A stretch of DNA of 64,000 nt, from the NCBI RefSeq assembly GCF_000723465.1, contig NZ_HF545616.1, forward strand, positions 372,001 to 436,000, written 5' to 3'. Position 1 is the stretch's first letter, and every line of letters starts with the position of its first letter. This document shows positions 1 through 64,000 of the stretch, one piece after another. A model generated the notes under the pieces. It did no database searches. It worked only from the letters and a program-made list of their open reading frames with translations, and was not told the origin of the DNA. This DNA is from Ruminococcus bicirculans (ex Wegman et al. 2014) (lineage in GTDB: Bacteria > Bacillota > Clostridia > Oscillospirales > Ruminococcaceae). The translations under genes and the position numbers were made by a program.

Positions 1-631
1 ATTCTGAATAAACATATTCTTCTTTCATAATCTTGCTCTCCGTTTCATCAAGACACAGCCAGCTTATCTGATAACCGTTTATCCTGTAAACAGTTTTTTC
101 TTTAAAATCAAGAGTCTGCGCAATTATGAGATATTTCTTCCCTGGTACCATAAAATTCATGCCGCCAAAATCCAGCGAGAATAGTTTTTCAGAAGGTGTC
201 TCTATCTCCATGTCCTCAGCATTCATTAACCGCTCTTTGAACTCAGCCTCTGTTTCGTAGTGAAAGCCGCCTTTGATTTCAACATCAATGCTGTCTGTTT
301 TGATATTACCCTTTATGACCTTATCCACATCAAGGGTGCAGAAGGTACTGCCCTTTGAAAAGGAAAAGCTGTCCTGTGGAGTTCCTACAAATATGGCTGT
401 TCCGTAAAGCCCAATGCCGTAGTCTGCATTCTCACTGTCAAACTGAGAAAAGCGATCATACAGTTCCTCTGTATCATGGATCACAGCAATATAGTCACAA
501 TTGCTGTTATGTATCTTCTCGATAGTGTCCATGCGGGTTATTCCTACATCCTCTGACAAGCCCCTTGCATGTAAGCAAAGCAGAAGGGTGACTGCAATCA
601 AAGCCGCCTGTAAGGTCAAAAATACTTTCAT
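1..631 (-). CDS. Secreted hypothetical protein, C-terminus cut by window edge
   Basis: An open frame runs from ATG at 631 to the window edge, 210 codons without a stop. It begins with a short positively charged end and a hydrophobic stretch (about residues 3-22), consistent with a signal peptide. The rest is acidic and soluble. I recognise no family. The ATG lies one base past the TGA of the ABC ATPase gene, and a GGGAGGA ribosome site sits inside the end of that gene, so it is translationally coupled as the last visible gene of the ABC operon. A role as a transporter-associated or immunity protein is inferred from position only. Confidence 0.7.
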   Translation of the reverse strand, partial: MKVFLTLQAALIAVTLLLCLHARGLSEDVGITRMDTIEKIHNSNCDYIAVIHDTEELYDRFSQFDSENADYGIGLYGTAIFVGTPQDSFSFSKGSTFCTLDVDKVIKGNIKTDSIDVEIKGGFHYETEAEFKERLMNAEDMEIETPSEKLFSLDFGGMNFMVPGKKYLIIAQTLDFKEKTVYRINGYQISWLCLDETESKIMKEEYVYSE

Positions 632-632
632 A

Positions 633-1268
633 TCATTCCTCCCGGACAGCGCCATTGTCAACTCTGAATATCTTATCGCTCAGAAGGGCGATATCCTCCT
701 TGTTGTGACTTGCAACACAGACTATTGCCCCTCGCTTTGCCTGTGCAGAGATCAGCTTTCTGATTTCGTCAACACCGCTGTCATCAAGACCATTTGTAGG
801 TTCATCGAGGAGCAGCACATCGGGTTCCTCCATAATAGCCTGTGCAATAAGTATCCTCTGCCGCATACCGAGGGAATATTTTCTGATCGGGCGCTTATCG
901 TCGGGATCAAGCCCTACCTCCGAGATAGTCTCACGAATTTTGTCTTTGCTTATCTTCTTTTTTATCCCTGCCAGCAGCTTCAGATTTTTATATCCCGACA
1001 AGTCCGGAAATAGTCCTGCATTTTCAATAGCAATACCCACACTGGGCAGAGCGTCAATGTCCTTGTGCAGCACCTTGCCGTCTATCTCAATGCTGCCGCT
1101 TGTAAGATGTATAAGCCCCGATATCGCACGGAAAAGCATGGTCTTACCGCTGCCGTTTCGCCCTACAAATCCGTAGATATTTCCGCCCTCCAGTGTAAGA
1201 GACACATTGTCGATCACTGTGCTGTTTTTGAATTTTTTAACTGCATTTTTAACTGTTATCGTTGACAT
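633..1268 (-). CDS. ABC transporter ATP-binding protein (BcrA/LanF-like)
   Basis: This 211-residue nucleotide-binding subunit has Walker A GRNGSGKT at about residues 36-43, the signature loop YSLGMRQR at about 131-138, Walker B ending in LLLDEP near 151-156 and a switch histidine in ASHN. It is short, like stand-alone ATPases of ABC-2 exporters that pump peptides, antibiotics or lantibiotics. The two membrane proteins just upstream (1279-2034 and 2046-2936) are its likely partners, giving the one ATPase/two permease layout of LanFEG immunity pumps. The substrate is unknown. Confidence 0.88.
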   Translation of the reverse strand: MSTITVKNAVKKFKNSTVIDNVSLTLEGGNIYGFVGRNGSGKTMLFRAISGLIHLTSGSIEIDGKVLHKDIDALPSVGIAIENAGLFPDLSGYKNLKLLAGIKKKISKDKIRETISEVGLDPDDKRPIRKYSLGMRQRILIAQAIMEEPDVLLLDEPTNGLDDSGVDEIRKLISAQAKRGAIVCVASHNKEDIALLSDKIFRVDNGAVREE

Positions 1269-1278
1269 TTCTATCCCC

Positions 1279-2034
1279 TCACACTAATATCTCTTTGTTG
1301 TTAAGGCTAACATCAGATCTGTTCACATAGGTGCAGAATATGACACACACCGCAAATAAGATCACTCCCATTACTATTACTGACGTTACAATGCTCCGCC
1401 TGTTTTCTGACATATTAAAAATGACAGCCAAAGGGTTTATGTTTTTTATGAGGGTATTCTCAAAGCCGTACCTTGCAGATATAACAAAGGCATAATGTGC
1501 TGCCGCTCCGACAGATAATCCGATAGTACTGCCGAACAATGCCGAGAAAAGATTTGTGGTGGTAATAAGTATCCAAATGTACAGTATCATCATCATGGTT
1601 ATCCCAACTATTTTTCCTATATCCCCGGGCTGATTTGCAACGCCCATTTTGGCAGTCATTAACCATATCACAACCACGTTGACAAGGACTATAACAGCGC
1701 TCTGCAAATATATACGAGCCGAGTTTTTGACGAACCATTTTGTTCTCTTGTTCTCTCGGATAAAAACATAAATATCGCTGACGTTCAGGTTATCAGACAT
1801 GGTATGTCCGAACATAAAAAGATAGACAACAGCCACAGTCAATGTGTACAGCATAAAGGGCAGGCTTGCATCACGAAGTGCTGTAAAACCGAAAGCGTTT
1901 CCGATAAACAAAAGATCAAAACTCTCATCGTATTCTCCCAGACTGCGCTCTGCGAGAATGTTGAAAAAATTACGACCGTTGAATATCAGTGACAATGGGA
2001 CAATAGATGCGATCATTAGAAGCATTTTCTTCAT
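1279..2034 (-). CDS. ABC-2 type membrane permease subunit
   Basis: A 251-residue integral membrane protein with about six hydrophobic segments, including an N-terminal signal-anchor-like helix and a last helix near residues 215-235. It lies 10 bp upstream of the ATPase gene and 11 bp downstream of a second permease, so all three are surely co-transcribed. Family assignment rests on size, topology and context rather than on a motif. It probably forms the channel together with the product of 2046-2936. Confidence 0.75.
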   Translation of the reverse strand: MKKMLLMIASIVPLSLIFNGRNFFNILAERSLGEYDESFDLLFIGNAFGFTALRDASLPFMLYTLTVAVVYLFMFGHTMSDNLNVSDIYVFIRENKRTKWFVKNSARIYLQSAVIVLVNVVVIWLMTAKMGVANQPGDIGKIVGITMMMILYIWILITTTNLFSALFGSTIGLSVGAAAHYAFVISARYGFENTLIKNINPLAVIFNMSENRRSIVTSVIVMGVILFAVCVIFCTYVNRSDVSLNNKEILV

Positions 2035-2045
2035 TCTCTCACTCC

Positions 2046-2936
2046 CTAGATATAGTCTTTTCTGCCACAGAAAAGCAGCAGAGCCGAACTCACGACTATC
2101 ACCGCACCCATAGCAATGAAAAACGCTAAATAGTTCACTCCACTCCTGCCGTCACAGTAATAGTAAGTAACATATTTGAATGGATCGAGTGCGGTATATT
2201 TTTTATCTATATCATCATTCATGCTGTAGTTTTCAAGGAACTGCATTATGTTTATGATAAGAAATCCGACCCCGAAGGTCAGCACTTTGTTCCTTCTGCA
2301 AAACACCGAACAGGCAAGAGCAAGCACCCCGAACACTCCCGACATCAGAGAAAACATAAAAGCATGAAGCATACTGTACAGAAAGGGCGCAGCCGCCAGC
2401 AGTTCTCCAAAGGGAGCATTGGGGTAGTCTGTGGCACGCATAACGCCGAAGCCGTTAAAACGCCAGTTCGGGTTGAATAGATTTGCTCCCATGGAATTAT
2501 CGAAGATGAGATAATTAAGACAGCCGTTTATCATCAGCGGAACGAAAAATATCAGAAATGAGCCGATAAATGCAGCTGTGATCTTTGATATGATGTACCT
2601 TCGTTTACCGCAGTAGGCACACAACAGAGTATCCGTGTTGGCTGCCTTGTCGGTAAGTATCGAAAAAGAAAAGGGCAAAGCACACAGGAATGGGAACAGC
2701 AGCTCAAGATAGCTGAGCAGTCCTGAGGGTACACAGAGGATAAATGCTTCAAAGGAAGTTATGACCGACGATGGGTCGTTCCCGGGAAAGCCGTCTCCTT
2801 CCATTCGTAGGGCGGTAACACCGTATGAACTGAAAACAACCTCTAAGAGACATATCATCATCATTGCCGAAAAGCCGAACATAAAGCCCTTTTTGTTAAG
2901 CATTATTTTTGTTTGGGTAAGTATACTTTTGATCAT
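2046..2936 (-). CDS. ABC-2 type membrane permease subunit, first gene of ABC operon
   Basis: A 296-residue membrane protein with about six hydrophobic segments, an N-terminal anchor helix after a short basic end, and a long loop between helices one and two. It starts the permease-permease-ATPase-secreted protein run on the minus strand. It sits directly downstream of two genes for small secreted proteins, which fits an exporter or immunity pump acting on extracellular peptides. That link is inference from gene order. Confidence 0.75.
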   Translation of the reverse strand: MIKSILTQTKIMLNKKGFMFGFSAMMMICLLEVVFSSYGVTALRMEGDGFPGNDPSSVITSFEAFILCVPSGLLSYLELLFPFLCALPFSFSILTDKAANTDTLLCAYCGKRRYIISKITAAFIGSFLIFFVPLMINGCLNYLIFDNSMGANLFNPNWRFNGFGVMRATDYPNAPFGELLAAAPFLYSMLHAFMFSLMSGVFGVLALACSVFCRRNKVLTFGVGFLIINIMQFLENYSMNDDIDKKYTALDPFKYVTYYYCDGRSGVNYLAFFIAMGAVIVVSSALLLFCGRKDYI

Positions 2937-3005
2937 ATATTTGCCTCCGTAGGTTTATATTAATACATAGAGGAGAAGATTCACTTCTCCTCCGATGTAT
3001 TATCC

Positions 3006-3410
3006 TTACATAAACCTGAATTCACCAGACACCTTGCATTTGCAGCCTGAAGTCTTGTTCTTAACATATCCATAATAGGTTTTATTACCTCTGCACATGG
3101 ATGAATCAAACGAATATAACTGGTTAGTGTTATATACATCAACATAATCGGAATAGCCCCCCGTCTTAACCTTAAATCGGGGTGTTCCTTTGCTATAGCC
3201 GCTTACGCTTGAAATTGATGTTGCCCATACACCATACGCATAGTCAATTGAATAGCCTGATGTAGTTGTAATAGGGTTATAGTCGTCAGAATGTGCAAGT
3301 TCATTGCTGAACGAAGCTGTACCATAAGCGTTTACACCTATAGCCGACATCGATGCCATCATCATAACAGCAGCACCCATAGCTGCAATTCTCTTAACGA
3401 TCTTTTTCAT
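3006..3410 (-). CDS. Small secreted protein, family not recognised
   Basis: A 134-residue protein with a clear Sec signal peptide: basic start KKIVKR, hydrophobic core to about residue 25, cleavage plausible after VNAYG. The mature part of about 105 residues is rich in Tyr, Ser, Gly and Thr and looks like all beta strand. It carries three cysteines (one in SSMCRG, two in GCKCK). It has a good AAGGAC-type ribosome site. It lies between a sigma-factor unit and an ABC exporter operon. The general arrangement recalls lactococcin 972-type loci, but I see no convincing sequence match and name no function. Confidence 0.72.
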   Translation of the reverse strand: MKKIVKRIAAMGAAVMMMASMSAIGVNAYGTASFSNELAHSDDYNPITTTSGYSIDYAYGVWATSISSVSGYSKGTPRFKVKTGGYSDYVDVYNTNQLYSFDSSMCRGNKTYYGYVKNKTSGCKCKVSGEFRFM

Positions 3411-3485
3411 ATTAAACGTCCTTTCTCAATATAAGTGTAATTTTCTTTAAGTTTTGTTGCAGAGTATTTTAATTTCATCATATCA

Positions 3486-3511
3486 CACAATTATTGCAAT
3501 GAATAATTGTG
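3486..3511. promoter_or_regulatory. Perfect 10-bp inverted repeat between two secreted-protein genes
   Basis: CACAATTATT and AATAATTGTG face each other across 6 bp in the 168-bp gap between the genes at 3579-4004 and 3006-3410. It is AT-rich with no T-run in the minus direction, so an operator is as likely as a terminator. A TATGAT box lies just downstream on the minus strand. Confidence 0.45.
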
Positions 3512-3578
3512 CAAAATAAATATTCACATCTTCATTGGATTCACCAAACCTTTCTATTTTTATTACACCAGTTATGTA

Positions 3579-4004
3579 TCAGAAAATCAACGTTCCGCTG
3601 TTGACTTCCAGATACTCGTATTTACTTCCGCTGTAAACATATACATGAGCTTCAGTACGATATTTTCTTCCTGATACCGCCGATGAATAGGTATCGCTGA
3701 CGTATGCGCTGCGTCCGTTCACTGCTTTTGTAACAACATCAACATTACTCCAAGCACCGTTTGAATATTCCTGTAGATACAGATAAATGCTTATCTTTGT
3801 TGCTGTGGATTTGCCCTTAGCATCACATTTATAAGCTATATTTGAGCCTGAACGATATACACTTGTACTAACATTGTCTGTGTACAGATACATTAATTCT
3901 ATACCCGGTTCTACATAATCGATTACGCTATTCGCCGAAACACTCATACTAAGCGAACACATCATAATGCATATAGCCATTATCGCAGAAATCATTTTCT
4001 TCAT
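3579..4004 (-). CDS. Small secreted protein, DUF6147-like
   Basis: A 141-residue protein with a Sec signal peptide (KKMISAIMAICIMM core, Ala-rich cut site near residues 23-26). The mature domain reads as a beta sandwich with repeated aromatic/Ser/Thr positions and a YRSGSNIAYKC stretch that I associate with small secreted clostridial proteins of the DUF6147 type. That family call is from memory and moderate. The GAGGAAAGGAG ribosome site is strong. The gene follows the anti-sigma-like gene by about 95 bp and may belong to the regulon of the sigma factor at 4770-5303. Confidence 0.72.
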   Translation of the reverse strand: MKKMISAIMAICIMMCSLSMSVSANSVIDYVEPGIELMYLYTDNVSTSVYRSGSNIAYKCDAKGKSTATKISIYLYLQEYSNGAWSNVDVVTKAVNGRSAYVSDTYSSAVSGRKYRTEAHVYVYSGSKYEYLEVNSGTLIF

Positions 4005-4099
4005 AAAAAATGTGCACTCCTTTCCTCAAAATTTTGTTCCCTTTATATACTGAGATACAAGTTTGAGTAAATTTGTACACACTTTTCGTAAAAAATATT

Positions 4100-4777
4100 T
4101 TATTTTGTAGGATTAACCGAATTTGCCATTTCAATTATGTCATTTTTGCACAAATCTCCGTTTATGGAATATACATAATTTCCATCATTCCAAACAATGA
4201 TAGATGAGTTGTCATCATAGGATAAAAACGCTTCACAGCCTGATACGGTAACATATTCTGTTTTCCTATTTTCAGTATCAATATTATGGGTTGCCGTTAA
4301 TGGACTTTGAGAATAAAAAATGATTTTATTTTTGAAACGATAATCAATGCCTAAATGTGCAATATCCTTAATTCTGCTTTCTTCTACAAATCCTTTTGGA
4401 ATAAACGTCGGCTCATAATAGATAAATTCATCGTTCATATCATCTGCGGGAATAGCTCCTTGAACAGCATGCACATCAGCGTTATTTTCATTTTGCGAGA
4501 CAAACAAACCTACGAACCATTCTCTTAACTGTGGAACAGCGGCAACTGTAATTGTACTCATCATTAAAACTGCCGCTATAATAAAAATAGTCTTCCTCAG
4601 AGTTGTTTTTATCAAAGGATAATACGGTCTGCTTCTGTCCTTTATCAGCCTGTTTACTTTCTTTTTGTAAGTCTCTGAAAAATCACATTCGACATCTGCG
4701 ATAGATTCCATTTCTCCTGCACACGGCAGTATTACCGCTTGTTCGATAGCTCTATACAATGCTGTATTTTCATTCAC
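4100..4777 (-). CDS. Anti-sigma-like membrane protein with DUF4367-type C-terminal domain
   Basis: A single-pass membrane protein: a cytoplasmic N-terminal part with acidic and basic patches (to about residue 55), one hydrophobic segment (IIAAVLMMSTITVAAV), then an extracellular beta-rich domain whose end (SGCEAFLSYD, IIVWNDGNYVYSINGDL) resembles DUF4367. I chose GTG at 4777, because GAGGTGAT precedes it at the right distance and it overlaps the sigma-factor stop by 8 bp. An in-frame ATG at 4801 would lie deeper inside the sigma gene. Linkage to an ECF sigma factor makes a sigma-restraining sensor the likely role. Confidence 0.72.
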   Translation of the reverse strand: MNENTALYRAIEQAVILPCAGEMESIADVECDFSETYKKKVNRLIKDRSRPYYPLIKTTLRKTIFIIAAVLMMSTITVAAVPQLREWFVGLFVSQNENNADVHAVQGAIPADDMNDEFIYYEPTFIPKGFVEESRIKDIAHLGIDYRFKNKIIFYSQSPLTATHNIDTENRKTEYVTVSGCEAFLSYDDNSSIIVWNDGNYVYSINGDLCKNDIIEMANSVNPTK

Positions 4778-5303
4778 TAATATCACCTCGTAATTTTTCA
4801 AACAAAATCTGTTCAGCCTTTCTCAGATATTTATATACAGCGTTCCGTGAAACTCCCATAAGTTTGGCGGTTTCATCGGCATTGTGTCCGTAATAATAAA
4901 AATATGTAATTGCGACTTTGTATTTTTCTTCCAGTTCGCTGATTGCCTTAGATAAATCGGCAACATTATAATCGTTAAATTCATCGGCGGAAGGAATATC
5001 TCTCATTTCTTCATGAATGTCATTGTAGAAATGCTTTTTTTCTTTGTTATAAAGTCTATAAGAAGCGTTTCTAATAGTTATAATCAAGTAAGCTTCCATT
5101 TTGTACACGGGTAAATTGTGAATTTTATGAAAATTATCGGCTATTCTATAAAATGTTTCCCATACAGCTTCTTCCGCTAATTCATGTGATCTTAAAATCT
5201 TAAACGACTCGGTATATAGCTTTTTTTCAAACTTTTTTACTAGTTGTTCAAAACTTTTTTTATCTTCATCATCGTTTATCAATGCCAGACAAATGGCTAA
5301 CAT
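4770..5303 (-). CDS. ECF-type RNA polymerase sigma factor
   Basis: A 177-residue sigma-70 family protein. Region 2 covers about residues 18-90 (HELAEEAVWETFYRI, aromatic-rich helix). Region 4 is at about 125-172 with the helix-turn-helix HNADETAKLMGVSRNAVYKYL. There is no region 1 or 3, as expected for an extracytoplasmic-function sigma. AAAGGGGTGAT precedes the ATG. It is translationally coupled to the membrane protein downstream, the classic sigma/anti-sigma pair. Likely targets are the secreted-protein and ABC genes that follow on the same strand. Confidence 0.85.
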   Translation of the reverse strand: MLAICLALINDDEDKKSFEQLVKKFEKKLYTESFKILRSHELAEEAVWETFYRIADNFHKIHNLPVYKMEAYLIITIRNASYRLYNKEKKHFYNDIHEEMRDIPSADEFNDYNVADLSKAISELEEKYKVAITYFYYYGHNADETAKLMGVSRNAVYKYLRKAEQILFEKLRGDISE

Positions 5304-5328
5304 AATATCACCCCTTTAACTTCATTTG

Positions 5329-6000
5329 TTAGTATATAACAAGTATATCACTAAAAGTTAAATATTTCAAGCGTAAAGATACAGAAAACTCAGACTTAGC
5401 CACATGTAAATTCTTCAGCCAATCGGAATACTCATAACGGGTAATATCCTTGCCCTGCTTGCAGGTGCGCCTATCGTCAGCCTGACCCGATCGTCCTTTC
5501 CTTGGAGGTTCCATGCCACATAACCTGTACAAACTCGCAGAGCTTAACTGTTGTTCAAATTCATCGTTTGTAAATTCCGGTGAGGTCATAGCGGAATGGT
5601 AAAGTTTCTCTGATTTAGCCAAAAGTGTTCGCTTCTCGGCATTTTTCTCTTTGGGCTTTTTCTTGGCAAAATCCATCTGATTGCACGTTCTGTTTGGATT
5701 TTCAGGCGAAGGCATATCGCAGTATTTTGTCTTATAGCCGCCGTTCACAATAAAAAATCTGTTGCAGTTCAGACACCTGCGTATCTGATGCCCGACCATA
5801 AGACCTTTGAAAAAATCAACTTTCAGAAGCGATTGCAGTCGCTTGGCGTGGTAATATTCGGCAATAAGATACTCTCCGCTGCCCTCTGCCTTCTCTCTCG
5901 GAACAAGGTTCATATCGAGATTGTCGGTAAGATCATAGCTCATCCATGGGTCATTGATTGGATTGGCTATTTTCTTGTACGAAAGGCGAAGCACCACGAG
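5329..6000 (-). pseudogene. Remnant of a DUF6076-family gene
   Basis: The minus-strand frame encodes a cysteine pattern CLNC..KTKYC..PNRTC. It is the same zinc-ribbon-like motif as in the intact 383-residue DUF6076 protein at 16884-18035, followed by a similar charged helical stretch. The N-terminal half is missing: upstream of about 6000 the frame runs antisense through a recombinase remnant. The last 50 or so residues do not resemble the intact copy. I read it as a truncated, decayed relative left by an older mobile element. The open frame reaches 6054, but the first 15-20 codons are probably not native. Confidence 0.6.
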
Positions 6001-6006
6001 GAGTAG

Positions 6007-6180
6007 TATTCCGTTGACACCAAGAAGTTCACAGAGGGCAGATTTCGTTTGCATGAGCTTACCCGTGAGATGTGCCTGGAGCTGATCGAGTATATCACCC
6101 TTGATGCCTATGTGGAGGGGCAGCCTCGTGAAATCTACATCTACTACAAGCTGCTCGACGAACCTCTGAAAGATAAAAGA
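6007..6180 (+). pseudogene. C-terminal remnant of a large serine recombinase
   Basis: The plus-strand frame reads KKFTEGR..LHELTREMCLELIEYI..REIYIYYKLL, which matches the layout of the C-terminal tail of large serine recombinases: a short helix, an ELI..I core and a final beta strand IYYK. No upstream catalytic domain is present; there is a stop in frame at 6004, and after about 6180 the frame becomes unrelated. It overlaps the broken DUF6076 gene only at their junction. Confidence 0.5.
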
Positions 6181-6233
6181 AGCCTATTTAAAGGCGTATT
6201 TACGTTATTTACCCAGCATATGAAAGTGTGTTA

Positions 6234-6344
6234 CTATTTGGCAAGACGACAACGCTTTCTGTCTACAGTCATATGTTTCAGGAGTATCAGGTCAAAGCTT
6301 GCGATGCTGTTGCAAACGCTTTGAAGTTCAATAGCGGCTCATAA
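6234..6344 (+). pseudogene. C-terminal remnant of a third tyrosine integrase
   Basis: One frame encodes GKTTTLSVYSHMFQEYQ followed by CDAVANAL and a TAA. The intact integrases at 21228-22502 and 35700-36971 end with GTTLNLYSHMFQEA and CDAISNAL, including the catalytic tyrosine. The rest of the gene is absent. The same kind of direct-repeat sites found after the intact integrases (AAGTGG, 11-bp spacing) follow at 6477, 6488 and 6498. This is therefore the right end of an older relative of elements A and B. Confidence 0.7.
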
Positions 6345-6705
6345 CAGCAAAAAATCTGAAGTCGGAGCTTCGGATTTACATACTTATTTTGCAGAAAAAT
6401 ACTTCGATTTTGCGACGTTTTTGAGCAATGCAATTGTAGTGATTTTAAGCCGATTTCGGTGATTTTTAGCACAAATAAGTGGCAAACAAGTGGTTGAAAG
6501 TGGTGCATTTCTACCAGGAAGAGTACCGTATGCGTAATGACAGCAGGCGGTTAATTTTTAATTAAAAGCTATGCGACGAGGGCAAGCTTGTGTGCGAGAT
6601 TGACAAGAGCGAGCCGCCTCGGCATTGTTATGTGGCGAGAAGGATGTAGTACTTCATAGGCATATCCATAGCAAAAGGCGGACTAAACATCCGCCTTTTT
6701 GTTTG
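6345..6705. other. Gene-free junction of decayed mobile DNA
   Basis: It holds the AAGTGG arm-like sites at 6477-6503 and short coding scraps, for example a plus-strand frame at about 6569-6648 reading DEGKLVCEIDKSEPPRH and ending at TAG. It also has a GC-rich hairpin before the recombinase terminator region (GGCGGA facing TCCGCC near 6675-6698). I see no intact gene and no copy of the tRNA-Glu att repeat. Confidence 0.5.
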
Positions 6706-7638
6706 TTATGACAGTTCAGAAAGTGATCTCATCACAAGGTCAATATCCTTGCTTTCGAGCTCTTGTATGATATGTAAATACGTTTTCTGTGTTGTTGTCA
6801 TGCTTGCGTGACCAAGTCGTCTTGCTACACTTGCGATTGAAACGCCCGCAAAAAGTAAAAGCGAGGCGTGGGTATGACGAAGTCCGTGTACCGAAATAAC
6901 AGGTACATTAGCTTTTTTACAGTGTCTTTCCAAAATGTCATTGACTGTTGAATTGTATATTTTCGAGCCGCATTTGACAAATATCGGTTCGTCTCCGGGC
7001 AACTTCTTAACCAATCTAGAGAACTGAATTACCGTCATCCAGTCCATCTGTATCTTACGTACGGATGACTGATTTTTGGTAGGCAGAAAACCGCCGTCAC
7101 CTTTATAATTCCATGTCTTGCTGACAGATAGTGTCTGACGCGGAAAATCAAAATCTTTGGGAGTAAGTGCAAGCGCTTCCGAAAAACGCATTCCTGTCTT
7201 GGCAACAAGAAGAATAAACCAGTCCCAATTAATTTCAGGCTCAAGATTAAGAGTGTTAAGCAGTGTATGCAATTCAAACTGATTAAGGTACTTTACCTTC
7301 TTTGCTTTGGGCGGTCTGCCTTTAATAATTACTTTGCGCGTCGGATCACGCTCGATTAAACCCTCATCCACCGCGTCAAGTATTGCACATTTCAGCTGAT
7401 GATGAAAATCCATCGTAGTCTGTTTCTCGTGGTAAACCGCATAATCATTTATCAACTGCTGATATGTGATTCTCGAGAGTTCATGCACCTTTAAATCGGG
7501 TGCTAAACGCTTAAGCCAGGACTGCGTCATAAGATACTTGTCCATCGTGACCTTGCGTATTGCTCCCTCCTTGTAAACTCTTATCCACTGTGCATAATAT
7601 TCATGGAATAAGGCGTCCTTGGTGATTGACTTTAACAT
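6706..7638 (-). CDS. Tyrosine recombinase of the hsdS inversion locus
   Basis: A 310-residue phage-integrase-family recombinase with a SAM-like N-terminal DNA-binding part (about 1-125) and a catalytic domain. Visible active-site elements are Arg in GMRFSEALAL, HGLRHTHAS, LGHASMTTT and the tyrosine in KTYLHI. AGGAGG precedes the ATG. It is clearly diverged from the two 424-residue integrases further right and lies 60 bp from the first hsdS cassette, pointing away from it. Recombinases beside multiple hsdS cassettes are known to invert them (for example in Streptococcus and Bacteroides), so cassette shuffling is the likely job. Confidence 0.85.
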   Translation of the reverse strand: MLKSITKDALFHEYYAQWIRVYKEGAIRKVTMDKYLMTQSWLKRLAPDLKVHELSRITYQQLINDYAVYHEKQTTMDFHHQLKCAILDAVDEGLIERDPTRKVIIKGRPPKAKKVKYLNQFELHTLLNTLNLEPEINWDWFILLVAKTGMRFSEALALTPKDFDFPRQTLSVSKTWNYKGDGGFLPTKNQSSVRKIQMDWMTVIQFSRLVKKLPGDEPIFVKCGSKIYNSTVNDILERHCKKANVPVISVHGLRHTHASLLLFAGVSIASVARRLGHASMTTTQKTYLHIIQELESKDIDLVMRSLSELS

Positions 7639-7698
7639 TTTATACCTCCTATTATTTCGGCTTATAGCCGTTTTTAACTGGTTTTATTAATTGAATGA

Positions 7699-8271
7699 AT
7701 AATTGCAAACAAATTTACTGACGCTTGGGAACAGCGTAAGTTCTCGGAATTGACTGAAATTAGGTCTGCTTCAAGAGTTCATAAAGAAGAATGGCAGTCA
7801 AGCGGAGTACCATTTTATAGGTCAAGTGATGTTATGGCTGCATTAAATGGAACAGAAAATGAAAAGGCATTTATCTCAGAAGAACTATATGAAAAACTGT
7901 CAGCCGTATCCGGTAAATTAGAAAAGGGAGATATACTTGTAACTGGCGGTGGTTCTGTTGGAAAGCCTTATATAGTGCCAAATAACGAGCCTTTATATAC
8001 AAAAGATGCTGACTTATTATGGGTAAAAAACAATGAGAAATTAGTTCCGTATTTTATTTATACGTTCTTCTTTTCACCTGCTTTTTCAGATTATCTTAAT
8101 AGTGTCTCTCATGTTGGAACAATCGCACATTATACAATTACTCAACTTGAAGAAACTCCGATAACGCTCCCTTGTGTATCAGAGCAACAGAAAATCGGAG
8201 ACTATTTCCGCAACATCGACTCCCTTATCACCCTTCATCAGCGTAAGCAAAAAAACAGGAGCCAAGAATGA
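7699..8271 (+). pseudogene. Silent hsdS target-recognition cassette (copy of active hsdS)
   Basis: The frame opens after a TGA at 7696 and encodes NKFTDAWEQRK, one target-recognition domain and the conserved QQKIGDYF..HQRK helix. It has no start codon or ribosome site. Bases 7724-8248 match 14788-15312 of the active hsdS with no difference I can find. It then diverges and stops at 8271. FTDAWEQRK is the usual sequence between TRD1 and TRD2 or at the N-terminus of HsdS, so the cassette is bounded by the two conserved regions. It is a stored, unexpressed specificity module. Confidence 0.82.
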
Positions 8272-8282
8272 ATCTTGACTCC
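8250..8282 (-). terminator. Rho-independent terminator of hsdR
   Basis: On the minus strand GGAGTCAAGA pairs with TCTTGGCTCC around a 5-nt loop and is followed by TG and seven T. It lies 20 bp past the hsdR stop. Confidence 0.65.
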
Positions 8283-8302
8283 ATACGGCTCACATTATGT
8301 TA

Positions 8303-11300
8303 TTATTCATTAGTTGAAATTTCAAAGCCGCCGCTCAGGATGAACTCTCTTAAAAGTTTATCCAGCTTTGAGCGAACCTTTCGCTTGGGGATTTCGGTTT
8401 TCTCTGCTTTCTCGAAATATTCTTTTGCCACATCAATATTAACCTGCTCAACAAGCTTATCATATCTACCGAAAGCATTTATATCCTCTTCCGTAACGTG
8501 CAATGACATGAACTTCTTCAAAGCAGTTTCGTTAATGCCCAGGTTTCTTGCAAAATTACAGAACTGGTCACTTTTTGCTCTTGACTGATATTCGGTGATG
8601 TAATCAAGAATTGTTTTGTCATCATCAATAACAAGCTCAGCATTCTGAATATCCTTCAAAAGAATGTTGGCATACTTCTGCTGATCTTGCGATAGGTTGG
8701 CAAATGATTTATGCAGCTCGTTTAACATGACATTTCGTGTTTGTTCATCAGTGCCGTCACCCATCATCTTGATATACTTTCTGAAACGGGAATTCATATA
8801 TTCGGCATCAATTTTATCCGTAGAAAGCGACATCAGATAAGGTTCAATATCATACGGCTCATCGTCGGAACCGCCCGATCCACCCGTGCGCAGCTCTTTG
8901 TAACGCCTCAGAAGAATGTTATAAATGTTCTCATCAAATAAAAGCGTTACAATGTCCTTGTTTCCGTTATCGTCTTCAAATTCATAGTCACGTTTCTCCC
9001 AAACAAAGCCCTGAACCCTTGCCGATTCAAGGAATTTGTTGAGCTCCTTAAACAGTTTTGAAAACTTTCTTTTCTCCGTCACATCATCGGGAAGTCTTGA
9101 AAAAATCAGGGATTCCTGCAATCTTGAATATATCATTGATATCCGAAAAAGCAGCATTCATATTTTCAAGATTTTGTATGAGCTTTGCTACGAAAATGCC
9201 GTAAGGCTTTTGTCCCGAATATTGCTCGAAAGCATATTCTATAATATTTTTCATAGTGTATGGTCTGCGATAGTAACGAATGATTCCATGGGGCTTATCA
9301 TCATTGAACACACGGTTTGTTCTCGAAAATGCCTGAATAATCATTTCGATATTTGACCACTTATAAAACTTATCCATATACAACGTGTTAAGCCACTTGG
9401 AATCGTAACCCGTAAGCATCTGATCTACAACAATGAGAATGTCAAGACACTTAGACGGCTCATTTTCTACAGCGGTATAGGGTGTTTTATGTGCCAATCT
9501 TGCACACACGTCACGCTTAAATGAGGCGTATCCCGAGATATTAAAGCACGTACCGAATAGACTGTTATAGTCTTCGAGCATCTGGGCTATACCATCAATT
9601 TTTTCGATAGAGCTTTCGTTGTTTCCATCGCTGGGATCAAAAACGGCAGTTGTTTTCAAACCGCAGTCACGCTGGGCAAACAATTTGTAATACTTGATTG
9701 CCTCGGGGATGCTGCTTGTTGCGAGTATTGCATGAAACTTTCCGTTGTGGCTCTGGCTCACCCAATTATCTAGAATATCATCAATTACTGCTTTTCTGTG
9801 TTCATCACGGTTATACTGTGCATCTGTAAGACATCCCTCGATACTTTCTAGCGAATCGCCGTCATCATCAAGCTGTTCTCCCATAGGTACGTCATACATC
9901 CAATGCATATAAATTTTTTTCTTGCTGTCATTGGCAAAGACTTCGGTTTCATCCTGTGCTTTTGCCTTTTCAAGTGCAACCGCTTTTCGCAGGTCTTTGT
10001 CTTTATATGTAGGCTGAGGAACGCTGTCAAATCCGAGGACATTGCCGTCACGCATACCGTCGGCAACCGTATACCTTGTGCCCTCAAGTTCATCGCCGAA
10101 TACATCAGCTGTGGTGGAATCCTTTTTCTTGTTGATTTCAAGAATCGGAGTGCCCGAAAAACCTATGAAAATCGCGCGTGGGAATGTGTATTTTATAGAT
10201 GAAAGCATACGGCCGAATACACTTCTGTGGCACTCGTCAACGATGAAAACAATACGCTTGTTATTAATTTTTTCAATATCATCATTGTTTATTCCGTCTT
10301 CTGCCTTGATACGGCTCATTTTCTGAATAGAGGTTACAATCAGAGTGTCGCCTACATTATCACTTTTCAGCTTGGAAATCAGCACTTCAGTATTTTCAGT
10401 TGACTGAACGTCATCTGTTTCATCGGCAAAACCTCTGTATTCACGCAGCGACTGCATTCCAAGTTCAATTCTGTCCATAAGGAAAACTACCTTGTCGGCA
10501 TCCTTGGAATTTGCAATAAGCTGTGCGGATTTGAAACTTGTCATGGTCTTACCCGAACCGGTTGTGTGCCATACATAACCGCCGTAAATGCTTTTATCGT
10601 CCCACTTCATCTCACTGACACGACGGGAAATCTTACTTGCAGCATAATACTGATAGCTTCTCATAACTTTAAGTGTGTTGTCGGTCTGATCTGCAACCGT
10701 ATAGAAACCTATCATCTCGTGCGCCATAGGAATTGACAAAAGCCGCTCGGCAATCATATTCCAATCATTAATCGGATTGTTATATTTATCTGCCCAATGA
10801 AAGCAGAAAGTTTTTCTGAACTTATCATCACTTCCTGGGTTGGCAAAATAGGTACATTCTTCGGGATTCATTGCAACAAACACCTGCACAAGTGAAAACA
10901 GCCCCGTAAACACACCTTCGTAGAGATATTTACGAATCTGATACTGTGCTTCACTGACAGGTACGTTGCTTTTTTTCAGTTCAACGTGAATGACAGGCAT
11001 TCCGTTAATCAGCAGACAGAAATCGCCGCGGCGATTGGGATAAATGCTGTTCTTCGCCTTGAATTTCGGCTGCTGTGCAATCTGATAACGAGTTCTGCCT
11101 GCGGCTATTTCATTGCGGTCAAAGATTTTGAGCGATATCGTCTTCTTGAAATTGTGCGTGTCATTTTCGTTGTCACGGATAATCTGCACAGTTCCGCCAT
11201 TAATAAATCCGTTTAGATTCAAAGGCGTGCGAAGCTTGGCTATCTGCCCCATAATCTGTGCCATTTCACCATCTGTCATCGGGAAATCGCCCAAACGGTC

Positions 11301-11453
11301 AATATCTCTGTTGTTTTCAAAGATGATTTTTGCCCAGTTATCAAGCAAATCTTTTTCGGTAGGATATTTTATTACGCCGTCTTTCCAGCCCTTTTCTTCC
11401 ACAAGACATTTTATCAAGGCACTTTCAAACGCTGTCTCACTGTCAAATCCCAT
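8303..11453 (-). pseudogene. hsdR: Type I restriction endonuclease subunit R, one frameshift
   Basis: ATG at 11453 (GGAGTGA site) opens a 789-codon frame with the HSDR_N nuclease region (D in RRGDFCLL, then ELKK), Walker A in TTGSGKT at about residues 296-303 and a DECH box, a superfamily 2 translocase. It stops early at 9084. The next frame (8303-9157) continues with the normal C-terminal helical domain. The join is a run of six T (six A at 9100-9105 on the plus strand); five would restore one frame of about 1050 residues. With the frameshift the product lacks the domain that docks on HsdM/HsdS. Whether this is a true mutation, slippage or a sequencing error is open. Confidence 0.85.
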
Positions 11454-11554
11454 TAGTAGTCACTCCCTTATGCAGCATAATTACTGCTTTTCTTTTTTAT
11501 TTTCTATCATGCGATCAATATTGTCGTATGCATCTTCAATTTAATCGATTTTCC

Positions 11555-12135
11555 TTACACAAACATCTTTTCAAGGCAAGATTTTTTGATATTTTTAAGT
11601 TTTTCAAGCTTACGCTGATGAAGGGTGATAAGGGAGTCGAGATGAGAGAAATAAGCTCCGATTTTCTTCTGTTCAGCAAGACTTGGAACAGATAATGCAA
11701 AATTAGCATACTCCTGAGCATTGACACCAGGCTGTCCGGAACGCTGAGAAGTGATACGAATATAGCTATCATAACTGTCTGTCAAAGTATTCTGAAACAC
11801 AAAATCCGCATCATAATCGCTTTTGATTTTTGCTCGGATAAGGAAGCCTGCAAAATACAAATCACCGTCAGAACGGCGATAAATATAGGTTTTTCCTACA
11901 CTCGCTCCGGTTCTTGCAAATAGAACATCGCCCTCTTGCAGTAAATAATCATCTGCGGTTGAAAAGTCTATGTCGGGTGATGTGAGATCATCTTGCAAGA
12001 ATAGATGTGTCGAATCATCTATGTCTGTAATTCGTATATATTTATGCTTGCCGTCATATTCAGTGGCGGCAGCGTTTAGACCATATTCAAATGATTCTGA
12101 AATCTCGCCCAACTTACGCTGTTCCCAAGCGTCAG
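11555..12135 (-). pseudogene. hsdS: hsdS cassette with second target-recognition domain and native C-terminus
   Basis: The minus-strand frame encodes LADAWEQRKLGE, a target-recognition domain unlike the one in the other two cassettes, the conserved QKKIGAYFSHLDSLITLHQ region and a normal HsdS end (KKSCLEKMFV). It has no start codon at its left border. Its flanks are inverted copies of those of the plus-strand cassettes: 12111-12135 matches 7718-7742 (25 bp), and 11600-11640 matches 15280-15320 (41 bp). It lies 102 bp upstream of hsdR on the same strand, where an expressed hsdS would be expected. Inversion of the hsdM segment would supply the missing N-terminus. Confidence 0.82.
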
Positions 12136-12187
12136 CTAATAAGCACGGCTATAAAAACACTTAAAAATATATATTTAGGAGGAAACT

Positions 12188-14734
12188 ATGAATAAACAGC
12201 AACTTGCAAACAAAATATGGGAGTAAGCAAATAAAATGCGCTCCAAAATTGAGGCGAATGAGTACAAGGACTATATTCTTGGCTTTATTTTTTATAAATT
12301 TCTTTCCGATAAGGAAGTTGAGTATCTGAAAAAGAATGACTGGGAAGATGCAGATCTGTCCGAACTCGTTGAGGAAGATACCGACATTGTCGAACAGTGC
12401 AAGAAGAATATAGGCTATTTTATTTCATATGAAAATCTTTTTTCAACTTGGCTGAAAAAAGGCAAAGATTTCGATGTTTCCAACATTACAGATGCATTAT
12501 CGGCGTTTGACCGTCTGATTGACAGCACTCACAGAAAAGTTTTTGACAAGATTTTTGATACTTTGCAGACCGGACTTTCTAAACTAGGTGAGACAAGCGG
12601 TGCAAGAACAAAGGCAATCAGTGACTTGCTTGGACTGATAAAGGATATCCCGATGGATGAAAGACAGGGATATGACGTGCTTGGTTTCATCTATGAGTAT
12701 CTGATTTCCAATTTTGCAGCGAACGCAGGAAAAAAGGCAGGCGAATTCTATACTCCGCACGAGGTGTCGCTGCTTATGTCCGAAATCGTTGCAAATCACC
12801 TTAAAAGCAAGGAAAATATTGCTATATATGACCCAACCTCCGGTTCAGGCTCACTCCTTATAAATATTGGACGCAGTGCCGCAAAATATATGGATAGCGA
12901 GCAGGTTCAGTATTATGCGCAGGAGTTGAAAGAGAATACATACAACTTGACAAGAATGAATCTCGTAATGCGCGGAATTACACCGGCAAACATCTTTACA
13001 AGAAATGCGGACACCCTTGAAGATGACTGGCCGATTGATTTGGACAGCTATCCGCCTGTACTGCGTGTTGACGCCGTTGTTTCAAATCCGCCATACTCTC
13101 AGCCGTGGAATCCCGAAGGAAAGGACTCCGATCCTAGATATAGTGAATACGGTCTTGCACCAAAGAGCAAGGCGGACTATGCGTTTTTACTGCATGATTT
13201 GTATCATATCAAACCCGATGGAATTATGACAATTGTTCTGCCACATGGCGTTCTGTTCCGTGGCGGTGAGTAAGGTGAAATCCGTAAGAACCTTATCGAG
13301 AAGAACCAGATCGACACAATTATCGGACTCCCTGCAAATATATTCTTTGGAACGGGTATACCGACAATCATTATGGTTCTGAAGCAACAGCGTGGCGACT
13401 GCAACGACGTTCTGATTATTGACGCATCAAAAGGCTTTGAAAAGATTGGAAAGAACAACAAACTGCGTTCATCTGATATTAAGCGTATTGTTGATACCGT
13501 AAGTGCACGCAAGAATGTGGACAAGTTTTCAAGGACTGTCAGCCGTGAAGAAATCAGAAAAAATGATTATAACCTGAACATCCCACGTTATGTGGATTCT
13601 TCCGAGAATGCTGAAAGCTGGGATATTTATGCGTCTATGTTCGGTGGAATTCCTGCCAAAGAGCTTGATGGACTTTCGACTTATTGGAATGCTTTTCCGA
13701 ACCTGAGAAGTGCGCTGTTTGGTGATAACGGTGCGGAGTATGTCCACTTTTCTGTAGAGGACATAAAAAAGGCTGTACACGAACATTCCGATGTAACCGG
13801 CTTTGCAAGCTTGTTTGAAACAGCTTTTGCAGATCTTGATACTTATCTTTATGATGAACTGATCGGCTGTGACCAGACCGCAATTAACACATCTAAGGAA
13901 GAAAGCACTCTTTCTGACAATATTTTTGCAAGACTTGCTGACATTCCTCTAGTGGACGTTTATGAGGCTTACCAGATACTTGATAACGAGTGGAGCAGAA
14001 TCGCAATTGACCTTGAAATCATTCAGACAGAGGGATTTGGTGCTGCAAGACAGGTCGATCCCAATATGGTTATCAAGAGGAAAGACAATAAAGAAATCGA
14101 AGTTCAGGAAGGCTGGATAGGACACGTTATTCCGTTCGGTCTTGTTCAGTCTGCGTATTTTTTCGATGAACTTTCAAAGCTGAATGAATATGAAACAAGG
14201 CTCTCCAAAATTGCATCCGAATATGAGAAACTGCTTGACGGACTTAGCGAAGAGGACAAGTCAAGGGCTTTCGTAAATGATGACAAAACTGCTTTTGTTG
14301 CGGCGGAGGTTAAAAAGTCAATAAAGGTGAGAGATGTTGAAGACGAGATCATTGCTGTACTCAAGAAATATACCGATCTTGCCAAAGAGGAAAAGACTTT
14401 GAAAAAGCAAATCAAGGAAGACAATGCGGCTTTGATTATAAAAACAAAGGCGGCGATCGAACAGCTGACCGACGAGCAGATCAGAGAATTCCTGAAAGCA
14501 AAATGGATCACCCCTGTTGTGACCGAGCTTTTTAAGCTACCCGTTAATATTGTAAACGAGTTGATTTCAAAGCTTGAGGTGCTTTCCAAGAAATATGAAA
14601 CCACTTTTGAAGAGGTTGACGAAGAAATCAAAGAGACCGAAAAATCACTTTGTACAATGATTGACGATTTAGTCGGCAACGATTTTGATATGCAAGGTCT
14701 GGCAGAACTGAAAAAACTGCTGGGAGGTGTGTAA
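12188..14734 (+). pseudogene. hsdM: Type I DNA methyltransferase subunit M with two in-frame stops
   Basis: ATG at 12188 begins NKQQLANKIW; TAA at 12224-12226 (codon 13) interrupts it, then NKMRSKIEANEYKDYILGF continues in the same frame. The AdoMet motif I (DPTSGSGSLL) and catalytic NPPY follow. A second TAA at 13271-13273 (codon 362) falls just after FRGGE, where Glu (GAA) is expected. The frame then stays open to 14734, including the C-terminal helical region that contacts HsdS. Full length would be 848 residues. Both changes are single substitutions, not frameshifts. As read, only fragments 12236-13270 and 13373-14734 could be made. Confidence 0.87.
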
Positions 14735-14735
14735 A

Positions 14736-15347
14736 ATGACGAAAAAATCGAACGTTCCAGCAATAAGATTCAAGGATTTCACTGATACTTGGGAACAGCG
14801 TAAGTTCTCGGAATTGACTGAAATTAGGTCTGCTTCAAGAGTTCATAAAGAAGAATGGCAGTCAAGCGGAGTACCATTTTATAGGTCAAGTGATGTTATG
14901 GCTGCATTAAATGGAACAGAAAATGAAAAGGCATTTATCTCAGAAGAACTATATGAAAAACTGTCAGCCGTATCCGGTAAATTAGAAAAGGGAGATATAC
15001 TTGTAACTGGCGGTGGTTCTGTTGGAAAGCCTTATATAGTGCCAAATAACGAGCCTTTATATACAAAAGATGCTGACTTATTATGGGTAAAAAACAATGA
15101 GAAATTAGTTCCGTATTTTATTTATACGTTCTTCTTTTCACCTGCTTTTTCAGATTATCTTAATAGTGTCTCTCATGTTGGAACAATCGCACATTATACA
15201 ATTACTCAACTTGAAGAAACTCCGATAACGCTCCCTTGTGTATCAGAGCAACAGAAAATCGGAGACTATTTCCGCAACATCGACTCCCTTATCACCCTTC
15301 ATCAGCGTAAGCTTGAAAAAGTCATTTTTGCATTCATTTCATTGTAG
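14736..15347 (+). CDS. hsdS: Type I RM specificity subunit, single-TRD form at the expression site
   Basis: ATG at 14736 follows the hsdM stop by one base and GGGAGGTG. The 203 residues comprise a conserved start (IRFKDFTDTWEQRKF), one target-recognition domain (about 30-165) and the central helix (QQKIGDYF..LITLHQRKLEK), ending in a short unrelated tail VIFAFISL. A normal HsdS has two TRDs and about 400 residues. Single-TRD forms can dimerise in known systems, but here the native C-terminal end lies on the inverted cassette at 11555-12135. Bases 14788-15312 are repeated at 7724-8248. The expression state looks like one arm of an inversion switch. Confidence 0.82.
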   Translation: MTKKSNVPAIRFKDFTDTWEQRKFSELTEIRSASRVHKEEWQSSGVPFYRSSDVMAALNGTENEKAFISEELYEKLSAVSGKLEKGDILVTGGGSVGKPYIVPNNEPLYTKDADLLWVKNNEKLVPYFIYTFFFSPAFSDYLNSVSHVGTIAHYTITQLEETPITLPCVSEQQKIGDYFRNIDSLITLHQRKLEKVIFAFISL

Positions 15348-15568
15348 CATACTTTTCATATTTTTTCAATATATGTTTACATTTTTTAACGTAAATGTAA
15401 CACACACCTGCCTTTAACAGTGGCTAAAACGCCAGTTGAACAGTAAAATGATTCTAATTTATCACTTCTCCCCAAATCCACCACTCAATTTTCATCACAT
15501 CTGCCACTACCATTCCACGAATAATTGTGATATACCGTACTTCCAAACCAATCACGGAGGTATCAAAA

Positions 15569-15855
15569 ATGAACTATATAAAAGACCTTTACTACGGCAA
15601 TTTAGGCTTTTCGACGCAAAAATTCGGGACAATTCGCAGTATGCCAAGCTGATGAAAACCGAGGCTGATCTGTATGACCAGATAATCAAAATTCTCGGAG
15701 ATGAAAACGGTGAACTGCTCAAAAAGATATGTGACACCCAGTTTTAGCTTAACGATGTAATGTCCGTGGATAACTACTCAGCCGGATTCCGTGACGGCGA
15801 AAAGCTGATGATTGACGTGCTCCTCGGCAAGAATGAAAATCTGAGTAAGGTGTAG
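15569..15855 (+). pseudogene. DUF6809-like small protein gene, frameshift plus nonsense
   Basis: After ACGGAGG, ATG begins NYIKDLYYGN. A frameshift near 15600 is needed to continue into FDAKIRDNSQYAKLMKTEADL and DENGELLKKICDTQF. TAG at 15745-15747 replaces a likely CAG, and the frame goes on with LNDVMSVDNYSAGFRDGEKL to a stop at 15855. The assembled product of about 95 residues has the N-terminal (YYGN) and C-terminal (F..G..LM.DV) layout of DUF6809 proteins, common small accessory proteins of Firmicutes mobile elements whose function is unknown. Confidence 0.6.
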
Positions 15856-16149
15856 CTCTCCGTCAAAATCTGCCGTACAAAGCTTACATTCTCGCAAGTG
15901 CCGTAAAACCCGCACTTTATGAGTAATACCACGCCTCAAAAAAAGCATACAATAGCGTACAAGCGTACTACAGCCACTCCGTTGTAATATGCTTGTTTGT
16001 TTTGTGTTATGCAAATGTAATGCGAGCCGAAACCTCGCAAAACGCTGAGAATACTGGGCAAATAGCTCTTTGTAATGCGGTAATACGGAGCAAAAATGGA
16101 GTACGCATACTACCTGAATTCCCATTCTGGAAACTCGATAGAACATAGG

Positions 16150-16887
16150 TCAGTCAATATACTCTTTCAACTTTTTCAGAGCCGACTTAACGCCCTTTTC
16201 CACCGTGCCGGCGTTAACGCAGAACTCCTCCCCAATTTGTTCAAAGGTCTGCGGAGCGCACCCGATGCCAAAATACATTCGGATATATTCCGCTTGCCGA
16301 TGACTTAGAATGTCGTCCAGACTGTCCGCCAACAGCATGGCAAAAGCCTGATTTTCCTGCTCCAGCATTAGATCTTCGGGATTCAGACAATCGGACCTAA
16401 GCTTATCTTCAAGCTTGTCATCCTGCATACCCTCACCACTTTCAAGCATTGATTGGTACTCATCAATGCTTGTTTTCTCTTTTGTGCTTAAAATCAGCAA
16501 CTCCTCGGATTTGTCCGCTGATATTTTGAGTATTTGACTTACGATTTCAATAAGTTCGGATGTGTTGCTTTCGGCATTGGCTGAAACGATTTTCCTCACC
16601 TTTCCTATCTGCTTGTTCAAATAAGGCGAAATACTCACCGTATCGAGAATAAAGCGGAGTTCTTCGAGCATTTTCAACTTAACACCCTTACAGGCATATG
16701 TCCAAAAAGGCACACCGCTGTTCTCGTCAAAGGTCTTCGACTGCTCAATCAGTGAAATGTAGCCGACCTTCTGCAAGTCCTCAAAAGCCTCAAATGCAAG
16801 ATTGTATGATTTTGCAAGAGAATGTGCAAGTGCGTATACGTTGCGGTAATTATCCTGAATCAGCTGTTCATTTGTGTTCTTGGTCAT
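16150..16887 (-). CDS. Sigma-70 family factor encoded on mobile element
   Basis: A 245-residue protein with a sigma region 2 (about 20-80: FEDLQKVGYISLIEQSK..FWTYA) and a region 4 helix-turn-helix at the end (TFEQIGEEFCVNAGTVEKGV). These are joined by a longer linker than in ECF sigmas. Its ATG overlaps the TGA of the DUF6076 gene (ATGA), with GGGGGAG as ribosome site. The coupling implies the two work together. It may direct transcription of element genes or act as a sigma-like regulator; its target promoters are unknown. Confidence 0.78.
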   Translation of the reverse strand: MTKNTNEQLIQDNYRNVYALAHSLAKSYNLAFEAFEDLQKVGYISLIEQSKTFDENSGVPFWTYACKGVKLKMLEELRFILDTVSISPYLNKQIGKVRKIVSANAESNTSELIEIVSQILKISADKSEELLILSTKEKTSIDEYQSMLESGEGMQDDKLEDKLRSDCLNPEDLMLEQENQAFAMLLADSLDDILSHRQAEYIRMYFGIGCAPQTFEQIGEEFCVNAGTVEKGVKSALKKLKEYID

Positions 16888-18035
16888 TGTTCTCCCCCGA
16901 TATTTAATGTCTTGTAAAGCGTGTCCTTTTCAAAAAGCTGTTCGAGCGTTTTGTACGTTATCAGATTTCCATTCTCGTCACTTTTGCCCCGAATTGCCTT
17001 GTCACGCATGGTTTCAAGGTAGTGCAGAATTTTGTCGTAATCCGCATCCGAAATACTTCCTCGGAATTTCTGCTGATAATATTTGTTCCTCGCCTTGTGG
17101 TAGGTCTGGATAATCGGATTGTTCTCAGCCTTTTCCTTGTGCTTGTTTTTCGCGCCAATCTGACGGCAGGTTCTGTTGGGATTTTCGGGAGACTTTTCAT
17201 TGCAGTAAAACGTTTTGTAGCTGTCAGTCGCAAGGAAAAAACGTCCGCAGTGGTGACAGCGAAAAGGCGCTCTGCCATACTGCATTCCTCTGAAAAAATC
17301 GTACTGAATAACGCTTTGCGCATTATGAAATTCGCAGGTATCAACCACCCATGTCTTGTCTTTATCATCGGGATCGATCATTCCCGAAACGCCGATATTT
17401 ACGTCCATGGTTTCACGAACTCTTGCCTTTTCATAGTACGGCACGCTCGCCATCAGCTCACTCGAAAGAGTGGAATATTCGTTAAACGCACCCCACGCAA
17501 TCGCATAGTTGCTTTCGTCACGTTTCTTAAGCCGTGTAAAATATTCATCTGACATTTCGGCTATACAGCAGGCAATTATGTAAAGCCCAATCCCGTACCC
17601 CGAAAACAACTTTTTGTACCTCTCATACTCCGCAAACTCCTCCGACGTCATATCATACAGCCTGCCGTAGAAAGCCTTGCTTTTCATTATTTCGGCACGC
17701 TGTTTTTCTTTTTCCAGGTCAATATTCACATAGCAGTACGGTGGTAAAGTCACCGCAATTTGTTCGATTTCGATTATGCGGTCAACAAATTCCGTCATAG
17801 TCTGCTCGTTTTTCATCGCCATATTATTATCTGCAAACCCCGCAAAAGAGACGGTTAAGTCATAAATCTTTTTCATATCCTCAGCTTTCATATTCAGCAG
17901 AGCCGTTGTGATTTCGCCAACCTTCAAAGCTATTTTTGTTGTGAAAATTCTATTCTTGTGAATAAGAAAATAGAAATTAAAAAAGCTGTCGTCGGGCATA
18001 TCGTAATTCGGATTGTTTGAAATTGCATTGTTCAT
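16884..18035 (-). CDS. DUF6076 family protein with CxxC zinc-ribbon-like motif
   Basis: A 383-residue soluble protein of unknown function. The N-terminal two thirds are mixed helical. A cluster CHHCGRFF...KTFYC...PNRTC at about 265-300 has the spacing of a metal-binding ribbon. A charged helical tail follows (KNKHKEKAENN). It overlaps the sigma-factor gene by 4 bp and is preceded by a long structured leader (18057-18122) with a TATAAT box upstream. A broken relative lies at 5329-6000. DNA or RNA binding is plausible from the ribbon and basic tail, but nothing here proves a function. Confidence 0.7.
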   Translation of the reverse strand: MNNAISNNPNYDMPDDSFFNFYFLIHKNRIFTTKIALKVGEITTALLNMKAEDMKKIYDLTVSFAGFADNNMAMKNEQTMTEFVDRIIEIEQIAVTLPPYCYVNIDLEKEKQRAEIMKSKAFYGRLYDMTSEEFAEYERYKKLFSGYGIGLYIIACCIAEMSDEYFTRLKKRDESNYAIAWGAFNEYSTLSSELMASVPYYEKARVRETMDVNIGVSGMIDPDDKDKTWVVDTCEFHNAQSVIQYDFFRGMQYGRAPFRCHHCGRFFLATDSYKTFYCNEKSPENPNRTCRQIGAKNKHKEKAENNPIIQTYHKARNKYYQQKFRGSISDADYDKILHYLETMRDKAIRGKSDENGNLITYKTLEQLFEKDTLYKTLNIGGEQ

Positions 18036-18056
18036 GTCAAGTACCCCTCAAAAGTG

Positions 18057-18122
18057 TATCTATAGGTCAGCTCTAAAATCCTATGCCGCAGATGTGCGGT
18101 GGAGGTTTTTAGCGGTGACCTG
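18057..18122 (-). ncRNA. Structured 5' leader (long interrupted hairpin) of DUF6076-sigma operon
   Basis: Read on the minus strand, successive blocks pair: AGGTCA with TGACCT, CTAAAA with TTTTAG, CCT with AGG, and CCGCA with TGCGG around a CATC loop, separated by small, mostly symmetric internal loops. A TATAAT box lies about 10 bp upstream of the hairpin and the DUF6076 start codon about 25 bp downstream. It could be a regulatory RNA, an attenuator or, as DNA, an extended operator. No known riboswitch class is recognised. Confidence 0.5.
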
Positions 18123-18339
18123 TATTTATTATATCACACTTTTTCAGATTTGTGGTAACTTTTATTGTACAATTGATATAAGCATTTGAAACCATGTAGT
18201 GAATGGATTTTTTGCCTGTAATGCGATTTGATAAATTAGAAAAAATTCGCCTAATTAATATACAGAGCGAATGATTGACGGAATCTTGAAAATTGAATAA
18301 TCGGTAACCGAATACGTTATTTCTGACGGAGGGGTGATG

Positions 18340-18604
18340 AACTGTTCCAGCTACTGAAGATGTACGCCATGACTTTTGTATTTCAAAACGAGCGACAAAT
18401 ACAATCTTCAACCTGCATCTAGCAACTGCAGTTGGCGATGAAAATCAGAAACGGATACTTACGTTTCAGCTTGCTGACATTGCACGTTCTCAAGCGTGAT
18501 ACCAACCGTCGCAAGCAATAGGAACGCTGCTCTATGAGCCTGATAAGCTGTCGGGCGTTCGGCTACTGTTTGAAAGCGCAGGACACACTACAACAACTAC
18601 ATAA
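18340..18604 (+). pseudogene. Degenerate small coding region upstream of the P-loop ATPase gene
   Basis: One frame reads coherently (NTIFNLHLATAVGDENQKRI, then LTFQLADIARSQA) to a stop near 18499. The next frame continues PSQAIGTLLYEPDKLSGVRL up to TAA at 18602-18604, just before the ribosome site of the following gene. This looks like a frameshifted short gene of the same operon. The family is not recognised. The rest of the 18123-18340 gap shows AT-rich promoter-like DNA only. Confidence 0.35.
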
Positions 18605-18625
18605 ATTAAAAAAGGAGTGATGCCA

Positions 18626-20443
18626 ATGTCAGAAATCATGACAGAAGGAAAAAAAGCAAAACTGATTGATGAAACAGTCTACAATGATCCCTACGTTGTT
18701 AAAAGCAATTGCCTTTATGAAATGGTTCAGGTGAAAGATCAGGTCGTTCCAATGAAACTTGCAGACTTTGTTCCCACACTTATTTCGGAAATCACCAGAG
18801 ATGACGGCACAGAGCAAAAGAAAATGTTCAAGGTCGGTGCGGTTCACAAGTCGGGAATTAAACTGTCGGAGCAGATTGTTTCCGCAGACGAAATGCAAAA
18901 CATGAAATGGCTCTTAAACCGCTGGGGTGCATTGGGTGCTGCACAGCCTAAGCAAAACGTGCTAAGTAAAATCTGCCACGCAATTATGTTAACGAAAGGT
19001 GAGGTGAAATTTGAAACTATGTATCTCCAAACTGGTTGGAAGAAGATAAACGGTGAGTATGTGTTCCTGATGCCGACGCAGAACAGTCCGTTTACCGTTG
19101 AACTGCAGGGCAAGCTGAAAAACTATTCTTTCACTGAAAAGGGTTCGCAGGAGGACTTGATTTACTTGTCTGCAATGCTTGAAAACAGTTTTGCACCGCA
19201 GTGTGTTATGCTACCGCTGCTGGCGGTAACGTTTCTGTGTCCGCTCAATCACTTTCTGAAAAGTGCAGGCTGTGAGCCAAAGTTTGTGACTGCGCTGATT
19301 GGTAAGACGGGTAGTCGTAAATCCACACTTGCAGCGCTGTTCCTTTCGTTCTTCGGAAAGTTTTCAGCAAGCGACCTACCGATGTCATTCCACGACACAG
19401 CGAATAGCATTTTGAGCAACATATACTATTTAAAAGACGTGTTGACTTGCATTGACGATTTTCATCCGAGCGGAATGTTTCACGAACAGGAGATGAAAAG
19501 CATTGCGCAGAATATTTCGCGATACTACGGTGATAGAATTGGTCGTGCGCGACTAAATTCAAAAGCGGAGTTACAATCTTCAAAACCGCCTACAGGCAAT
19601 GCAATTATCACAGCGGAGTACACTCCTGAAATTTCCGTGTCGGGTTCGGCGAGATACTTCAATATTGAACTTAATGAAAACGATGTTCAGCTTGATGACC
19701 TGTCAGAATATCAGCAGTTAGCAAATGACGGAGTGCTGTGTGGGATTATGCAAAGCTACATTGAGTGGATTAAAAATGTGTATCTTGATGATGAAAGTGC
19801 TTTTGTAAAAACACTCGAAGATGTGTTTTTGAAATACCGCAAGTTTTATCTGGACAGGCTGTGTGCAAACAGAATTAAGTTTCACAACCGCACACCCGAC
19901 ATGCTTGCACACTTGAAAATCGGGTTTGCATTTCTGCTTGTGTTTCTTAAATCGAAAAATCAAATCAACAAGTCGGAGCTTGATAAATTTGAAAAGGTGT
20001 TCGACGAGATCGTTTTGAAAGCTGTGTCTGCAAACGCAGAAATCATCGAGCTTGAAAATCCGACCACTCGCTTCTGTGAGAAGCTGAAAAGTCTGCTGGA
20101 CAGCGGCAGGTGCTATGTAGAAACAAAAGGGCTTGACTCCACGCCCCGTCAGAGAAACTGCATCGGCTTGCAGGACGATGAGCACTACTACCTGTTCGCA
20201 GACACAACACACTCCGAGGTGCGAAAGCTGTGCGCCGAGCAGGGCGAGCATTTTTCTATTAGCAAAAATGAGCTACTCCGTCAGCTTCGTAAAGAGGGCT
20301 TGCTGCTGTCAAGGACAAGCCGCAACACGGTCTCGGTCAGGGATAACTCCAACACAGTAGTGAATGTGGCGATGCTGAATAAGCTAAAGATGGAAGAACG
20401 GCTATCGGGCGATTTGTACCGCCCCACAGCCGAGGTCGGATAG
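18626..20443 (+). CDS. DUF927-like P-loop ATPase (replication-type helicase/primase partner)
   Basis: About 605 residues. ATG at 18626 is best spaced from AAAGGAG; GTG 18617 and ATG 18620 are alternatives. Walker A (GKTGSRKST) is near residue 228, with a Walker B-like LTCIDDFHPSG about 45 residues later, in an RecA/AAA-like core. A wing-like C-terminal domain follows (LLRQLRKEGLL, RNTVSVRD). Such DUF927/DUF3987-type proteins sit on integrative elements and plasmids and are presumed to act in replication. It leads the rightward genes of element A (excisionase, integrase). Confidence 0.65.
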   Translation: MSEIMTEGKKAKLIDETVYNDPYVVKSNCLYEMVQVKDQVVPMKLADFVPTLISEITRDDGTEQKKMFKVGAVHKSGIKLSEQIVSADEMQNMKWLLNRWGALGAAQPKQNVLSKICHAIMLTKGEVKFETMYLQTGWKKINGEYVFLMPTQNSPFTVELQGKLKNYSFTEKGSQEDLIYLSAMLENSFAPQCVMLPLLAVTFLCPLNHFLKSAGCEPKFVTALIGKTGSRKSTLAALFLSFFGKFSASDLPMSFHDTANSILSNIYYLKDVLTCIDDFHPSGMFHEQEMKSIAQNISRYYGDRIGRARLNSKAELQSSKPPTGNAIITAEYTPEISVSGSARYFNIELNENDVQLDDLSEYQQLANDGVLCGIMQSYIEWIKNVYLDDESAFVKTLEDVFLKYRKFYLDRLCANRIKFHNRTPDMLAHLKIGFAFLLVFLKSKNQINKSELDKFEKVFDEIVLKAVSANAEIIELENPTTRFCEKLKSLLDSGRCYVETKGLDSTPRQRNCIGLQDDEHYYLFADTTHSEVRKLCAEQGEHFSISKNELLRQLRKEGLLLSRTSRNTVSVRDNSNTVVNVAMLNKLKMEERLSGDLYRPTAEVG

Positions 20444-20919
20444 TTTAACCAACGAGCCAACAAAACGCCGCTGTGAGCGATTTGTCGGCGTTTGTGAGCG
20501 AGGTACAGCAAGATATTTTTTGCAGAAGGAAGATGAGAAAAATGGAGTAAAATCGGCTGTCGGCATATTGCACGGGCCGGGTAAATTCCAAGCGGTTATG
20601 ACGTAGAGGAATAAGATTGCAAGTTAAAGTTTCGGGGTCACAGCCCCCGAAACACTCACAGCGGACGAGCAAAGCTCGCCGCAAAAGTGCCGAAAATACG
20701 CAGTTTCAGCAAAATGATTGTGCATAATTTTTATGGGGTCATAAATTTGAGCTTTGAATGATTCAGGGGTCGCAAGGGCTGAAAAGTGCGTAAAATCGGC
20801 GTGATTACAGGCGTTGTCGATGACGTCTAAGAGAATATCAGGAAAGGACTGTTTAAAATGATCGGAAGAAAAATCAAAGGCAGAACAATCGGAAAGACAA
20901 CAAGGAGGGGGATAACAGA
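20444..20919. other. 476-bp gap with strong hairpins, possible origin or transfer region of element A
   Basis: No convincing gene is present. TTTCGGGG pairs with CCCCGAAA at about 20628-20652, and CGAGC with GCTCG at 20665-20678. The hairpins are followed by AT-rich DNA and the ribosome site of the excisionase gene. Hairpin clusters next to xis-int modules are often replication or transfer sites, but no relaxase remains in element A, so this is only a possibility. Confidence 0.35.
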
Positions 20920-21105
20920 ATGGATAACAACACAAAGATCACAATGCTTACAATCAAGGAGGCGGCAGCGCTTGTCGAAGGACTGACAGAGTATAGAGTC
21001 CGCCAGATGTGTATCAACAATCAGATCCCACACATCATGGCAGGAAAAAAGTATCTCATCAATCGGGATAAGTTTTTGAGTTATCTCCGTGGCGAAACTG
21101 TGTGA
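20920..21105 (+). CDS. Excisionase-type helix-turn-helix protein
   Basis: A 61-residue protein reading LTIKEAAALVEGLTEYRVRQ followed by a short basic strand and MAGKKYLINRDKF: the MerR/HTH_17-like fold of excisionases. AAGGAGGGG precedes the ATG. It lies 120 bp upstream of integrase A, as usual for an xis-int module. It is related in layout to the 97-residue protein at 35194-35487 beside integrase B. Confidence 0.78.
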   Translation: MDNNTKITMLTIKEAAALVEGLTEYRVRQMCINNQIPHIMAGKKYLINRDKFLSYLRGETV

Positions 21106-21140
21106 GAAATTTTGTTGATTAGGTAGAATTTAATAACGAA

Positions 21141-21202
21141 GGCGCATTTCTGTTAGACATTTCCGCAGAGATGTAGTATAATGTCGGTTGCAGAAATGCG
21201 CC
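21141..21202 (+). promoter_or_regulatory. Promoter enclosed in a 12-bp inverted repeat, upstream of integrase A
   Basis: GGCGCATTTCTG (21141-21152) and CAGAAATGCGCC (21191-21202) are perfect inverted copies. The 38 bp between them hold TAGACA (21154-21159), a 17-bp spacer and TATAAT (21177-21182), pointing at the integrase 46 bp away. Because transcription would start inside the loop, only the right arm is transcribed, so the repeat is not simply an RNA hairpin of this promoter. Confidence 0.65.
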
Positions 21203-21227
21203 ATAGTTTTGAAACGGAGGTTTATAT

Positions 21228-22502
21228 ATGGCGACAATAAGACGGCGTCCCAACGGGACTTACGAAATTAAAGTGTCATGCGGTTACGGCGTGGACGGAA
21301 AGCAGCGCAACCAGTACAAAAGCTACAAGCCTGAACCGGGTATGACGAAAAGGCAGATAGAAAAGGAGATGCAAAGGCAGGCTATACTGTTCGAAGAAGA
21401 CTGCAAGCGTGGACAGATAACTGCGGCAGTAAAGTTTGAAACATTTGCTGAGCAGTGGTTTGAGGAATATGCAAAAGTCAATCTTCGCCCTACATCATAC
21501 GCACGAATGAAACAGCTTACCAAGCGGGTATATCCTGCGATCGGTCACAAGCGGCTTGATAAAATAACAGCGCGTGACATCCAAAAGTTTATAACCGATA
21601 TGCTTACCAACGGCAGGAATTTGAATAACGGCAAGCCTCTGTCAAGAAAGACCGCAGTGCATCATCTAAGCTTCATAAGCGACGTATTCAGCTACGCTGT
21701 ACGTATGGGAATGCTGTGCGACAACCCTTGCAGGCGAGTATTCGTGCCGAAACAAGAGCAGGAGGAAAAGCAGATCTACACGATCGAGCAAGTAAAGATA
21801 CTTTATGAAAATCTGAAAAGCGAGCCTATGAAATATCAGGCGTACCTGCTTCTATCGATATACAGCGGTTATCGTCGCAGCGAGATGTTAGGACTCGAGT
21901 GGAAGGATATTGACTTTGAGCATGATCTGATACACGTTCGTCGCACCTCGCAGTACACTTCGGAAAAAGGGATATACACCGACACCACCAAGACAAGAAA
22001 ATCAAAACGTGTATCCAAAATGCCTGCTTCGATAATGAACTTGCTCCGGCAGTTCAAAGCAGATCAGAATGAAGAAGCAAGGCGGCTTGGAACGAAATGG
22101 GAAGATTACGACAGGCTGTTCACCAAATGGAACGGCGCGCCCATGAATCCGCAGACTCCTTTTGAGTGGCTAAAAGGCTACTGCGAGCGAATAGGAATAC
22201 CGTTTAGAAATATTCATTCTCTACGTCACTTGCACGCCTCACTTCTGATTTTTGAGGGCGTGGATGTTGTAGCGGTATCAGAAGATATGGGTCATAGCGT
22301 CGTCGGAACGACTTTGAACTTGTACAGTCATATGTTCCAAGAGGCTAAAGCAAGAAACTGCGATGCGATAAGCAATGCGCTGAGCTTCACAAACGAGGCA
22401 AACACAGAGGAAGAAAAGCCTGCCAAGGATAGCTATGAAGATATATATGTAAATGAGGACGAGCAAGAGGAAGAACAACTCGGACAAGTTTTTGGGACAT
22501 AA
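21228..22502 (+). CDS. Tyrosine site-specific integrase A
   Basis: A 424-residue integrase with an N-terminal arm-binding domain (AP2-like, about 1-60), a SAM-like core-binding domain (about 65-170) and a catalytic domain with Arg in SGYRRSEMLGL, HSLRHLHAS, GHSVVGTT and the tyrosine in LNLYSHM. It ends in an acidic tail. It is a close paralogue of integrase B (35700-36971). The DNA of the two is identical from 21444 to 21517, suggesting recent exchange. Its stop is 155 bp from the tRNA-Glu-derived repeat at 22657, its presumed attachment site. Confidence 0.92.
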   Translation: MATIRRRPNGTYEIKVSCGYGVDGKQRNQYKSYKPEPGMTKRQIEKEMQRQAILFEEDCKRGQITAAVKFETFAEQWFEEYAKVNLRPTSYARMKQLTKRVYPAIGHKRLDKITARDIQKFITDMLTNGRNLNNGKPLSRKTAVHHLSFISDVFSYAVRMGMLCDNPCRRVFVPKQEQEEKQIYTIEQVKILYENLKSEPMKYQAYLLLSIYSGYRRSEMLGLEWKDIDFEHDLIHVRRTSQYTSEKGIYTDTTKTRKSKRVSKMPASIMNLLRQFKADQNEEARRLGTKWEDYDRLFTKWNGAPMNPQTPFEWLKGYCERIGIPFRNIHSLRHLHASLLIFEGVDVVAVSEDMGHSVVGTTLNLYSHMFQEAKARNCDAISNALSFTNEANTEEEKPAKDSYEDIYVNEDEQEEEQLGQVFGT

Positions 22503-22570
22503 AAATCACCCGCAAGACAGCGTCCTGCGAGTGACACAATAACATATCTTTAAACAGTGATTTTCAAAAC

Positions 22571-22591
22571 AAGTGGCAGATAAGTGGTTGA
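22571..22591. repeat. AAGTGG arm-type direct repeats after integrase A
   Basis: AAGTGG occurs at 22571 and 22582, 11 bp apart. The same pair occurs at 37050 and 37061 after integrase B, each exactly 86 bp before the att repeat. Three copies follow the integrase remnant at 6477-6503. Constant phasing and position suggest integrase arm-binding sites. Confidence 0.55.
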
Positions 22592-22615
22592 GAACAAATT
22601 CCGAATAAATAAAAA

Positions 22616-22647
22616 CTCGGAAACAGCGATATTACGCTGTTTCCGAG
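22616..22647. terminator. Strong 13-bp stem hairpin at right end of element A
   Basis: CTCGGAAACAGCG pairs perfectly with CGCTGTTTCCGAG around a 6-nt loop, 9 bp before the att repeat. Element B has a similar hairpin at 37094-37127 in the same place. It may end the integrase transcript or protect the tRNA from read-through; there is no clear T-run. Confidence 0.5.
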
Positions 22648-22656
22648 ACTATTGAT

Positions 22657-22679
22657 TGGTGACCCGTACGGGAATTGAA
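22657..22679. repeat. Attachment-site copy (23 bp of tRNA-Glu 3' end)
   Basis: This sequence is identical to 37136-37158, which is the 3' end including CCA of the intact tRNA-Glu gene. After it the sequence leaves the tRNA. It marks the junction between element A (left) and element B (right), so B spans about 22.66-37.16 kb. The following 22680-22916 is the gene-free left end of element B, with direct AAAGGACA motifs near 22797 and 22811 that might be left-arm sites. Confidence 0.85.
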
Positions 22680-22916
22680 TTAAATTTTTCACATTTTCTA
22701 ACCTGCCGTGATATGGGAAATAGCCCGTATTTACGGCGTTTTTCAACCTTTACTCGTTTTATTATGCTGTCCTTTATTCTATCTTTTTGAAACTTGTAAA
22801 GGACAAACAAAGGACAACGTTATGGTCATACTCCTGTTATTATAATTTCAAATCACGGAATACATTTTTGAACACCGTGAATCCAATCATTATAAAGCAT
22901 AACGGAGGTAATAACT

Positions 22917-23333
22917 ATGAGCAGATATAAAAGTGAACAAACCGCTTACAATCCACTGAAAAAGAAATCAGTTCCGCTGTGGAGACTTGACACCAATACC
23001 GTGACCGTCACACACTTCAACACCGATACGCAGACCGAGGAGAGCAAGACATACCACACCGACTTTATCAGGTATCATCTTCATTTCTCTGACAGTCATT
23101 GCCCCGACAGGCTTCGCAGGCTCGTCAATGAGGGCAAGATCATGCAGTACCTTGATGATATGGAACGGAAAGTCAGTGAAGCTATCTCACGTCAGGTTGA
23201 GCTTTGGAAACAGACTGACAGTTGCTATCAGAAAGCTGTCCTCAGCGGTGATTCTGAGAAGATGCTAGGTCTGGAGAACTGCTTCGTCAACATGGCGAGA
23301 GAAACTGTGTTTGAGTGTATGGTTTATATTTGA
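22917..23333 (+). CDS. TnpV-like transposon-associated small protein
   Basis: A 138-residue protein after GGAGGTAATAACT. The C-terminal half (LRRLVNEGKIMQYLDDMERKV, then ETVFECMVYI) has the layout of TnpV proteins found on clostridial mobilizable elements. The N-terminal half (SVPLWRLDTNTV, then THFNTDTQTEESKTYHT) is not typical. Function unknown. It is the first gene at the left end of element B. Confidence 0.5.
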   Translation: MSRYKSEQTAYNPLKKKSVPLWRLDTNTVTVTHFNTDTQTEESKTYHTDFIRYHLHFSDSHCPDRLRRLVNEGKIMQYLDDMERKVSEAISRQVELWKQTDSCYQKAVLSGDSEKMLGLENCFVNMARETVFECMVYI

Positions 23334-23377
23334 GAGCAGACGGCTGTGCTTTTGGATTCAGCCGTTTTTGAATTAAT

Positions 23378-24886
23378 TTATGAAAGTAATTTTCTTATCG
23401 ATTCCACAAATTTTGTAGGTTTTTCATATTCGTAAATATCATTTGACAAATACTTAATAAAGTCTGATTCTGATATACCAATTCTATCCAAATTAGCGCA
23501 TATGACCGAATAGAAATTTTTTCCGTCTTTGTCATTTGAAGATGACGTTCTATCATCATTTAAATAGTCTTTGATTATATCACTTAGCGAACGCTGATTG
23601 AAATACTTATCACCTAACAATTTTATGAAATTTTTATCTGGTGTATCAACTAACTTGGATTTTAGGTATTTCTCTACACTTGGAATGGGTAAAAAACACT
23701 TAGGCAATTGTTTATATTCTTCTTGCTTGGCTATATTTCCTTTCACATCTCCGTCAAAAATACTGATAATATGTTTCCCAACTCCTAAAGTATTGTATGT
23801 TACCATATCGTGGTGTAATTTCAACATTTGATTACAACCTCCAGAAGGAAGAATACATATTAATTTACTTGATGCAAGATTGTTTTCACGAATAACTTTG
23901 TCTACAATAGCTTTAGCCAATTCGTCTTCAACTAATAACAGGAAATCAAAACCATTTGGAATATAAAGACTCCTTATTGCATAATTTGGATAGCAAGGAT
24001 TGATAATTTCAATAGTCTTAGTGTCGTTTTCTAATAAATATATATTTCGAGGAGCTATTCTGTGAATAAGTTCTGCAGAATGCGTTGAAAAATATACTAT
24101 TATTTCAGAATCCGAATTTTTTATTAAATCCGATAAAAAGATGTGAAGTCTATCAATAGCAGCAGGATGTAAAGCTAATTCAACTTCATCAATTAATAAT
24201 AATATTCGATCATAAGTATGCCTCTTTATGATGTTATTAATAAAATCTATCAATGATATTAGCATACTTTCGCCACTACTCATTTGATATTGGCTAATAA
24301 GTTTATTGTTTATTGTTCTTTCAATTTCATAAAAATATGGAATGCCAATAAAGCCTTCTTCTTTTGCAACTCTTTTAGATTTAATCTTTTTAAGTTTTTT
24401 ATACCATTTTTTATCATTATGAAGAATATAACCTAAAGTTTCAGCAACAAAAGTATCTGCTTCAATTAGTTTTTCATGAATATCTGCTTTACCAATAAAT
24501 TTTGTAACTTTATTATAATCAAAAAAACGTGTTCCATAAAAAATGCTACCTTCATAAAAGCCATTAAAACGAACATCTTGATTATAATAATATGAGCCGT
24601 CTTTACGTTTTACCTTTTTGCCAGTAGAAAGCTTATTATTCTTATCTGGTGTCCACCTATCAATTTTATCTCCGATAGAAATCTCAACATATGAATTTGG
24701 AGAAAGATCTTTAGATGTAATCATTTTCGCAGAAGAAGGCTTAATTACCAGAGATAATAGTAACATAAGTGTACTCTTACCACATCCGTTTTCTCCAACA
24801 AGAGCATACATACCTTTTTCAAATGGTAACGAAACATTCAAACTATTAATGTTTCTAATATCGCATATCCGTATATTTAGATTCAT
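23378..24886 (-). CDS. ABC-type ATPase fused to TOPRIM domain (OLD/PARIS-like defence protein)
   Basis: 502 residues. The N-terminal SMC/RecF-like ATPase has Walker A GENGCGKST at 31-39, the signature YQMSSGES, Walker B ILLLIDEVELALHP and the switch H in YFSTHSAEL. The last 160 residues have a TOPRIM layout: acidic start LLLVEDELAKAIV, a SGGC turn and DGD, followed by helices. OLD nucleases, Gabija GajA and fused PARIS AriA/AriB share this order. No GajB-type helicase or separate DUF4435 gene is adjacent, so a single-protein system is likely. Its AT-rich DNA differs from the surrounding genes, suggesting cargo from another source. Confidence 0.75.
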   Translation of the reverse strand: MNLNIRICDIRNINSLNVSLPFEKGMYALVGENGCGKSTLMLLLSLVIKPSSAKMITSKDLSPNSYVEISIGDKIDRWTPDKNNKLSTGKKVKRKDGSYYYNQDVRFNGFYEGSIFYGTRFFDYNKVTKFIGKADIHEKLIEADTFVAETLGYILHNDKKWYKKLKKIKSKRVAKEEGFIGIPYFYEIERTINNKLISQYQMSSGESMLISLIDFINNIIKRHTYDRILLLIDEVELALHPAAIDRLHIFLSDLIKNSDSEIIVYFSTHSAELIHRIAPRNIYLLENDTKTIEIINPCYPNYAIRSLYIPNGFDFLLLVEDELAKAIVDKVIRENNLASSKLICILPSGGCNQMLKLHHDMVTYNTLGVGKHIISIFDGDVKGNIAKQEEYKQLPKCFLPIPSVEKYLKSKLVDTPDKNFIKLLGDKYFNQRSLSDIIKDYLNDDRTSSSNDKDGKNFYSVICANLDRIGISESDFIKYLSNDIYEYEKPTKFVESIRKLLS

Positions 24887-24937
24887 AATTATTCCTTTGG
24901 TATGATATTAGCATAGTCCAAACTGCTGACTACAGTG

Positions 24938-24966
24938 GTGACAGGCTATGCTTATTTTGATATAAT
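24938..24966 (+). promoter_or_regulatory. Predicted promoter of the IS110 bridge RNA
   Basis: GTGACA (24938-24943), a 17-bp spacer and TATAAT (24961-24966) lie immediately before the structured non-coding region. In IS110-family elements such a promoter can be completed by flanking or circle-junction DNA; the -35 part here may come from the insertion site. Confidence 0.6.
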
Positions 24967-25100
24967 AAGAAGGTAATGGACTGACGGTCACCCCCTTAGA
25001 ACTAAGCGTTCGTAATAGAAAGTGTCAGCCGCCTTCTTGTTATAAAATTCGATTAAGCAGGTTGTACCTGCTGTGTTTACAGCAGCGTTCGCATCACTAA
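24967..25100 (+). ncRNA. Predicted IS110-family bridge (seek) RNA
   Basis: The 5' non-coding part of the IS110 element folds well. ATAATAAGAAGG (24962-24973) pairs with CCTTCTTGTTAT (25032-25043), and CTGAC with GTCAG inside it. Then GCAGGT/ACCTGC (25058-25069) and GCTGT/ACAGC (25070-25083) form two overlapping small hairpins. A long structured leader upstream of the transposase is typical of the IS110 subgroup, where the RNA has loops pairing with target and donor DNA. Exact ends and guide loops cannot be fixed from one copy. Confidence 0.6.
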
Positions 25101-25165
25101 CCAAAATGAATTTTAATAAGCTCCTGAGCGGAAACATTACAAAATATCAGAAAGAAGGATTTATC

Positions 25166-26356
25166 ATGATTAGTGTAGGAATTGATGTATCAAAAGGAAA
25201 AAGTACTGTTTGCATTATGAAACCTTGCGGCGAAATACTTGAATCACCCTTTGACATTGGTCACACTGCCGATGAACTGGATTCTCTTATTTCTCTCATC
25301 AAATCATTCGATGAAGAAACCCGTGTTGTTATGGAAGATACAGGTCACTATCATCTTCCTGTTGCGACCTATTTATCTTCTCACAACATTTTTGTATGCT
25401 GTGTAAATGCCTTGCGTATGAAGAAGTTCTGCTCGCAAAGCATAAGACGAGCAAAAACCGATAAAATTGATTCGATTAAAATCGCATCTTTCGGTATTAC
25501 ATACTGGAACGAGCTTGTTAAGGCTTATCCCTCTAATGTTATATACGATGAACTTAAATTTCTTGCACGTCAGTATTATCAGGTTACAGGTATGCTTGTT
25601 AAATCAAAGGTGAACTTCTCCAATCTTCTTGACCAAGTTATGCCCAAAATCAATGATGTTCTTTCAAATCAAGGTGAAAATCACAAGCTGACCGAGTTTG
25701 TCAGTCGATATATTCATTTTCAGAATATTCTCGATATGGGAGAAATGAAATTTACATCTGATTACTGCAAATGGGCAAAGAAAAAGGGATACCGCTTAAA
25801 CGAGCGTAAGGCAGCGGAAATCCTTGCCCTTGCTCAAAACGGTATCCCTACGCTTCCTAACTCCCAATCCGTCAAAATTGCCGTTAGTGAAGCCGTCAAG
25901 CTGATCCACTCAATAGAGGAATCACGCAATACCATTTTAGCACAAATGCAGGATCTTTGCAACACCTTGCCTGAATATTCTGTTGTCAAGGAAATGGATT
26001 GTATCGGAGATACACTTGCTCCACGTATCATTGCTGAAATTGGCGATGTACGCAGATTCAAAAACAAGCACTCTCTCATTGCCTATGCAGGCATTGACGC
26101 TCCGCCTTATCAGTCGGGTGCATTCCACGCTTCTGAGCGTCATATATCCAAGCGTGGAAACAGTTATCTGCGAAAAACAGGCTACGAGATCATGCAGTCC
26201 TTAATCAAACACAAACCTGCCGACAATGCTGTCTATGACTTTATTCAGAAGAAACGCAGCGAAGGGAAATGCGGCAAAGAAGCAATGATTGCGGGGCTTA
26301 ACAAATTCCTTCGAGTTTACTACGGCAAGGTTATGGAGTTTTACTCCGAACATTAA
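25166..26356 (+). CDS. IS110-family DEDD transposase
   Basis: 396 residues from ATG 25166, the first Met of MISVGIDVSKGK after AGAAGGAT; an open extension to 25073 is part of the RNA region. The N-terminal RuvC-like DEDD domain shows GIDVSKG, MEDTGHYH and KTDKIDSIK. The C-terminal Transposase_20 domain shows DCIGDTLAPRIIAEIGDVRR and PPYQSG, whose serine is the expected catalytic residue in IS110 recombinases. It appears intact. It lies between the OLD-like gene start and the end of the DUF4062 gene without an obvious disruption. Confidence 0.92.
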   Translation: MISVGIDVSKGKSTVCIMKPCGEILESPFDIGHTADELDSLISLIKSFDEETRVVMEDTGHYHLPVATYLSSHNIFVCCVNALRMKKFCSQSIRRAKTDKIDSIKIASFGITYWNELVKAYPSNVIYDELKFLARQYYQVTGMLVKSKVNFSNLLDQVMPKINDVLSNQGENHKLTEFVSRYIHFQNILDMGEMKFTSDYCKWAKKKGYRLNERKAAEILALAQNGIPTLPNSQSVKIAVSEAVKLIHSIEESRNTILAQMQDLCNTLPEYSVVKEMDCIGDTLAPRIIAEIGDVRRFKNKHSLIAYAGIDAPPYQSGAFHASERHISKRGNSYLRKTGYEIMQSLIKHKPADNAVYDFIQKKRSEGKCGKEAMIAGLNKFLRVYYGKVMEFYSEH

Positions 26357-26571
26357 TTGTAGTCTCAGGTACATACTCATCGGGCGTTTGAATACTTCCT
26401 TCAAACGTCAGCTTTGCTATATCGTTTTTTCCTTTGCTTCTTTTCTCAACTTTGTTCATTTTGCCTATTGATTTTTCTTAGCAGGTTTCTGCTAAATAAT
26501 TATATTCTTTATGTACTTTATTTATGAGATGCAACTCATATTCAAATCGCTTTTAGCTTTATCGTAATCTT

Positions 26572-28062
26572 CTACTTTATTATTGTTATTGTTCCGTTGT
26601 TTATTTCTGCGTTTCTTTTAGAAGTAATGGTATACGGAATATCCGTCACATCATTAAATAACAATATTATTGAAGGAAACGCAACAGAAGTATTGTGTTT
26701 GATATAATCAAAATGTATTTTTACTACATAGCATTTGTCAGTAGTATAAGTTTCAAATCCCCAAACATCTGATAAATAATCCGTAAAATCACCGGAATTA
26801 TCATATGATGATCCAAATATACCTTGAATTGGTTTAACTGGTACTGAAACTTGTTTAGGAAGTTTAACTGAGTCTGCATAATCCAAAAATTCAGCCGTAG
26901 AAGGAATATGGAATATTTCATCTAAATCTCTATCATTCATTAGATAATTCTTATCATCTACACTCAACTCGGGAAATGTATCAACGGTAACAAGAGAGCC
27001 TTTGGGGAAATATAATGAAACTTCTACATCTTCATCATAGTCTGTTCCAGCATTTGTTAGAATTAGCCCGAGAGATTTCATTCCAGTTAATGCCTTGTCA
27101 GCCGAAATCCATTTTAGAAAATCTTTTATGGTGTCATATAGCTTGTATATTAAATGATATTTTCTTTCTTCTTGGTCAGAACCACTAACAGAGGAATACA
27201 TTGGTAAGCCATCTAATGATTTATGTAGATTTCCAAGATCAAAGAAATTCTCATTTAATTCTATGTTGAGGTGTTTAGCAATTTCTGTGATGTATGTCTT
27301 AATATTATCACTAATCTCTGCTGGTGGCATAAAAGATAAAGTCCCAGTAAGCAAAGGATTTCCTGTAATTTTTGCTGTCTTAATTGAGTCGATTTCGGAA
27401 TAGTATTCTCTAAGTTTAGCAATATACCCATTTTCGTCATATTCGCTTTTAAGTTTGAAATCCCTTATTACCGCATTATCAGAGATATGATTCTCTCGAT
27501 CAAGCCCCTTTAACAATAGTGATGAATGTCTTTCATTATTTATTCTTTCAATAGTTTTTAAACTCAAAAAGTATTGTGACAAATGTGCAAAGAAATCTCG
27601 TTTAAAGTCATCAATCGAAGTGTATGTAGAATAAATACCCCTATCCTTATATTTGTCCTTAAATGCTTTAACCCGTTTGTATTCTTCTGAATCCATTTGT
27701 GACGGATTAAGTGGTTTGTCGCAAAAATACATAAAGACTTGTTTACCATCATGGAGCATTATCTCTATTTCTTCCTCGGTACCAGAACCATATTCATCTG
27801 TTGGCGTTCCGAACCTTGTCCACATGATGGCAATGGCTGCGTCACAATCATTTACAAATTGTTCATTAAGAAGTGCTTGTGGTTTACCACCAGATTGAGG
27901 ATATGAGTTTTTACTCCAATGCTTAGTTCTAATTGAGATTCCAAGTGAATCTGCAAAAGTTGCATTGAATTGATCAACGACTTCTTTAATGCAATTAACC
28001 TCATCTTTAATATCACCAGGACAGGAGATTAAAAGATCATATTGAATTACACTTTTGGGCAT
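26572..28062 (-). CDS. DUF4062 (TIR-like fold) protein, partner of the RM fusion enzyme
   Basis: 496 residues. The first about 130 (YDLLISCPGDIKDEVNCIKE, then DAAIAIMWTRFGTPTDEYGS and KQVFMYFCDK) resemble DUF4062, a domain with flavodoxin/TIR-like fold often found at the head of STAND immune proteins. A helical linker with SLKTIERINNERHS follows. The C-terminal half is beta-rich and unrecognised. The start codon is 8 bp after the stop of the restriction-modification gene 28071-30593, so the pair is one operon. It may be an effector or sensor that acts when modification or restriction fails; that is inference. Confidence 0.72.
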   Translation of the reverse strand: MPKSVIQYDLLISCPGDIKDEVNCIKEVVDQFNATFADSLGISIRTKHWSKNSYPQSGGKPQALLNEQFVNDCDAAIAIMWTRFGTPTDEYGSGTEEEIEIMLHDGKQVFMYFCDKPLNPSQMDSEEYKRVKAFKDKYKDRGIYSTYTSIDDFKRDFFAHLSQYFLSLKTIERINNERHSSLLLKGLDRENHISDNAVIRDFKLKSEYDENGYIAKLREYYSEIDSIKTAKITGNPLLTGTLSFMPPAEISDNIKTYITEIAKHLNIELNENFFDLGNLHKSLDGLPMYSSVSGSDQEERKYHLIYKLYDTIKDFLKWISADKALTGMKSLGLILTNAGTDYDEDVEVSLYFPKGSLVTVDTFPELSVDDKNYLMNDRDLDEIFHIPSTAEFLDYADSVKLPKQVSVPVKPIQGIFGSSYDNSGDFTDYLSDVWGFETYTTDKCYVVKIHFDYIKHNTSVAFPSIILLFNDVTDIPYTITSKRNAEINNGTITIIK

Positions 28063-28070
28063 AATACCTC

Positions 28071-30593
28071 CTATTCTTCAAATGCACTTACACTGGCTAT
28101 ATAGGTGAACTTATCATTACCTGTTGATAAAACAAATTCCTTTTTGGCAGTCGCTATACTTGTGAAGTAGTTTCTAAATGGAGCAGATACCGTTTCTGCC
28201 CATTCCTTAGAAATCGGTTGAGGAATAAGAATTTCTTTGTATCTTTGACCAACATCTTCTCTGTTAGTTTGCATTAGTGTAACTCTCTGCCATTGTTTAC
28301 GGGTTTCGGTTAATGATAATGCCCATAATAAATAGAATGGAGAATAGCCAAGGTCATTTTCATGTACTCTGATTACAAACACTTCCTTGGTAAGTACAAT
28401 CTGTTCCTCTCCAGGTAATAGAATAGCAAATTCACCTATATTACTGCTTGCACGGCTTGGAGATATAAGATCCCAAGCACATAAATTACTTTTTCCGTTA
28501 TCTGTTTTCCAAAATCTCTTCGCCAATTCTATTGAGACGAGATTTGTAGGATTTACATTTATTCTCATATTTCTAATGTCAGATACTTTCACATAGGGAA
28601 TATTTCCATTCCTCATATCATTACTTGGGCTTCCATGTCCACCTGATACAGTTATAATACCTTTATTAATCAGTTCTTCAATTGAGATTTGCTCGAATTT
28701 ATGAGTGAGTTTTAATTCGTCAAATGGGCGCTGTAATGAGTAGTCATAATATTGAGGAACAAGAACATCAGCTTTATATGTATCTGCAAGTGGAACGGTG
28801 AACATCTCATCATTCTGCCCATTTTGATACTTAATTGCTAATCTTAACAATTCGTTATCGATTATTTTGGTTCTTTCTCCTGCACTATTAACGATAAACC
28901 TATCACTTCCGTTCTTATATATTCCACAAGTCTGAGGATTGAGGAATGTAACTAAATCTGATTCCAGGTTTACATTAGTTTTCTTTTTGTCGATTTTTTC
29001 AAAGATATAGAGATTAGTTTTTGCTCTACAAAAGCCTTGAAAAGCATCCATCGGTACATTGGCAACACAGATGGGTTTTAATCGATCTTTTACCCAATCA
29101 CGTACAAATTTGTATGAAGGAGAGAAAAAATATGTTTCTGGAAGAACGATACATAACCTTCCTTTATCCTTTAATAAATCATAGCATCGATTAAACATTG
29201 CAAGTCCTAATTCAATATCTTTACCTGTATCAACATATTCTGTGATGCTTAATCCTGATTTCTTTGCGTCCTTATATTTAATCTTTAATGGCGCTCCAAA
29301 GGGAGGATTTGTAAACACCTTTGTAAATCTTCCGTTTTTAAAGGAATTTGTTAGTAAATGAGGATATTTACTTTCCCATGTATGAGTTAGAACACTATCA
29401 CCTCTAACACAATGAGCAGAACCGTCGCCTAAAATCTGCATAATAGCTTTTGTCAGTTTAATGCCAATAGCGTCCTTGTCAATACCATGGAGATGAAGTT
29501 GAGCCCAACGAGAGATTTCTCTTTCTTGATTTGGATATAATTCTTTAAGTTCAATAAGAGCTTGAATAAGGAATCCACCAGTGCCACAAGCAGGGTCAAT
29601 AATAATGTCATTGAGATTCAAGTCCATCAATTTCATTGCAGCTTGAATTACCTGTTTTGGCGTGAAATACTGACCCTCTTCTTGCTTTAATGCCGCACTT
29701 CTTAACACCTGAAAAGCAATAGATACCGTATCTGCTCCAATGTCAATAAAGTTGAATTTTGATATTTTTTCAACTATATCATGAATTGTAGCATTATCAA
29801 AACGGATTTCCTGATCAGATTGTGTTATGAATATATCCGGATAAATATCGGTGAAAGTACTGAATTTTTCCTTAATGTAATCGCCCGTACCACTTTCAGT
29901 AGCAAAAACTCGAAAATACACTTCGTTTTTTGGATCAATTTTACCCTGTTTATCACTATCAAGTTTTAAAAGTATTATATTACATAATTGATCGAGTTGT
30001 TCTTCTCTACGAGTAACGTTTCCATCTTGCGCAACAACTTTGTCTAATAATTTGGAGAATGTTTTGTATAACGTATCTTTTGTCGGTATTACTAAATCGT
30101 TAAAAGTAAGATTAACTGACGTTGGACTAATTGGAGCACCTATTAAGGGAATGTCTTTAACCGTTTTCTTTTTTGGGAAGCTCAATCCTTTAGCATCTTT
30201 ATAAACAAATAATGTATCTGAAGAAATATCAGGATTATTCGCCCATATTCCAAGTTTAACATGAGGTTCTAAGGATAAATATGTTTCAAGTTGTTGTAAT
30301 CCAACATCAATATTCGGCTGCTTGCATTCTATTAAAAATAGAAGATGACGATAATCTCCGCAAGTTTCTGGACTCTCAAATACCGCTATGTCAACTGGAA
30401 AATAATCAAATGAAGTCCCTTTTTCTCTTTTGGATGCTTCAGAAGGAGTTTTAGGAACTTTCCATTCATTTTTTCCGTAAACAATCTGCTCTATTTTCCA
30501 ACCATTGGATACAAGACGTTCTACTAATGGACCAACAACTAATTCTTGCTCAGGACCGTCTTTAAGTTTTTCACGAATATAATCAGCTACCAT
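28071..30593 (-). CDS. Single-chain restriction-modification enzyme (nuclease-methylase-specificity fusion)
   Basis: 840 residues. An HSDR_N-like nuclease is at the front, with D68 in FPVDIAVF and E89/K91 in LFLIECK, a PD-(D/E)xK site. An N6-adenine methylase core follows (YFTPKQVI, motif I DPACGTGGF near residue 330, NPPF near 427). The last about 200 residues read like an HsdS target-recognition domain (VSGGHGSPSNDMRNGNIPYV, LISPSRASS, LLPGEEQIVL). There is no translocase, so this fits type IIG or related fused enzymes. Catalytic residues look intact. It is followed at 8 bp by the DUF4062 gene. Confidence 0.83.
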   Translation of the reverse strand: MVADYIREKLKDGPEQELVVGPLVERLVSNGWKIEQIVYGKNEWKVPKTPSEASKREKGTSFDYFPVDIAVFESPETCGDYRHLLFLIECKQPNIDVGLQQLETYLSLEPHVKLGIWANNPDISSDTLFVYKDAKGLSFPKKKTVKDIPLIGAPISPTSVNLTFNDLVIPTKDTLYKTFSKLLDKVVAQDGNVTRREEQLDQLCNIILLKLDSDKQGKIDPKNEVYFRVFATESGTGDYIKEKFSTFTDIYPDIFITQSDQEIRFDNATIHDIVEKISKFNFIDIGADTVSIAFQVLRSAALKQEEGQYFTPKQVIQAAMKLMDLNLNDIIIDPACGTGGFLIQALIELKELYPNQEREISRWAQLHLHGIDKDAIGIKLTKAIMQILGDGSAHCVRGDSVLTHTWESKYPHLLTNSFKNGRFTKVFTNPPFGAPLKIKYKDAKKSGLSITEYVDTGKDIELGLAMFNRCYDLLKDKGRLCIVLPETYFFSPSYKFVRDWVKDRLKPICVANVPMDAFQGFCRAKTNLYIFEKIDKKKTNVNLESDLVTFLNPQTCGIYKNGSDRFIVNSAGERTKIIDNELLRLAIKYQNGQNDEMFTVPLADTYKADVLVPQYYDYSLQRPFDELKLTHKFEQISIEELINKGIITVSGGHGSPSNDMRNGNIPYVKVSDIRNMRINVNPTNLVSIELAKRFWKTDNGKSNLCAWDLISPSRASSNIGEFAILLPGEEQIVLTKEVFVIRVHENDLGYSPFYLLWALSLTETRKQWQRVTLMQTNREDVGQRYKEILIPQPISKEWAETVSAPFRNYFTSIATAKKEFVLSTGNDKFTYIASVSAFEE

Positions 30594-30791
30594 TCTATAT
30601 CCTTCCTAATACACAAATAATAAAAGAGTTTTAATATATTATTGTACCATTTTTCAGGCGTAATGTCAAGATTTCGAGAACTGTTTTAATGATCTTATCG
30701 GTCTTAGTCATTCAACTTCGACTCCACCGGAATCAAAGTTCCTCTCAAAAAGAAAAGAGCCAAATAGGAAATGCTTCTCAGCTCCATATCC

Positions 30792-31499
30792 TTATTCAAT
30801 CCCCGTAAACATAATCTGATAACTCAGCCCCGTAAACTCCCTGAGAAAATCCATATCCGAGAAGTTCAGCCCGTAGTTATGCGTTTTACCGCTGTCCTTG
30901 CCCGTGTAAAGATACGCCATCTTCTCCTGATCGAGATGCTCGGTGCGGAGTGCTTCACGGTCAAAACCTTTTTCTTTCAGGTGATACAGCACGATGCGTG
31001 AAAGTTGCACCTGCACGATGCGATAGCTCTCGGTGTCGGCACAGTGATCGAGAATGCCCAGAATATCGAATATCGTTTCGGTGTCCTTCAAATGCTCGGT
31101 GTCATACTCAGCTTCGGGGACGTACTCAATATACTTATCATTATTCAGAAACTGCACCGTACAATTCACATAGGGAATGATCTTGAGCTGCATTTCCAGG
31201 CTGATCTCGCTTCCACGACGAAGGCTAACCCACCTCTGTGAAAGGGAGCTTACCGACTTGAACACACTTCTCTTCTTATTTGCCTGCGGAATGATCGGCG
31301 TATCGTCCTCGTTAATGAGATAATCTATCGGAACATCGAAGTATTCGGCTATTCTTGTTATCATATCGAGGTTAGGCATACCGTCATTCACCCATTTGGT
31401 GACGGTCGCAGCCGAAATGCCCAGCTCGGTGGCTAATGTTCTCGGCTTGATTCCTCGCTCATCACATAATTCATTGTATTTTCTCCAAAAGACAGTCAT
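30792..31499 (-). CDS. XRE-type helix-turn-helix regulator
   Basis: 235 residues from ATG 31499, chosen because GGAGGG lies 7 bp upstream; an in-frame ATG at 31523 lacks a site. The N-terminal XRE domain (about 1-65) shows IKPRTLATELGISAATVTKW and IAEYFDVPIDYLI. The rest is a helical domain of unknown type, perhaps for ligand or partner binding. It is divergent from the DUF3987 gene (31697) and likely controls element genes through the 200-bp space between them. Confidence 0.8.
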   Translation of the reverse strand: MTVFWRKYNELCDERGIKPRTLATELGISAATVTKWVNDGMPNLDMITRIAEYFDVPIDYLINEDDTPIIPQANKKRSVFKSVSSLSQRWVSLRRGSEISLEMQLKIIPYVNCTVQFLNNDKYIEYVPEAEYDTEHLKDTETIFDILGILDHCADTESYRIVQVQLSRIVLYHLKEKGFDREALRTEHLDQEKMAYLYTGKDSGKTHNYGLNFSDMDFLREFTGLSYQIMFTGIE

Positions 31500-31696
31500 T
31501 TTGTGTCCCTCCAATTTGTGCAAAAGGCAGAACTTACTCGGTTCTGATTATTTTTGCTTGACGAATGCTACTTGAATAGCATATAATACACTTTAGAAAT
31601 TGGAACGTGTTATTTCTTTTCTTATTATAGCATAGAAAACGCAATCTGTCAATAGAAATACAAGAAAAATTACAAAAGTAGAGGAAAACAAAACTT

Positions 31697-33142
31697 ATGA
31701 ATGAAATCAAATGGGTAGAACCCCGTCCGCTTCGGCAGAGTGCGAACGCTATCCCTTTTCCGCTCGATGCGTTGCCGAGCGTCTTGCGAAACATGGCACA
31801 GTCGATCTCGGTCACGACTTCCACCGATGTGGGAATGGCAGGGACAGCGATGCTCTCAGCCGTGGGCTACTGCTTCACAGGTCTGTACCGACTTGCGGGC
31901 AAGGCAGACCACACCGAACCGCCTGTGCTGTATTCTATCATCATAGCACAGCCTTCTGAAAGAAAAAGCCCTGTTATGCACTTTATCAAAGCTCCGTTCG
32001 ACACCTTTGAGAGCAAGTACAACAAAGACCACCGTGAGGAAATGTACAAGGCACAGCAGGACGTTAAGGCGCTGGAAGCCCGTGTGAAGTCTATGGAGAA
32101 AGAGGACGAGCCTGACACCGCAGCCATAGCAAAGCTCCGTGTCCAGGCAGATAATATCAGAAACACCGCTCCTATTCGTATCGCTGTTGACGATATAACG
32201 CCCGAATCCCTTGTGATAGAGCTGAGCGAGAATGATTCTCTGTTGATGATCTCTGACGAAGCCGGAATGCTTTCCAACTTCAACGGCAAGTACAATGGCG
32301 GTATTCCAAATCTCGACTTGCTCCTTAAAGCGTGGAACGGTGAGAAGTACATCTGCAACAGAGTTATCCGAGGACGAACGGAAATTCCCCGTCCTTATCT
32401 TTCTGTCGCTCTCGCAGGTCAGCCGTATATATGGGACAACATGATGAATGATACCGCTTTCAGGTCAAGCGGACTGATCGCACGTTTCGTTCCCTGCTTC
32501 GCCAAGAGCGATGTGGGAAATCGTAGATATGATACCGCACCTATATCAAAAGAAGTCAGGGAGCAATATCATGATTTCATTCATCAGCTCCTGAAAGGAA
32601 AAAAGGATCACAATGGAGAGGAAATGATACTGCACCTGTCCCGCCACGCTTCCGAGGAGTATATCGAATACTGCAACAACTATATCGAAAAAGAGATCAA
32701 GGAATCCATGTGCTGCTGTCAGGACTGGGGCGGAAAGTTTCATGGTCTGATACTTCGGATAGCCTGTATTCTTCATTGTGCCGACTGCTGTTCCAGGGGT
32801 ATCGAGCCTTCCGAGGAAAGTGTAAATCATGACACACTGCTGAGGGCTTTTAATATAGCTCACTACTATCGCTATCAGGCGATATATGGTTTCAGCGTGA
32901 ACGCTCCCGACGGGAACATTGTAAAGGCTGAGAAGATCATTCAGATTTTCAAGACAAAGAATATTAAACATGGCTTGAAGTCAGACCTCTACCACGCGTG
33001 CCGATGCAATCTTTTTCCTACTGCAAAGGACTTCTATTCGGCACTCGATACGCTTGCCGAGTACGGATATATCGCCTACGAAAATGTGACCGCCGCCAAC
33101 AACAAAAAGGCTCAGATGGTTCATGTGAATCCCCATATCTGA
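31697..33142 (+). CDS. DUF3987-domain protein (YfjI-like, replication-associated)
   Basis: 481 residues after GAGGAAA. It matches the DUF3987 layout: VGMAGTAMLSAVG near the start, IAQPSERKSPVMHFI in the position of a modified P-loop, a coiled region (about 110-150, KALEARVKSMEKEDE), then DEAGMLSNFNGKYNGG and LAGQPYIWDNMM. These proteins occur on integrative elements and prophages and are presumed helicase/primase partners. It starts the rightward mobilization gene block of element B. Confidence 0.72.
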   Translation: MNEIKWVEPRPLRQSANAIPFPLDALPSVLRNMAQSISVTTSTDVGMAGTAMLSAVGYCFTGLYRLAGKADHTEPPVLYSIIIAQPSERKSPVMHFIKAPFDTFESKYNKDHREEMYKAQQDVKALEARVKSMEKEDEPDTAAIAKLRVQADNIRNTAPIRIAVDDITPESLVIELSENDSLLMISDEAGMLSNFNGKYNGGIPNLDLLLKAWNGEKYICNRVIRGRTEIPRPYLSVALAGQPYIWDNMMNDTAFRSSGLIARFVPCFAKSDVGNRRYDTAPISKEVREQYHDFIHQLLKGKKDHNGEEMILHLSRHASEEYIEYCNNYIEKEIKESMCCCQDWGGKFHGLILRIACILHCADCCSRGIEPSEESVNHDTLLRAFNIAHYYRYQAIYGFSVNAPDGNIVKAEKIIQIFKTKNIKHGLKSDLYHACRCNLFPTAKDFYSALDTLAEYGYIAYENVTAANNKKAQMVHVNPHI

Positions 33143-33279
33143 TTTTACCGGATTTTGTGTTTTTTGTGGTGGCTGACATTGAAACGACGGTATTACGGAG
33201 TTTGCAAAATACAGACTTGAATGTTGGTTGCTGTCGGTTGATGTTGGTTGAGCATTTTTGCGGAAAGGAGGTGACGTGT

Positions 33280-33462
33280 ATGCCCGATATGGAAAGGGTT
33301 GAAAAGCTGACTTCTATCCTTGAAGAAAGAAGCGGTCTGGATGTTCGTGAAGCGGTAGTTCGTTTCTACAACTATCTATCAATCGAGGAGACCAGAATTT
33401 ATGATAAGGAGACAGACTATCTGCTTGACACGCTCGGTGTTGAGATCGAGCTGCCGTTCTGA
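33280..33462 (+). CDS. Small conserved-looking hypothetical protein, 60 aa
   Basis: An excellent ribosome site (AAAGGAGGTGA, 6 bp before the ATG) introduces a 60-residue acidic helical protein (MERVEKLTSILEERSG, then YDKETDYLLDTLGVEIELPF). Frame quality and position, directly after the DUF3987 gene and before the candidate oriT, support a real gene. Family not recognised. Confidence 0.6.
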   Translation: MPDMERVEKLTSILEERSGLDVREAVVRFYNYLSIEETRIYDKETDYLLDTLGVEIELPF

Positions 33463-33469
33463 TTCAGGA

Positions 33470-33900
33470 TAGCGAACTTGGACATTTTTGTCCGAGTTAA
33501 AATTGAGGATAATCGCATAGACTTTAGCTCACTTTTGAGCGAAAGTTCATGAGTAGAATCATCATTTTTGAAATGCTGATTTTGAAAAAATGTAATGCGG
33601 ATTTCTGCATTACTGTGTCCACATTTTCGGCTGCTCTGTCAGCCGTCTTAGCCCCGCAGGACGGAGTATGTACTTGTGATGTGGGTATTTCCCCGTCACA
33701 AGTACTACGGAGTTACAAGCGGCGCTCTGCACCCTTGTAATCGCTGCTACGCAGCTTTTTCCCTGCGACTCTCTATTGTGTCGTTCAGGAAAAATCTGTC
33801 CGTCAGGACTGGCGTAGCACATAGCGAAGTCTTGTGCTTGCCTTCTCCGCCTCAGCGGTCAAGAAAGGAGTTGATGCCTATGTTTTTGTATTGGATTTCG
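33470..33900. other. Candidate oriT: cluster of hairpins upstream of the relaxase gene
   Basis: This gene-free stretch carries at least five strong inverted repeats. Examples are ACTTTAGCTCA/TGAGCGAAAGT near 33521-33547, GTAATGC/GCATTAC near 33591-33612, GTACTTGTGA/TCACAAGTAC (33670-33705), TTACAAG/CTTGTAA (33714-33741) and GCACA/TGTGC near 33819-33840. MobV-family oriT sites lie just upstream of their mob gene and contain such hairpins next to the nick. The exact nick site is not identifiable here. Confidence 0.5.
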
Positions 33901-33943
33901 TAGAGATAGAGAAGTAAATCCAATGAACAAGAAAGGCGAAATT

Positions 33944-35143
33944 ATGAAACAGAAAAGAATTTCATTCGGTCAGGGAAAGGGGTCTCTGACTCACAATAAC
34001 AGGGAGTTCGTGGCGGACAATGTTGATCCGCTCCGTACTCCGCAGAACATCACCTTCGTGCGTCAGCCGATAGGCGAAGCATACGATCAGCTTTTTGCTG
34101 AATCCACCTAGCGTTATAATGCCAAACAGAAGCGTAACGACCGCAAGGTTCAGGGAAGCTATTACGAGTATCTCTTTGGGGTAAAACCCTGCAACACTGT
34201 CCGCACTGCCGCCGACAAACGTAAGAGCTTTTATGAGGACGTTGTGCAGATTGGCAAGATGGAAGATTCGGGATACGGCACTGAGGACTTTCAGCTTGTG
34301 GCTGATTGCCTGAAAGAGTACATGGAAAGTTTCCAGGATCGCAACCCGAACTTCTATGTTTTTAATGCCGTCCTGCACATGGACGAGGCAACTCCACACC
34401 TGCACATTGACTACATTCCTGTTGGGCATTACAAGCGTGGGCAAGACACACAGAACGGTATCGCCCAGGCTCTGAAAGAAATGAGCTTCGGTGAAGGGAA
34501 GCAGGCTATTGCCCGTTGGCGAGCTGCCGAGGTCGAAGTGCTGAATAAGAACTGCCTTGAACACGGCATCAAGCCCCTCGCTCCCGAAAAGGCGAGAGGT
34601 ACGCTGGAAGTTGAGGAGTACAAGGAACAGCGTCGTCAGGCTGACGAACTGGCAGAGCAGAATGCTCAGGTCAAAGCGGAACTTGGCGAAAAGCGAGAAA
34701 TGCTTAAAGCTGTCAAGGAGAAAACTGCTAAACTTGCGGAGATCGACAGCATTGAAACGGGAAAGACCGTGTTCGGCGGTAAGGTTACAGTATCGCAGGA
34801 GGACTGGCAGAACATCACCGACCTTGCAAAAAAAGAAGTTGCATCGCAGAAACAGACTAAGAAGCTCCGTAAGGAACGTGATGAAGCTGTTAGGGAGCGT
34901 GATGAACTGAAAGCAAAGTTGTCTGCTGTTTCTTCGGAGCTTGCTACCTACAAGAAAGCCGAGGAACAAAAGGGACTTTTCACCCGTGAGAAGCTGAAAA
35001 AGGAAGCCAAGCGTATCAGCCGTGAGGACGAGCTTTCCCGTGAACTGAGGAAGGCTAAGGCTTTTATTTCTGCCTGTGGGCTGAGTTCCGATTTTCAGCA
35101 GTACAAGTACAACAGCACTACAAGAAAAAACGTGCTGGAATAA
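33944..35143 (+). pseudogene. MobV/Pre-type relaxase with internal amber codon
   Basis: The start is ATG 33944 (KQKRISFGQGKGSLTHNN), after AAAGGCG. The frame is interrupted by TAG at 34109-34111 (codon 56) and then continues (YNAKQKRNDRKVQGSYYEYL) to 35143. The HUH-like metal site HMDEATPHLHIDYIPV is typical of MobV plasmid-mobilization relaxases. A long coiled coil follows (about residues 220-345). Full length would be 399 residues, normal for the family. The amber most simply replaces CAG and separates the N-terminal motif from the metal site, so the product is probably inactive unless suppressed or miscalled. Confidence 0.82.
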
Positions 35144-35193
35144 ACATACAAACAAGATAGAAAGCAGGGGAAGTACCTGCTATGGAGGTCACT

Positions 35194-35487
35194 ATGACAA
35201 CAAACAGAAAGAACGAGCTTATCGCTCAGCTCGTAAATATCCTGAGCGAACTTATCGAAGCCAATGATCCCGAACAGGTATCCAAGGTCAAGTCTGATGC
35301 CGTGGAGATGCTGACCGTAAAGGAATGCACCGAAGCAGTCAAGGGGTTGTCCGAACATACCGTCCGTAAGCTGATCAAGCAGGGTAAGCTGCCGTATCTG
35401 AGGACAGGTGACGGCGTGAACGGCAAGATGCTTATCAACAAGGCAGACTTGCTTGCGTATTTCAACGGACAGACAACCAACAAGTAA
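35194..35487 (+). CDS. Excisionase-family DNA-binding protein
   Basis: 97 residues from ATG 35194, spaced 6 bp from GGAGGT; the upstream ATG 35182 overlaps that site. An N-terminal helix (ELIAQLVNILSELIEAN) precedes an HTH_17-like domain (LTVKECTEAVKGLSEHTVRK, KQGKLPYLRTGDG, MLINKADLLAYF). It sits beside integrase B as the excisionase gene does beside integrase A. Confidence 0.8.
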   Translation: MTTNRKNELIAQLVNILSELIEANDPEQVSKVKSDAVEMLTVKECTEAVKGLSEHTVRKLIKQGKLPYLRTGDGVNGKMLINKADLLAYFNGQTTNK

Positions 35488-35567
35488 GTCTGTATGCTGA
35501 GAACGGCGATTTTACGCTGTTTGAACGTCAACAGACAGAAAAACCACAAACACCACAGAACAAAGGA

Positions 35568-35677
35568 CATAGATTTGGGCATACTCCCGAAAAGACAAAA
35601 AGATACATTAAGTTACTTGACATACAGCCGAATGCGCGCTATGATTAGAGTAACAGGAGTATGCCATAAAATCTATG
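35568..35677 (+). promoter_or_regulatory. Promoter enclosed in an inverted repeat, upstream of integrase B
   Basis: GGCATACTCC (35578-35587) and GGAGTATGCC (35656-35665) are perfect inverted copies, extended outward by ACATAGATTT/AAATCTATGT with a 2-base offset. The 68 bp between hold TTGACA (35617-35622), a 17-bp spacer and TATGAT (35640-35645), directed at integrase B. The plan is that of element A (21141-21202) with unrelated arm sequence. Confidence 0.65.
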
Positions 35678-35699
35678 TTGACAGAAAGGGAATCAACTT

Positions 35700-36971
35700 A
35701 TGGCTACGATAAGAAAAAGGGGAAACTCCTATCAGATCAGAGTTTCCTGCGGATATGATACATCAGGTAATCAGGTCGTGCAGACCATGACATGGAAGCC
35801 TGCGGACGGTATGAACAAGAAGCAGATCGAAAAAGAGCTTCAGAAGCAGGCTATTCTTTTTGAGGACAAGTGCATGAAAGGTCAGGTCACGGCGAATATC
35901 AAGTTTCAGGACTTTGCTGAGCAGTGGTTTGAGGAATATGCAAAAGTCAATCTTCGCCCTACATCATACGCACGAATGAAACAGCTCACCAAGCGTGTCT
36001 ATCCTGCCATAGGTCACAAGCGGCTTGATAAGATAACTGCTCGTGATATTCAGAAGTTCGTGACAGATATGCTTGTCAACGGCAAGAATATGAACACAGG
36101 TAAGCCGCTGTCGAGGAAAACGGCAGTGCATCATCTAAGCTTCATAAGCGACGTATTCAGCTACGCTATCCGTATGGGAATGCTGACTGACAATCCTTGC
36201 AGACGGGTGGTTGTTCCAAAATCTGAGCAAGAGGAAAAGCAGATATATACGCTGGACGAGGTAAAAACACTCTACGAACATTTAAAGGACGAGCCTATGA
36301 AATACCAAGTGTATCTGCTGCTTGCGATATACAGCGGCTTCAGGCGAAGCGAAATGCTGGGATTGGAATGGAAAGACATCGACTTTGAGAACAGCCTGAT
36401 CCATGTCCGCAGAACATCTCAGTATACAAAAGAAAAAGGCATATACACCGATACCACTAAGACGCGAAAGTCCAAGCGTGTGTCAAAGTTTCCGCCGTCT
36501 ATAATGAATCTGCTAAAGCAGTTCAGGACAGAGCAGGCCAAGGAAGCGAAACAGCTCGGTACAAAATGGGAGGGTCACGACAGGCTGTTCACCAAATGGA
36601 ACGGCGCACCTATGAATCCGCAGACTCCCTTTGAGTGGCTTCAGGGTTACTGCGAGCGTATCGGAATACCGTTCCGAAATATTCACTCTCTACGTCACCT
36701 CCATGCCTCGCTACTGATTTTTGAGGGTGTGGACGTTGTAGCGGTGTCCGCAGATATGGGACATAGCGTTGTTGGAACGACCTTAAATTTATATTCCCAT
36801 ATGTTCCAAGAGGCGAGAGCACGCAACTGCGATGCGATAAGCAACGCTCTAAGCTTCACGAACGAGGTTAAAGTGAAAGAAGAAAAGCACTCCGAGGACA
36901 GCACAGAGGGCACCTACGAAGATGAGGACGAGCAGGAAGAAGAACAGTTCGGACAAGTTTTCGGGGCATAA
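35700..36971 (+). CDS. Tyrosine site-specific integrase B
   Basis: 423 residues with the same three-part layout as integrase A: arm-binding domain, core-binding domain, and catalytic residues in SGFRRSEML, HSLRHLHAS, GHSVVGTT and LNLYSHM. The N-terminal 60 residues differ most between A and B, as expected if arm sites differ. The core is nearly identical, including a 74-bp stretch without difference. It ends 165 bp before the tRNA-Glu 3' end, where element B is inserted. Confidence 0.93.
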   Translation: MATIRKRGNSYQIRVSCGYDTSGNQVVQTMTWKPADGMNKKQIEKELQKQAILFEDKCMKGQVTANIKFQDFAEQWFEEYAKVNLRPTSYARMKQLTKRVYPAIGHKRLDKITARDIQKFVTDMLVNGKNMNTGKPLSRKTAVHHLSFISDVFSYAIRMGMLTDNPCRRVVVPKSEQEEKQIYTLDEVKTLYEHLKDEPMKYQVYLLLAIYSGFRRSEMLGLEWKDIDFENSLIHVRRTSQYTKEKGIYTDTTKTRKSKRVSKFPPSIMNLLKQFRTEQAKEAKQLGTKWEGHDRLFTKWNGAPMNPQTPFEWLQGYCERIGIPFRNIHSLRHLHASLLIFEGVDVVAVSADMGHSVVGTTLNLYSHMFQEARARNCDAISNALSFTNEVKVKEEKHSEDSTEGTYEDEDEQEEEQFGQVFGA

Positions 36972-37049
36972 AAACAACCGCAGGGCGCAAGCCTTGCGGG
37001 GTACATAGAACACAGCCAAGAGGTAGTCGAAAGCGGTTATTTTCAAAAT

Positions 37050-37070
37050 AAGTGGCAGATAAGTGGTTGA
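37050..37070. repeat. AAGTGG arm-type direct repeats after integrase B
   Basis: AAGTGG at 37050 and 37061 reproduces the pair after integrase A, 86 bp before the att repeat in both cases. Confidence 0.55.
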
Positions 37071-37093
37071 GGAGATTTTAGGGAAAAATAAAT

Positions 37094-37127
37094 CCCTGAA
37101 AACAACGCAAATGCGTTATTTTCAGGG
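37094..37127. terminator. 15-bp stem hairpin at right end of element B
   Basis: CCCTGAAAACAACGC pairs with GCGTTATTTTCAGGG (one mismatch) around AAAT, 8 bp before the tRNA-Glu 3' end. It is the counterpart of 22616-22647. It may stop transcription entering from either the integrase or the tRNA operon. Confidence 0.55.
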
Positions 37128-37135
37128 AAGTGATC

Positions 37136-37210
37136 TGGTGACCCGTACGGGAATTGAACCCATGATTCCGCCGTGAAAGGGCGGCGTCTTAACCTCTTGA
37201 CCAACGGGCC
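37136..37210 (-). tRNA. tRNA-Glu (anticodon TTC)
   Basis: 75 nt with a complete cloverleaf and encoded CCA. The anticodon loop CTTTCAC carries TTC. The T loop is GGTTCAATTCC. Its 3' 23 bp are duplicated at 22657-22679, so it is the integration site of elements A and B and stays intact after insertion. It is transcribed together with tRNA-Met from the promoter at 37336-37364. Confidence 0.95.
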
Positions 37211-37231
37211 GATTTTTCGCTATGAGAAATG

Positions 37232-37308
37232 TGGTAGCGGTAACTGGATTTGAACCGGTGACACCCTGGGTATGAACCAAGTGCTCTAGCCAACTGAGCT
37301 ATACCGCC
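37232..37308 (-). tRNA. tRNA-Met (anticodon CAT, elongator type)
   Basis: 77 nt. The acceptor stem is GGCGGTA/TACCGCT, the anticodon loop TTCATAC, and CCA is encoded. The acceptor starts with a paired G1, consistent with elongator rather than initiator tRNA. It precedes tRNA-Glu by 21 bp on the same strand. Confidence 0.93.
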
Positions 37309-37335
37309 ATATGCGTTTCTCATAGCGACTTGATT

Positions 37336-37364
37336 ATTATACACTATTTATACCCCGTTGTCAA
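37336..37364 (-). promoter_or_regulatory. Consensus promoter of the tRNA-Met/tRNA-Glu operon
   Basis: On the minus strand, perfect TTGACA (37364-37359), a 17-bp spacer and perfect TATAAT (37341-37336) lie 28 bp upstream of tRNA-Met. Confidence 0.85.
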
Positions 37365-37528
37365 CCTTTTTTGCACAAAAAGTTTGGACTTTTTTGATTT
37401 TTGCCTTTTTGCACAGTATTGTGCTTTCGCTAAAAAGCAAATGCGTCATTTTGCATAATTTTTATGTGCAGCTACAATATAGGAAGTGTATAATAAGAAT
37501 ATTTTACATGAATTTTGCTTAAAACTCT

Positions 37529-37556
37529 TTAACAGTTTGCCGTTTTGTGATATAAT
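37529..37556 (+). promoter_or_regulatory. Likely promoter of ppk1
   Basis: TTAACA, a 16-bp spacer and TATAAT end 52 bp before the ppk1 start codon. The gap 37365-37528 otherwise shows AT-rich DNA without a gene. Confidence 0.6.
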
Positions 37557-37608
37557 ATATTAGATCAGTATAGATGTTTTGATATCATAATAAAAGGAGT
37601 ATGGCACA

Positions 37609-39669
37609 ATGAAAAATGTGTTTATGAATAGAGAGCTGTCATGGCTGAAATTTAATGAAAGAGTCCTTGAGGAGGCTGAGCGTGAGTGCGTGCCACTCTG
37701 TGAAAGACTTTCTTTTGCTTCTATCTATCAGAGCAATCTGGACGAGTTCTTTATGGTCCGTGTGGGTTCGCTCACTGACCAAATGGAGGTCGATCCGGAC
37801 AGCAGGGAAAATAAAACAAATATGACCGCTAAGGAACAGCTCAAAGCCGTTATCGCTAGAGTGGGCGAACTTAACGAGCGTAAAAATAAGATCTACGCTG
37901 ACCTTATGAAGAAAATAGCCGAGCAGGGCGTTGCTCTTGTTGATTTTTCCAAGCTTACAGCGGAGGAAAATTCTCAGTTGGAACAGTATTTTATTAATCA
38001 GATAGCTCCGCTCCTGTCGCCTATGGTGGTGGGCAAAAGACAGCCTTTCCCTTTCCTTAAAAATAAGGATATCTATGCCGCAGTTGTCCTTGAAAGCAAA
38101 AATTCTAAGGAGAAGCTGGGTGTTATCTCCTGCGGAAGTGAGGTCTTTCCAAGACTTATAAAGGTCGGTTCAACAGGCAAGTATATGCTCTCTGAGGAGC
38201 TTATCCTCCACTATGTACCTAAAATTTTCAAGGGCTACACCGTCAAGTCAAAGTCGCTTATAAGAGTTACAAGAAATGCTGATATCGACGCTGACGCACT
38301 TTACGACGAAGATCTTGATTACCGTGAGTTCATGGCTGACCTTATCAAGAAAAGAAAGCGTCTTGCACCTGTCAGACTGGAGCTTTCAAGACAGCTTGAT
38401 AACAATATCGTTGATCTGCTCTGCAAACAGCTTGAAGTGAATAAAAAATCTGTTTTCAGAAACAGCACTCCTCTTGATCTGTCATTCCTGTTCCAGATAC
38501 AGGATATACTCAGACAGAAAACCGAGCTTTTCTATAAAAAGAGAGTTCCGCAGAGGTTTACTGCCTTTGACGATAACAAGCCGATCCTGCCGCAGATAAA
38601 AAAGAAAGACAGACTGCTTTCTTATCCTTTTGATAGCATAAAGCCTTTTATCAATATGCTCCGTGAGGCGGCTGACGATAAAAATGTTGTGTCTATAAAA
38701 ATGACATTGTATCGTGTGGCAAAGCACAGTGAGGTGGTCGAAGCCCTTTGTGAAGCCGCAGAGAACGGCAAGGACGTTCTTGTGTTGGTGGAGCTTAAAG
38801 CGAGATTTGATGAGGAAAATAATATCGAGTGGTCACGCCGACTTGAAAAGGCTGGCTGTACTGTTATCTATGGTCTGGAGGGCTATAAGGTACATTCAAA
38901 GCTTTGCCTTATCACAAAGCGTTCAGGCACAAAGACCGAGTATTATACTCAGATAGGCACCGGAAACTACAACGAGAAAACTTCAAGACTTTATACCGAC
39001 CTGTCTGTTATGACCTGCGATAAGGACATCGCAAAGGACGCTATAGACGTGTTCAATGCTCTTGCTTCTGACGATACTGTAAAGAGCGTTGACAAGCTTC
39101 TTGTTGCACCGAATTGTCTGCAAAACAAGGTGCTTGATATGATAGACGAGCAGATAGCCATAGCACAATCAGGGGGAGAGGGCTATATAGGCGTAAAGAT
39201 AAATTCTCTCACTGATAAGAAGATAATCGACAGATTTATCGAAGCTTCAAGAGCAGGCGTTAAGATAGACCTTGTGGTAAGAGGCATATGCTGTCTTATC
39301 CCAGGCGTTGAGGGCGAAACCGACAACATCAGGATAATAAGCATTGTAGGACGTTTTCTTGAACATTCCCGTATCTATATGTTTGGCAAGGGCGAGGAAA
39401 GAAAGATATATATTGCTTCCGCAGACTTTATGACAAGAAATACCCTCAGACGTGTTGAGGTCGCTACACCTATTCTTGACGAGGATATCAAGTCTCAGAT
39501 AAGCATGATGTTCGACAAAATGCTTGCAGATAATTGTCAGGCAAGAGAGCTTGACTCTGACGGGGAATATACCCTTGTTTCAGACGGCAAAGAGCCGCTC
39601 AATTCTCAGGAATTTTTCTATGACCTTGCCTATGAAAGAGCTTCAAAGGCGGAGGTCGAGGATAAATGA
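37609..39669 (+). CDS. ppk1: Polyphosphate kinase 1
   Basis: 686 residues, normal for PPK1, which reversibly makes inorganic polyphosphate from ATP at the membrane. It shows the N-terminal domain (NRELSWLKFNERVLEEA, YQSNLDEFFMVRVG), the head domain and two phospholipase-D-like C-terminal domains. The autophosphorylated histidine is in GYKVHSKLCLI and the second histidine in LEHSRIYMFG; IGTGNYNEKTSRLYTDLS is typical. AAAGGAG precedes the ATG. The next gene starts within its last codons (overlap 4 bp), so a CorA-like transporter is co-expressed. Confidence 0.95.
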   Translation: MKNVFMNRELSWLKFNERVLEEAERECVPLCERLSFASIYQSNLDEFFMVRVGSLTDQMEVDPDSRENKTNMTAKEQLKAVIARVGELNERKNKIYADLMKKIAEQGVALVDFSKLTAEENSQLEQYFINQIAPLLSPMVVGKRQPFPFLKNKDIYAAVVLESKNSKEKLGVISCGSEVFPRLIKVGSTGKYMLSEELILHYVPKIFKGYTVKSKSLIRVTRNADIDADALYDEDLDYREFMADLIKKRKRLAPVRLELSRQLDNNIVDLLCKQLEVNKKSVFRNSTPLDLSFLFQIQDILRQKTELFYKKRVPQRFTAFDDNKPILPQIKKKDRLLSYPFDSIKPFINMLREAADDKNVVSIKMTLYRVAKHSEVVEALCEAAENGKDVLVLVELKARFDEENNIEWSRRLEKAGCTVIYGLEGYKVHSKLCLITKRSGTKTEYYTQIGTGNYNEKTSRLYTDLSVMTCDKDIAKDAIDVFNALASDDTVKSVDKLLVAPNCLQNKVLDMIDEQIAIAQSGGEGYIGVKINSLTDKKIIDRFIEASRAGVKIDLVVRGICCLIPGVEGETDNIRIISIVGRFLEHSRIYMFGKGEERKIYIASADFMTRNTLRRVEVATPILDEDIKSQISMMFDKMLADNCQARELDSDGEYTLVSDGKEPLNSQEFFYDLAYERASKAEVEDK

Positions 39670-40579
39670 CAATATTTGCCCTGAAGGGTTCACTTGAAGA
39701 AATAACACCGGCACAGCTAAGCAAACAAACTTGCTCAGCTGTGTTTATTACCGACTCTGCTCACGCAGAGGAAACCCTCAGAACGGCGAACATAACCTAC
39801 GAGGGCGTGATATCCCTGCGTGACGTTGTGTTCTGTAAGATAGAATCACAGCCTTTCTGTCTGGCAGGCACGCTTTCTATCCCCAAGCTTCTTGACATAA
39901 AGGGAAGCCGACACAGGATACAGTTTTTTATCGACAACAAAAACATGGTGATAATAGACGATGAGGAGTTCTCGCTCAGGTTAGTCCAACGCATACAGAG
40001 AAGCAGGCATAATCAGGGAGAGAGCAGGGAGCATTTTATCTACAATTTTTTCAGCGAATTTATGCTCCGTGACACCGAGCTTCTTGCGGAACATGAGCAA
40101 AAGCTTATGGAGCTTGAGGAGAACGTAAACGATGGCAAGACGGACGATTTTCTTGAAACCATAACGCCTATCAGAAAAGAGCTTCTTATTTTGAGAAGCT
40201 ATTATGATGAAATAATGGATCTGGGCAGAGAGCTTGAAGAGGACGAGAACGGCTTCTTTGAGAAAAAACAGAAAAAATATTTCGGCACTATCTCAGACCG
40301 TGCCGACAGGCTCATGGGCAGAACTGTACATCTTCTTGAATATGCAACGCAGGTGCGAGACGCTTATCAGTCCCATGTCAATGCTCAGCAGAACAAGAAT
40401 ATGGAGTTTCTTACGGTCATATCCACTATATTTTTCCCTCTGACCCTTATCACGGGCTGGTATGGCATGAACTTTCAGAATATGCCCGAACTTAAAGAGG
40501 GTATCCGGGTGTTATAGCCCTTAGTATAATAGTAGTGATAGTGTGTATAATCTTTTTCAAACGAAAGAAAATGCTTTAA
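39666..40579 (+). pseudogene. corA: CorA-like Mg2+ transporter with 3' frameshift
   Basis: The frame from 39666 encodes an acidic N-terminal domain, long helices (ELEENVNDGKTDDF) and the first membrane helix ending in the signature YGMNF, then stops at 40517 (283 codons). If one base is added near 40502 (GGTATCC to GGTTATCC), the frame continues GYPGVIALSIIVVIVCIIFF and basic KRKKML to TAA at 40577-40579. That is the second membrane helix every CorA has. As read, the protein lacks TM2 and would not form the pentameric channel. A sequencing error is possible. Confidence 0.82.
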
Positions 40580-40604
40580 GGCGGACTTTGTTCCGCCTTT
40601 TTTC
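40578..40604 (+). terminator. Terminator after ppk1-corA
   Basis: AAGGCGGA pairs with TCCGCCTT and is followed by a T-run. It overlaps the restored corA stop by two bases, which supports that reading frame. Confidence 0.75.
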
Positions 40605-40706
40605 GTGCTAAAGGTCAGAAATGGCGGTAAATTCATATTTCACCTCTTGAATTTGGATAATAATTGTGCTATAATAACTTTATATTTGCGAAAAGAGGTG
40701 ACTTGT

Positions 40707-41066
40707 CTGAATAAAGAATTACTGCTATTGCTGTTGAAGCTGGCAGCAGGCTGTGTCGTAATAATGACCTTTATCGTCATTGCCTGCCTTATCACTCCAA
40801 AAATAGCACGATTTATTGAAAAACGTCACCCTGAGCTTGCCGAAAAGGACGATCCCGAAAGGGTGGACGGTGAGAATACAGGGAATGATCCTGAGAACTA
40901 TAAGGTACAGGGCATATTTGATAAGTCCCATATTGACGGCTGGGATCCCAACTATAAGATATATAACGAGGATATCTATGCTCTTAATTTTAAAAAGAAA
41001 AAGAAGAATGTCAGCAGTGAAGCTGTTAAAAAAGACGACGGCAACAAGAATAATGACAATGCCTGA
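40707..41066 (+). CDS. Single-pass membrane protein of unknown function
   Basis: About 119 residues: one membrane helix near the N-terminus (LLLLLLKLAAGCVVIMTFIV), then a charged cytosolic tail rich in Asp/Glu/Lys with a basic end. AAGAGGTGA fits either a rare CTG start at 40707 or GTG at 40698; a longer upstream frame from 40605 has no site and overlaps the terminator region. It precedes proS by 25 bp. Not recognised. Confidence 0.6.
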   Translation: MNKELLLLLLKLAAGCVVIMTFIVIACLITPKIARFIEKRHPELAEKDDPERVDGENTGNDPENYKVQGIFDKSHIDGWDPNYKIYNEDIYALNFKKKKKNVSSEAVKKDDGNKNNDNA

Positions 41067-41091
41067 ATGATATAAGAAAGAGGTTTTATAA

Positions 41092-42534
41092 ATGGCTAAG
41101 GATAAGAAAATGGTTGACGCGATAACCTCCATGGACGAGGATTTCGCAAAGTGGTATACTGATATATGTATGAAGGCTGAGCTTGTTTCATACACAAGCG
41201 TAAAGGGCTGTATGGTAATAAGACCTTACGGCTACGCAATATGGGAGAATATCCAACATATACTTGACACAAAGTTCAAGGAGCTTGGTCATGAAAATGT
41301 TTGTATGCCTATGTTTATCCCTGAGAGCCTGCTTCAGAAGGAGAAAGACCACGTTGAGGGCTTTGCACCTGAGGTAGCTTGGGTAACATACGGCGGAAGT
41401 GAAAAGCTTGAAGACAGACTTTGCGTAAGACCAACGTCTGAAACGCTTTTCTGCGAGCATTATGCTAATATAGTTCATTCCTACAGAGATCTTCCTAAGC
41501 TTTACAATCAGTGGGTATCTGTTGTACGTTGGGAAAAAACAACAAGACCATTTCTTCGTTCAAGAGAGTTCCTGTGGCAGGAGGGTCATACTATCCACGA
41601 GACACCTGAGGAGGCTATCGAGGAGACAGAGAGAATGCTCAACGTATACGCTGATTTTTGTGAGCAGCAGCTTGCTATGCCGGTCGTAAAGGGCAGAAAG
41701 ACAGAGAGCGACAAGTTCGCAGGTGCAGAAGCAACATACGCTATCGAGGCTCTTATGCACGACGGCAAGGCTTTGCAGGCAGGCACTTCGCATTACTTTG
41801 GCGATGGCTTTGCAAAGGCTTTTGATATCACTTATACTGGAAGAGATAATAAGCTTGCACACCCATTCCAGACATCATGGGGCGTTACGACAAGGCTTAT
41901 CGGTGCAGTTATAATGACACACGGCGACGATAACGGACTTGTTCTGCCACCTGCTGTTGCACCTGTTCAGGTAGTTATCGTACCTATAGCACAGCACAAA
42001 GAGGGCGTTCTTGACAAGGCTAACGAGCTTTACAACACACTTAAAAATGCAGGCATAAGAGTTAAACTCGACGATTCAGAGCAGTCACCTGGCTGGAAGT
42101 TTGCACAGTATGAGATGAAGGGCGTTCCTGTAAGACTTGAAATTGGTCCAAAGGATATTGAGAACGATCAGTGTGTGCTTGTTACAAGACACAACAGAGA
42201 AAAGGTATTCTGCAAGCTTGGTGAGCTTGTTGAAACAGTAAATGAAAGACTTCAGGCTGTTCATGATGGTCTTTATGCAAAGGCACTTGAAAACAGAGAA
42301 AGACGTACCTATGTTTGCAAGACACTTGACGAGATAACAAAGGCTCTTGAGGAAAAGGGCGACGGCTTTGTTAAGGCAATGTGGTGCGGCGACGAAGCTT
42401 GCGAGGATAAGGTAAAGGAACTCACAGGAGTAGGTTCAAGATGTATCCCGTTCGAGCAGGAAGAGATAGCAGATACCTGCGTATGCTGTGGAAAGCCTGC
42501 GAAGCATATGGTGCTTTGGGGCAAGGCTTATTAA
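41092..42534 (+). CDS. proS: Prolyl-tRNA synthetase, archaeal/eukaryal-type
   Basis: 480 residues, the short ProS type 3 without editing insertion. Class II motifs are visible: motif 2 [14 protein letters not shown], motif 3 region [18 protein letters not shown], anticodon-binding domain ([10 protein letters not shown]), and a C-terminal zinc-like domain with four cysteine positions (CGDEAC, CVCCG) ending in Tyr as usual (WGKAY). It charges tRNA-Pro. AAAGAGG ribosome site. A terminator follows at 42558. Confidence 0.96.
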
Positions 42535-42557
42535 TAGGCTTTTTGGATAAAAAATAT

Positions 42558-42599
42558 CGGGTGGCTGTCAATTTGTTATTGGCAGTCACCCGTTTTTTT
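42558..42599 (+). terminator. Terminator after proS
   Basis: CGGGTGGCTGTCAAT pairs with ATTGGCAGTCACCCG (two mismatches) and runs into seven T. Confidence 0.8.
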
Positions 42600-42610
42600 G
42601 TTTGTGATTT

Positions 42611-43636
42611 TTAGCTGTTTGCTTGGACAAGACTCTTTATTATCGGTATGATAAGGCAGAGCATATATACTATAGTGGCAGGGTTTGTAAAGACGTATCT
42701 GCGACATTCTTTCGGTGTAAGCACGTTTTCACTGTCATCAATGATAAGCTTTTTAAGGCTTGTGAAAAGAACCATAAAGCCCACCAGACCTATGACTATC
42801 TCAGCAACGCTCATGAAGGTTTCATAGTGTTCAAGCCCTATTGCGTCAGATATGGACGAGAAGTTTGCAAGCAGATTGTTTAGACAGTGTATTATAACTG
42901 TTGGCAGTATCGAGCCGCACTTTGCGGCGATAATAGCGTAAACAAGTCCTGTGCCGAATGCCGAAGCCGCCTGAGGGATATTTCCGTGCATAAGTCCGAA
43001 TGCAAGCGCTGAGAAAAGCACCGCCGCACCCCTTCCGTATGGGCTTAGAGCCGTGAGGATCGCTCCACGGTAGATAAATTCCTCCACGATAGGGGCTATT
43101 ATCACAACGTATGAGAACTGCACTATTACTGCAATGGCAGAGGGCTGATGAATGGAAAAATCGCTTGTGGGAACTGTCACTCCGTTTTGACCAAGTATAC
43201 CCGTGAGGATAGATATGAGCTGTGACAGCAGAATGTTTATCACAAAGCAGGCTGAAAACCATTTTAGCCCTTTTACTGCCGTGCCTTTTTTCGGCTTTAT
43301 GAAGCTTGATTCTCGTTTTCGGAAAAGTATAGCAAAAACTATCCCAAAAACAAGCACGCTCATAAGAGTAATAAACAAATTTGCCGTCATGGAAAAAGTA
43401 GTTGAGCTTATAAAAGCGGTCTGCTTTTTCAGATAGCTGAGAACTGCCGAGTAGCTAAGAGTGATTTTTCCTGAGTGGTAAGTGTATGCAACGTAAAAGA
43501 ATAACACTGCGAATATCCTGTTTAGCAGGTTGTATAGAATGAGCAGAAGTGAAATTTTCACGCAATCTATAGTAAGAAGTTTCTTTTCCTGCTGTTTTTC
43601 AGGGGTCAGCAGAGAAACAGACTTTTTGGTAGTCAA
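42611..43636 (-). CDS. CPBP-family intramembrane metalloprotease
   Basis: 341 residues with about eight membrane segments. The Abi/CAAX-protease motifs are present: EEFIYRG (EExxxR), FGLMHGN and HCLNNLLANF. The two glutamates and two histidines would hold the catalytic metal inside the membrane. Family members process prenylated or bacteriocin-related peptides or serve as immunity factors; the substrate here is unknown. It is convergent with proS and monocistronic. Confidence 0.88.
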   Translation of the reverse strand: MTTKKSVSLLTPEKQQEKKLLTIDCVKISLLLILYNLLNRIFAVLFFYVAYTYHSGKITLSYSAVLSYLKKQTAFISSTTFSMTANLFITLMSVLVFGIVFAILFRKRESSFIKPKKGTAVKGLKWFSACFVINILLSQLISILTGILGQNGVTVPTSDFSIHQPSAIAVIVQFSYVVIIAPIVEEFIYRGAILTALSPYGRGAAVLFSALAFGLMHGNIPQAASAFGTGLVYAIIAAKCGSILPTVIIHCLNNLLANFSSISDAIGLEHYETFMSVAEIVIGLVGFMVLFTSLKKLIIDDSENVLTPKECRRYVFTNPATIVYMLCLIIPIIKSLVQANS

Positions 43637-43772
43637 ATATTATTCCTCCCTTGTTCGGTCTTATCTATATATTATAACACACAACATGGTGCTTTTGCAA
43701 ATGGTATTTTGTCAGGTATGTGATGAAATGTTATGGATTTGTAAATAAATAAGAGAAATTTTGTGATAACTA

Positions 43773-43800
43773 TTGCATTTTATCAACCTTGTTGTATAAT
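43773..43800 (+). promoter_or_regulatory. htpG promoter
   Basis: TTGCAT, a 16-bp spacer and TATAAT (43795-43800). The CIRCE operator begins 5 bp downstream and would cover the transcription start. Confidence 0.7.
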
Positions 43801-43804
43801 ATAA

Positions 43805-43831
43805 TTAGCACTCAAATAGATAGAGTGCTAA
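43805..43831. promoter_or_regulatory. CIRCE operator (HrcA binding site)
   Basis: TTAGCACTC, 9 bp, GAGTGCTAA: a perfect match to the CIRCE inverted repeat bound by the heat-shock repressor HrcA. It is placed between the -10 box and the htpG start. Confidence 0.95.
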
Positions 43832-43884
43832 TTATATTGCTAACAATACTGAAAAGTAAAAAAATAAGGAAAGGTCGAGATTTT

Positions 43885-45774
43885 ATGCAGACAAAAGAAT
43901 TTAAGGCAGAATCCAAAAGACTGCTTGATATGATGATCAATTCGATCTACACTCATAAGGAGATTTTTCTCAGAGAGATAATCTCAAATGCAAGCGACGC
44001 TATTGATAAGCTGTATTTCAAGTCCCTGACAGATACTTCTGTGGGAATGAAAAAGAGCGACTTTGCTATCAATATCGCTATCGACAAGGAAAACAGAACG
44101 CTTACAGTTTCTGATAACGGCATCGGTATGACCGAGGAGGATCTTGAAAACAACCTTGGTACTATCGCAAACTCAGGCTCGTTCGCTTTCAAGAAAGACA
44201 ATGACCTTGGGGACGATGTTGATATCATCGGTCAGTTCGGTGTAGGCTTCTATTCTACTTTTATGGTAGCAAAGGAAGTTACCGTTGTAACAAAGGCTTT
44301 TGGCAGCGATCAGGCTTACAAGTGGACATCTGACGGTGTTGAGGGCTACACAATAGAAGAGTGTGACAAGCCTGACGGCGTCGGCACAACTATCACACTT
44401 AAACTCAAGGACGATACTGATGACGAGAAGTATTCAACATATCTTGATCAGTATCAGATACAGTCACTTGTAAAGAAATATTCTGACTACATCAGATTCC
44501 CTATCAGAATGGAAGTCGAGCATACTCATTATAATGAGGAGGGTAAAGAGCCTGAGGTACACAAGGCTATCGAAACTCTTAACAGCATGACCCCTATCTG
44601 GAAGAAGAACAAGAGCGAGCTTAAGGACGAGGATTACAACAACTTCTACATGGAGAAGTTCGGTGACTATGAGCCACCTGTTACACATATCCATTCAAAG
44701 AACGAGGGCGTTGCAACATATGACGCACTGCTTTATATACCTGCTCGTGCGCCTTTTGACTATTACTCAAAGGACTATGAAAAGGGACTCCAGCTTTATT
44801 CAAGCGGTGTAATGATAATGGAAAAGTGTGCAGACCTGCTTCCTGACTGGTTCAGCTTTGTAAAGGGCGTTGTTGACTCTGAGGATCTCTCACTGAACAT
44901 CTCCCGTGAGCTTTTACAGCAGGACAGACAGCTCAAGATAATCGCAAAGAACCTTGAAAAGTCCATAAAGAACGAGCTTGCAAAGCTTCTGAAAAACGAC
45001 CGTGAGAAGTATGAGAAGTTCTACAGCGTATTCGGGCTTCAGTTTAAGTTTGGCATTTATCAGTCATACGGCGCTGCAAACGAAACTCTGAAAGATCTCC
45101 TTATGTTCCCGTCCTCATTTGACGGCAAGAACGTTACACTCAAAGAGTATGTTTCAAGAATGAAAGAAGATCAGAAAGAGATCTATTATGCCTGCGGCGA
45201 AACAAAGGAAAGGATCGAAATGCTCCCTCAGCTTGAAAAGATCAAGGATAAGGGCTATGAAGTTCTTTACTTTACACAGGACGTTGACGAGTTCGCTATC
45301 AAGGTGATGATAAACTATGACGGCAAGCCTTTCAAGTCCATAAGCGACGCTGATCTCGACCTTGACACAGAGGAAGAAAAGGAAGAGGCTAAAAAGCTTG
45401 ACGAAGAGAACAAGGATATGTTCGCTTTCATGCAGGAAGCTATCGCTGACAAGGTAAAGACAGTTCGTCTTTCAAAGAAGCTTAAAACTCACCCTGTTTG
45501 TCTTTCATCAGACGGCAGTATAACTATCGAAATGGAGAAAGTCCTCAACGCTATGCCTCAGAATGACGGCAACAAGGTAAAGGCTGAAAAGGCACTGGAG
45601 ATAAATCCAAACCACCCTATCTTTGAGAAGCTGAAAGACCTCTATGCTAACGATAAGGACAAGCTGAAAGACTATGCAAAGCTTCTTTACGATCAGGCTT
45701 TGCTTATCGAGGGTATGTCTATCGACAACCCTGTTGAGTTTGCAAACCTTGTTTGCGAGCTTATGACAAAGTAA
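43885..45774 (+). CDS. htpG: Molecular chaperone HtpG (Hsp90)
   Basis: 629 residues from ATG 43885, which opens [19 protein letters not shown]; an in-frame extension to 43789 includes the CIRCE repeat and is not coding. The GHKL ATP-binding domain shows [21 protein letters not shown] and [11 protein letters not shown]. The middle domain ([26 protein letters not shown]) and C-terminal dimer domain are complete. It is a cytosolic ATP-dependent chaperone. The CIRCE box implies heat control by HrcA. Confidence 0.96.
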
Positions 45775-45805
45775 TAAAGCTATACAGATACTCTCTTAAC
45801 ATACC

Positions 45806-45842
45806 GAAAGCCGTGGGAACAGCAGTGTTTCCACGGCTTTTT
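45806..45842 (+). terminator. Terminator after htpG
   Basis: AAAGCCGTGGGAAC pairs with GTTTCCACGGCTTT around a short loop, followed by T-rich sequence. Confidence 0.8.
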
Positions 45843-45938
45843 TATGCTTTTCAGGCTGATAATTGTAGGTTTTATACAAAACAAAATGAGTTTATTTGTT
45901 AAAAAAACAGATTCGGAAAACAAATTTTATGTATGCTG

Positions 45939-45970
45939 TTGACAAATAAATATGGGTGTGTTAATATAAT
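45939..45970 (+). promoter_or_regulatory. Promoter of the antiterminator-PTS region
   Basis: TTGACA at 45939 with either TAATAT at 17 bp spacing or TATAAT at 20 bp. Transcription would begin just upstream of the antiterminator target at 46003. Confidence 0.55.
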
Positions 45971-46002
45971 TATAGTGAAATTGATACATAACATCTTTTA
46001 TT

Positions 46003-46095
46003 GGAGTGTTACCTTTCATTTATAGACTGGGCATGACCAACTTTGTACGGACATATTGTGTGGGTTCGTATTAAGGTTGGCTTTTTTTATTTTAT
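46003..46095 (+). promoter_or_regulatory. RNA antiterminator target (RAT) overlapping an intrinsic terminator
   Basis: GGAGTGTTACC, about 14 nt, then GGGCATGACC has the look of RAT hairpins bound by LicT/SacY/GlcT proteins. Its 3' side overlaps CCAACTT (46037-46043), which pairs with AAGGTTGG (46073-46080) before a T-run: a terminator. When the regulator holds the RAT, the terminator cannot form and the downstream genes are read. It lies directly before the antiterminator gene, implying autoregulation. Confidence 0.78.
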
Positions 46096-46108
46096 AGGGG
46101 GATTTTTA

Positions 46109-46945
46109 ATGAAAATAATCAAGGTGATAAATAATAACACCGTAAGCGTTATAGACGATAAAGGAAAAGAGCAGATAATCTCAGGCAAGGGGATAGGCTT
46201 TGGGAAAAAATACGGCGACGAGCCTGATAAGGATAAGATTCAGAAAATGTATCTTGTCACAGACTCAGAGCTTAGAAAAAGGCTTATCGAGTGCCTGACC
46301 GAGATACCATATGAGCATATAAAGCTTACGGCAGATCTTGTGGACTATATTTCTTCACATATCGACGGACGGCTAAACGAGTCGCTCATAATAACACTTT
46401 CAGACCACATCTCATTTGCCATTGAAAGAAAAAAGCAGGGACTTGAATTTGATAATCCTCTCATGGACGCCATAAGCGACTGTTTCCCGAAGGAGCTTGC
46501 TCTTGGAAGATATTGCGTGGCGGAGATATATCAGCGTTTGGGCGTTGAGCTGAGGGGTGATGAAGCGGGCTTTATCGCAATGCACATCATAAACGCAAGG
46601 CTCGGCACAAAAATGGAACAGATACAGGATATCACTAAAATGGTGAACAGCTGTGCTGAGATAGCAGACGCTTGCCTGGCAGGGAAGATAAACAAGAACT
46701 CTGTTGCATATGAAAGATTTCTTGTGCATTTAAAATATCTTGCGAAAAGACTCTTCAAATCTCAGGAGCTTCCTAATGTTCTCAGCAGGGACGAGGAGTT
46801 CGCTGATATCATAAAAAAGAAATTCAAAAAGCAGTATAAATGCGCAAAGCATATGCAGGATCATATTTTGAAGAATTATGCTAAAACTATATCGGAAGAT
46901 GAAATGATAACTCTTACTATTCATCTGAAAAAAATAAGCGTATAG
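46109..46945 (+). CDS. BglG/LicT/GlcT-type transcription antiterminator
   Basis: 278 residues from ATG 46109 after AGGGGGA. An N-terminal RNA-binding CAT domain of about 55 residues (IIKVINNNTVSVIDDKGKEQ, GKGIGFGKK) precedes PRD1 and PRD2 with conserved histidines (TLSDHISFAIER, FIAMHIINAR, FLVHLKYLAKRL, LTIHLKKI). PTS phosphorylation of these histidines sets activity. Location between the RAT and the EIICBA gene points to control of this PTS by its sugar. Confidence 0.9.
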   Translation: MKIIKVINNNTVSVIDDKGKEQIISGKGIGFGKKYGDEPDKDKIQKMYLVTDSELRKRLIECLTEIPYEHIKLTADLVDYISSHIDGRLNESLIITLSDHISFAIERKKQGLEFDNPLMDAISDCFPKELALGRYCVAEIYQRLGVELRGDEAGFIAMHIINARLGTKMEQIQDITKMVNSCAEIADACLAGKINKNSVAYERFLVHLKYLAKRLFKSQELPNVLSRDEEFADIIKKKFKKQYKCAKHMQDHILKNYAKTISEDEMITLTIHLKKISV

Positions 46946-46986
46946 GCATTATTGCCACAGCTTATATATAATGTATTCGCTGCGGT

Positions 46987-47015
46987 ATTATCATTAACGG
47001 TACCATAATGATAAT
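46987..47015. promoter_or_regulatory. Palindromic hairpin between antiterminator gene and EIICBA gene
   Basis: ATTATCATTA faces TAATGATAAT across 9 bp that contain GGTACC. There is no T-run directly after it. It may be an operator, an RNA stabiliser or a processing site ahead of the EIICBA ribosome site. Confidence 0.4.
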
Positions 47016-47052
47016 TCGACTGAGATATAATTTTTTGGAGGATATTATTATT

Positions 47053-49206
47053 ATGAAGGATAAAATTTTCGGCGTATTGCAGCGTGTGGGACGCTCTTTC
47101 ATGCTCCCTATCGCACTGCTGCCGGTGGCGGGTCTGCTTCTTGGAATAGGCAGTTCTTTCACCAACGCCACAACTATCGAAACCTATCATCTTGGCAAAT
47201 TCATCTATGAGGGCGGTGTGCTTTACACTATACTCGACATAATGAGCAAAACGGGAAGCGCCGTTTTCGATAACCTTGCGCTTCTGTTTGCAATGGGCGT
47301 TGCTATCGGAATGGCAAAGAAGGAAAAAGAAGTCGCAGCCCTTTCGGGTGCTATCGCCTATATCGTAATGAACACCACTATCAGCGCACTTATCACCGCA
47401 AAGGGCGGCGTTGAGGCGATGGCAGAAAATTCCACAACGTCAGTGCTTGGTATCACCACGCTGCAAATGGGCGTTTTCGGCGGTATCCTTGTAGGACTTG
47501 GCGTTGCGGCACTGCACAACAAGTTCTATAAAACAGAACTTCCGCAGGTGCTCTCATTCTTCGGCGGAACAAGATTTGTTCCTATCGTTTCAACTGTCAC
47601 ATACCTTATCGTTGGTATCATAATGTTCTATCTGTGGCCTATAGTACAGCTTGGTATATCAAAGCTTGGCGTGCTCGTTCTCAACTCAGGCTATGCAGGC
47701 ACATGGATATACGGAATACTTGAACGTGCTCTTATCCCATTCGGACTTCATCACGTTTTCTATATGCCTTTCTGGCAGACAGAGCTTGGCGGCTCGATGA
47801 TGATAGACGGCAACATGGTGGCAGGCGCACAGAACATATTCTTTGCAGAGCTTGCTTCAAAGTCAACAGAAGTTTTCTCAGTATCGGCAACAAGATTTAT
47901 GGCAGGAAAATTCCCGTTCATGATATTTGGTCTTCCTGCTGCAGCATTTGCAATGTACAAAACTGCTCGTCCTGAAAAGAAAAAGGTAGTAGGAAGCTTG
48001 CTTCTGTCAGCGGCTCTTACTTCAATGATAACAGGTATCACAGAGCCTTTGGAGTTCACATTCCTGTTTGTTGCACCTCTTATGTATGCTGTTCATTGCG
48101 TATTGGCAGGACTTTCATATATGCTTATGCACATTCTTAACGTTGGCGTTGGAATGACGTTCTCAGGCGGTCTTATAGACATGACCCTTTTCGGAATTTT
48201 GCAGGGCAACGCAAAGACCCACTGGATATGGATAGTTGTTGTTGGACTTATCTATGCGGTTGTTTACTACTTTGTGTTCTACTTTATGATAACAAAGATG
48301 AATCTTAAAACCCCTGGCAGAGAGCCTGATGACGTTGAACCTAAGCTTTATCGCAGAAGCGACGTGAACGAGGCTAAGGCGGCAAAGGTAAAGAGCACAG
48401 ACAAGAGGGCTTCAGACGTTGTAAGCGCAATGATACTCAAAGGTCTTGGGGGTAAAGATAACCTTTCCGACGTTGACTGCTGTGCAACAAGACTTAGAGT
48501 TACAGTGAATGACGCCTCAAAGGTCATGGACGATATGCTCAAGGCCAGCGGTGCTTCAGGCGTTATCCACAAGGGCAACGGAGTTCAGGTCATTTACGGA
48601 CCAAAGGTCTCAGTTATAAAATCAGACCTTGAGGATTTTATCGACTCGCCATACAGCGATGACCCTGACAGCATTGTCGGCACTGAGAAAGCTTCTGATA
48701 AAATAGAAGAAAAACCGCAGACCGAGGGTGCAGAAAACACAGAAACTAACGGCAAGACGATAACGCTTTACTCCCACATGAACGGCACTGCCGTTAAGCT
48801 TGAAGACGTTGAGGACGATGTGTTCTCACAAAAGATACTCGGCGAGGGCGCAGCCGTTGAGCCGTCAGAGGGCAAGCTTTACGCTCCATGCGACGGAAAG
48901 ATAGACAGCGTTTTTGACACAAAGCATGCCGTAAATATGGTATCGGACGATGGAGTGGAGATACTTCTCCATATCGGTATCGACACTGTAAAGCTTGGCG
49001 GACAGTATTTTGAAGCCCATGTCAGCGACGGTCAGGAGGTCAAGAAAGGCGACCTGCTCATAAGCTTTGATATGGATAAGATAAAAGCCGCAGGCTATAA
49101 GGTGACAACGCCTTTGATAATAGGCAACACGGACGATTATGCGTCTGTTGAACCTGTTGCACAAAACAGCGTTTCGGCAGGAGATATGATCTTGAAGATA
49201 AAATAA
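47053..49206 (+). CDS. ptsG: PTS glucose-type transporter, EIICBA
   Basis: 717 residues in order EIIC (about 1-430, ten or so membrane helices; GLPAAAFAMYKTA, ITGITEPLEFTFLF), EIIB (about 455-540; phospho-cysteine in DVDCCATRL) and EIIA (about 580-717; phospho-histidine in LLHIGIDTV). This is the layout of PtsG; N-acetylglucosamine transporters look similar, so the sugar is inferred. ATG 47053 follows GGAGGA; the open frame extends to 47008 without a site. HPr and EI follow, giving a complete phosphorelay in one cluster. Confidence 0.9.
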   Translation: MKDKIFGVLQRVGRSFMLPIALLPVAGLLLGIGSSFTNATTIETYHLGKFIYEGGVLYTILDIMSKTGSAVFDNLALLFAMGVAIGMAKKEKEVAALSGAIAYIVMNTTISALITAKGGVEAMAENSTTSVLGITTLQMGVFGGILVGLGVAALHNKFYKTELPQVLSFFGGTRFVPIVSTVTYLIVGIIMFYLWPIVQLGISKLGVLVLNSGYAGTWIYGILERALIPFGLHHVFYMPFWQTELGGSMMIDGNMVAGAQNIFFAELASKSTEVFSVSATRFMAGKFPFMIFGLPAAAFAMYKTARPEKKKVVGSLLLSAALTSMITGITEPLEFTFLFVAPLMYAVHCVLAGLSYMLMHILNVGVGMTFSGGLIDMTLFGILQGNAKTHWIWIVVVGLIYAVVYYFVFYFMITKMNLKTPGREPDDVEPKLYRRSDVNEAKAAKVKSTDKRASDVVSAMILKGLGGKDNLSDVDCCATRLRVTVNDASKVMDDMLKASGASGVIHKGNGVQVIYGPKVSVIKSDLEDFIDSPYSDDPDSIVGTEKASDKIEEKPQTEGAENTETNGKTITLYSHMNGTAVKLEDVEDDVFSQKILGEGAAVEPSEGKLYAPCDGKIDSVFDTKHAVNMVSDDGVEILLHIGIDTVKLGGQYFEAHVSDGQEVKKGDLLISFDMDKIKAAGYKVTTPLIIGNTDDYASVEPVAQNSVSAGDMILKIK

Positions 49207-49225
49207 TTATTTGGAGGTATTCATC

Positions 49226-49483
49226 ATGAAAACATTTAGCTACACTATCACAGACGAAGTTGGTATCCATGCAAGACCGGCTGGACTTCTTGCAAAGAAA
49301 GCAAAGGAGTTCGAGAGCGTTTGCACTATCGAAAAGGGAGGAAAGAGCGTGAACATCACAAAGCTTATGGCTCTTATGGGTCTTGGCGTTAAGCAGGGCG
49401 ATACTGTTACTGTTACCTGCGAGGGTGCAGACGAGGACAAGGCTTCCGAAGCACTCAAGGCATTTTTTGAGGAAACACTTTAA
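49226..49483 (+). CDS. ptsH: Phosphocarrier protein HPr
   Basis: 85 residues. His15 lies in VGIHARPAG and passes phosphate from EI to EIIA. In the loop where Firmicutes HPr normally carries Ser46 (SIMGVMSLG), this protein has VNITKLMALMGLG: Lys stands at the serine position, with Thr beside it. The HPr kinase site used for CcpA-type carbon control may therefore be absent or shifted. GGAGG site; 20 bp after the EIICBA gene. Confidence 0.95.
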   Translation: MKTFSYTITDEVGIHARPAGLLAKKAKEFESVCTIEKGGKSVNITKLMALMGLGVKQGDTVTVTCEGADEDKASEALKAFFEETL

Positions 49484-49490
49484 TTATTAT

Positions 49491-49577
49491 CTGTCAGCTG
49501 GGCGGTAAAAGCCGTCTAGCCGGCGGGACGTTTCTGCGGCGTGTTTGCAGGAGCGTCCCATCGGCTGGAAACAGCGT
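49491..49577 (+). ncRNA. Structured RNA element between ptsH and ptsI
   Basis: Nested pairings are visible: CTGT with ACAG and CAGC with GCTG as an outer stem (49491-49498 with 49564-49574), GGC/GCC as a small hairpin near 49501-49513, and GGGACG with CGTCCC (49525-49530/49554-49559) enclosing CTGC/GCAG. GC-rich in an otherwise AT-richer context. It could be an mRNA processing or stability element setting HPr:EI ratio, or an unclassified cis-regulatory RNA. No known class is recognised. Confidence 0.45.
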
Positions 49578-49616
49578 GAAAAATAATAAGATCTATGAGA
49601 AAAGGGGCGGATATTT

Positions 49617-51251
49617 ATGACTAAGTATACAGGAAAAGGCGTTTACGGTGCGGTAGCAATGGGTAAGATCTCAGTATTCAAAAAGCAGGATACCGCTATA
49701 AAACGTATTCACACAGAAGACAGCGAGGAAGAAAAGAAAAGAGTTGCCGAGGCCAAGCAGGCGGCAACAGAACAGCTCCAGAGCATTTATGACAAGGCAC
49801 TCAGGGAGGTGGGCGAAACAAACGCTCAGATCTTTGAGATACACATGATGATGCTTGAAGATGATGATTATAACGAGTCTATAGAGAATATCATCGACAG
49901 CCAGAAGGTCAACGCAGAATATGCAGTGGCAGTGACGGCAGACAACTTTGCGGAGATGTTCGCATCAATGGACGATCCTTATATGCAGGCAAGAGCCGCA
50001 GATGTAAAGGATATTTCCAACAGGATCATCGCAAACCTCACGGGCAATGTCAGCGACGGCTCAGCAGGTGACGACAAGATGATAGTTTGCGCCGATGATC
50101 TTGCACCAAGCGAAACTATATCTCTTGATAAAGACAAGGTGCTTGCCTTCGTTACTGCACATGGCTCATCAAATTCACATACAGCTATCCTTGCAAGAAA
50201 TATGAACATACCTGCGGTAATAGGCGTAGGAAGCAAATTTCTGTCAGAAATAAAGGACGGCGACTTTGCTATCGTTGACGGCTTTACAGGGGAGATATTC
50301 GTTGACCCTGATGAAAAGACCACCGCTGAGCTTACCGCAAAGCAGAAAGCAGACGAGGAGAAAAAGCGTCTTTTGCAGACCCTCAAAGGCAAGGAGAATG
50401 TCACAAAGGACGGCAAAAAGATAAATATTTATGCAAATATCGGAAGCGTTGACAACATCGGTGCTGTGCTTCTCAATGACGCAGGAGGAATAGGTCTTTT
50501 CAGAAGCGAGTTTCTCTATCTTGAAAATTCAGATTTCCCTACGGAGGAACAGCAGTTTCATGCTTATAAGCGTGTTCTTGAGAGCATGGCAGGGAAAAAG
50601 GTCATCATAAGAACGCTCGATATCGGTGCCGACAAGCAGGTGGATTATTTCGGTCTGAAAAAAGAGGAAAACCCAGCTTTGGGATACAGAGCAATAAGAA
50701 TTTGTCTTACAAGACCTGAGATATTCAAAACTCAGCTCAGAGCGCTTTTCAGAGCTTCCGTATACGGCAATCTGGGCATAATGTTCCCTATGATAACAAG
50801 CGTTTCAGAGGTAGAAAAAGCCCTTGCTATGTGTGGTGAAGTCAAGGCTGAACTTAAAGAACAGGGTATAACAGTTTCTGACAGCGTTGAACTTGGCATC
50901 ATGATAGAGACCCCTGCGGCGGCTATCATAAGCGATAAGCTTGCAAAGCTTGTGGACTTTTTCAGCGTTGGCACTAATGACCTTACTCAGTATACCCTTG
51001 CTTGCGACAGACAGAACCCTGATATAGAGCAGTTCTGCGACACTCACCATGAGGCTATACTTAGACTTATTGAAATGTCTGCAGAGAATGCCCACAAGAA
51101 CGGCGCATGGATAGGTATATGCGGTGAGCTTGCGGCTGACACTACTCTCACAGAAACCTTCCTGAGAATGGGCATTGACGAGCTTTCAGTTTCTCCGACC
51201 TTTGTTCTTAAGGTAAGGGACGCTGTAAGAAATATTGACCTCTCCAAATAA
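49617..51251 (+). CDS. ptsI: PTS enzyme I (phosphoenolpyruvate-protein phosphotransferase)
   Basis: 544 residues, slightly short for the family (about 570). The N-terminal HPr-binding helices precede the phospho-histidine domain (GSSNSHTAILARNMNIPAVIG). The PEP-binding barrel shows GIGLFRSEFLYL, GYRAIRICL, IMIETPAAAI and FFSVGTNDLTQYTLACDR. It takes phosphate from PEP and gives it to HPr. AGGGGCGG site; a terminator follows at 51273. Confidence 0.96.
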   Translation: MTKYTGKGVYGAVAMGKISVFKKQDTAIKRIHTEDSEEEKKRVAEAKQAATEQLQSIYDKALREVGETNAQIFEIHMMMLEDDDYNESIENIIDSQKVNAEYAVAVTADNFAEMFASMDDPYMQARAADVKDISNRIIANLTGNVSDGSAGDDKMIVCADDLAPSETISLDKDKVLAFVTAHGSSNSHTAILARNMNIPAVIGVGSKFLSEIKDGDFAIVDGFTGEIFVDPDEKTTAELTAKQKADEEKKRLLQTLKGKENVTKDGKKINIYANIGSVDNIGAVLLNDAGGIGLFRSEFLYLENSDFPTEEQQFHAYKRVLESMAGKKVIIRTLDIGADKQVDYFGLKKEENPALGYRAIRICLTRPEIFKTQLRALFRASVYGNLGIMFPMITSVSEVEKALAMCGEVKAELKEQGITVSDSVELGIMIETPAAAIISDKLAKLVDFFSVGTNDLTQYTLACDRQNPDIEQFCDTHHEAILRLIEMSAENAHKNGAWIGICGELAADTTLTETFLRMGIDELSVSPTFVLKVRDAVRNIDLSK

Positions 51252-51272
51252 TTTCTCATAGATCTTCACACG

Positions 51273-51312
51273 AAGAACACACCCTCGTTCATATGGACGG
51301 GGGTGTGTTCTT
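51273..51312 (+). terminator. Terminator after ptsI
   Basis: AAGAACACACCC pairs perfectly with GGGTGTGTTCTT around a 16-nt loop and runs into T-rich DNA. Confidence 0.85.
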
Positions 51313-51316
51313 TTAT

Positions 51317-51345
51317 TTGACAGAAGCACTTTAATGTGCTAAAAT
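51317..51345 (+). promoter_or_regulatory. Promoter of ECF sigma/VWA operon
   Basis: Perfect TTGACA, a 17-bp spacer and TAAAAT follow directly after the ptsI terminator. The start codon is about 135 bp further on; the leader holds no obvious structure. Confidence 0.7.
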
Positions 51346-51480
51346 ATCTTATCGGCACAATCGTGTTTGTACATAAGTTTGTTATCAATGCACAAAAAAT
51401 AAAAGTAAAATTTGTATACTATTTTGCCATAAAATCTCCCGTGCAGAATCGTATATAAGTTATCGAGGGGTGTGAAAGAC

Positions 51481-52032
51481 TTGACCGACACTGAGTTCGA
51501 TTTCAGGGTGGAGCTGATCCTGAAAAATGACAAAAACGGGCTTAGGGAGATCTATCAATGCTACGGCAAGGTGATATATAACATCATGCTTGACATTGTG
51601 AAAAGTCCTCAGGACGCTGAGGACCTTACATCAGATTTTTTCCTAAAGCTGTGGGACACCGCAGGTCAGTACCGAAAGGGAACGGGGCATAAGCGATATC
51701 TGACTGTAATGGCGAAAAATCTCGCTCTTGACTTTATCAGAAAAAGGCGGCACGAAACGCCGACCCTTGATGATGAAGAAGCAGGGCATAAAGAACAGCA
51801 GGACAGTATGCGGGTAGACGACGATGTGATCGGAAAGCTCACCTTCGAGGAGGCTTTGAAGCTGCTTTCAGAGGACGAAAGGGATATCCTGAACATGAGG
51901 CTTGGAATGGATATGACATTTCGTGAGATAAGTCGGGCAGTGGGGAAGCCGCTGGGTACTGTCACATGGAAATACCGTCAGGCTGTTTTCAAACTAAAAA
52001 AGACCATAAAGGAGGACAGTATCTATGGCTAA
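51481..52032 (+). CDS. ECF-type sigma factor
   Basis: 183 residues. TTG 51481 has the better spacing from GAGGGG; an in-frame GTG at 51472 sits too close. Region 2 (about 22-90; VKSPQDAEDLTSDFFLKLWD) and region 4 (about 125-175; LSEDERDILNMRLGMDMTFR, AVGKPLGTVTWK) are complete. It overlaps the next gene by 8 bp, and that membrane protein is likely its regulator. The VWA lipoprotein completes a three-gene unit. Confidence 0.88.
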   Translation: MTDTEFDFRVELILKNDKNGLREIYQCYGKVIYNIMLDIVKSPQDAEDLTSDFFLKLWDTAGQYRKGTGHKRYLTVMAKNLALDFIRKRRHETPTLDDEEAGHKEQQDSMRVDDDVIGKLTFEEALKLLSEDERDILNMRLGMDMTFREISRAVGKPLGTVTWKYRQAVFKLKKTIKEDSIYG

Positions 52033-52828
52033 GAACATAAAATTTCTTTACAAAAAGCATATTTCTGATACTGCCCCTGACATGGAAAAGCTCTGGGACA
52101 GGATAGAGGGACAGCTTGAAAACAAAACGGACAAAGATCGGACACAGATAAAAGTAAGCCACAGAAATTACAGAAAATTTGCAGCGGCAGCAGCCTCGCT
52201 CGTGCTTATTATCGGCGGTGTAAGCCTTTACGCCGATATCCGCTCAGAGTCGGACAGTGTTTCAAAGCATAGCGTAGAAACGGCTGACAAGGCTAGGCTT
52301 GAAAACAGAGAAGAAAAGACATACGAACAGCTCAGTTTCAGCCACACAGACACAAAGGCTTATGAGGACAGCTACATTCCAAAGGGCGATGATTATTTTA
52401 CAGAGGACAGCGTTCTGGAAGATACAGACTTCTTTGCAGATGTGACAGTGCTTTCAGCAAGGCTTGACAGCGACAGCGCACATTACACCCTGAGAATAAA
52501 CAGCCTTGTATCAAAGACAGGAGAAGAAAGCAAAACAAATATTACCATTGAAAGCTCTACCCCTTATATCATGCAGGAAAACAGAGAATATTTCATACCA
52601 CTGAGGAAAGAAAACGGCACATATTCTATGGTCTTTGAAAATGCACCTCAAATAGAAATTTCTCTTGACGGGGATATCGTTTTTCAAAACGGCTGGAAAA
52701 GTCTTGACGATGATTCGGGTATTCTTAAGGACTCGCAGAAAAGCAAGAACGATTATTTCTATGACCGAATGAGATATTCCTCGAAAAACGATCTGCAAGA
52801 CCTGCTTGCTAAGTGGAGGACTATGTAG
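52025..52828 (+). CDS. Membrane protein partner of the ECF sigma factor (putative anti-sigma)
   Basis: 267 residues. A cytoplasmic start of about 45 residues is followed by one membrane segment (FAAAAASLVLIIGGVSLYA) and an acidic extracellular domain of about 200 residues that I do not recognise. The 8-bp overlap with the sigma gene and single-span topology fit an anti-sigma sensor, but the N-terminal part shows no clear zinc-binding anti-sigma motif. Confidence 0.7.
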   Translation: MAKNIKFLYKKHISDTAPDMEKLWDRIEGQLENKTDKDRTQIKVSHRNYRKFAAAAASLVLIIGGVSLYADIRSESDSVSKHSVETADKARLENREEKTYEQLSFSHTDTKAYEDSYIPKGDDYFTEDSVLEDTDFFADVTVLSARLDSDSAHYTLRINSLVSKTGEESKTNITIESSTPYIMQENREYFIPLRKENGTYSMVFENAPQIEISLDGDIVFQNGWKSLDDDSGILKDSQKSKNDYFYDRMRYSSKNDLQDLLAKWRTM

Positions 52829-52879
52829 CTAACAACGCAAGGGCATATCGCCCACGCTATTTTACGGGAGATGACAGGT

Positions 52880-54502
52880 ATGAAAAAGACAACTTCAAAC
52901 AGCATAAAAAGAAACTTGATCACAGCTCTGTCGCTTATGATGACGGCGACAATGCTTGCTTCATGCGGAAGCGGTTATGACGGCTCGGAGAGCAGAAAGA
53001 GCGGCAGCTATAACAATGAAAGAACAACTGCGGAAAACTACAGATACAGCAATGTTACAGCCGGAGATACTGACGGCACGGCGAATACAGGAGGGGGTTA
53101 CAATACCGAGGAATATAACCATCTGACCGAAAACGGCTATAAGCTTGTTTCAGACGAACCGCTTTCCACCTTTTCCACAGACGTTGACACGGCTTCCTAC
53201 ACAAACGTGAGAAGAATGATAAACGACGGCTGGGAGGTCGACCCTGACGCTGTGAGAACAGAGGAGTTCATAAACTATTTCAAGTATGACTATGAAAAGC
53301 CTGCGGAGGGTGCGGTGTCTATAAATACCGAGCTTTCCGATTGTCCTTGGAACAGTGAAGCAAAGCTTATGCTGGTGGGGCTTCAGGCAAGGGAAGCAAA
53401 GGTCAAGGACGTTCCTACAAACCTTGTTTTTCTCATAGACGTGAGCGGCTCAATGGAGGACGAGGATAAGCTTCCTCTTGTTCAGCAGGCTTTCTCAATG
53501 CTTGTTGAAAACCTTGGGGCTGATGACAGAGTTTCTATCGTCACTTATGCAGGAAGCGACAGCGTTGTTCTTGAGGGCGAAAGTGGCGACAACAGCGAGG
53601 AGATAGTTTCAGCACTTAACAGCCTGTCAGCAGGCGGCTCGACAGCAGGTGCGGCAGGAATTACCACAGCTTACAAGCTTGCAGAGGAGTATTTCATAGA
53701 GGGCGGCAACAACAGAGTTATCCTTGCAACTGACGGCGATCTGAACGTTGGTCTGTCAAGTGAAGAAGAGCTTACCGACCTTATATCACAAAAGCGTGAC
53801 TCAGGGGTATATCTCTCAGTGCTTGGCTTCGGCTCAGGAAACTATAAGGATAACAGGCTTGAAGCCCTTGCTGATAACGGCAACGGAAACTATGCTTATA
53901 TTGACAGCGTTGACGAAGCAAAAAGAGTGCTTGTAACAGAAATGAGCGGAACTCTTTTCACTGTCGCAAAGGACGCAAAGGTGCAGATAGAGTTTAATCC
54001 CGAAAATGTTTCAGCATACAGGCTGGTGGGCTATGAAAACAGACTTCTCAATGACGAGGACTTTGAGGACGATACAAAGGACGCAGGCGATATTGGCTCG
54101 GGTCAGCAGGTCACGGTTTTGTATGAGATAGTGCCAAATAACGGCAATGAAAAGTCGCTGAAATATCAGGATAACGAGAGCAAGGCTGAAACCAACGAGC
54201 TCAGCGGAGAAATGCTCACAGTTTCAGTGAGGTATAAAGACCCGGAGGCGAGCGAAAGCAAGCTTATAGACAAGTCTGTTATGTGTTCTGACTATACAGA
54301 GGCTGTGTCACAGAATTTTGCAAAGGCTTGCTCTGCGGCAGAGTTTGCAATGGTGCTTAGAAAAAGCGACTATGCAAGCGGTCTTACCGCTCAGGGCGTT
54401 GTGGATTATATGGAACAAAACAATGTTGACAACAGCGAGCTTTTTGAACTCATATACAAATATATGCAAAACGGCACAGGCAGCGAGGCAAGCTACTGGT
54501 AA
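52880..54502 (+). CDS. VWA-domain lipoprotein (YfbK-like)
   Basis: 540 residues from ATG 52880 (GGGAG at workable spacing; ATG 52871 is too near). The lipoprotein signal ends in MLASCG, so Cys is lipidated. An N-terminal YfbK-type segment (PLSTFSTDVDTASYTNVRR, EEFINYFKYDY) precedes a von Willebrand A domain with MIDAS DVSGSMED and TDGDLNVGLSS, then a YfbK C-terminal domain. It is displayed on the outer face of the membrane and probably binds a metal-dependent partner. Co-expression with a sigma/anti-sigma pair suggests an envelope-stress role. Confidence 0.87.
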   Translation: MKKTTSNSIKRNLITALSLMMTATMLASCGSGYDGSESRKSGSYNNERTTAENYRYSNVTAGDTDGTANTGGGYNTEEYNHLTENGYKLVSDEPLSTFSTDVDTASYTNVRRMINDGWEVDPDAVRTEEFINYFKYDYEKPAEGAVSINTELSDCPWNSEAKLMLVGLQAREAKVKDVPTNLVFLIDVSGSMEDEDKLPLVQQAFSMLVENLGADDRVSIVTYAGSDSVVLEGESGDNSEEIVSALNSLSAGGSTAGAAGITTAYKLAEEYFIEGGNNRVILATDGDLNVGLSSEEELTDLISQKRDSGVYLSVLGFGSGNYKDNRLEALADNGNGNYAYIDSVDEAKRVLVTEMSGTLFTVAKDAKVQIEFNPENVSAYRLVGYENRLLNDEDFEDDTKDAGDIGSGQQVTVLYEIVPNNGNEKSLKYQDNESKAETNELSGEMLTVSVRYKDPEASESKLIDKSVMCSDYTEAVSQNFAKACSAAEFAMVLRKSDYASGLTAQGVVDYMEQNNVDNSELFELIYKYMQNGTGSEASYW

Positions 54503-54514
54503 AAAACTAAATCA

Positions 54515-54543
54515 AGGGGGTGTTGCATGGTCATCACCCCTTT
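54515..54543 (+). terminator. Terminator-like hairpin after VWA gene
   Basis: AAGGGGGTG pairs with CATCACCCCTTT imperfectly around about 9 nt. The T-run is short, so strength is uncertain. Confidence 0.5.
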
Positions 54544-54656
54544 GGGTCATAAAATTTACCTCTTGCATAGAAATCTGCACCTGTCAGCCAAAAGGGGTTT
54601 ACATGAAAGGAAAAATAGATTATAATAAGGCTGTCAGATAAAACGGGGGTGAAAGC

Positions 54657-55112
54657 GTGAAGGTCAGGATAGAGATAGACGAGAATATGTCTGAAGACGA
54701 GATAGTCATAAGGTGCGCCCAGCCCGATGAACGTGTGCTTAAAATGAAAAGGGCGGCGGAGTCCGCTGAGGGCGATCCTGAGATAGCTTTTTTCAAAGAC
54801 GCAGTTCAGTTCTATCCTCCCCTTGATTCCATACTGTTTTTTGAAACAGGGGAACATAATCTTAACGCACATACCTCCGACGACGTTTTTCAGGTCAAAA
54901 TGAAGCTTTTCGAGCTTGAAGAGATACTTCCGAGAAAATTCGTGAGAGTGTCAAAATCCGCTATCGTGAATGTAAAGCACATCTATTCCGTTGAGCGAAA
55001 CATAACCTCTGCAAGCCTTATAAGCTTTGCAGGCACTCACAAACAGCTTTACGCCTCACGAAGCTATTACAAGCTTTTGAAGCTCAGACTTGGAGAAAGG
55101 AGATTTCTATGA
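54657..55112 (+). CDS. LytTR-domain DNA-binding regulator
   Basis: 151 residues from GTG 54657 after GGGGGTG. The C-terminal LytTR domain (about 50-148) shows ILFFETGEHNLNAHTSDDVF, LPRKFVRVSKSAIVNVKHI and LYASRSYYKLLK. There is no receiver domain, so activity must be set by another partner. It overlaps the LiaF-like gene by 4 bp (ATGA). Such stand-alone LytTR plus membrane-protein pairs often form a regulator/inhibitor couple controlling their own operon. Confidence 0.88.
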   Translation: MKVRIEIDENMSEDEIVIRCAQPDERVLKMKRAAESAEGDPEIAFFKDAVQFYPPLDSILFFETGEHNLNAHTSDDVFQVKMKLFELEEILPRKFVRVSKSAIVNVKHIYSVERNITSASLISFAGTHKQLYASRSYYKLLKLRLGERRFL

Positions 55113-55813
55113 AAAACAAAAATCTTATATGGGGCTTGTTCTTTATCCTTGCAGGCGTTGCGCTTATCCTTGACCGCACAGGTCTGCTTGGAAGTGTAAG
55201 CGTGTGGAGCGTTGTGATCTCACTGCTCCTCGTTCCTGTTATCGTAACGAGCGTCAGACACCTTAACTTCTGGGGAATATTCTTCCCTATAGCTATCATG
55301 GCGATACTCTTTGACGAAACTCTCGGTATCGAGAAGTTCACCCCATGGCCTGTTTTGGGTGCGGCACTGCTTCTCAGCGTGGGATTTTCATTTATTTTCC
55401 CTTACCGCTACAGGTTTACACAAAGCAAGTGGACCACCCACACTACCGATAATCCTGCTTGGGATAAATCCTCAGACAATGGGGAATATGTGCGTATCGA
55501 CGCAAAATTTTCAGGCTGCACAAAGTATATAACCTCAAAGGTGTTGAAAAGAGTTGACATAAGCTGCCGTTACAGCGGTATGGAGGTGTACTTTGATTCT
55601 GCCGATATGGCAGGAAACGAAGTCGAGCTGAATGTTGATGTGCTTTGCGGCGGAGTGGAGCTTTATATCCCGAAGAACTGGGGCATAAAGGTGGAAGCCG
55701 ACTGCGTTCTTGGCGGAATAGACCAGCCTAACGGAGCTTATGATGAAAAAGAAAAGATCCTTATCATAAAGGGCAGAGCAAAGATCGCAGGAATAGATAT
55801 AACATATGTTTAG
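55109..55813 (+). CDS. LiaF-like membrane protein
   Basis: 234 residues: four membrane helices in the first about 95 residues (LIWGLFFILAGVALIL and following), then a soluble beta-helix-like domain (GEYVRIDAKFSGCTKYI, CGGVELYIPKNWGIKVEADC) resembling the C-terminal domain of LiaF, an inhibitor of envelope-stress signalling. Translationally coupled to the LytTR gene, so it is likely that regulator's membrane partner. Confidence 0.82.
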   Translation: MKNKNLIWGLFFILAGVALILDRTGLLGSVSVWSVVISLLLVPVIVTSVRHLNFWGIFFPIAIMAILFDETLGIEKFTPWPVLGAALLLSVGFSFIFPYRYRFTQSKWTTHTTDNPAWDKSSDNGEYVRIDAKFSGCTKYITSKVLKRVDISCRYSGMEVYFDSADMAGNEVELNVDVLCGGVELYIPKNWGIKVEADCVLGGIDQPNGAYDEKEKILIIKGRAKIAGIDITYV

Positions 55814-55836
55814 TCTTATGTGAAAGAACAAAAGTA

Positions 55837-55868
55837 AAAGCTGCGGAGTTTTCCCTCCGCAGCTTTTT
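55837..55868. terminator. Bidirectional terminator
   Basis: AAAGCTGCGGAG pairs perfectly with CTCCGCAGCTTT around 6 nt, with T-runs on both strands. It serves the convergent LiaF-like gene and ABC ATPase gene. Confidence 0.88.
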
Positions 55869-55878
55869 GTATGTCTGA

Positions 55879-56673
55879 TTATTCTTGAAGTATCATCTTG
55901 TCTGAAAGTTCGTCCTCGGCGGTGTCGGAATAAAGCTTCATAAGCTTTTCCACCGTCATGTTTGCTCTCTGCTCGCCCTCGATAGTAAGAAGCAGTTTGC
56001 CTTGGCTCATTACGATAGTTTTGTTGCCATATTCAATGGCATTTGAAATGTTGTGTGTTATCATAAGAGTAGTCAGCGCGTTTTCCTTTACTATCTTGTC
56101 GGTTATCCTCATGACCTTTTCTGCGGTCTTAGGGTCAAGTGCCGCAGTGTGTTCGTCAAGAAGCAGAAGTTTTGGTGTAACGATAGTCGCCATAAGCAAT
56201 GTGAGCGCCTGTCGCTGTCCGCCTGAGAGCAAGCCCACAGGCATTTTCATTCTGTCCTCAAGACCTAAGTCAAGCTCCTTGAGCCTTTCTCTGAACACTG
56301 AAACGTCCTTTTTCCTGATACCGATAGTCAGCGAACGACGCTTTCCACGACTGTAGGCAAGGCCGAGATTTTCCTCTATGGTCATGTTTGGCGCAGTTCC
56401 TCTCAGCGGGTCTTGGAAAAGCCTGCCTATAGTTCTTGCACGTTGATGCTCCTTTAGGTGAGTGATGTTCTTTCCGTCAAGGAATATCTTGCCGGTGTCA
56501 GCCTCGTAGCTGCCACTGATAACGTTCATAAGTGTGGATTTTCCTGCACCGTTTGAACCTATTACAGTAACGAAATCTCCGTCAGCCACATCAAGGTCTA
56601 TGTGCTGGAGCGCCTTACGCTCGTTGGCAGTGTTCTTGTTGAAGGTTATGTTTATATTTTCAAGCTTAAGCAT
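55879..56673 (-). CDS. ABC transporter ATPase of ABC_sub_bind-type importer
   Basis: 264 residues from ATG 56673 (AGGAGG 7 bp upstream; the open frame to 56760 has no site). Walker A GSNGAGKST, signature LLSGGQRQ, Walker B LLLLDEHTAALDPKTAEKV and switch H in MITHNISNAIEYG. The Asp-Glu-His (DEH) in Walker B is typical of this importer subfamily. It energises uptake with the permease (56684-57655) and binding protein (57742-58764). Confidence 0.9.
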   Translation of the reverse strand: MLKLENINITFNKNTANERKALQHIDLDVADGDFVTVIGSNGAGKSTLMNVISGSYEADTGKIFLDGKNITHLKEHQRARTIGRLFQDPLRGTAPNMTIEENLGLAYSRGKRRSLTIGIRKKDVSVFRERLKELDLGLEDRMKMPVGLLSGGQRQALTLLMATIVTPKLLLLDEHTAALDPKTAEKVMRITDKIVKENALTTLMITHNISNAIEYGNKTIVMSQGKLLLTIEGEQRANMTVEKLMKLYSDTAEDELSDKMILQE

Positions 56674-56683
56674 TTTAAACCTC

Positions 56684-57655
56684 CTATTTGTCACTGCATA
56701 CACGCTTGTATGCCTTTGTGATATACTTCTTGATAGCAGGCAGAGAGATAGCAAGGGCAACTATGCAGGCTGAGAAAAGCTTTGTGTAGTTGCTGTCCAT
56801 ACCGTGATTCATTGCAAAAGCAAGAACAAATCTGTATGCCACCGCACCGAATATCGCCGCAAGTATTCCGCAGAGGATCGAGTGCTTGCTGAAGAATATC
56901 TCACCGATAATGATAGAAGCAAGGCCTACCACCAGCATACCTGTACCGCTGTTTGAGTCGCCTGCTGAGGAATACTGAGCGTACATTGCGCCTGAAAGGG
57001 ATACCAAAGCGTTTGCAATGGCAAAGCCCATTATCTTCATTCTGTCTGAGTTTATTGAAGAAGCCCTTACCATGTATTCGTTGTCGCCTGTGGCTCTAAG
57101 TGACATTCCTGCCTGAGTTTTAAGAAACCAGAAAAGCAGAACAGCCGCAATAACAAGCACGATACCTGCCGCTGCAAGCTTGTAATAGTCGCCGAAATAT
57201 TTCTGTGCTATTGTAAATATAGTATCTTTCTTATAGAGTGAAATATTAGGTCTGTCCATGATTTTCAGGTTTATGGAATAAAGAGCCGTCATTGTGATTA
57301 TTCCCGCAAGTATAGGCTGAACGTTGAGTTTTGTGATAAGTATTCCCGTCACGCTTCCTGCGATAGCTCCTGCAACTATTGACAGCAGTATGCCCTTGAT
57401 AGGGTCGCCGTTGAAAGCCTGCATAACTGATACTGCAACGCCAAGGGTGAAAGTTCCGTCTACCGACAGGTCAGGGATATCAAGTATCCTGAATGAGATG
57501 AATATTCCAAGTGCAAGGATAGAAAAAACAAGACCCTTTTCAAATGTTCCCGTAACAACGCTTTCCGTGAGCTGAGTGTTTATTATCACAAGAAGTAAGA
57601 TCAAAAGCACAGCTTTCGGTATAAGCGAGATAACTGTTTTCTTATTCAGTTTCAT
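56684..57655 (-). CDS. ABC importer permease (branched-chain amino-acid type fold)
   Basis: 323 residues with about eight membrane helices and the BPD_transp_2 layout: FSILALGIFISFRILDIPDL near the start, LRATGDNEYMVRASS in the coupling region, LVGLASIIIGEIFF. It ends 10 bp before the ATPase gene. A hairpin separates it from the binding-protein gene upstream, so it is probably made in lower amount. Confidence 0.88.
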   Translation of the reverse strand: MKLNKKTVISLIPKAVLLILLLVIINTQLTESVVTGTFEKGLVFSILALGIFISFRILDIPDLSVDGTFTLGVAVSVMQAFNGDPIKGILLSIVAGAIAGSVTGILITKLNVQPILAGIITMTALYSINLKIMDRPNISLYKKDTIFTIAQKYFGDYYKLAAAGIVLVIAAVLLFWFLKTQAGMSLRATGDNEYMVRASSINSDRMKIMGFAIANALVSLSGAMYAQYSSAGDSNSGTGMLVVGLASIIIGEIFFSKHSILCGILAAIFGAVAYRFVLAFAMNHGMDSNYTKLFSACIVALAISLPAIKKYITKAYKRVCSDK

Positions 57656-57671
57656 ATAATTTTCCTTTCAA

Positions 57672-57709
57672 TAAAAAATAGCAGGGAGCGAAAGTCCCGC
57701 TCCCTACTA
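57672..57709 (-). terminator. Intra-operon terminator after the binding-protein gene
   Basis: On the minus strand AGTAGGGAGCG pairs with CGCTCCCTGCT (one G-T pair) around 7 nt and is followed by ATTTTTTATT. Placed between the binding-protein gene and the permease gene, it would allow partial read-through, giving excess binding protein. Confidence 0.75.
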
Positions 57710-57741
57710 TTATACTATGTTTGATTTGATTTTGCAATAGT

Positions 57742-58764
57742 TTAATTAAAGTAAACTGTCTTTTCTCCGTTTGCAATATCGTCAGGAATAGTGATACCGA
57801 TCGTGTCAGCAGTTGTCTTGTTGATATAAGTGCTGAGGTCTTCGTTGAATACCTTTATTGGTATTTCGGAAGCCTTCTTTTCGCCGCTGAGTATCTGAGC
57901 TGCCATGTTTGCAGTTTCCTTACCAAGGTCGGAATACTCGATACCAACAGTGCCAAGACCGCCGTCCATTACCATTGAGTCAGCACCAACGAACATTGGA
58001 ACCTTCGCCTTGTTCATAACTTCTGTAACTGTACCCATAGCGCCTGCGATAGTGTTGTCGTTAGGGGAGAATACAGCGTCGCACTTTGCGGCAAGGTTCT
58101 GAGCAGCTTCCTGCACCTCAGATGTGTTTGAAGCAGCGCCTTCGATAACAGTGATGCCCTTTTCCTCACAGTAAGCCTTTACTTCTTTAAGGGTAGAAAC
58201 TGAGTTGTCCTCGCCTGTGTTGTAAAGATAACCGAGAGTTTTTATTTCAGGCTTCATTTCAAGCGCAAAGTCAAGTATCTTTGTGATAGCGAGCTTGTCA
58301 GATGTGCCTGTGATGTTTGCCCCTGTGCTTTCAAGCGAGTCGCAAAGACCTGCACCGATAGGGTCTGTTACTGCGGAGAATACTACAGGTATCTCCTCAG
58401 AGTATGGAGCTGCGAGCTGTGCGCATGGTGTTGTGATAGCGATGATGATATCGTCACCGTCAGCCTTGAACTGGTCGAGTATCTGCTGAACAGTTGTTGA
58501 CTCGTTGTTAGCCTGCTGAGCGTCGATAGTGCAGTTTTTGCCGTCAACATAGCCAAGCTCTGCAAGTCTGTCGATAACAGCATCTCTGATAGTGTTGAGA
58601 GATGTATGCTCCATTATCTGCACAATGCCTATCTTATAGTGCTTTTCTGATGAGCCGCCTGCCTTTGAATCGTTTGAGGAGTCCTCCTTAACGCCGCATG
58701 ACGCAAGAGCAGCCACAGCCATTACCGCTGCAGCGGCAAGTGCCAGAACTTTTCTTAACTTCAT
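57742..58764 (-). CDS. ABC importer substrate-binding lipoprotein (ABC_sub_bind family)
   Basis: 340 residues. The lipoprotein signal ends in ALASCG, then a Ser/Gly-rich linker, then two Rossmann-like lobes (YKIGIVQIMEHTSLNTIRDA, CDAVFSPNDNTIAGAMG, LGTVGIEYSDLGKETANMAA). Relatives are called TrpX and linked to tryptophan or other aromatic compounds when a T-box or trp site is nearby. No T-box is seen here, so the ligand is left open. Confidence 0.88.
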   Translation of the reverse strand: MKLRKVLALAAAAVMAVAALASCGVKEDSSNDSKAGGSSEKHYKIGIVQIMEHTSLNTIRDAVIDRLAELGYVDGKNCTIDAQQANNESTTVQQILDQFKADGDDIIIAITTPCAQLAAPYSEEIPVVFSAVTDPIGAGLCDSLESTGANITGTSDKLAITKILDFALEMKPEIKTLGYLYNTGEDNSVSTLKEVKAYCEEKGITVIEGAASNTSEVQEAAQNLAAKCDAVFSPNDNTIAGAMGTVTEVMNKAKVPMFVGADSMVMDGGLGTVGIEYSDLGKETANMAAQILSGEKKASEIPIKVFNEDLSTYINKTTADTIGITIPDDIANGEKTVYFN

Positions 58765-58812
58765 ATATGTACCATTCCTTTCGTATTTACGGGGATTTTA
58801 CCCTACTACTCT

Positions 58813-58841
58813 ATTAAAGCACAGCCGTAAAAGTTTGTCAA
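58813..58841 (-). promoter_or_regulatory. Promoter of the ABC importer operon
   Basis: On the minus strand, perfect TTGACA (58841-58836), a 17-bp spacer and TTTAAT (58818-58813), about 48 bp upstream of the start codon. Confidence 0.75.
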
Positions 58842-58918
58842 GTAAAAGTTAAAAGGATTGTAGAAATAGTAAAAGCCACAGAGAAAATCCCCATGGATTT
58901 TGTATGTTTTGCAGTTGG

Positions 58919-58947
58919 TTGACAGAAATGTGAAAAAAGGCTATAAT
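58919..58947 (+). promoter_or_regulatory. Promoter of the CotH-protein gene
   Basis: Perfect TTGACA (58919-58924), a 17-bp spacer and perfect TATAAT (58942-58947), 35 bp before the TTG start. Confidence 0.8.
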
Positions 58948-58982
58948 GATATCTGTAGTATTGCAGAGCAGGAGGTTTTGTA

Positions 58983-61373
58983 TTGGGACTAAAAAGGGTT
59001 TCCGTGATAGGGCTTTGTCTTGCGGCGGTGGCAGCGGTGGTAATGCTCGCTGCAGTTATAATAAGACCGCCGAAAATATATATAAGCGAGATATGCCCCT
59101 CAAACAGCGAAACATCTAAGAAAACAGCTATGCAGGACAAAAACGGAGAACCAAGCGATTGGATAGAGATATATAATCCTACAAATAAAGATATTTCACT
59201 TACGGGATTTTCACTTTCAAAAAATGGCGGTGGAGATCAGCCTTTGGGCGGATATGTCATTAAAGCCCATGACTATATAATAGTATACTGCTCGTCAGCA
59301 GGCTTTGAAAATGCTGATTTTCCTCACGCTGATTTCAGCATAGGCAAGGTCAGCGAAGCGGAGATAATATTGAAATATGACTCGTTCCAGTGTGAGAGCA
59401 TAAAATTGCCTAAGCTTAACAAGGGCGTGAGCTATTCTAAAAATGTCAAGGGTGAAATGTACGTTTCAGAGCCTACACCTCTTGCGGCGAATGCAGAGAA
59501 AACTATCGGCGATACACCTGTGTTTTCTCAGGCGGCAGGCAGCTATGAAAAGGCTTTTGACCTTGAGATAACCGCAGGAGAGAGTCAGACGGTGTATTAT
59601 ACCACCGACGGCACCGACCCTGCCACGTCGGACACAAGAAAGGTCTATGAAAATGCCCTGAGAATTGACGACAGGTCAGATGATGAAAATGTCCTTTCGG
59701 CTTATGACCCTATGAAAATACAGCTTGACTATCGTGACAGCATAAAACTGCCTGACAAAAGCGCAGTTGATAAAGGCACTGTCATAAGAGCCTGTGCAGA
59801 GGGCACAAGCGGAAAGTGTGGAAAAACTGTTACTGCCACTTATTTTGTGGACGTTTCAAGTGCAGATCATAACGATCTGCCTATAGTATCAATTACCACC
59901 GATCCTGACGGGCTTTTCAACGAAAAAACGGGCATTTACTGCCTTGGGGACGTATACAAAGAATATGACGAAGAAAATCCCGACCACCCTTGGAACGGCT
60001 CTATCCCTGCAAACTATAATCAGCGTGGCAGAGAGTGGGAAAAAGAATGTTATGTTGAGTATTTCGACAGTGAGGGCAACAGCCTTATTTCTCAGGATTG
60101 CGGCATAAGGATACAAGGCGGCTGGTCTAGGGCGGATTATCAAAAGTCGTTCAGGCTTTATGCTCGAAACGATTACGGCAAAAGCTCTTTTGATACAGTT
60201 TTCTGGGATAGCTTTACAGATGTAAACGGCGAGGCTATCACCTCCTGCAAGACCTTTGTGCTTAGAAACGGCGGGAATGACGCCAATTATTCAAAATTCA
60301 AGGACATGATGATACAAAATATGGTGTCAGGCAGAGGTGTTGAAACTCAGCAGGGAACAGCCTGCGTGGTGTTTATAGACGGTGAATACTGGGGACTTTA
60401 TACTCTCCAATCCGATTACAGCGACAGATATTTTGCGGATAGATACAATGTAGCAAAAAGCAACGTTGTCATGTATAAAAATGATGAGCTGAGCGAGGGT
60501 GAGGCTGAGGACGAAAAGCTTTTCAATGATATGTATAAGTTTATCACAGAAAACGATATGTCCATTGAGGAGAATTATCGCAAAGCCTGCGCAATGATAG
60601 ATATGGATAACCTTGTGGAGTATGCCGCCACGGAAATGTATATCTTCAATGACGATTGGCCGCAGAACAACTATGCTTGCTGGCGCACAAGAACAATAGA
60701 GCAGGGCAATAGCTATGCAGATGGCAGATGGCGCTTTGTGCTTTTCGATACGGAATCGTCATGCTCGCATTATAACGAGAAGAATCTGGAAACAAATATG
60801 TTCTCGTATCTTAGAAGCCAAAGCTATACAACGTTTGGCGGAATACTTTGCAGCCTTATAGATAACGAGGAATTTGATTTGAAGCTCACCTCGGCAATGT
60901 GTCAGCTTGGAAGCGTGAACTTTACTGCGGAGCGGTTCGGGGAGTATCTCGAATATTATAAGAATATCTATTACGGCGAACTTGATAATTATTTCGACCG
61001 TTTTCCAACATGGGCAAACCTTGCGAAAGCTACAGACCCTATGATAATACGTTGGCAGAATTTTATTGAGGGAAGATATGATAAAGTGCTTGGCTATCTT
61101 GAAAGAGAGTTTGACTATTATGAGCGCAGAACAGTGAAGATATCAGCGGATAACGAGCAGGGAAGCGTTTTGATAGGGGGCGTTGAAATAGAAAGTGATT
61201 ATAGCGGTACATATTTTGACGGCTGTGAGATAAAATTGAACGCACAAGCAAAATCAGGCTGGCATTTTGACCATTGGGAGGGCGTAAATGGCGATAATAC
61301 CCAATCGGAGATAAAGGCTAAGGTGAATGGTGATATGAATATCAAAGCCGTTTTTGAAAAAGACATTGTGTAG
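58983..61373 (+). CDS. Large exported CotH-kinase surface protein with lamin-tail and InlB-type repeat
   Basis: 796 residues from TTG 58983, 7 bp after AGGAGG. An N-terminal membrane anchor (about 7-28) precedes a lamin-tail domain (about 33-150; ISEICPSNSE, SDWIEIYNPTN), a chitobiase-like beta domain (about 175-300; VYYTTDGTDPA) and a CotH kinase-like domain (about 310-680; GIRIQGGWSRADYQKSFRLY, RFVLFDTESS). An InlB-type repeat ends it (about 720-796; GWHFDHWEGVNG). The protein faces outward. CotH proteins in ruminococci occur with fibre- and host-glycan-degrading systems, and some phosphorylate surface proteins; the target here is unknown. Confidence 0.9.
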   Translation: MGLKRVSVIGLCLAAVAAVVMLAAVIIRPPKIYISEICPSNSETSKKTAMQDKNGEPSDWIEIYNPTNKDISLTGFSLSKNGGGDQPLGGYVIKAHDYIIVYCSSAGFENADFPHADFSIGKVSEAEIILKYDSFQCESIKLPKLNKGVSYSKNVKGEMYVSEPTPLAANAEKTIGDTPVFSQAAGSYEKAFDLEITAGESQTVYYTTDGTDPATSDTRKVYENALRIDDRSDDENVLSAYDPMKIQLDYRDSIKLPDKSAVDKGTVIRACAEGTSGKCGKTVTATYFVDVSSADHNDLPIVSITTDPDGLFNEKTGIYCLGDVYKEYDEENPDHPWNGSIPANYNQRGREWEKECYVEYFDSEGNSLISQDCGIRIQGGWSRADYQKSFRLYARNDYGKSSFDTVFWDSFTDVNGEAITSCKTFVLRNGGNDANYSKFKDMMIQNMVSGRGVETQQGTACVVFIDGEYWGLYTLQSDYSDRYFADRYNVAKSNVVMYKNDELSEGEAEDEKLFNDMYKFITENDMSIEENYRKACAMIDMDNLVEYAATEMYIFNDDWPQNNYACWRTRTIEQGNSYADGRWRFVLFDTESSCSHYNEKNLETNMFSYLRSQSYTTFGGILCSLIDNEEFDLKLTSAMCQLGSVNFTAERFGEYLEYYKNIYYGELDNYFDRFPTWANLAKATDPMIIRWQNFIEGRYDKVLGYLEREFDYYERRTVKISADNEQGSVLIGGVEIESDYSGTYFDGCEIKLNAQAKSGWHFDHWEGVNGDNTQSEIKAKVNGDMNIKAVFEKDIV

Positions 61374-61377
61374 AATA

Positions 61378-61415
61378 AAAAAGGTCTGTCACTAAAATCA
61401 AGTGACAGACCTTTT
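61378..61415. terminator. Bidirectional terminator
   Basis: AAAAGGTCTGTCACT pairs perfectly with AGTGACAGACCTTTT around 7 nt. It serves the CotH gene and the convergent phosphoesterase gene. Confidence 0.88.
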
Positions 61416-61425
61416 ACTATATAAC

Positions 61426-62616
61426 TTAACCTGCAAAATCAATATCTACAGAGCATATCTCAGCGTCAGTTCCTACCCTCATGAAAGTGCCGTATACACC
61501 AACACCAGAGGTGACAATGGAGTACATATTATCTTTCTTTATCATGCCACATGGGTTTTCCCAGAAAAGACCTATTGTCAGATTGCCTGGGAAAAGCTGC
61601 CCGTCATGTGTGTGACCTGAGAAATCTATGTCTGCACCTGCGTCAGCGGTCTTTTGAAGCTCGTCAGGCTCGTGGGAAAGCACAAATATCGGCTTGGTCT
61701 TGTCAAGATCCTTCGTAAGCTCTGATATCTCTGCACGAGTGCCGTCCTCAGTACCGGGCTTGTCAGTGTCACGCCTGCCCACAAGATAAAATTCATCGTT
61801 TATCAAAACAGACTCATCATTGATAAGCTTTATGTTACACTCTTTCATAAAGTTTGTCATTTTCTCGTTGTGGAGCTGTTTTCCGCCCCAGTCAAAGGTA
61901 AACCCCATGAGAATTTTTTCATCTATATCGTGGTTGCCATAGACCGCATAAACACCGTATTTGCTCTTTATGGACTTGAGCTGTGCCTTTATCCCTTCGG
62001 GATCGTCCATGCCGTCATAGCTGTTGTCAAAAATATCTCCTGCTATTATAACAATGTCAGCGTCCTGCTGGTTTATTTTCTCAACCATGTTGGTGATGTG
62101 ATCCACACCGATAGCGTAACCCATGTGCAGGTCAGCCACAAGCACAGCTTTTAAATGCTTGTCACTGCCACATGACTTGTTGACAGTTACGCTGTATTCA
62201 TTCACTTTGATGTTTCGTGCATTGAAAATGCCGTAAAGACAGGTCGCCACCGCACAAGCCACAACCACCGAACCTATGGAAATAACGCTTCCACGGGAAA
62301 AAAGCAGCGTGTTTTTGAGCTTCGTGTGCTTTGCGATAAGTCTTAGCAGGTCAAAAAGCACCACATACAAGAGTGAGTAGAGCATAATGCCTATCCAGTA
62401 TGTAGAAATTCGCCTTATGACGATAGCAACGGCGGATTTTGGAAGCAGAAAAGCTATAACAGGCGAAAGCGCCATGAAAAGATAGACCACTGCAAAAGGC
62501 ACTTTGAAACGCAGCCAGTTAAATCTGTGGTTGCAGTGCTTCATCCAGTAGAAAAATCGGAACATCATGTATGATGATACGCCCAGATAAAAGGGCAGAA
62601 GAAATAGAAATATCAT
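61426..62616 (-). CDS. Membrane-anchored metallophosphoesterase (YkuE-like)
   Basis: 396 residues. Four hydrophobic helices fill the first about 150 residues, then a calcineurin-like phosphoesterase domain with the full metal-site series: VADLHMG, IAGDIFDNS, YGNHDIDE, LSHEPDEL and SGHTHDGQLFPG. Family members such as YkuE/YaeI act on UDP-sugar lipids or other phosphoesters outside the membrane. The substrate is not determined. Confidence 0.9.
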   Translation of the reverse strand: MIFLFLLPFYLGVSSYMMFRFFYWMKHCNHRFNWLRFKVPFAVVYLFMALSPVIAFLLPKSAVAIVIRRISTYWIGIMLYSLLYVVLFDLLRLIAKHTKLKNTLLFSRGSVISIGSVVVACAVATCLYGIFNARNIKVNEYSVTVNKSCGSDKHLKAVLVADLHMGYAIGVDHITNMVEKINQQDADIVIIAGDIFDNSYDGMDDPEGIKAQLKSIKSKYGVYAVYGNHDIDEKILMGFTFDWGGKQLHNEKMTNFMKECNIKLINDESVLINDEFYLVGRRDTDKPGTEDGTRAEISELTKDLDKTKPIFVLSHEPDELQKTADAGADIDFSGHTHDGQLFPGNLTIGLFWENPCGMIKKDNMYSIVTSGVGVYGTFMRVGTDAEICSVDIDFAG

Positions 62617-62639
62617 TATTATGCCACCTTATAGATAAG

Positions 62640-62715
62640 TGAGGAATGAGGAATTAAGGTATCGCCTGCGGCGATGACTTTTTTGTAGGGGCGACCTTTG
62701 TTCGCCTGTTTCACC
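62640..62715. repeat. Short dispersed-repeat-like intergenic sequence
   Basis: The gap between the phosphoesterase and TtcA genes holds GTAGGGGCGACC and GTTCGCC in inverted sense, preceded by GAGGAATGAGGAATTAAGG. Similar GTAGGGGCG palindromes are common intergenic repeats in clostridial genomes. Only one copy is in this window, so the call rests on general knowledge. Confidence 0.35.
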
Positions 62716-62734
62716 GCTTGTGGCTGATGAGTTT

Positions 62735-63841
62735 TTATTCCTCTTTGAATCTCTCCAAAAAGCTGTGTCTGCCCTCGTCGTCTTTGTATGCAATGACCTG
62801 ATTGAGCATAACATTCTCCACACTCTTGAAAATATTGTATTCTACCTGCGGATTAACAAGCTTTAGCTTTGCAATAAGCTGTTTTATCTCCATACGCTTT
62901 GATACTGTCCTGCTGTCAGGTGCGCAGGTGGTGCAGGTGTCGGTGAACTTGCAGGCACACTGTATGAAACGCAGCCCGTTATAGTCACGCCAGCGCTTGA
63001 TATCGTCCTCTCTGACCATATAGAGCGGCCTTATGAGCTGCATACCCTCAAAATTCGTGCTGTTGAGCTTTGGCATCATTGTCTGTATCTGTCCGCCGTA
63101 AAGCATTGACATAAGTATGGTCTCGATAACATCATCATAGTGATGTCCAAGTGCGATCTTGTTACAGCCAAGCTCCTGTGCTTTGCTGTATAAATGACCT
63201 CTTCTCATTCGTGCGCACAGATAGCATGGATTTTTCTCCACATTGTATACAGAGTCAAAAATATCAGACTCAAACACTGTTATGGGTATTCCAAGCCGCT
63301 TTGCGTTGCGCTCGATTATCTCACGGTTTGCAGGGCTGTAGCCCGGATCCATAACAAGAAATTTTACCTCGAAAGGGAACTTGCTGTGGCGGTGAAGCAT
63401 TTGTATGAGCTTTGCCATGAGCATTGAATCCTTGCCGCCCGATATGCACACCGCTATCCTGTCATTAGGCTTTATAAGCTCATATTCGTTCACAGATTGT
63501 GTGAATCTGTTCCATATCTCCTTGCGGAATTTCTTTTGTATGCTCCGCTCAGCGTCCTGTGAGATATCTTCTACGACCTCTTTGGAAAGCTTTTCTCTCA
63601 GCCAGCCATAGTAGCCACCCTCTAGGTTTTCAGCGTCATAGCCAAGCTCTCGAAGCTTTTCTGCCTCAGTGTCGCTTATAAGTCCGCTTTTACAGCAGAT
63701 AAGAAGCTTTTTGTCCTTTGGCAGGTCGCTTTTATCAAGCTTTTCGGCAGGGATGTTCACTGCTCCGTCAATGTGACCATACTCAAAAGAAAGCTCGTCC
63801 CTTATATCTATTATCAGCGTGTTGCCGCTTGTGTTTATCAT
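62735..63841 (-). CDS. ttcA: Rhodanese domain fused to TtcA/TilS-like tRNA thiolation enzyme
   Basis: 368 residues. The N-terminal rhodanese domain (about 1-90; IIDIRDELSFEYGHIDGAVN) has catalytic Cys in LLICCKSG. It is followed by a PP-loop ATP-pyrophosphatase of the TtcA type (ICISGGKDSMLMAKLI) with the CxxC pair in PCYLCARMRRG and further cysteines in CKFTDTCTTC, placed to hold an Fe-S cluster. TtcA makes 2-thiocytidine at tRNA position 32. The fused rhodanese could hand over persulfide sulfur, replacing a separate donor. The fusion and its donor role are inference from domains. Confidence 0.85.
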   Translation of the reverse strand: MINTSGNTLIIDIRDELSFEYGHIDGAVNIPAEKLDKSDLPKDKKLLICCKSGLISDTEAEKLRELGYDAENLEGGYYGWLREKLSKEVVEDISQDAERSIQKKFRKEIWNRFTQSVNEYELIKPNDRIAVCISGGKDSMLMAKLIQMLHRHSKFPFEVKFLVMDPGYSPANREIIERNAKRLGIPITVFESDIFDSVYNVEKNPCYLCARMRRGHLYSKAQELGCNKIALGHHYDDVIETILMSMLYGGQIQTMMPKLNSTNFEGMQLIRPLYMVREDDIKRWRDYNGLRFIQCACKFTDTCTTCAPDSRTVSKRMEIKQLIAKLKLVNPQVEYNIFKSVENVMLNQVIAYKDDEGRHSFLERFKEE

Positions 63842-63923
63842 TTGTCAGTTGACCTCCGCAAAATTTATCACTATTCTTTATGATAGCATAAAAATCAACT
63901 TTTTTCAAGCTTTACGCAAAAAT

Positions 63924-63954
63924 AAAACGGCAAAGCCTGATACTTTGCCGTTTT
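63924..63954. terminator. Terminator at right edge
   Basis: AAAACGGCAAAG pairs perfectly with CTTTGCCGTTTT around 7 nt, followed by a T-rich tract on the plus strand and A/T tracts on the other. It may serve a gene beyond the window. Nothing else is seen in 63842-64000. Confidence 0.75.
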
Positions 63955-64000
63955 GTTTTATGTCTTGTGTCTGTTTCTTATATAGAATATTATGGATATT

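Follow-up and report, generated by a model that had tools for sequence, protein, structure and literature searches.

A probable PsrA/HvsR-like inverting type I RM locus of Ruminococcus bicirculans, with hsdM between inverted sites and a decayed operon

In inverting type I RM systems, the target sequence changes and the nuclease gene stays in place. Mycoplasma pulmonis has its RM genes between opposed hsdS genes, so inversions that move the RM genes themselves may not be new. Type I loci that invert and have a tyrosine recombinase linked to them are well established, as excerpts of the literature describe (PMC4948785, PMC7096588, PMC6265443). In the locus descriptions excerpted from two of these papers, pneumococcal cod/SpnIII (Spn556II) with PsrA resembles the present locus. 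It is a type I RM system with inverted extra hsdS, a linked tyrosine recombinase and short inverted repeats in hsdS (IR1 of cod has 15 bp; PMC4948785, PMC7096588). However, hsdR and hsdM come first there and the inversions take place among three downstream hsdS, whereas here hsdM lies inside the inverted segment. Unlike cod/SpnIII, the present locus has single-TRD hsdS and stops in hsdM, and the likeness is one of locus description, not of PsrA sequence.

Likewise, the hsd1 and hsd2 loci of M. pulmonis with HvsR share a tyrosine recombinase and inversions between hsdS, and certain rearrangements abolish RM activity, according to the same type of excerpts (PMC4948785, PMC5149525). The pneumococcal tvr locus (SpnIV) has half-hsdS cassettes, short repeats and a linked tyrosine recombinase that shuffles them, which is also similar. 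Nevertheless, the excerpted account of tvr gives direct repeats, circular intermediates and toxin-antitoxin homologues, and the pairs around hsdM are inverted here (PMC6265443). A REBASE survey of inverting type I loci names "multiple Ruminococcus species", and the excerpted part of it does not describe an inversion of hsdM, unlike the layout found here (PMC7394358). We found no description of hsdM inversion in the excerpted literature on inverting type I loci and inverted hsdM, which is weak evidence. The variant feature here is that hsdM itself is on the invertible segment, in a decayed copy.

The window is the whole stretch of DNA analysed, 64,000 nucleotides at positions 372001-436000 of contig 1 (2,240,877 bases). 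The genome of this gut bacterium has 2,968,500 bases in two contigs. From left to right, the locus contains the recombinase (-), cassette C (+), hsdR (-), cassette B (-), hsdM (+) and cassette A (+). We consider it likely that the DNA holds a type I RM locus of the inverting, PsrA/HvsR-like kind in a variant layout, caught in a split order and with an operon that has also decayed. In the split order, hsdM would go with a half-hsdS of foreign end, and hsdR would stand behind a startless cassette.

Each cassette consists of a single Methylase_S domain by profile match. Cassette A (14736-15347, plus strand, E 1e-18) is a half-hsdS of 203 aa with a start codon and TRD A. It continues 11 residues past QRK, and the last 8 (VIFAFISL) are foreign. 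Cassette B (11555-12112, minus strand, E 1.4e-11) carries TRD B and lies 5' of hsdR. It has no conventional hsdS start and terminates with the native HsdS C-terminus, ...LEKLKNIKKSCLEKMFV. So, both ends are as the sequence-only reading had described them. Cassette C (7714-8271, plus strand, E 4.5e-18) is a silent copy of TRD A with no conventional start and a short foreign tail. Among the several hsdS units, only the one adjoining hsdM has a start, as expected of inverting type I RM loci. In the whole genome, HsdS matches to cassette A at E 0.001 were limited to these three cassettes. A candidate terminator-like hairpin after hsdR (8258-8282, minus strand) is a consensus match from a pattern scan alone.

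The same reading had proposed three hsdS cassettes with matched borders. This holds, since sites bound all three, and the relationship is closer than proposed: cassette C is a perfect 525-bp copy of A, inverted relative to B. The two copies show 0 mismatches (14788-15312 against a copy 7064 bp leftward), and the identity reaches up to the sites. Outside them it drops to 21/80 and 31/80. This suggests, from the sequence, a recent cassette copy or gene conversion. Thus the recombination machinery here may have outlived the enzyme.

Two short DNA sites delimit the cassettes. The N-site, TTGGGAACAGCGTAAG (protein WEQRK), is the start of each TRD, and the C-site, CTTATCACCCTTCATCAGCGTAAG (LITLHQRK), is its end. 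Both hold CAGCGTAAG in the same frame. The N-sites are exact in cassette A (14789-14804, plus strand), cassette B (12113-12128, minus strand, 59 nt before the hsdM ATG) and cassette C (7725-7740, plus strand). The C-sites, searched as 23 nt, are also exact in A (15289-15311, plus), B (11609-11631, minus) and C (8225-8247, plus). The first two of these lie inside the 41-bp copies at 15280-15320 and 11600-11640, which are exact reverse complements, as had been claimed. The N-side inverted copies that had been reported are confirmed too: over 25 nt, the complementarity of the arms 12111-12135 and 14782-14806 is 92%, and they have an exact 16-nt core in common. Inverted repeats are therefore present inside hsdS at the TRD borders, as in other inverting type I RM loci.

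These repeats are not a product of chance, which the genome-wide site counts and the reversed-pattern controls ruled out. With up to 2 mismatches, the N-site had 4 matches in the 2.97 Mb genome, namely the three exact ones here and one 2-mismatch match elsewhere; its reversed-pattern control had 1. The 19-nt core of the C-site, also with up to 2 mismatches, had 3 exact matches, all at this locus, and the control had 0.

We surveyed the placement of the sites across 1,119,440 bases, namely 80 recombinase loci and the window. Of 134 N-like matches (≤2 mismatches), 128 were no more than 60 nt from the cassette edge where they were expected, as were 117 of 138 C-like matches (≤3 mismatches). Many of the unplaced C-like matches were at the locus edge or immediately before the recombinase start. 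Among 164 cassette matches in this set, 111 had both sites, 21 the N-site alone, 17 the C-site alone and 15 neither.

The codons used in the sites are far more uniform than in the surrounding genes. For WEQRK (103 cases in 52 loci), Arg was CGT in 94/103, against 24% in the hsdM, hsdR and recombinase frames and 23% elsewhere in HsdS, and Glu was GAA in all 103 (background 69%). For LITLHQRK (77 cases in 42 loci), the second Leu was CTT in 77/77 (background 22%), Thr was ACC in 71/77 (21%) and Arg was CGT in 73/77 (24%). This codon test ruled out protein constraint alone as the source of the repeat identity. Since the relatives keep the DNA constant beyond what the protein needs, the N-sites and C-sites are very probably recombination sites.

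A tyrosine recombinase at the border had also been noticed. Its frame (6706-7638, minus strand, 310 aa) is open and matches Phage_integrase (E 3.5e-22); it is a putative hsdS invertase. NCBIfam listed 8 families for it, none over its own cut-off. We confirmed 451 relatives in genome_contigs and kept the best 80, with 74-82% identity. Within these best 80 of 451, HsdS, HsdM or HsdR matches were near the recombinase in 71 loci, and type I RM genes or a C-site were beside it in 78. The 2 loci without an RM gene or site are both about 3.6 kb long. The nearest loci belong to Ruminococcus MAGs. Hosts of the best 80 are mostly Bacillota, together with Rodentibacter, Volucribacter, Succinivibrionaceae and Spirochaetales. 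In Listeria innocua, a homologue (62%) is flanked by two hsdS genes, next to hsdM and hsdR, and one from Mycoplasmopsis cynos (61%) adjoins hsdS and hsdR. Around the Mesomycoplasma hyorhinis homologue (58%), 13 features are annotated within 12 kb, and none of them is an RM gene. Homologues were also present in 44 phage records, 41 of them below 60% identity. On these sequence comparisons, the M. hyorhinis and phage homologues show that the recombinase family is not confined to RM loci. By analogy with the described systems, the recombinase would act on the N-sites and C-sites of this locus, and it can probably flip the hsdM segment.

We simulated inversions between cassettes A and B. The C-C inversion (3703 bp) gives hsdM-hsdS-hsdR on one strand with TRD A and an hsdS of 209 aa. 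The N-N inversion (2692 bp) gives the same gene order with TRD B and an hsdS of 208 aa. In both cases, the predicted hsdS ends with KNIKKSCLEKMFV, the native C-terminus. These results agree with the two inversions that had been foreseen from the repeats. The geometry of an operon close to hsdR also stands; however, the computed spacing from the hsdS stop to hsdR is 101 nt, not 102 bp. In every simulated order, hsdS has 203-209 aa and one TRD instead of two.

Thus hsdM is between inverted sites (those of A and B), not outside the invertible segment as hsdM and hsdR are in cod. We did not take that outside position as defining the class, given the M. pulmonis case. As cassettes B and C have opposite orientations, hsdR too is between inverted sites, those of B and C. 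Cassettes A and C have the same orientation.

The relatives show which gene is out of place. In the window, hsdM is antiparallel to hsdR, and the two genes are parallel in 31/31 relatives with both. This count covers the loci with an hsdM match longer than 900 nt (31 of the 80, 30 of them with hsdR) and, in addition, a locus of the same genus, G003. It leaves out L085 and L088, where hsdM is fragmented, along with every other locus that lacks a long hsdM match. The possibility that hsdR was the flipped gene was ruled out, for hsdR and the recombinase point the same way in 11 of 13 relatives (exceptions L045 and L059), the same as in the window. These 13 are the relatives with GGEEG in HsdM at the position of the second stop described below. 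Therefore, hsdM is the odd gene.

The G003 locus has the order cassette (-), hsdM (+), two cassettes (+), hsdR (+), cassette (+), recombinase (+) and cassette (-). Its inverted N-site is 60 bp upstream of hsdM. This is the predicted unflipped layout, and an N-N flip of hsdM in it yields the gene order of the window. Only 2 of the 32 relatives examined, G003 and L034, had a complete inverted cassette just upstream of hsdM (at a distance of 225 bp in the latter), and 6 of the 32 hsdM loci carry less than 400 nt upstream, so that a cassette could be missed there. L010 has a distant fragment of an inverted cassette before hsdM. Among 6 further HsdM genomes, an inverted N-site before hsdM occurs only in L112, 448 bp off and with a short ORF between. 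Of the others, L113, L115, L116 and L118 have sites on the hsdS side only, or weak ones, and no sites were found in L117. Among 391 class genomes scanned, this one alone had an N-site in inverted orientation 25-55 nt before AGGAGG.

The hsdM gene (12188-14734, plus strand; N6_Mtase and HsdM_N) contains in-frame TAA codons at 12224 (residue 13) and 13271 (residue 362). An independent second count also gave two TAA codons. At residue 362, 32/32 aligned relatives have Glu. The hsdR gene (8303-11453, minus strand) is split into two frames, 11453-9084 and 9157-8303, with the change at a T6 run (9100-9105). The first piece has HSDR_N, SWI2_SNF2 and a T1R_D3-like domain, and the second has EcoR124_C (PF12008, E 4e-26). 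Nine intact relatives align over both frames. The hsdR frameshift is possibly a sequencing error. In contrast, the hsdM stops are not homopolymer changes. A working EcoR124-like enzyme needs uninterrupted hsdM and hsdR frames, and both are interrupted here.

A single TRD need not be fatal, since half-S derivatives of EcoR124I and EcoDXXI function as dimers, according to an excerpt (PMC3874165), and one TRD match after hsdM also occurs in some relatives (e.g. L023, L060, L079 and L087). For the pneumococcal alleles A7-A9, which are truncated, the excerpted text reports that no signal of methylation was obtained (PMC4948785). Together, the hsdM stops, the hsdR frameshift and the one-TRD hsdS mean that a functional canonical enzyme would not come back through inversion alone. 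So, the proposal that the switch can rebuild hsdM-hsdS-hsdR stands for the gene order but not for the function. The operon here most likely encodes an enzyme that is dead or dying, with the recombinase and cassettes still intact. Being probably dead in this strain, it has less direct interest. As a separate remark, the TAA codons of hsdM, the hsdR frameshift and the single TRD of each predicted hsdS had been missed in the sequence-only reading.

This decay gives weight to another explanation, in which the locus is a fixed relic. One past inversion, site-specific or homologous, would have flipped hsdM, the operon would have been silenced, and the genes would be decaying with no present switching. 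This could well be true, and we lean only slightly against it. The two nonsense codons of hsdM, the hsdR frameshift and the single-TRD hsdS are all consistent with it. Likewise, hsdM is fragmented in L085 and L088, and the C-site found just before the recombinase gene in many relatives was not found before it here. However, the recombinase frame is open, all six sites are exact, and the A/C identity over 525 bp indicates recent exchange or conversion.

That identity has a further possible source. As in tvr, cassettes might move as circles between direct sites, by excision and reintegration. A and C would be copies made in this way, and inversion would be secondary. We find this unlikely, in spite of several points in its favor. 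A and C are identical and co-oriented, with limits exactly at the sites; N-sites and C-sites both hold the common motif in the same frame; and the process is published for pneumococcal tvr, as excerpted (PMC6265443). Nevertheless, RecA gene conversion among homologous cassettes would give an equal picture, and excision does not by itself explain why hsdM is antiparallel to hsdR.

An artefact of assembly or sequencing, with the hsdM segment misoriented or the stops false, is very improbable: the hsdR frameshift sits in a homopolymer and a perfect 525-bp A/C repeat can mislead short-read assembly, but the genome has 2 contigs, the A/B inverted repeats are short (41 bp exact) and fit inside an ordinary read, neither hsdM stop is a homopolymer change, and the window order is the simple inversion product of the G003 layout.

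Under the preferred reading of an inverting locus, the linked tyrosine recombinase would join like sites, N with N and C with C. Inversion around hsdM would then toggle between the colinear hsdM-hsdS-hsdR and the split order, of which the sequenced copy would be an example. The split order presumably does not restrict. A change of specificity would take one N-N and one C-C inversion, in either order. Since one inversion would lead to the split order and two different ones to a new specificity, every TRD change would pass through the split order. Flipping the methylase gene would thus couple the change of specificity to a lost contact with the nuclease gene.

This arrangement of sites, with hsdM between two inverted cassettes, would allow a break-before-make switch. 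In intact relatives such as G003, restriction would be disconnected while the methylase takes a new TRD, and reconnected later. We regard this extension as doubtful. It would require that hsdR depends on the promoter at the hsdM side and that the half-HsdS of the split order supports methylation. Depending on where the promoters lie, the passage through the split order may be a useful step of this kind or just a by-product. No promoter-like pair was found by pattern scan in the 260 bp before hsdM. If true, break-before-make would ease self-restriction at switching. The hsdM flip would then be a simple and testable answer to how a cell may change its restriction specificity without cutting its own DNA.

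The DNA of the sites is conserved across many Bacillota and some other phyla, which makes the cassettes findable by DNA pattern alone. In viral_contigs, a TRD A probe gave 0 matches, and the C-site search matched 7 stretches.

At positions 9435-11470, the L092 locus of a relative (genome G144) carries the recombinase together with two half-hsdS cassettes. The cassettes are arranged head-to-head. HsdM and HsdR had no match in the 19 kb searched at this locus, and the N6_Mtase matches in genome G144 were only two, both weak. L092 is a cassette store whose enzyme is gone.

Other relatives present particular arrangements of the conserved sites that border each TRD. At locus L112 (genome G288), an inverted N-site lies 448 bp upstream of hsdM, whose frame is open, and the interval holds a short ORF that is HTH-like. 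In L019, a C-site and an inverted partial C-site are nearly back to back (10963-11010). This junction is perhaps a recombination scar.

In the window, the RM locus is flanked by two gene pairs, in each of which a sigma-70-like gene is accompanied by one for a DUF6076 protein (4770-6054 and 16150-18035, all on the minus strand). Another defence-like group is present at 23378-31523. It comprises an OLD/PtuA-like ATPase, a PDC-S60-like protein (with a weak DUF4062 match), an N6 methylase of 840 aa, and an HTH protein. Finally, 18617-22502 and 35700-37308 contain a DUF927 protein and two additional tyrosine integrases, the second adjoined by two tRNA genes (Glu and Met). Together, these features suggest stacked integrative elements.
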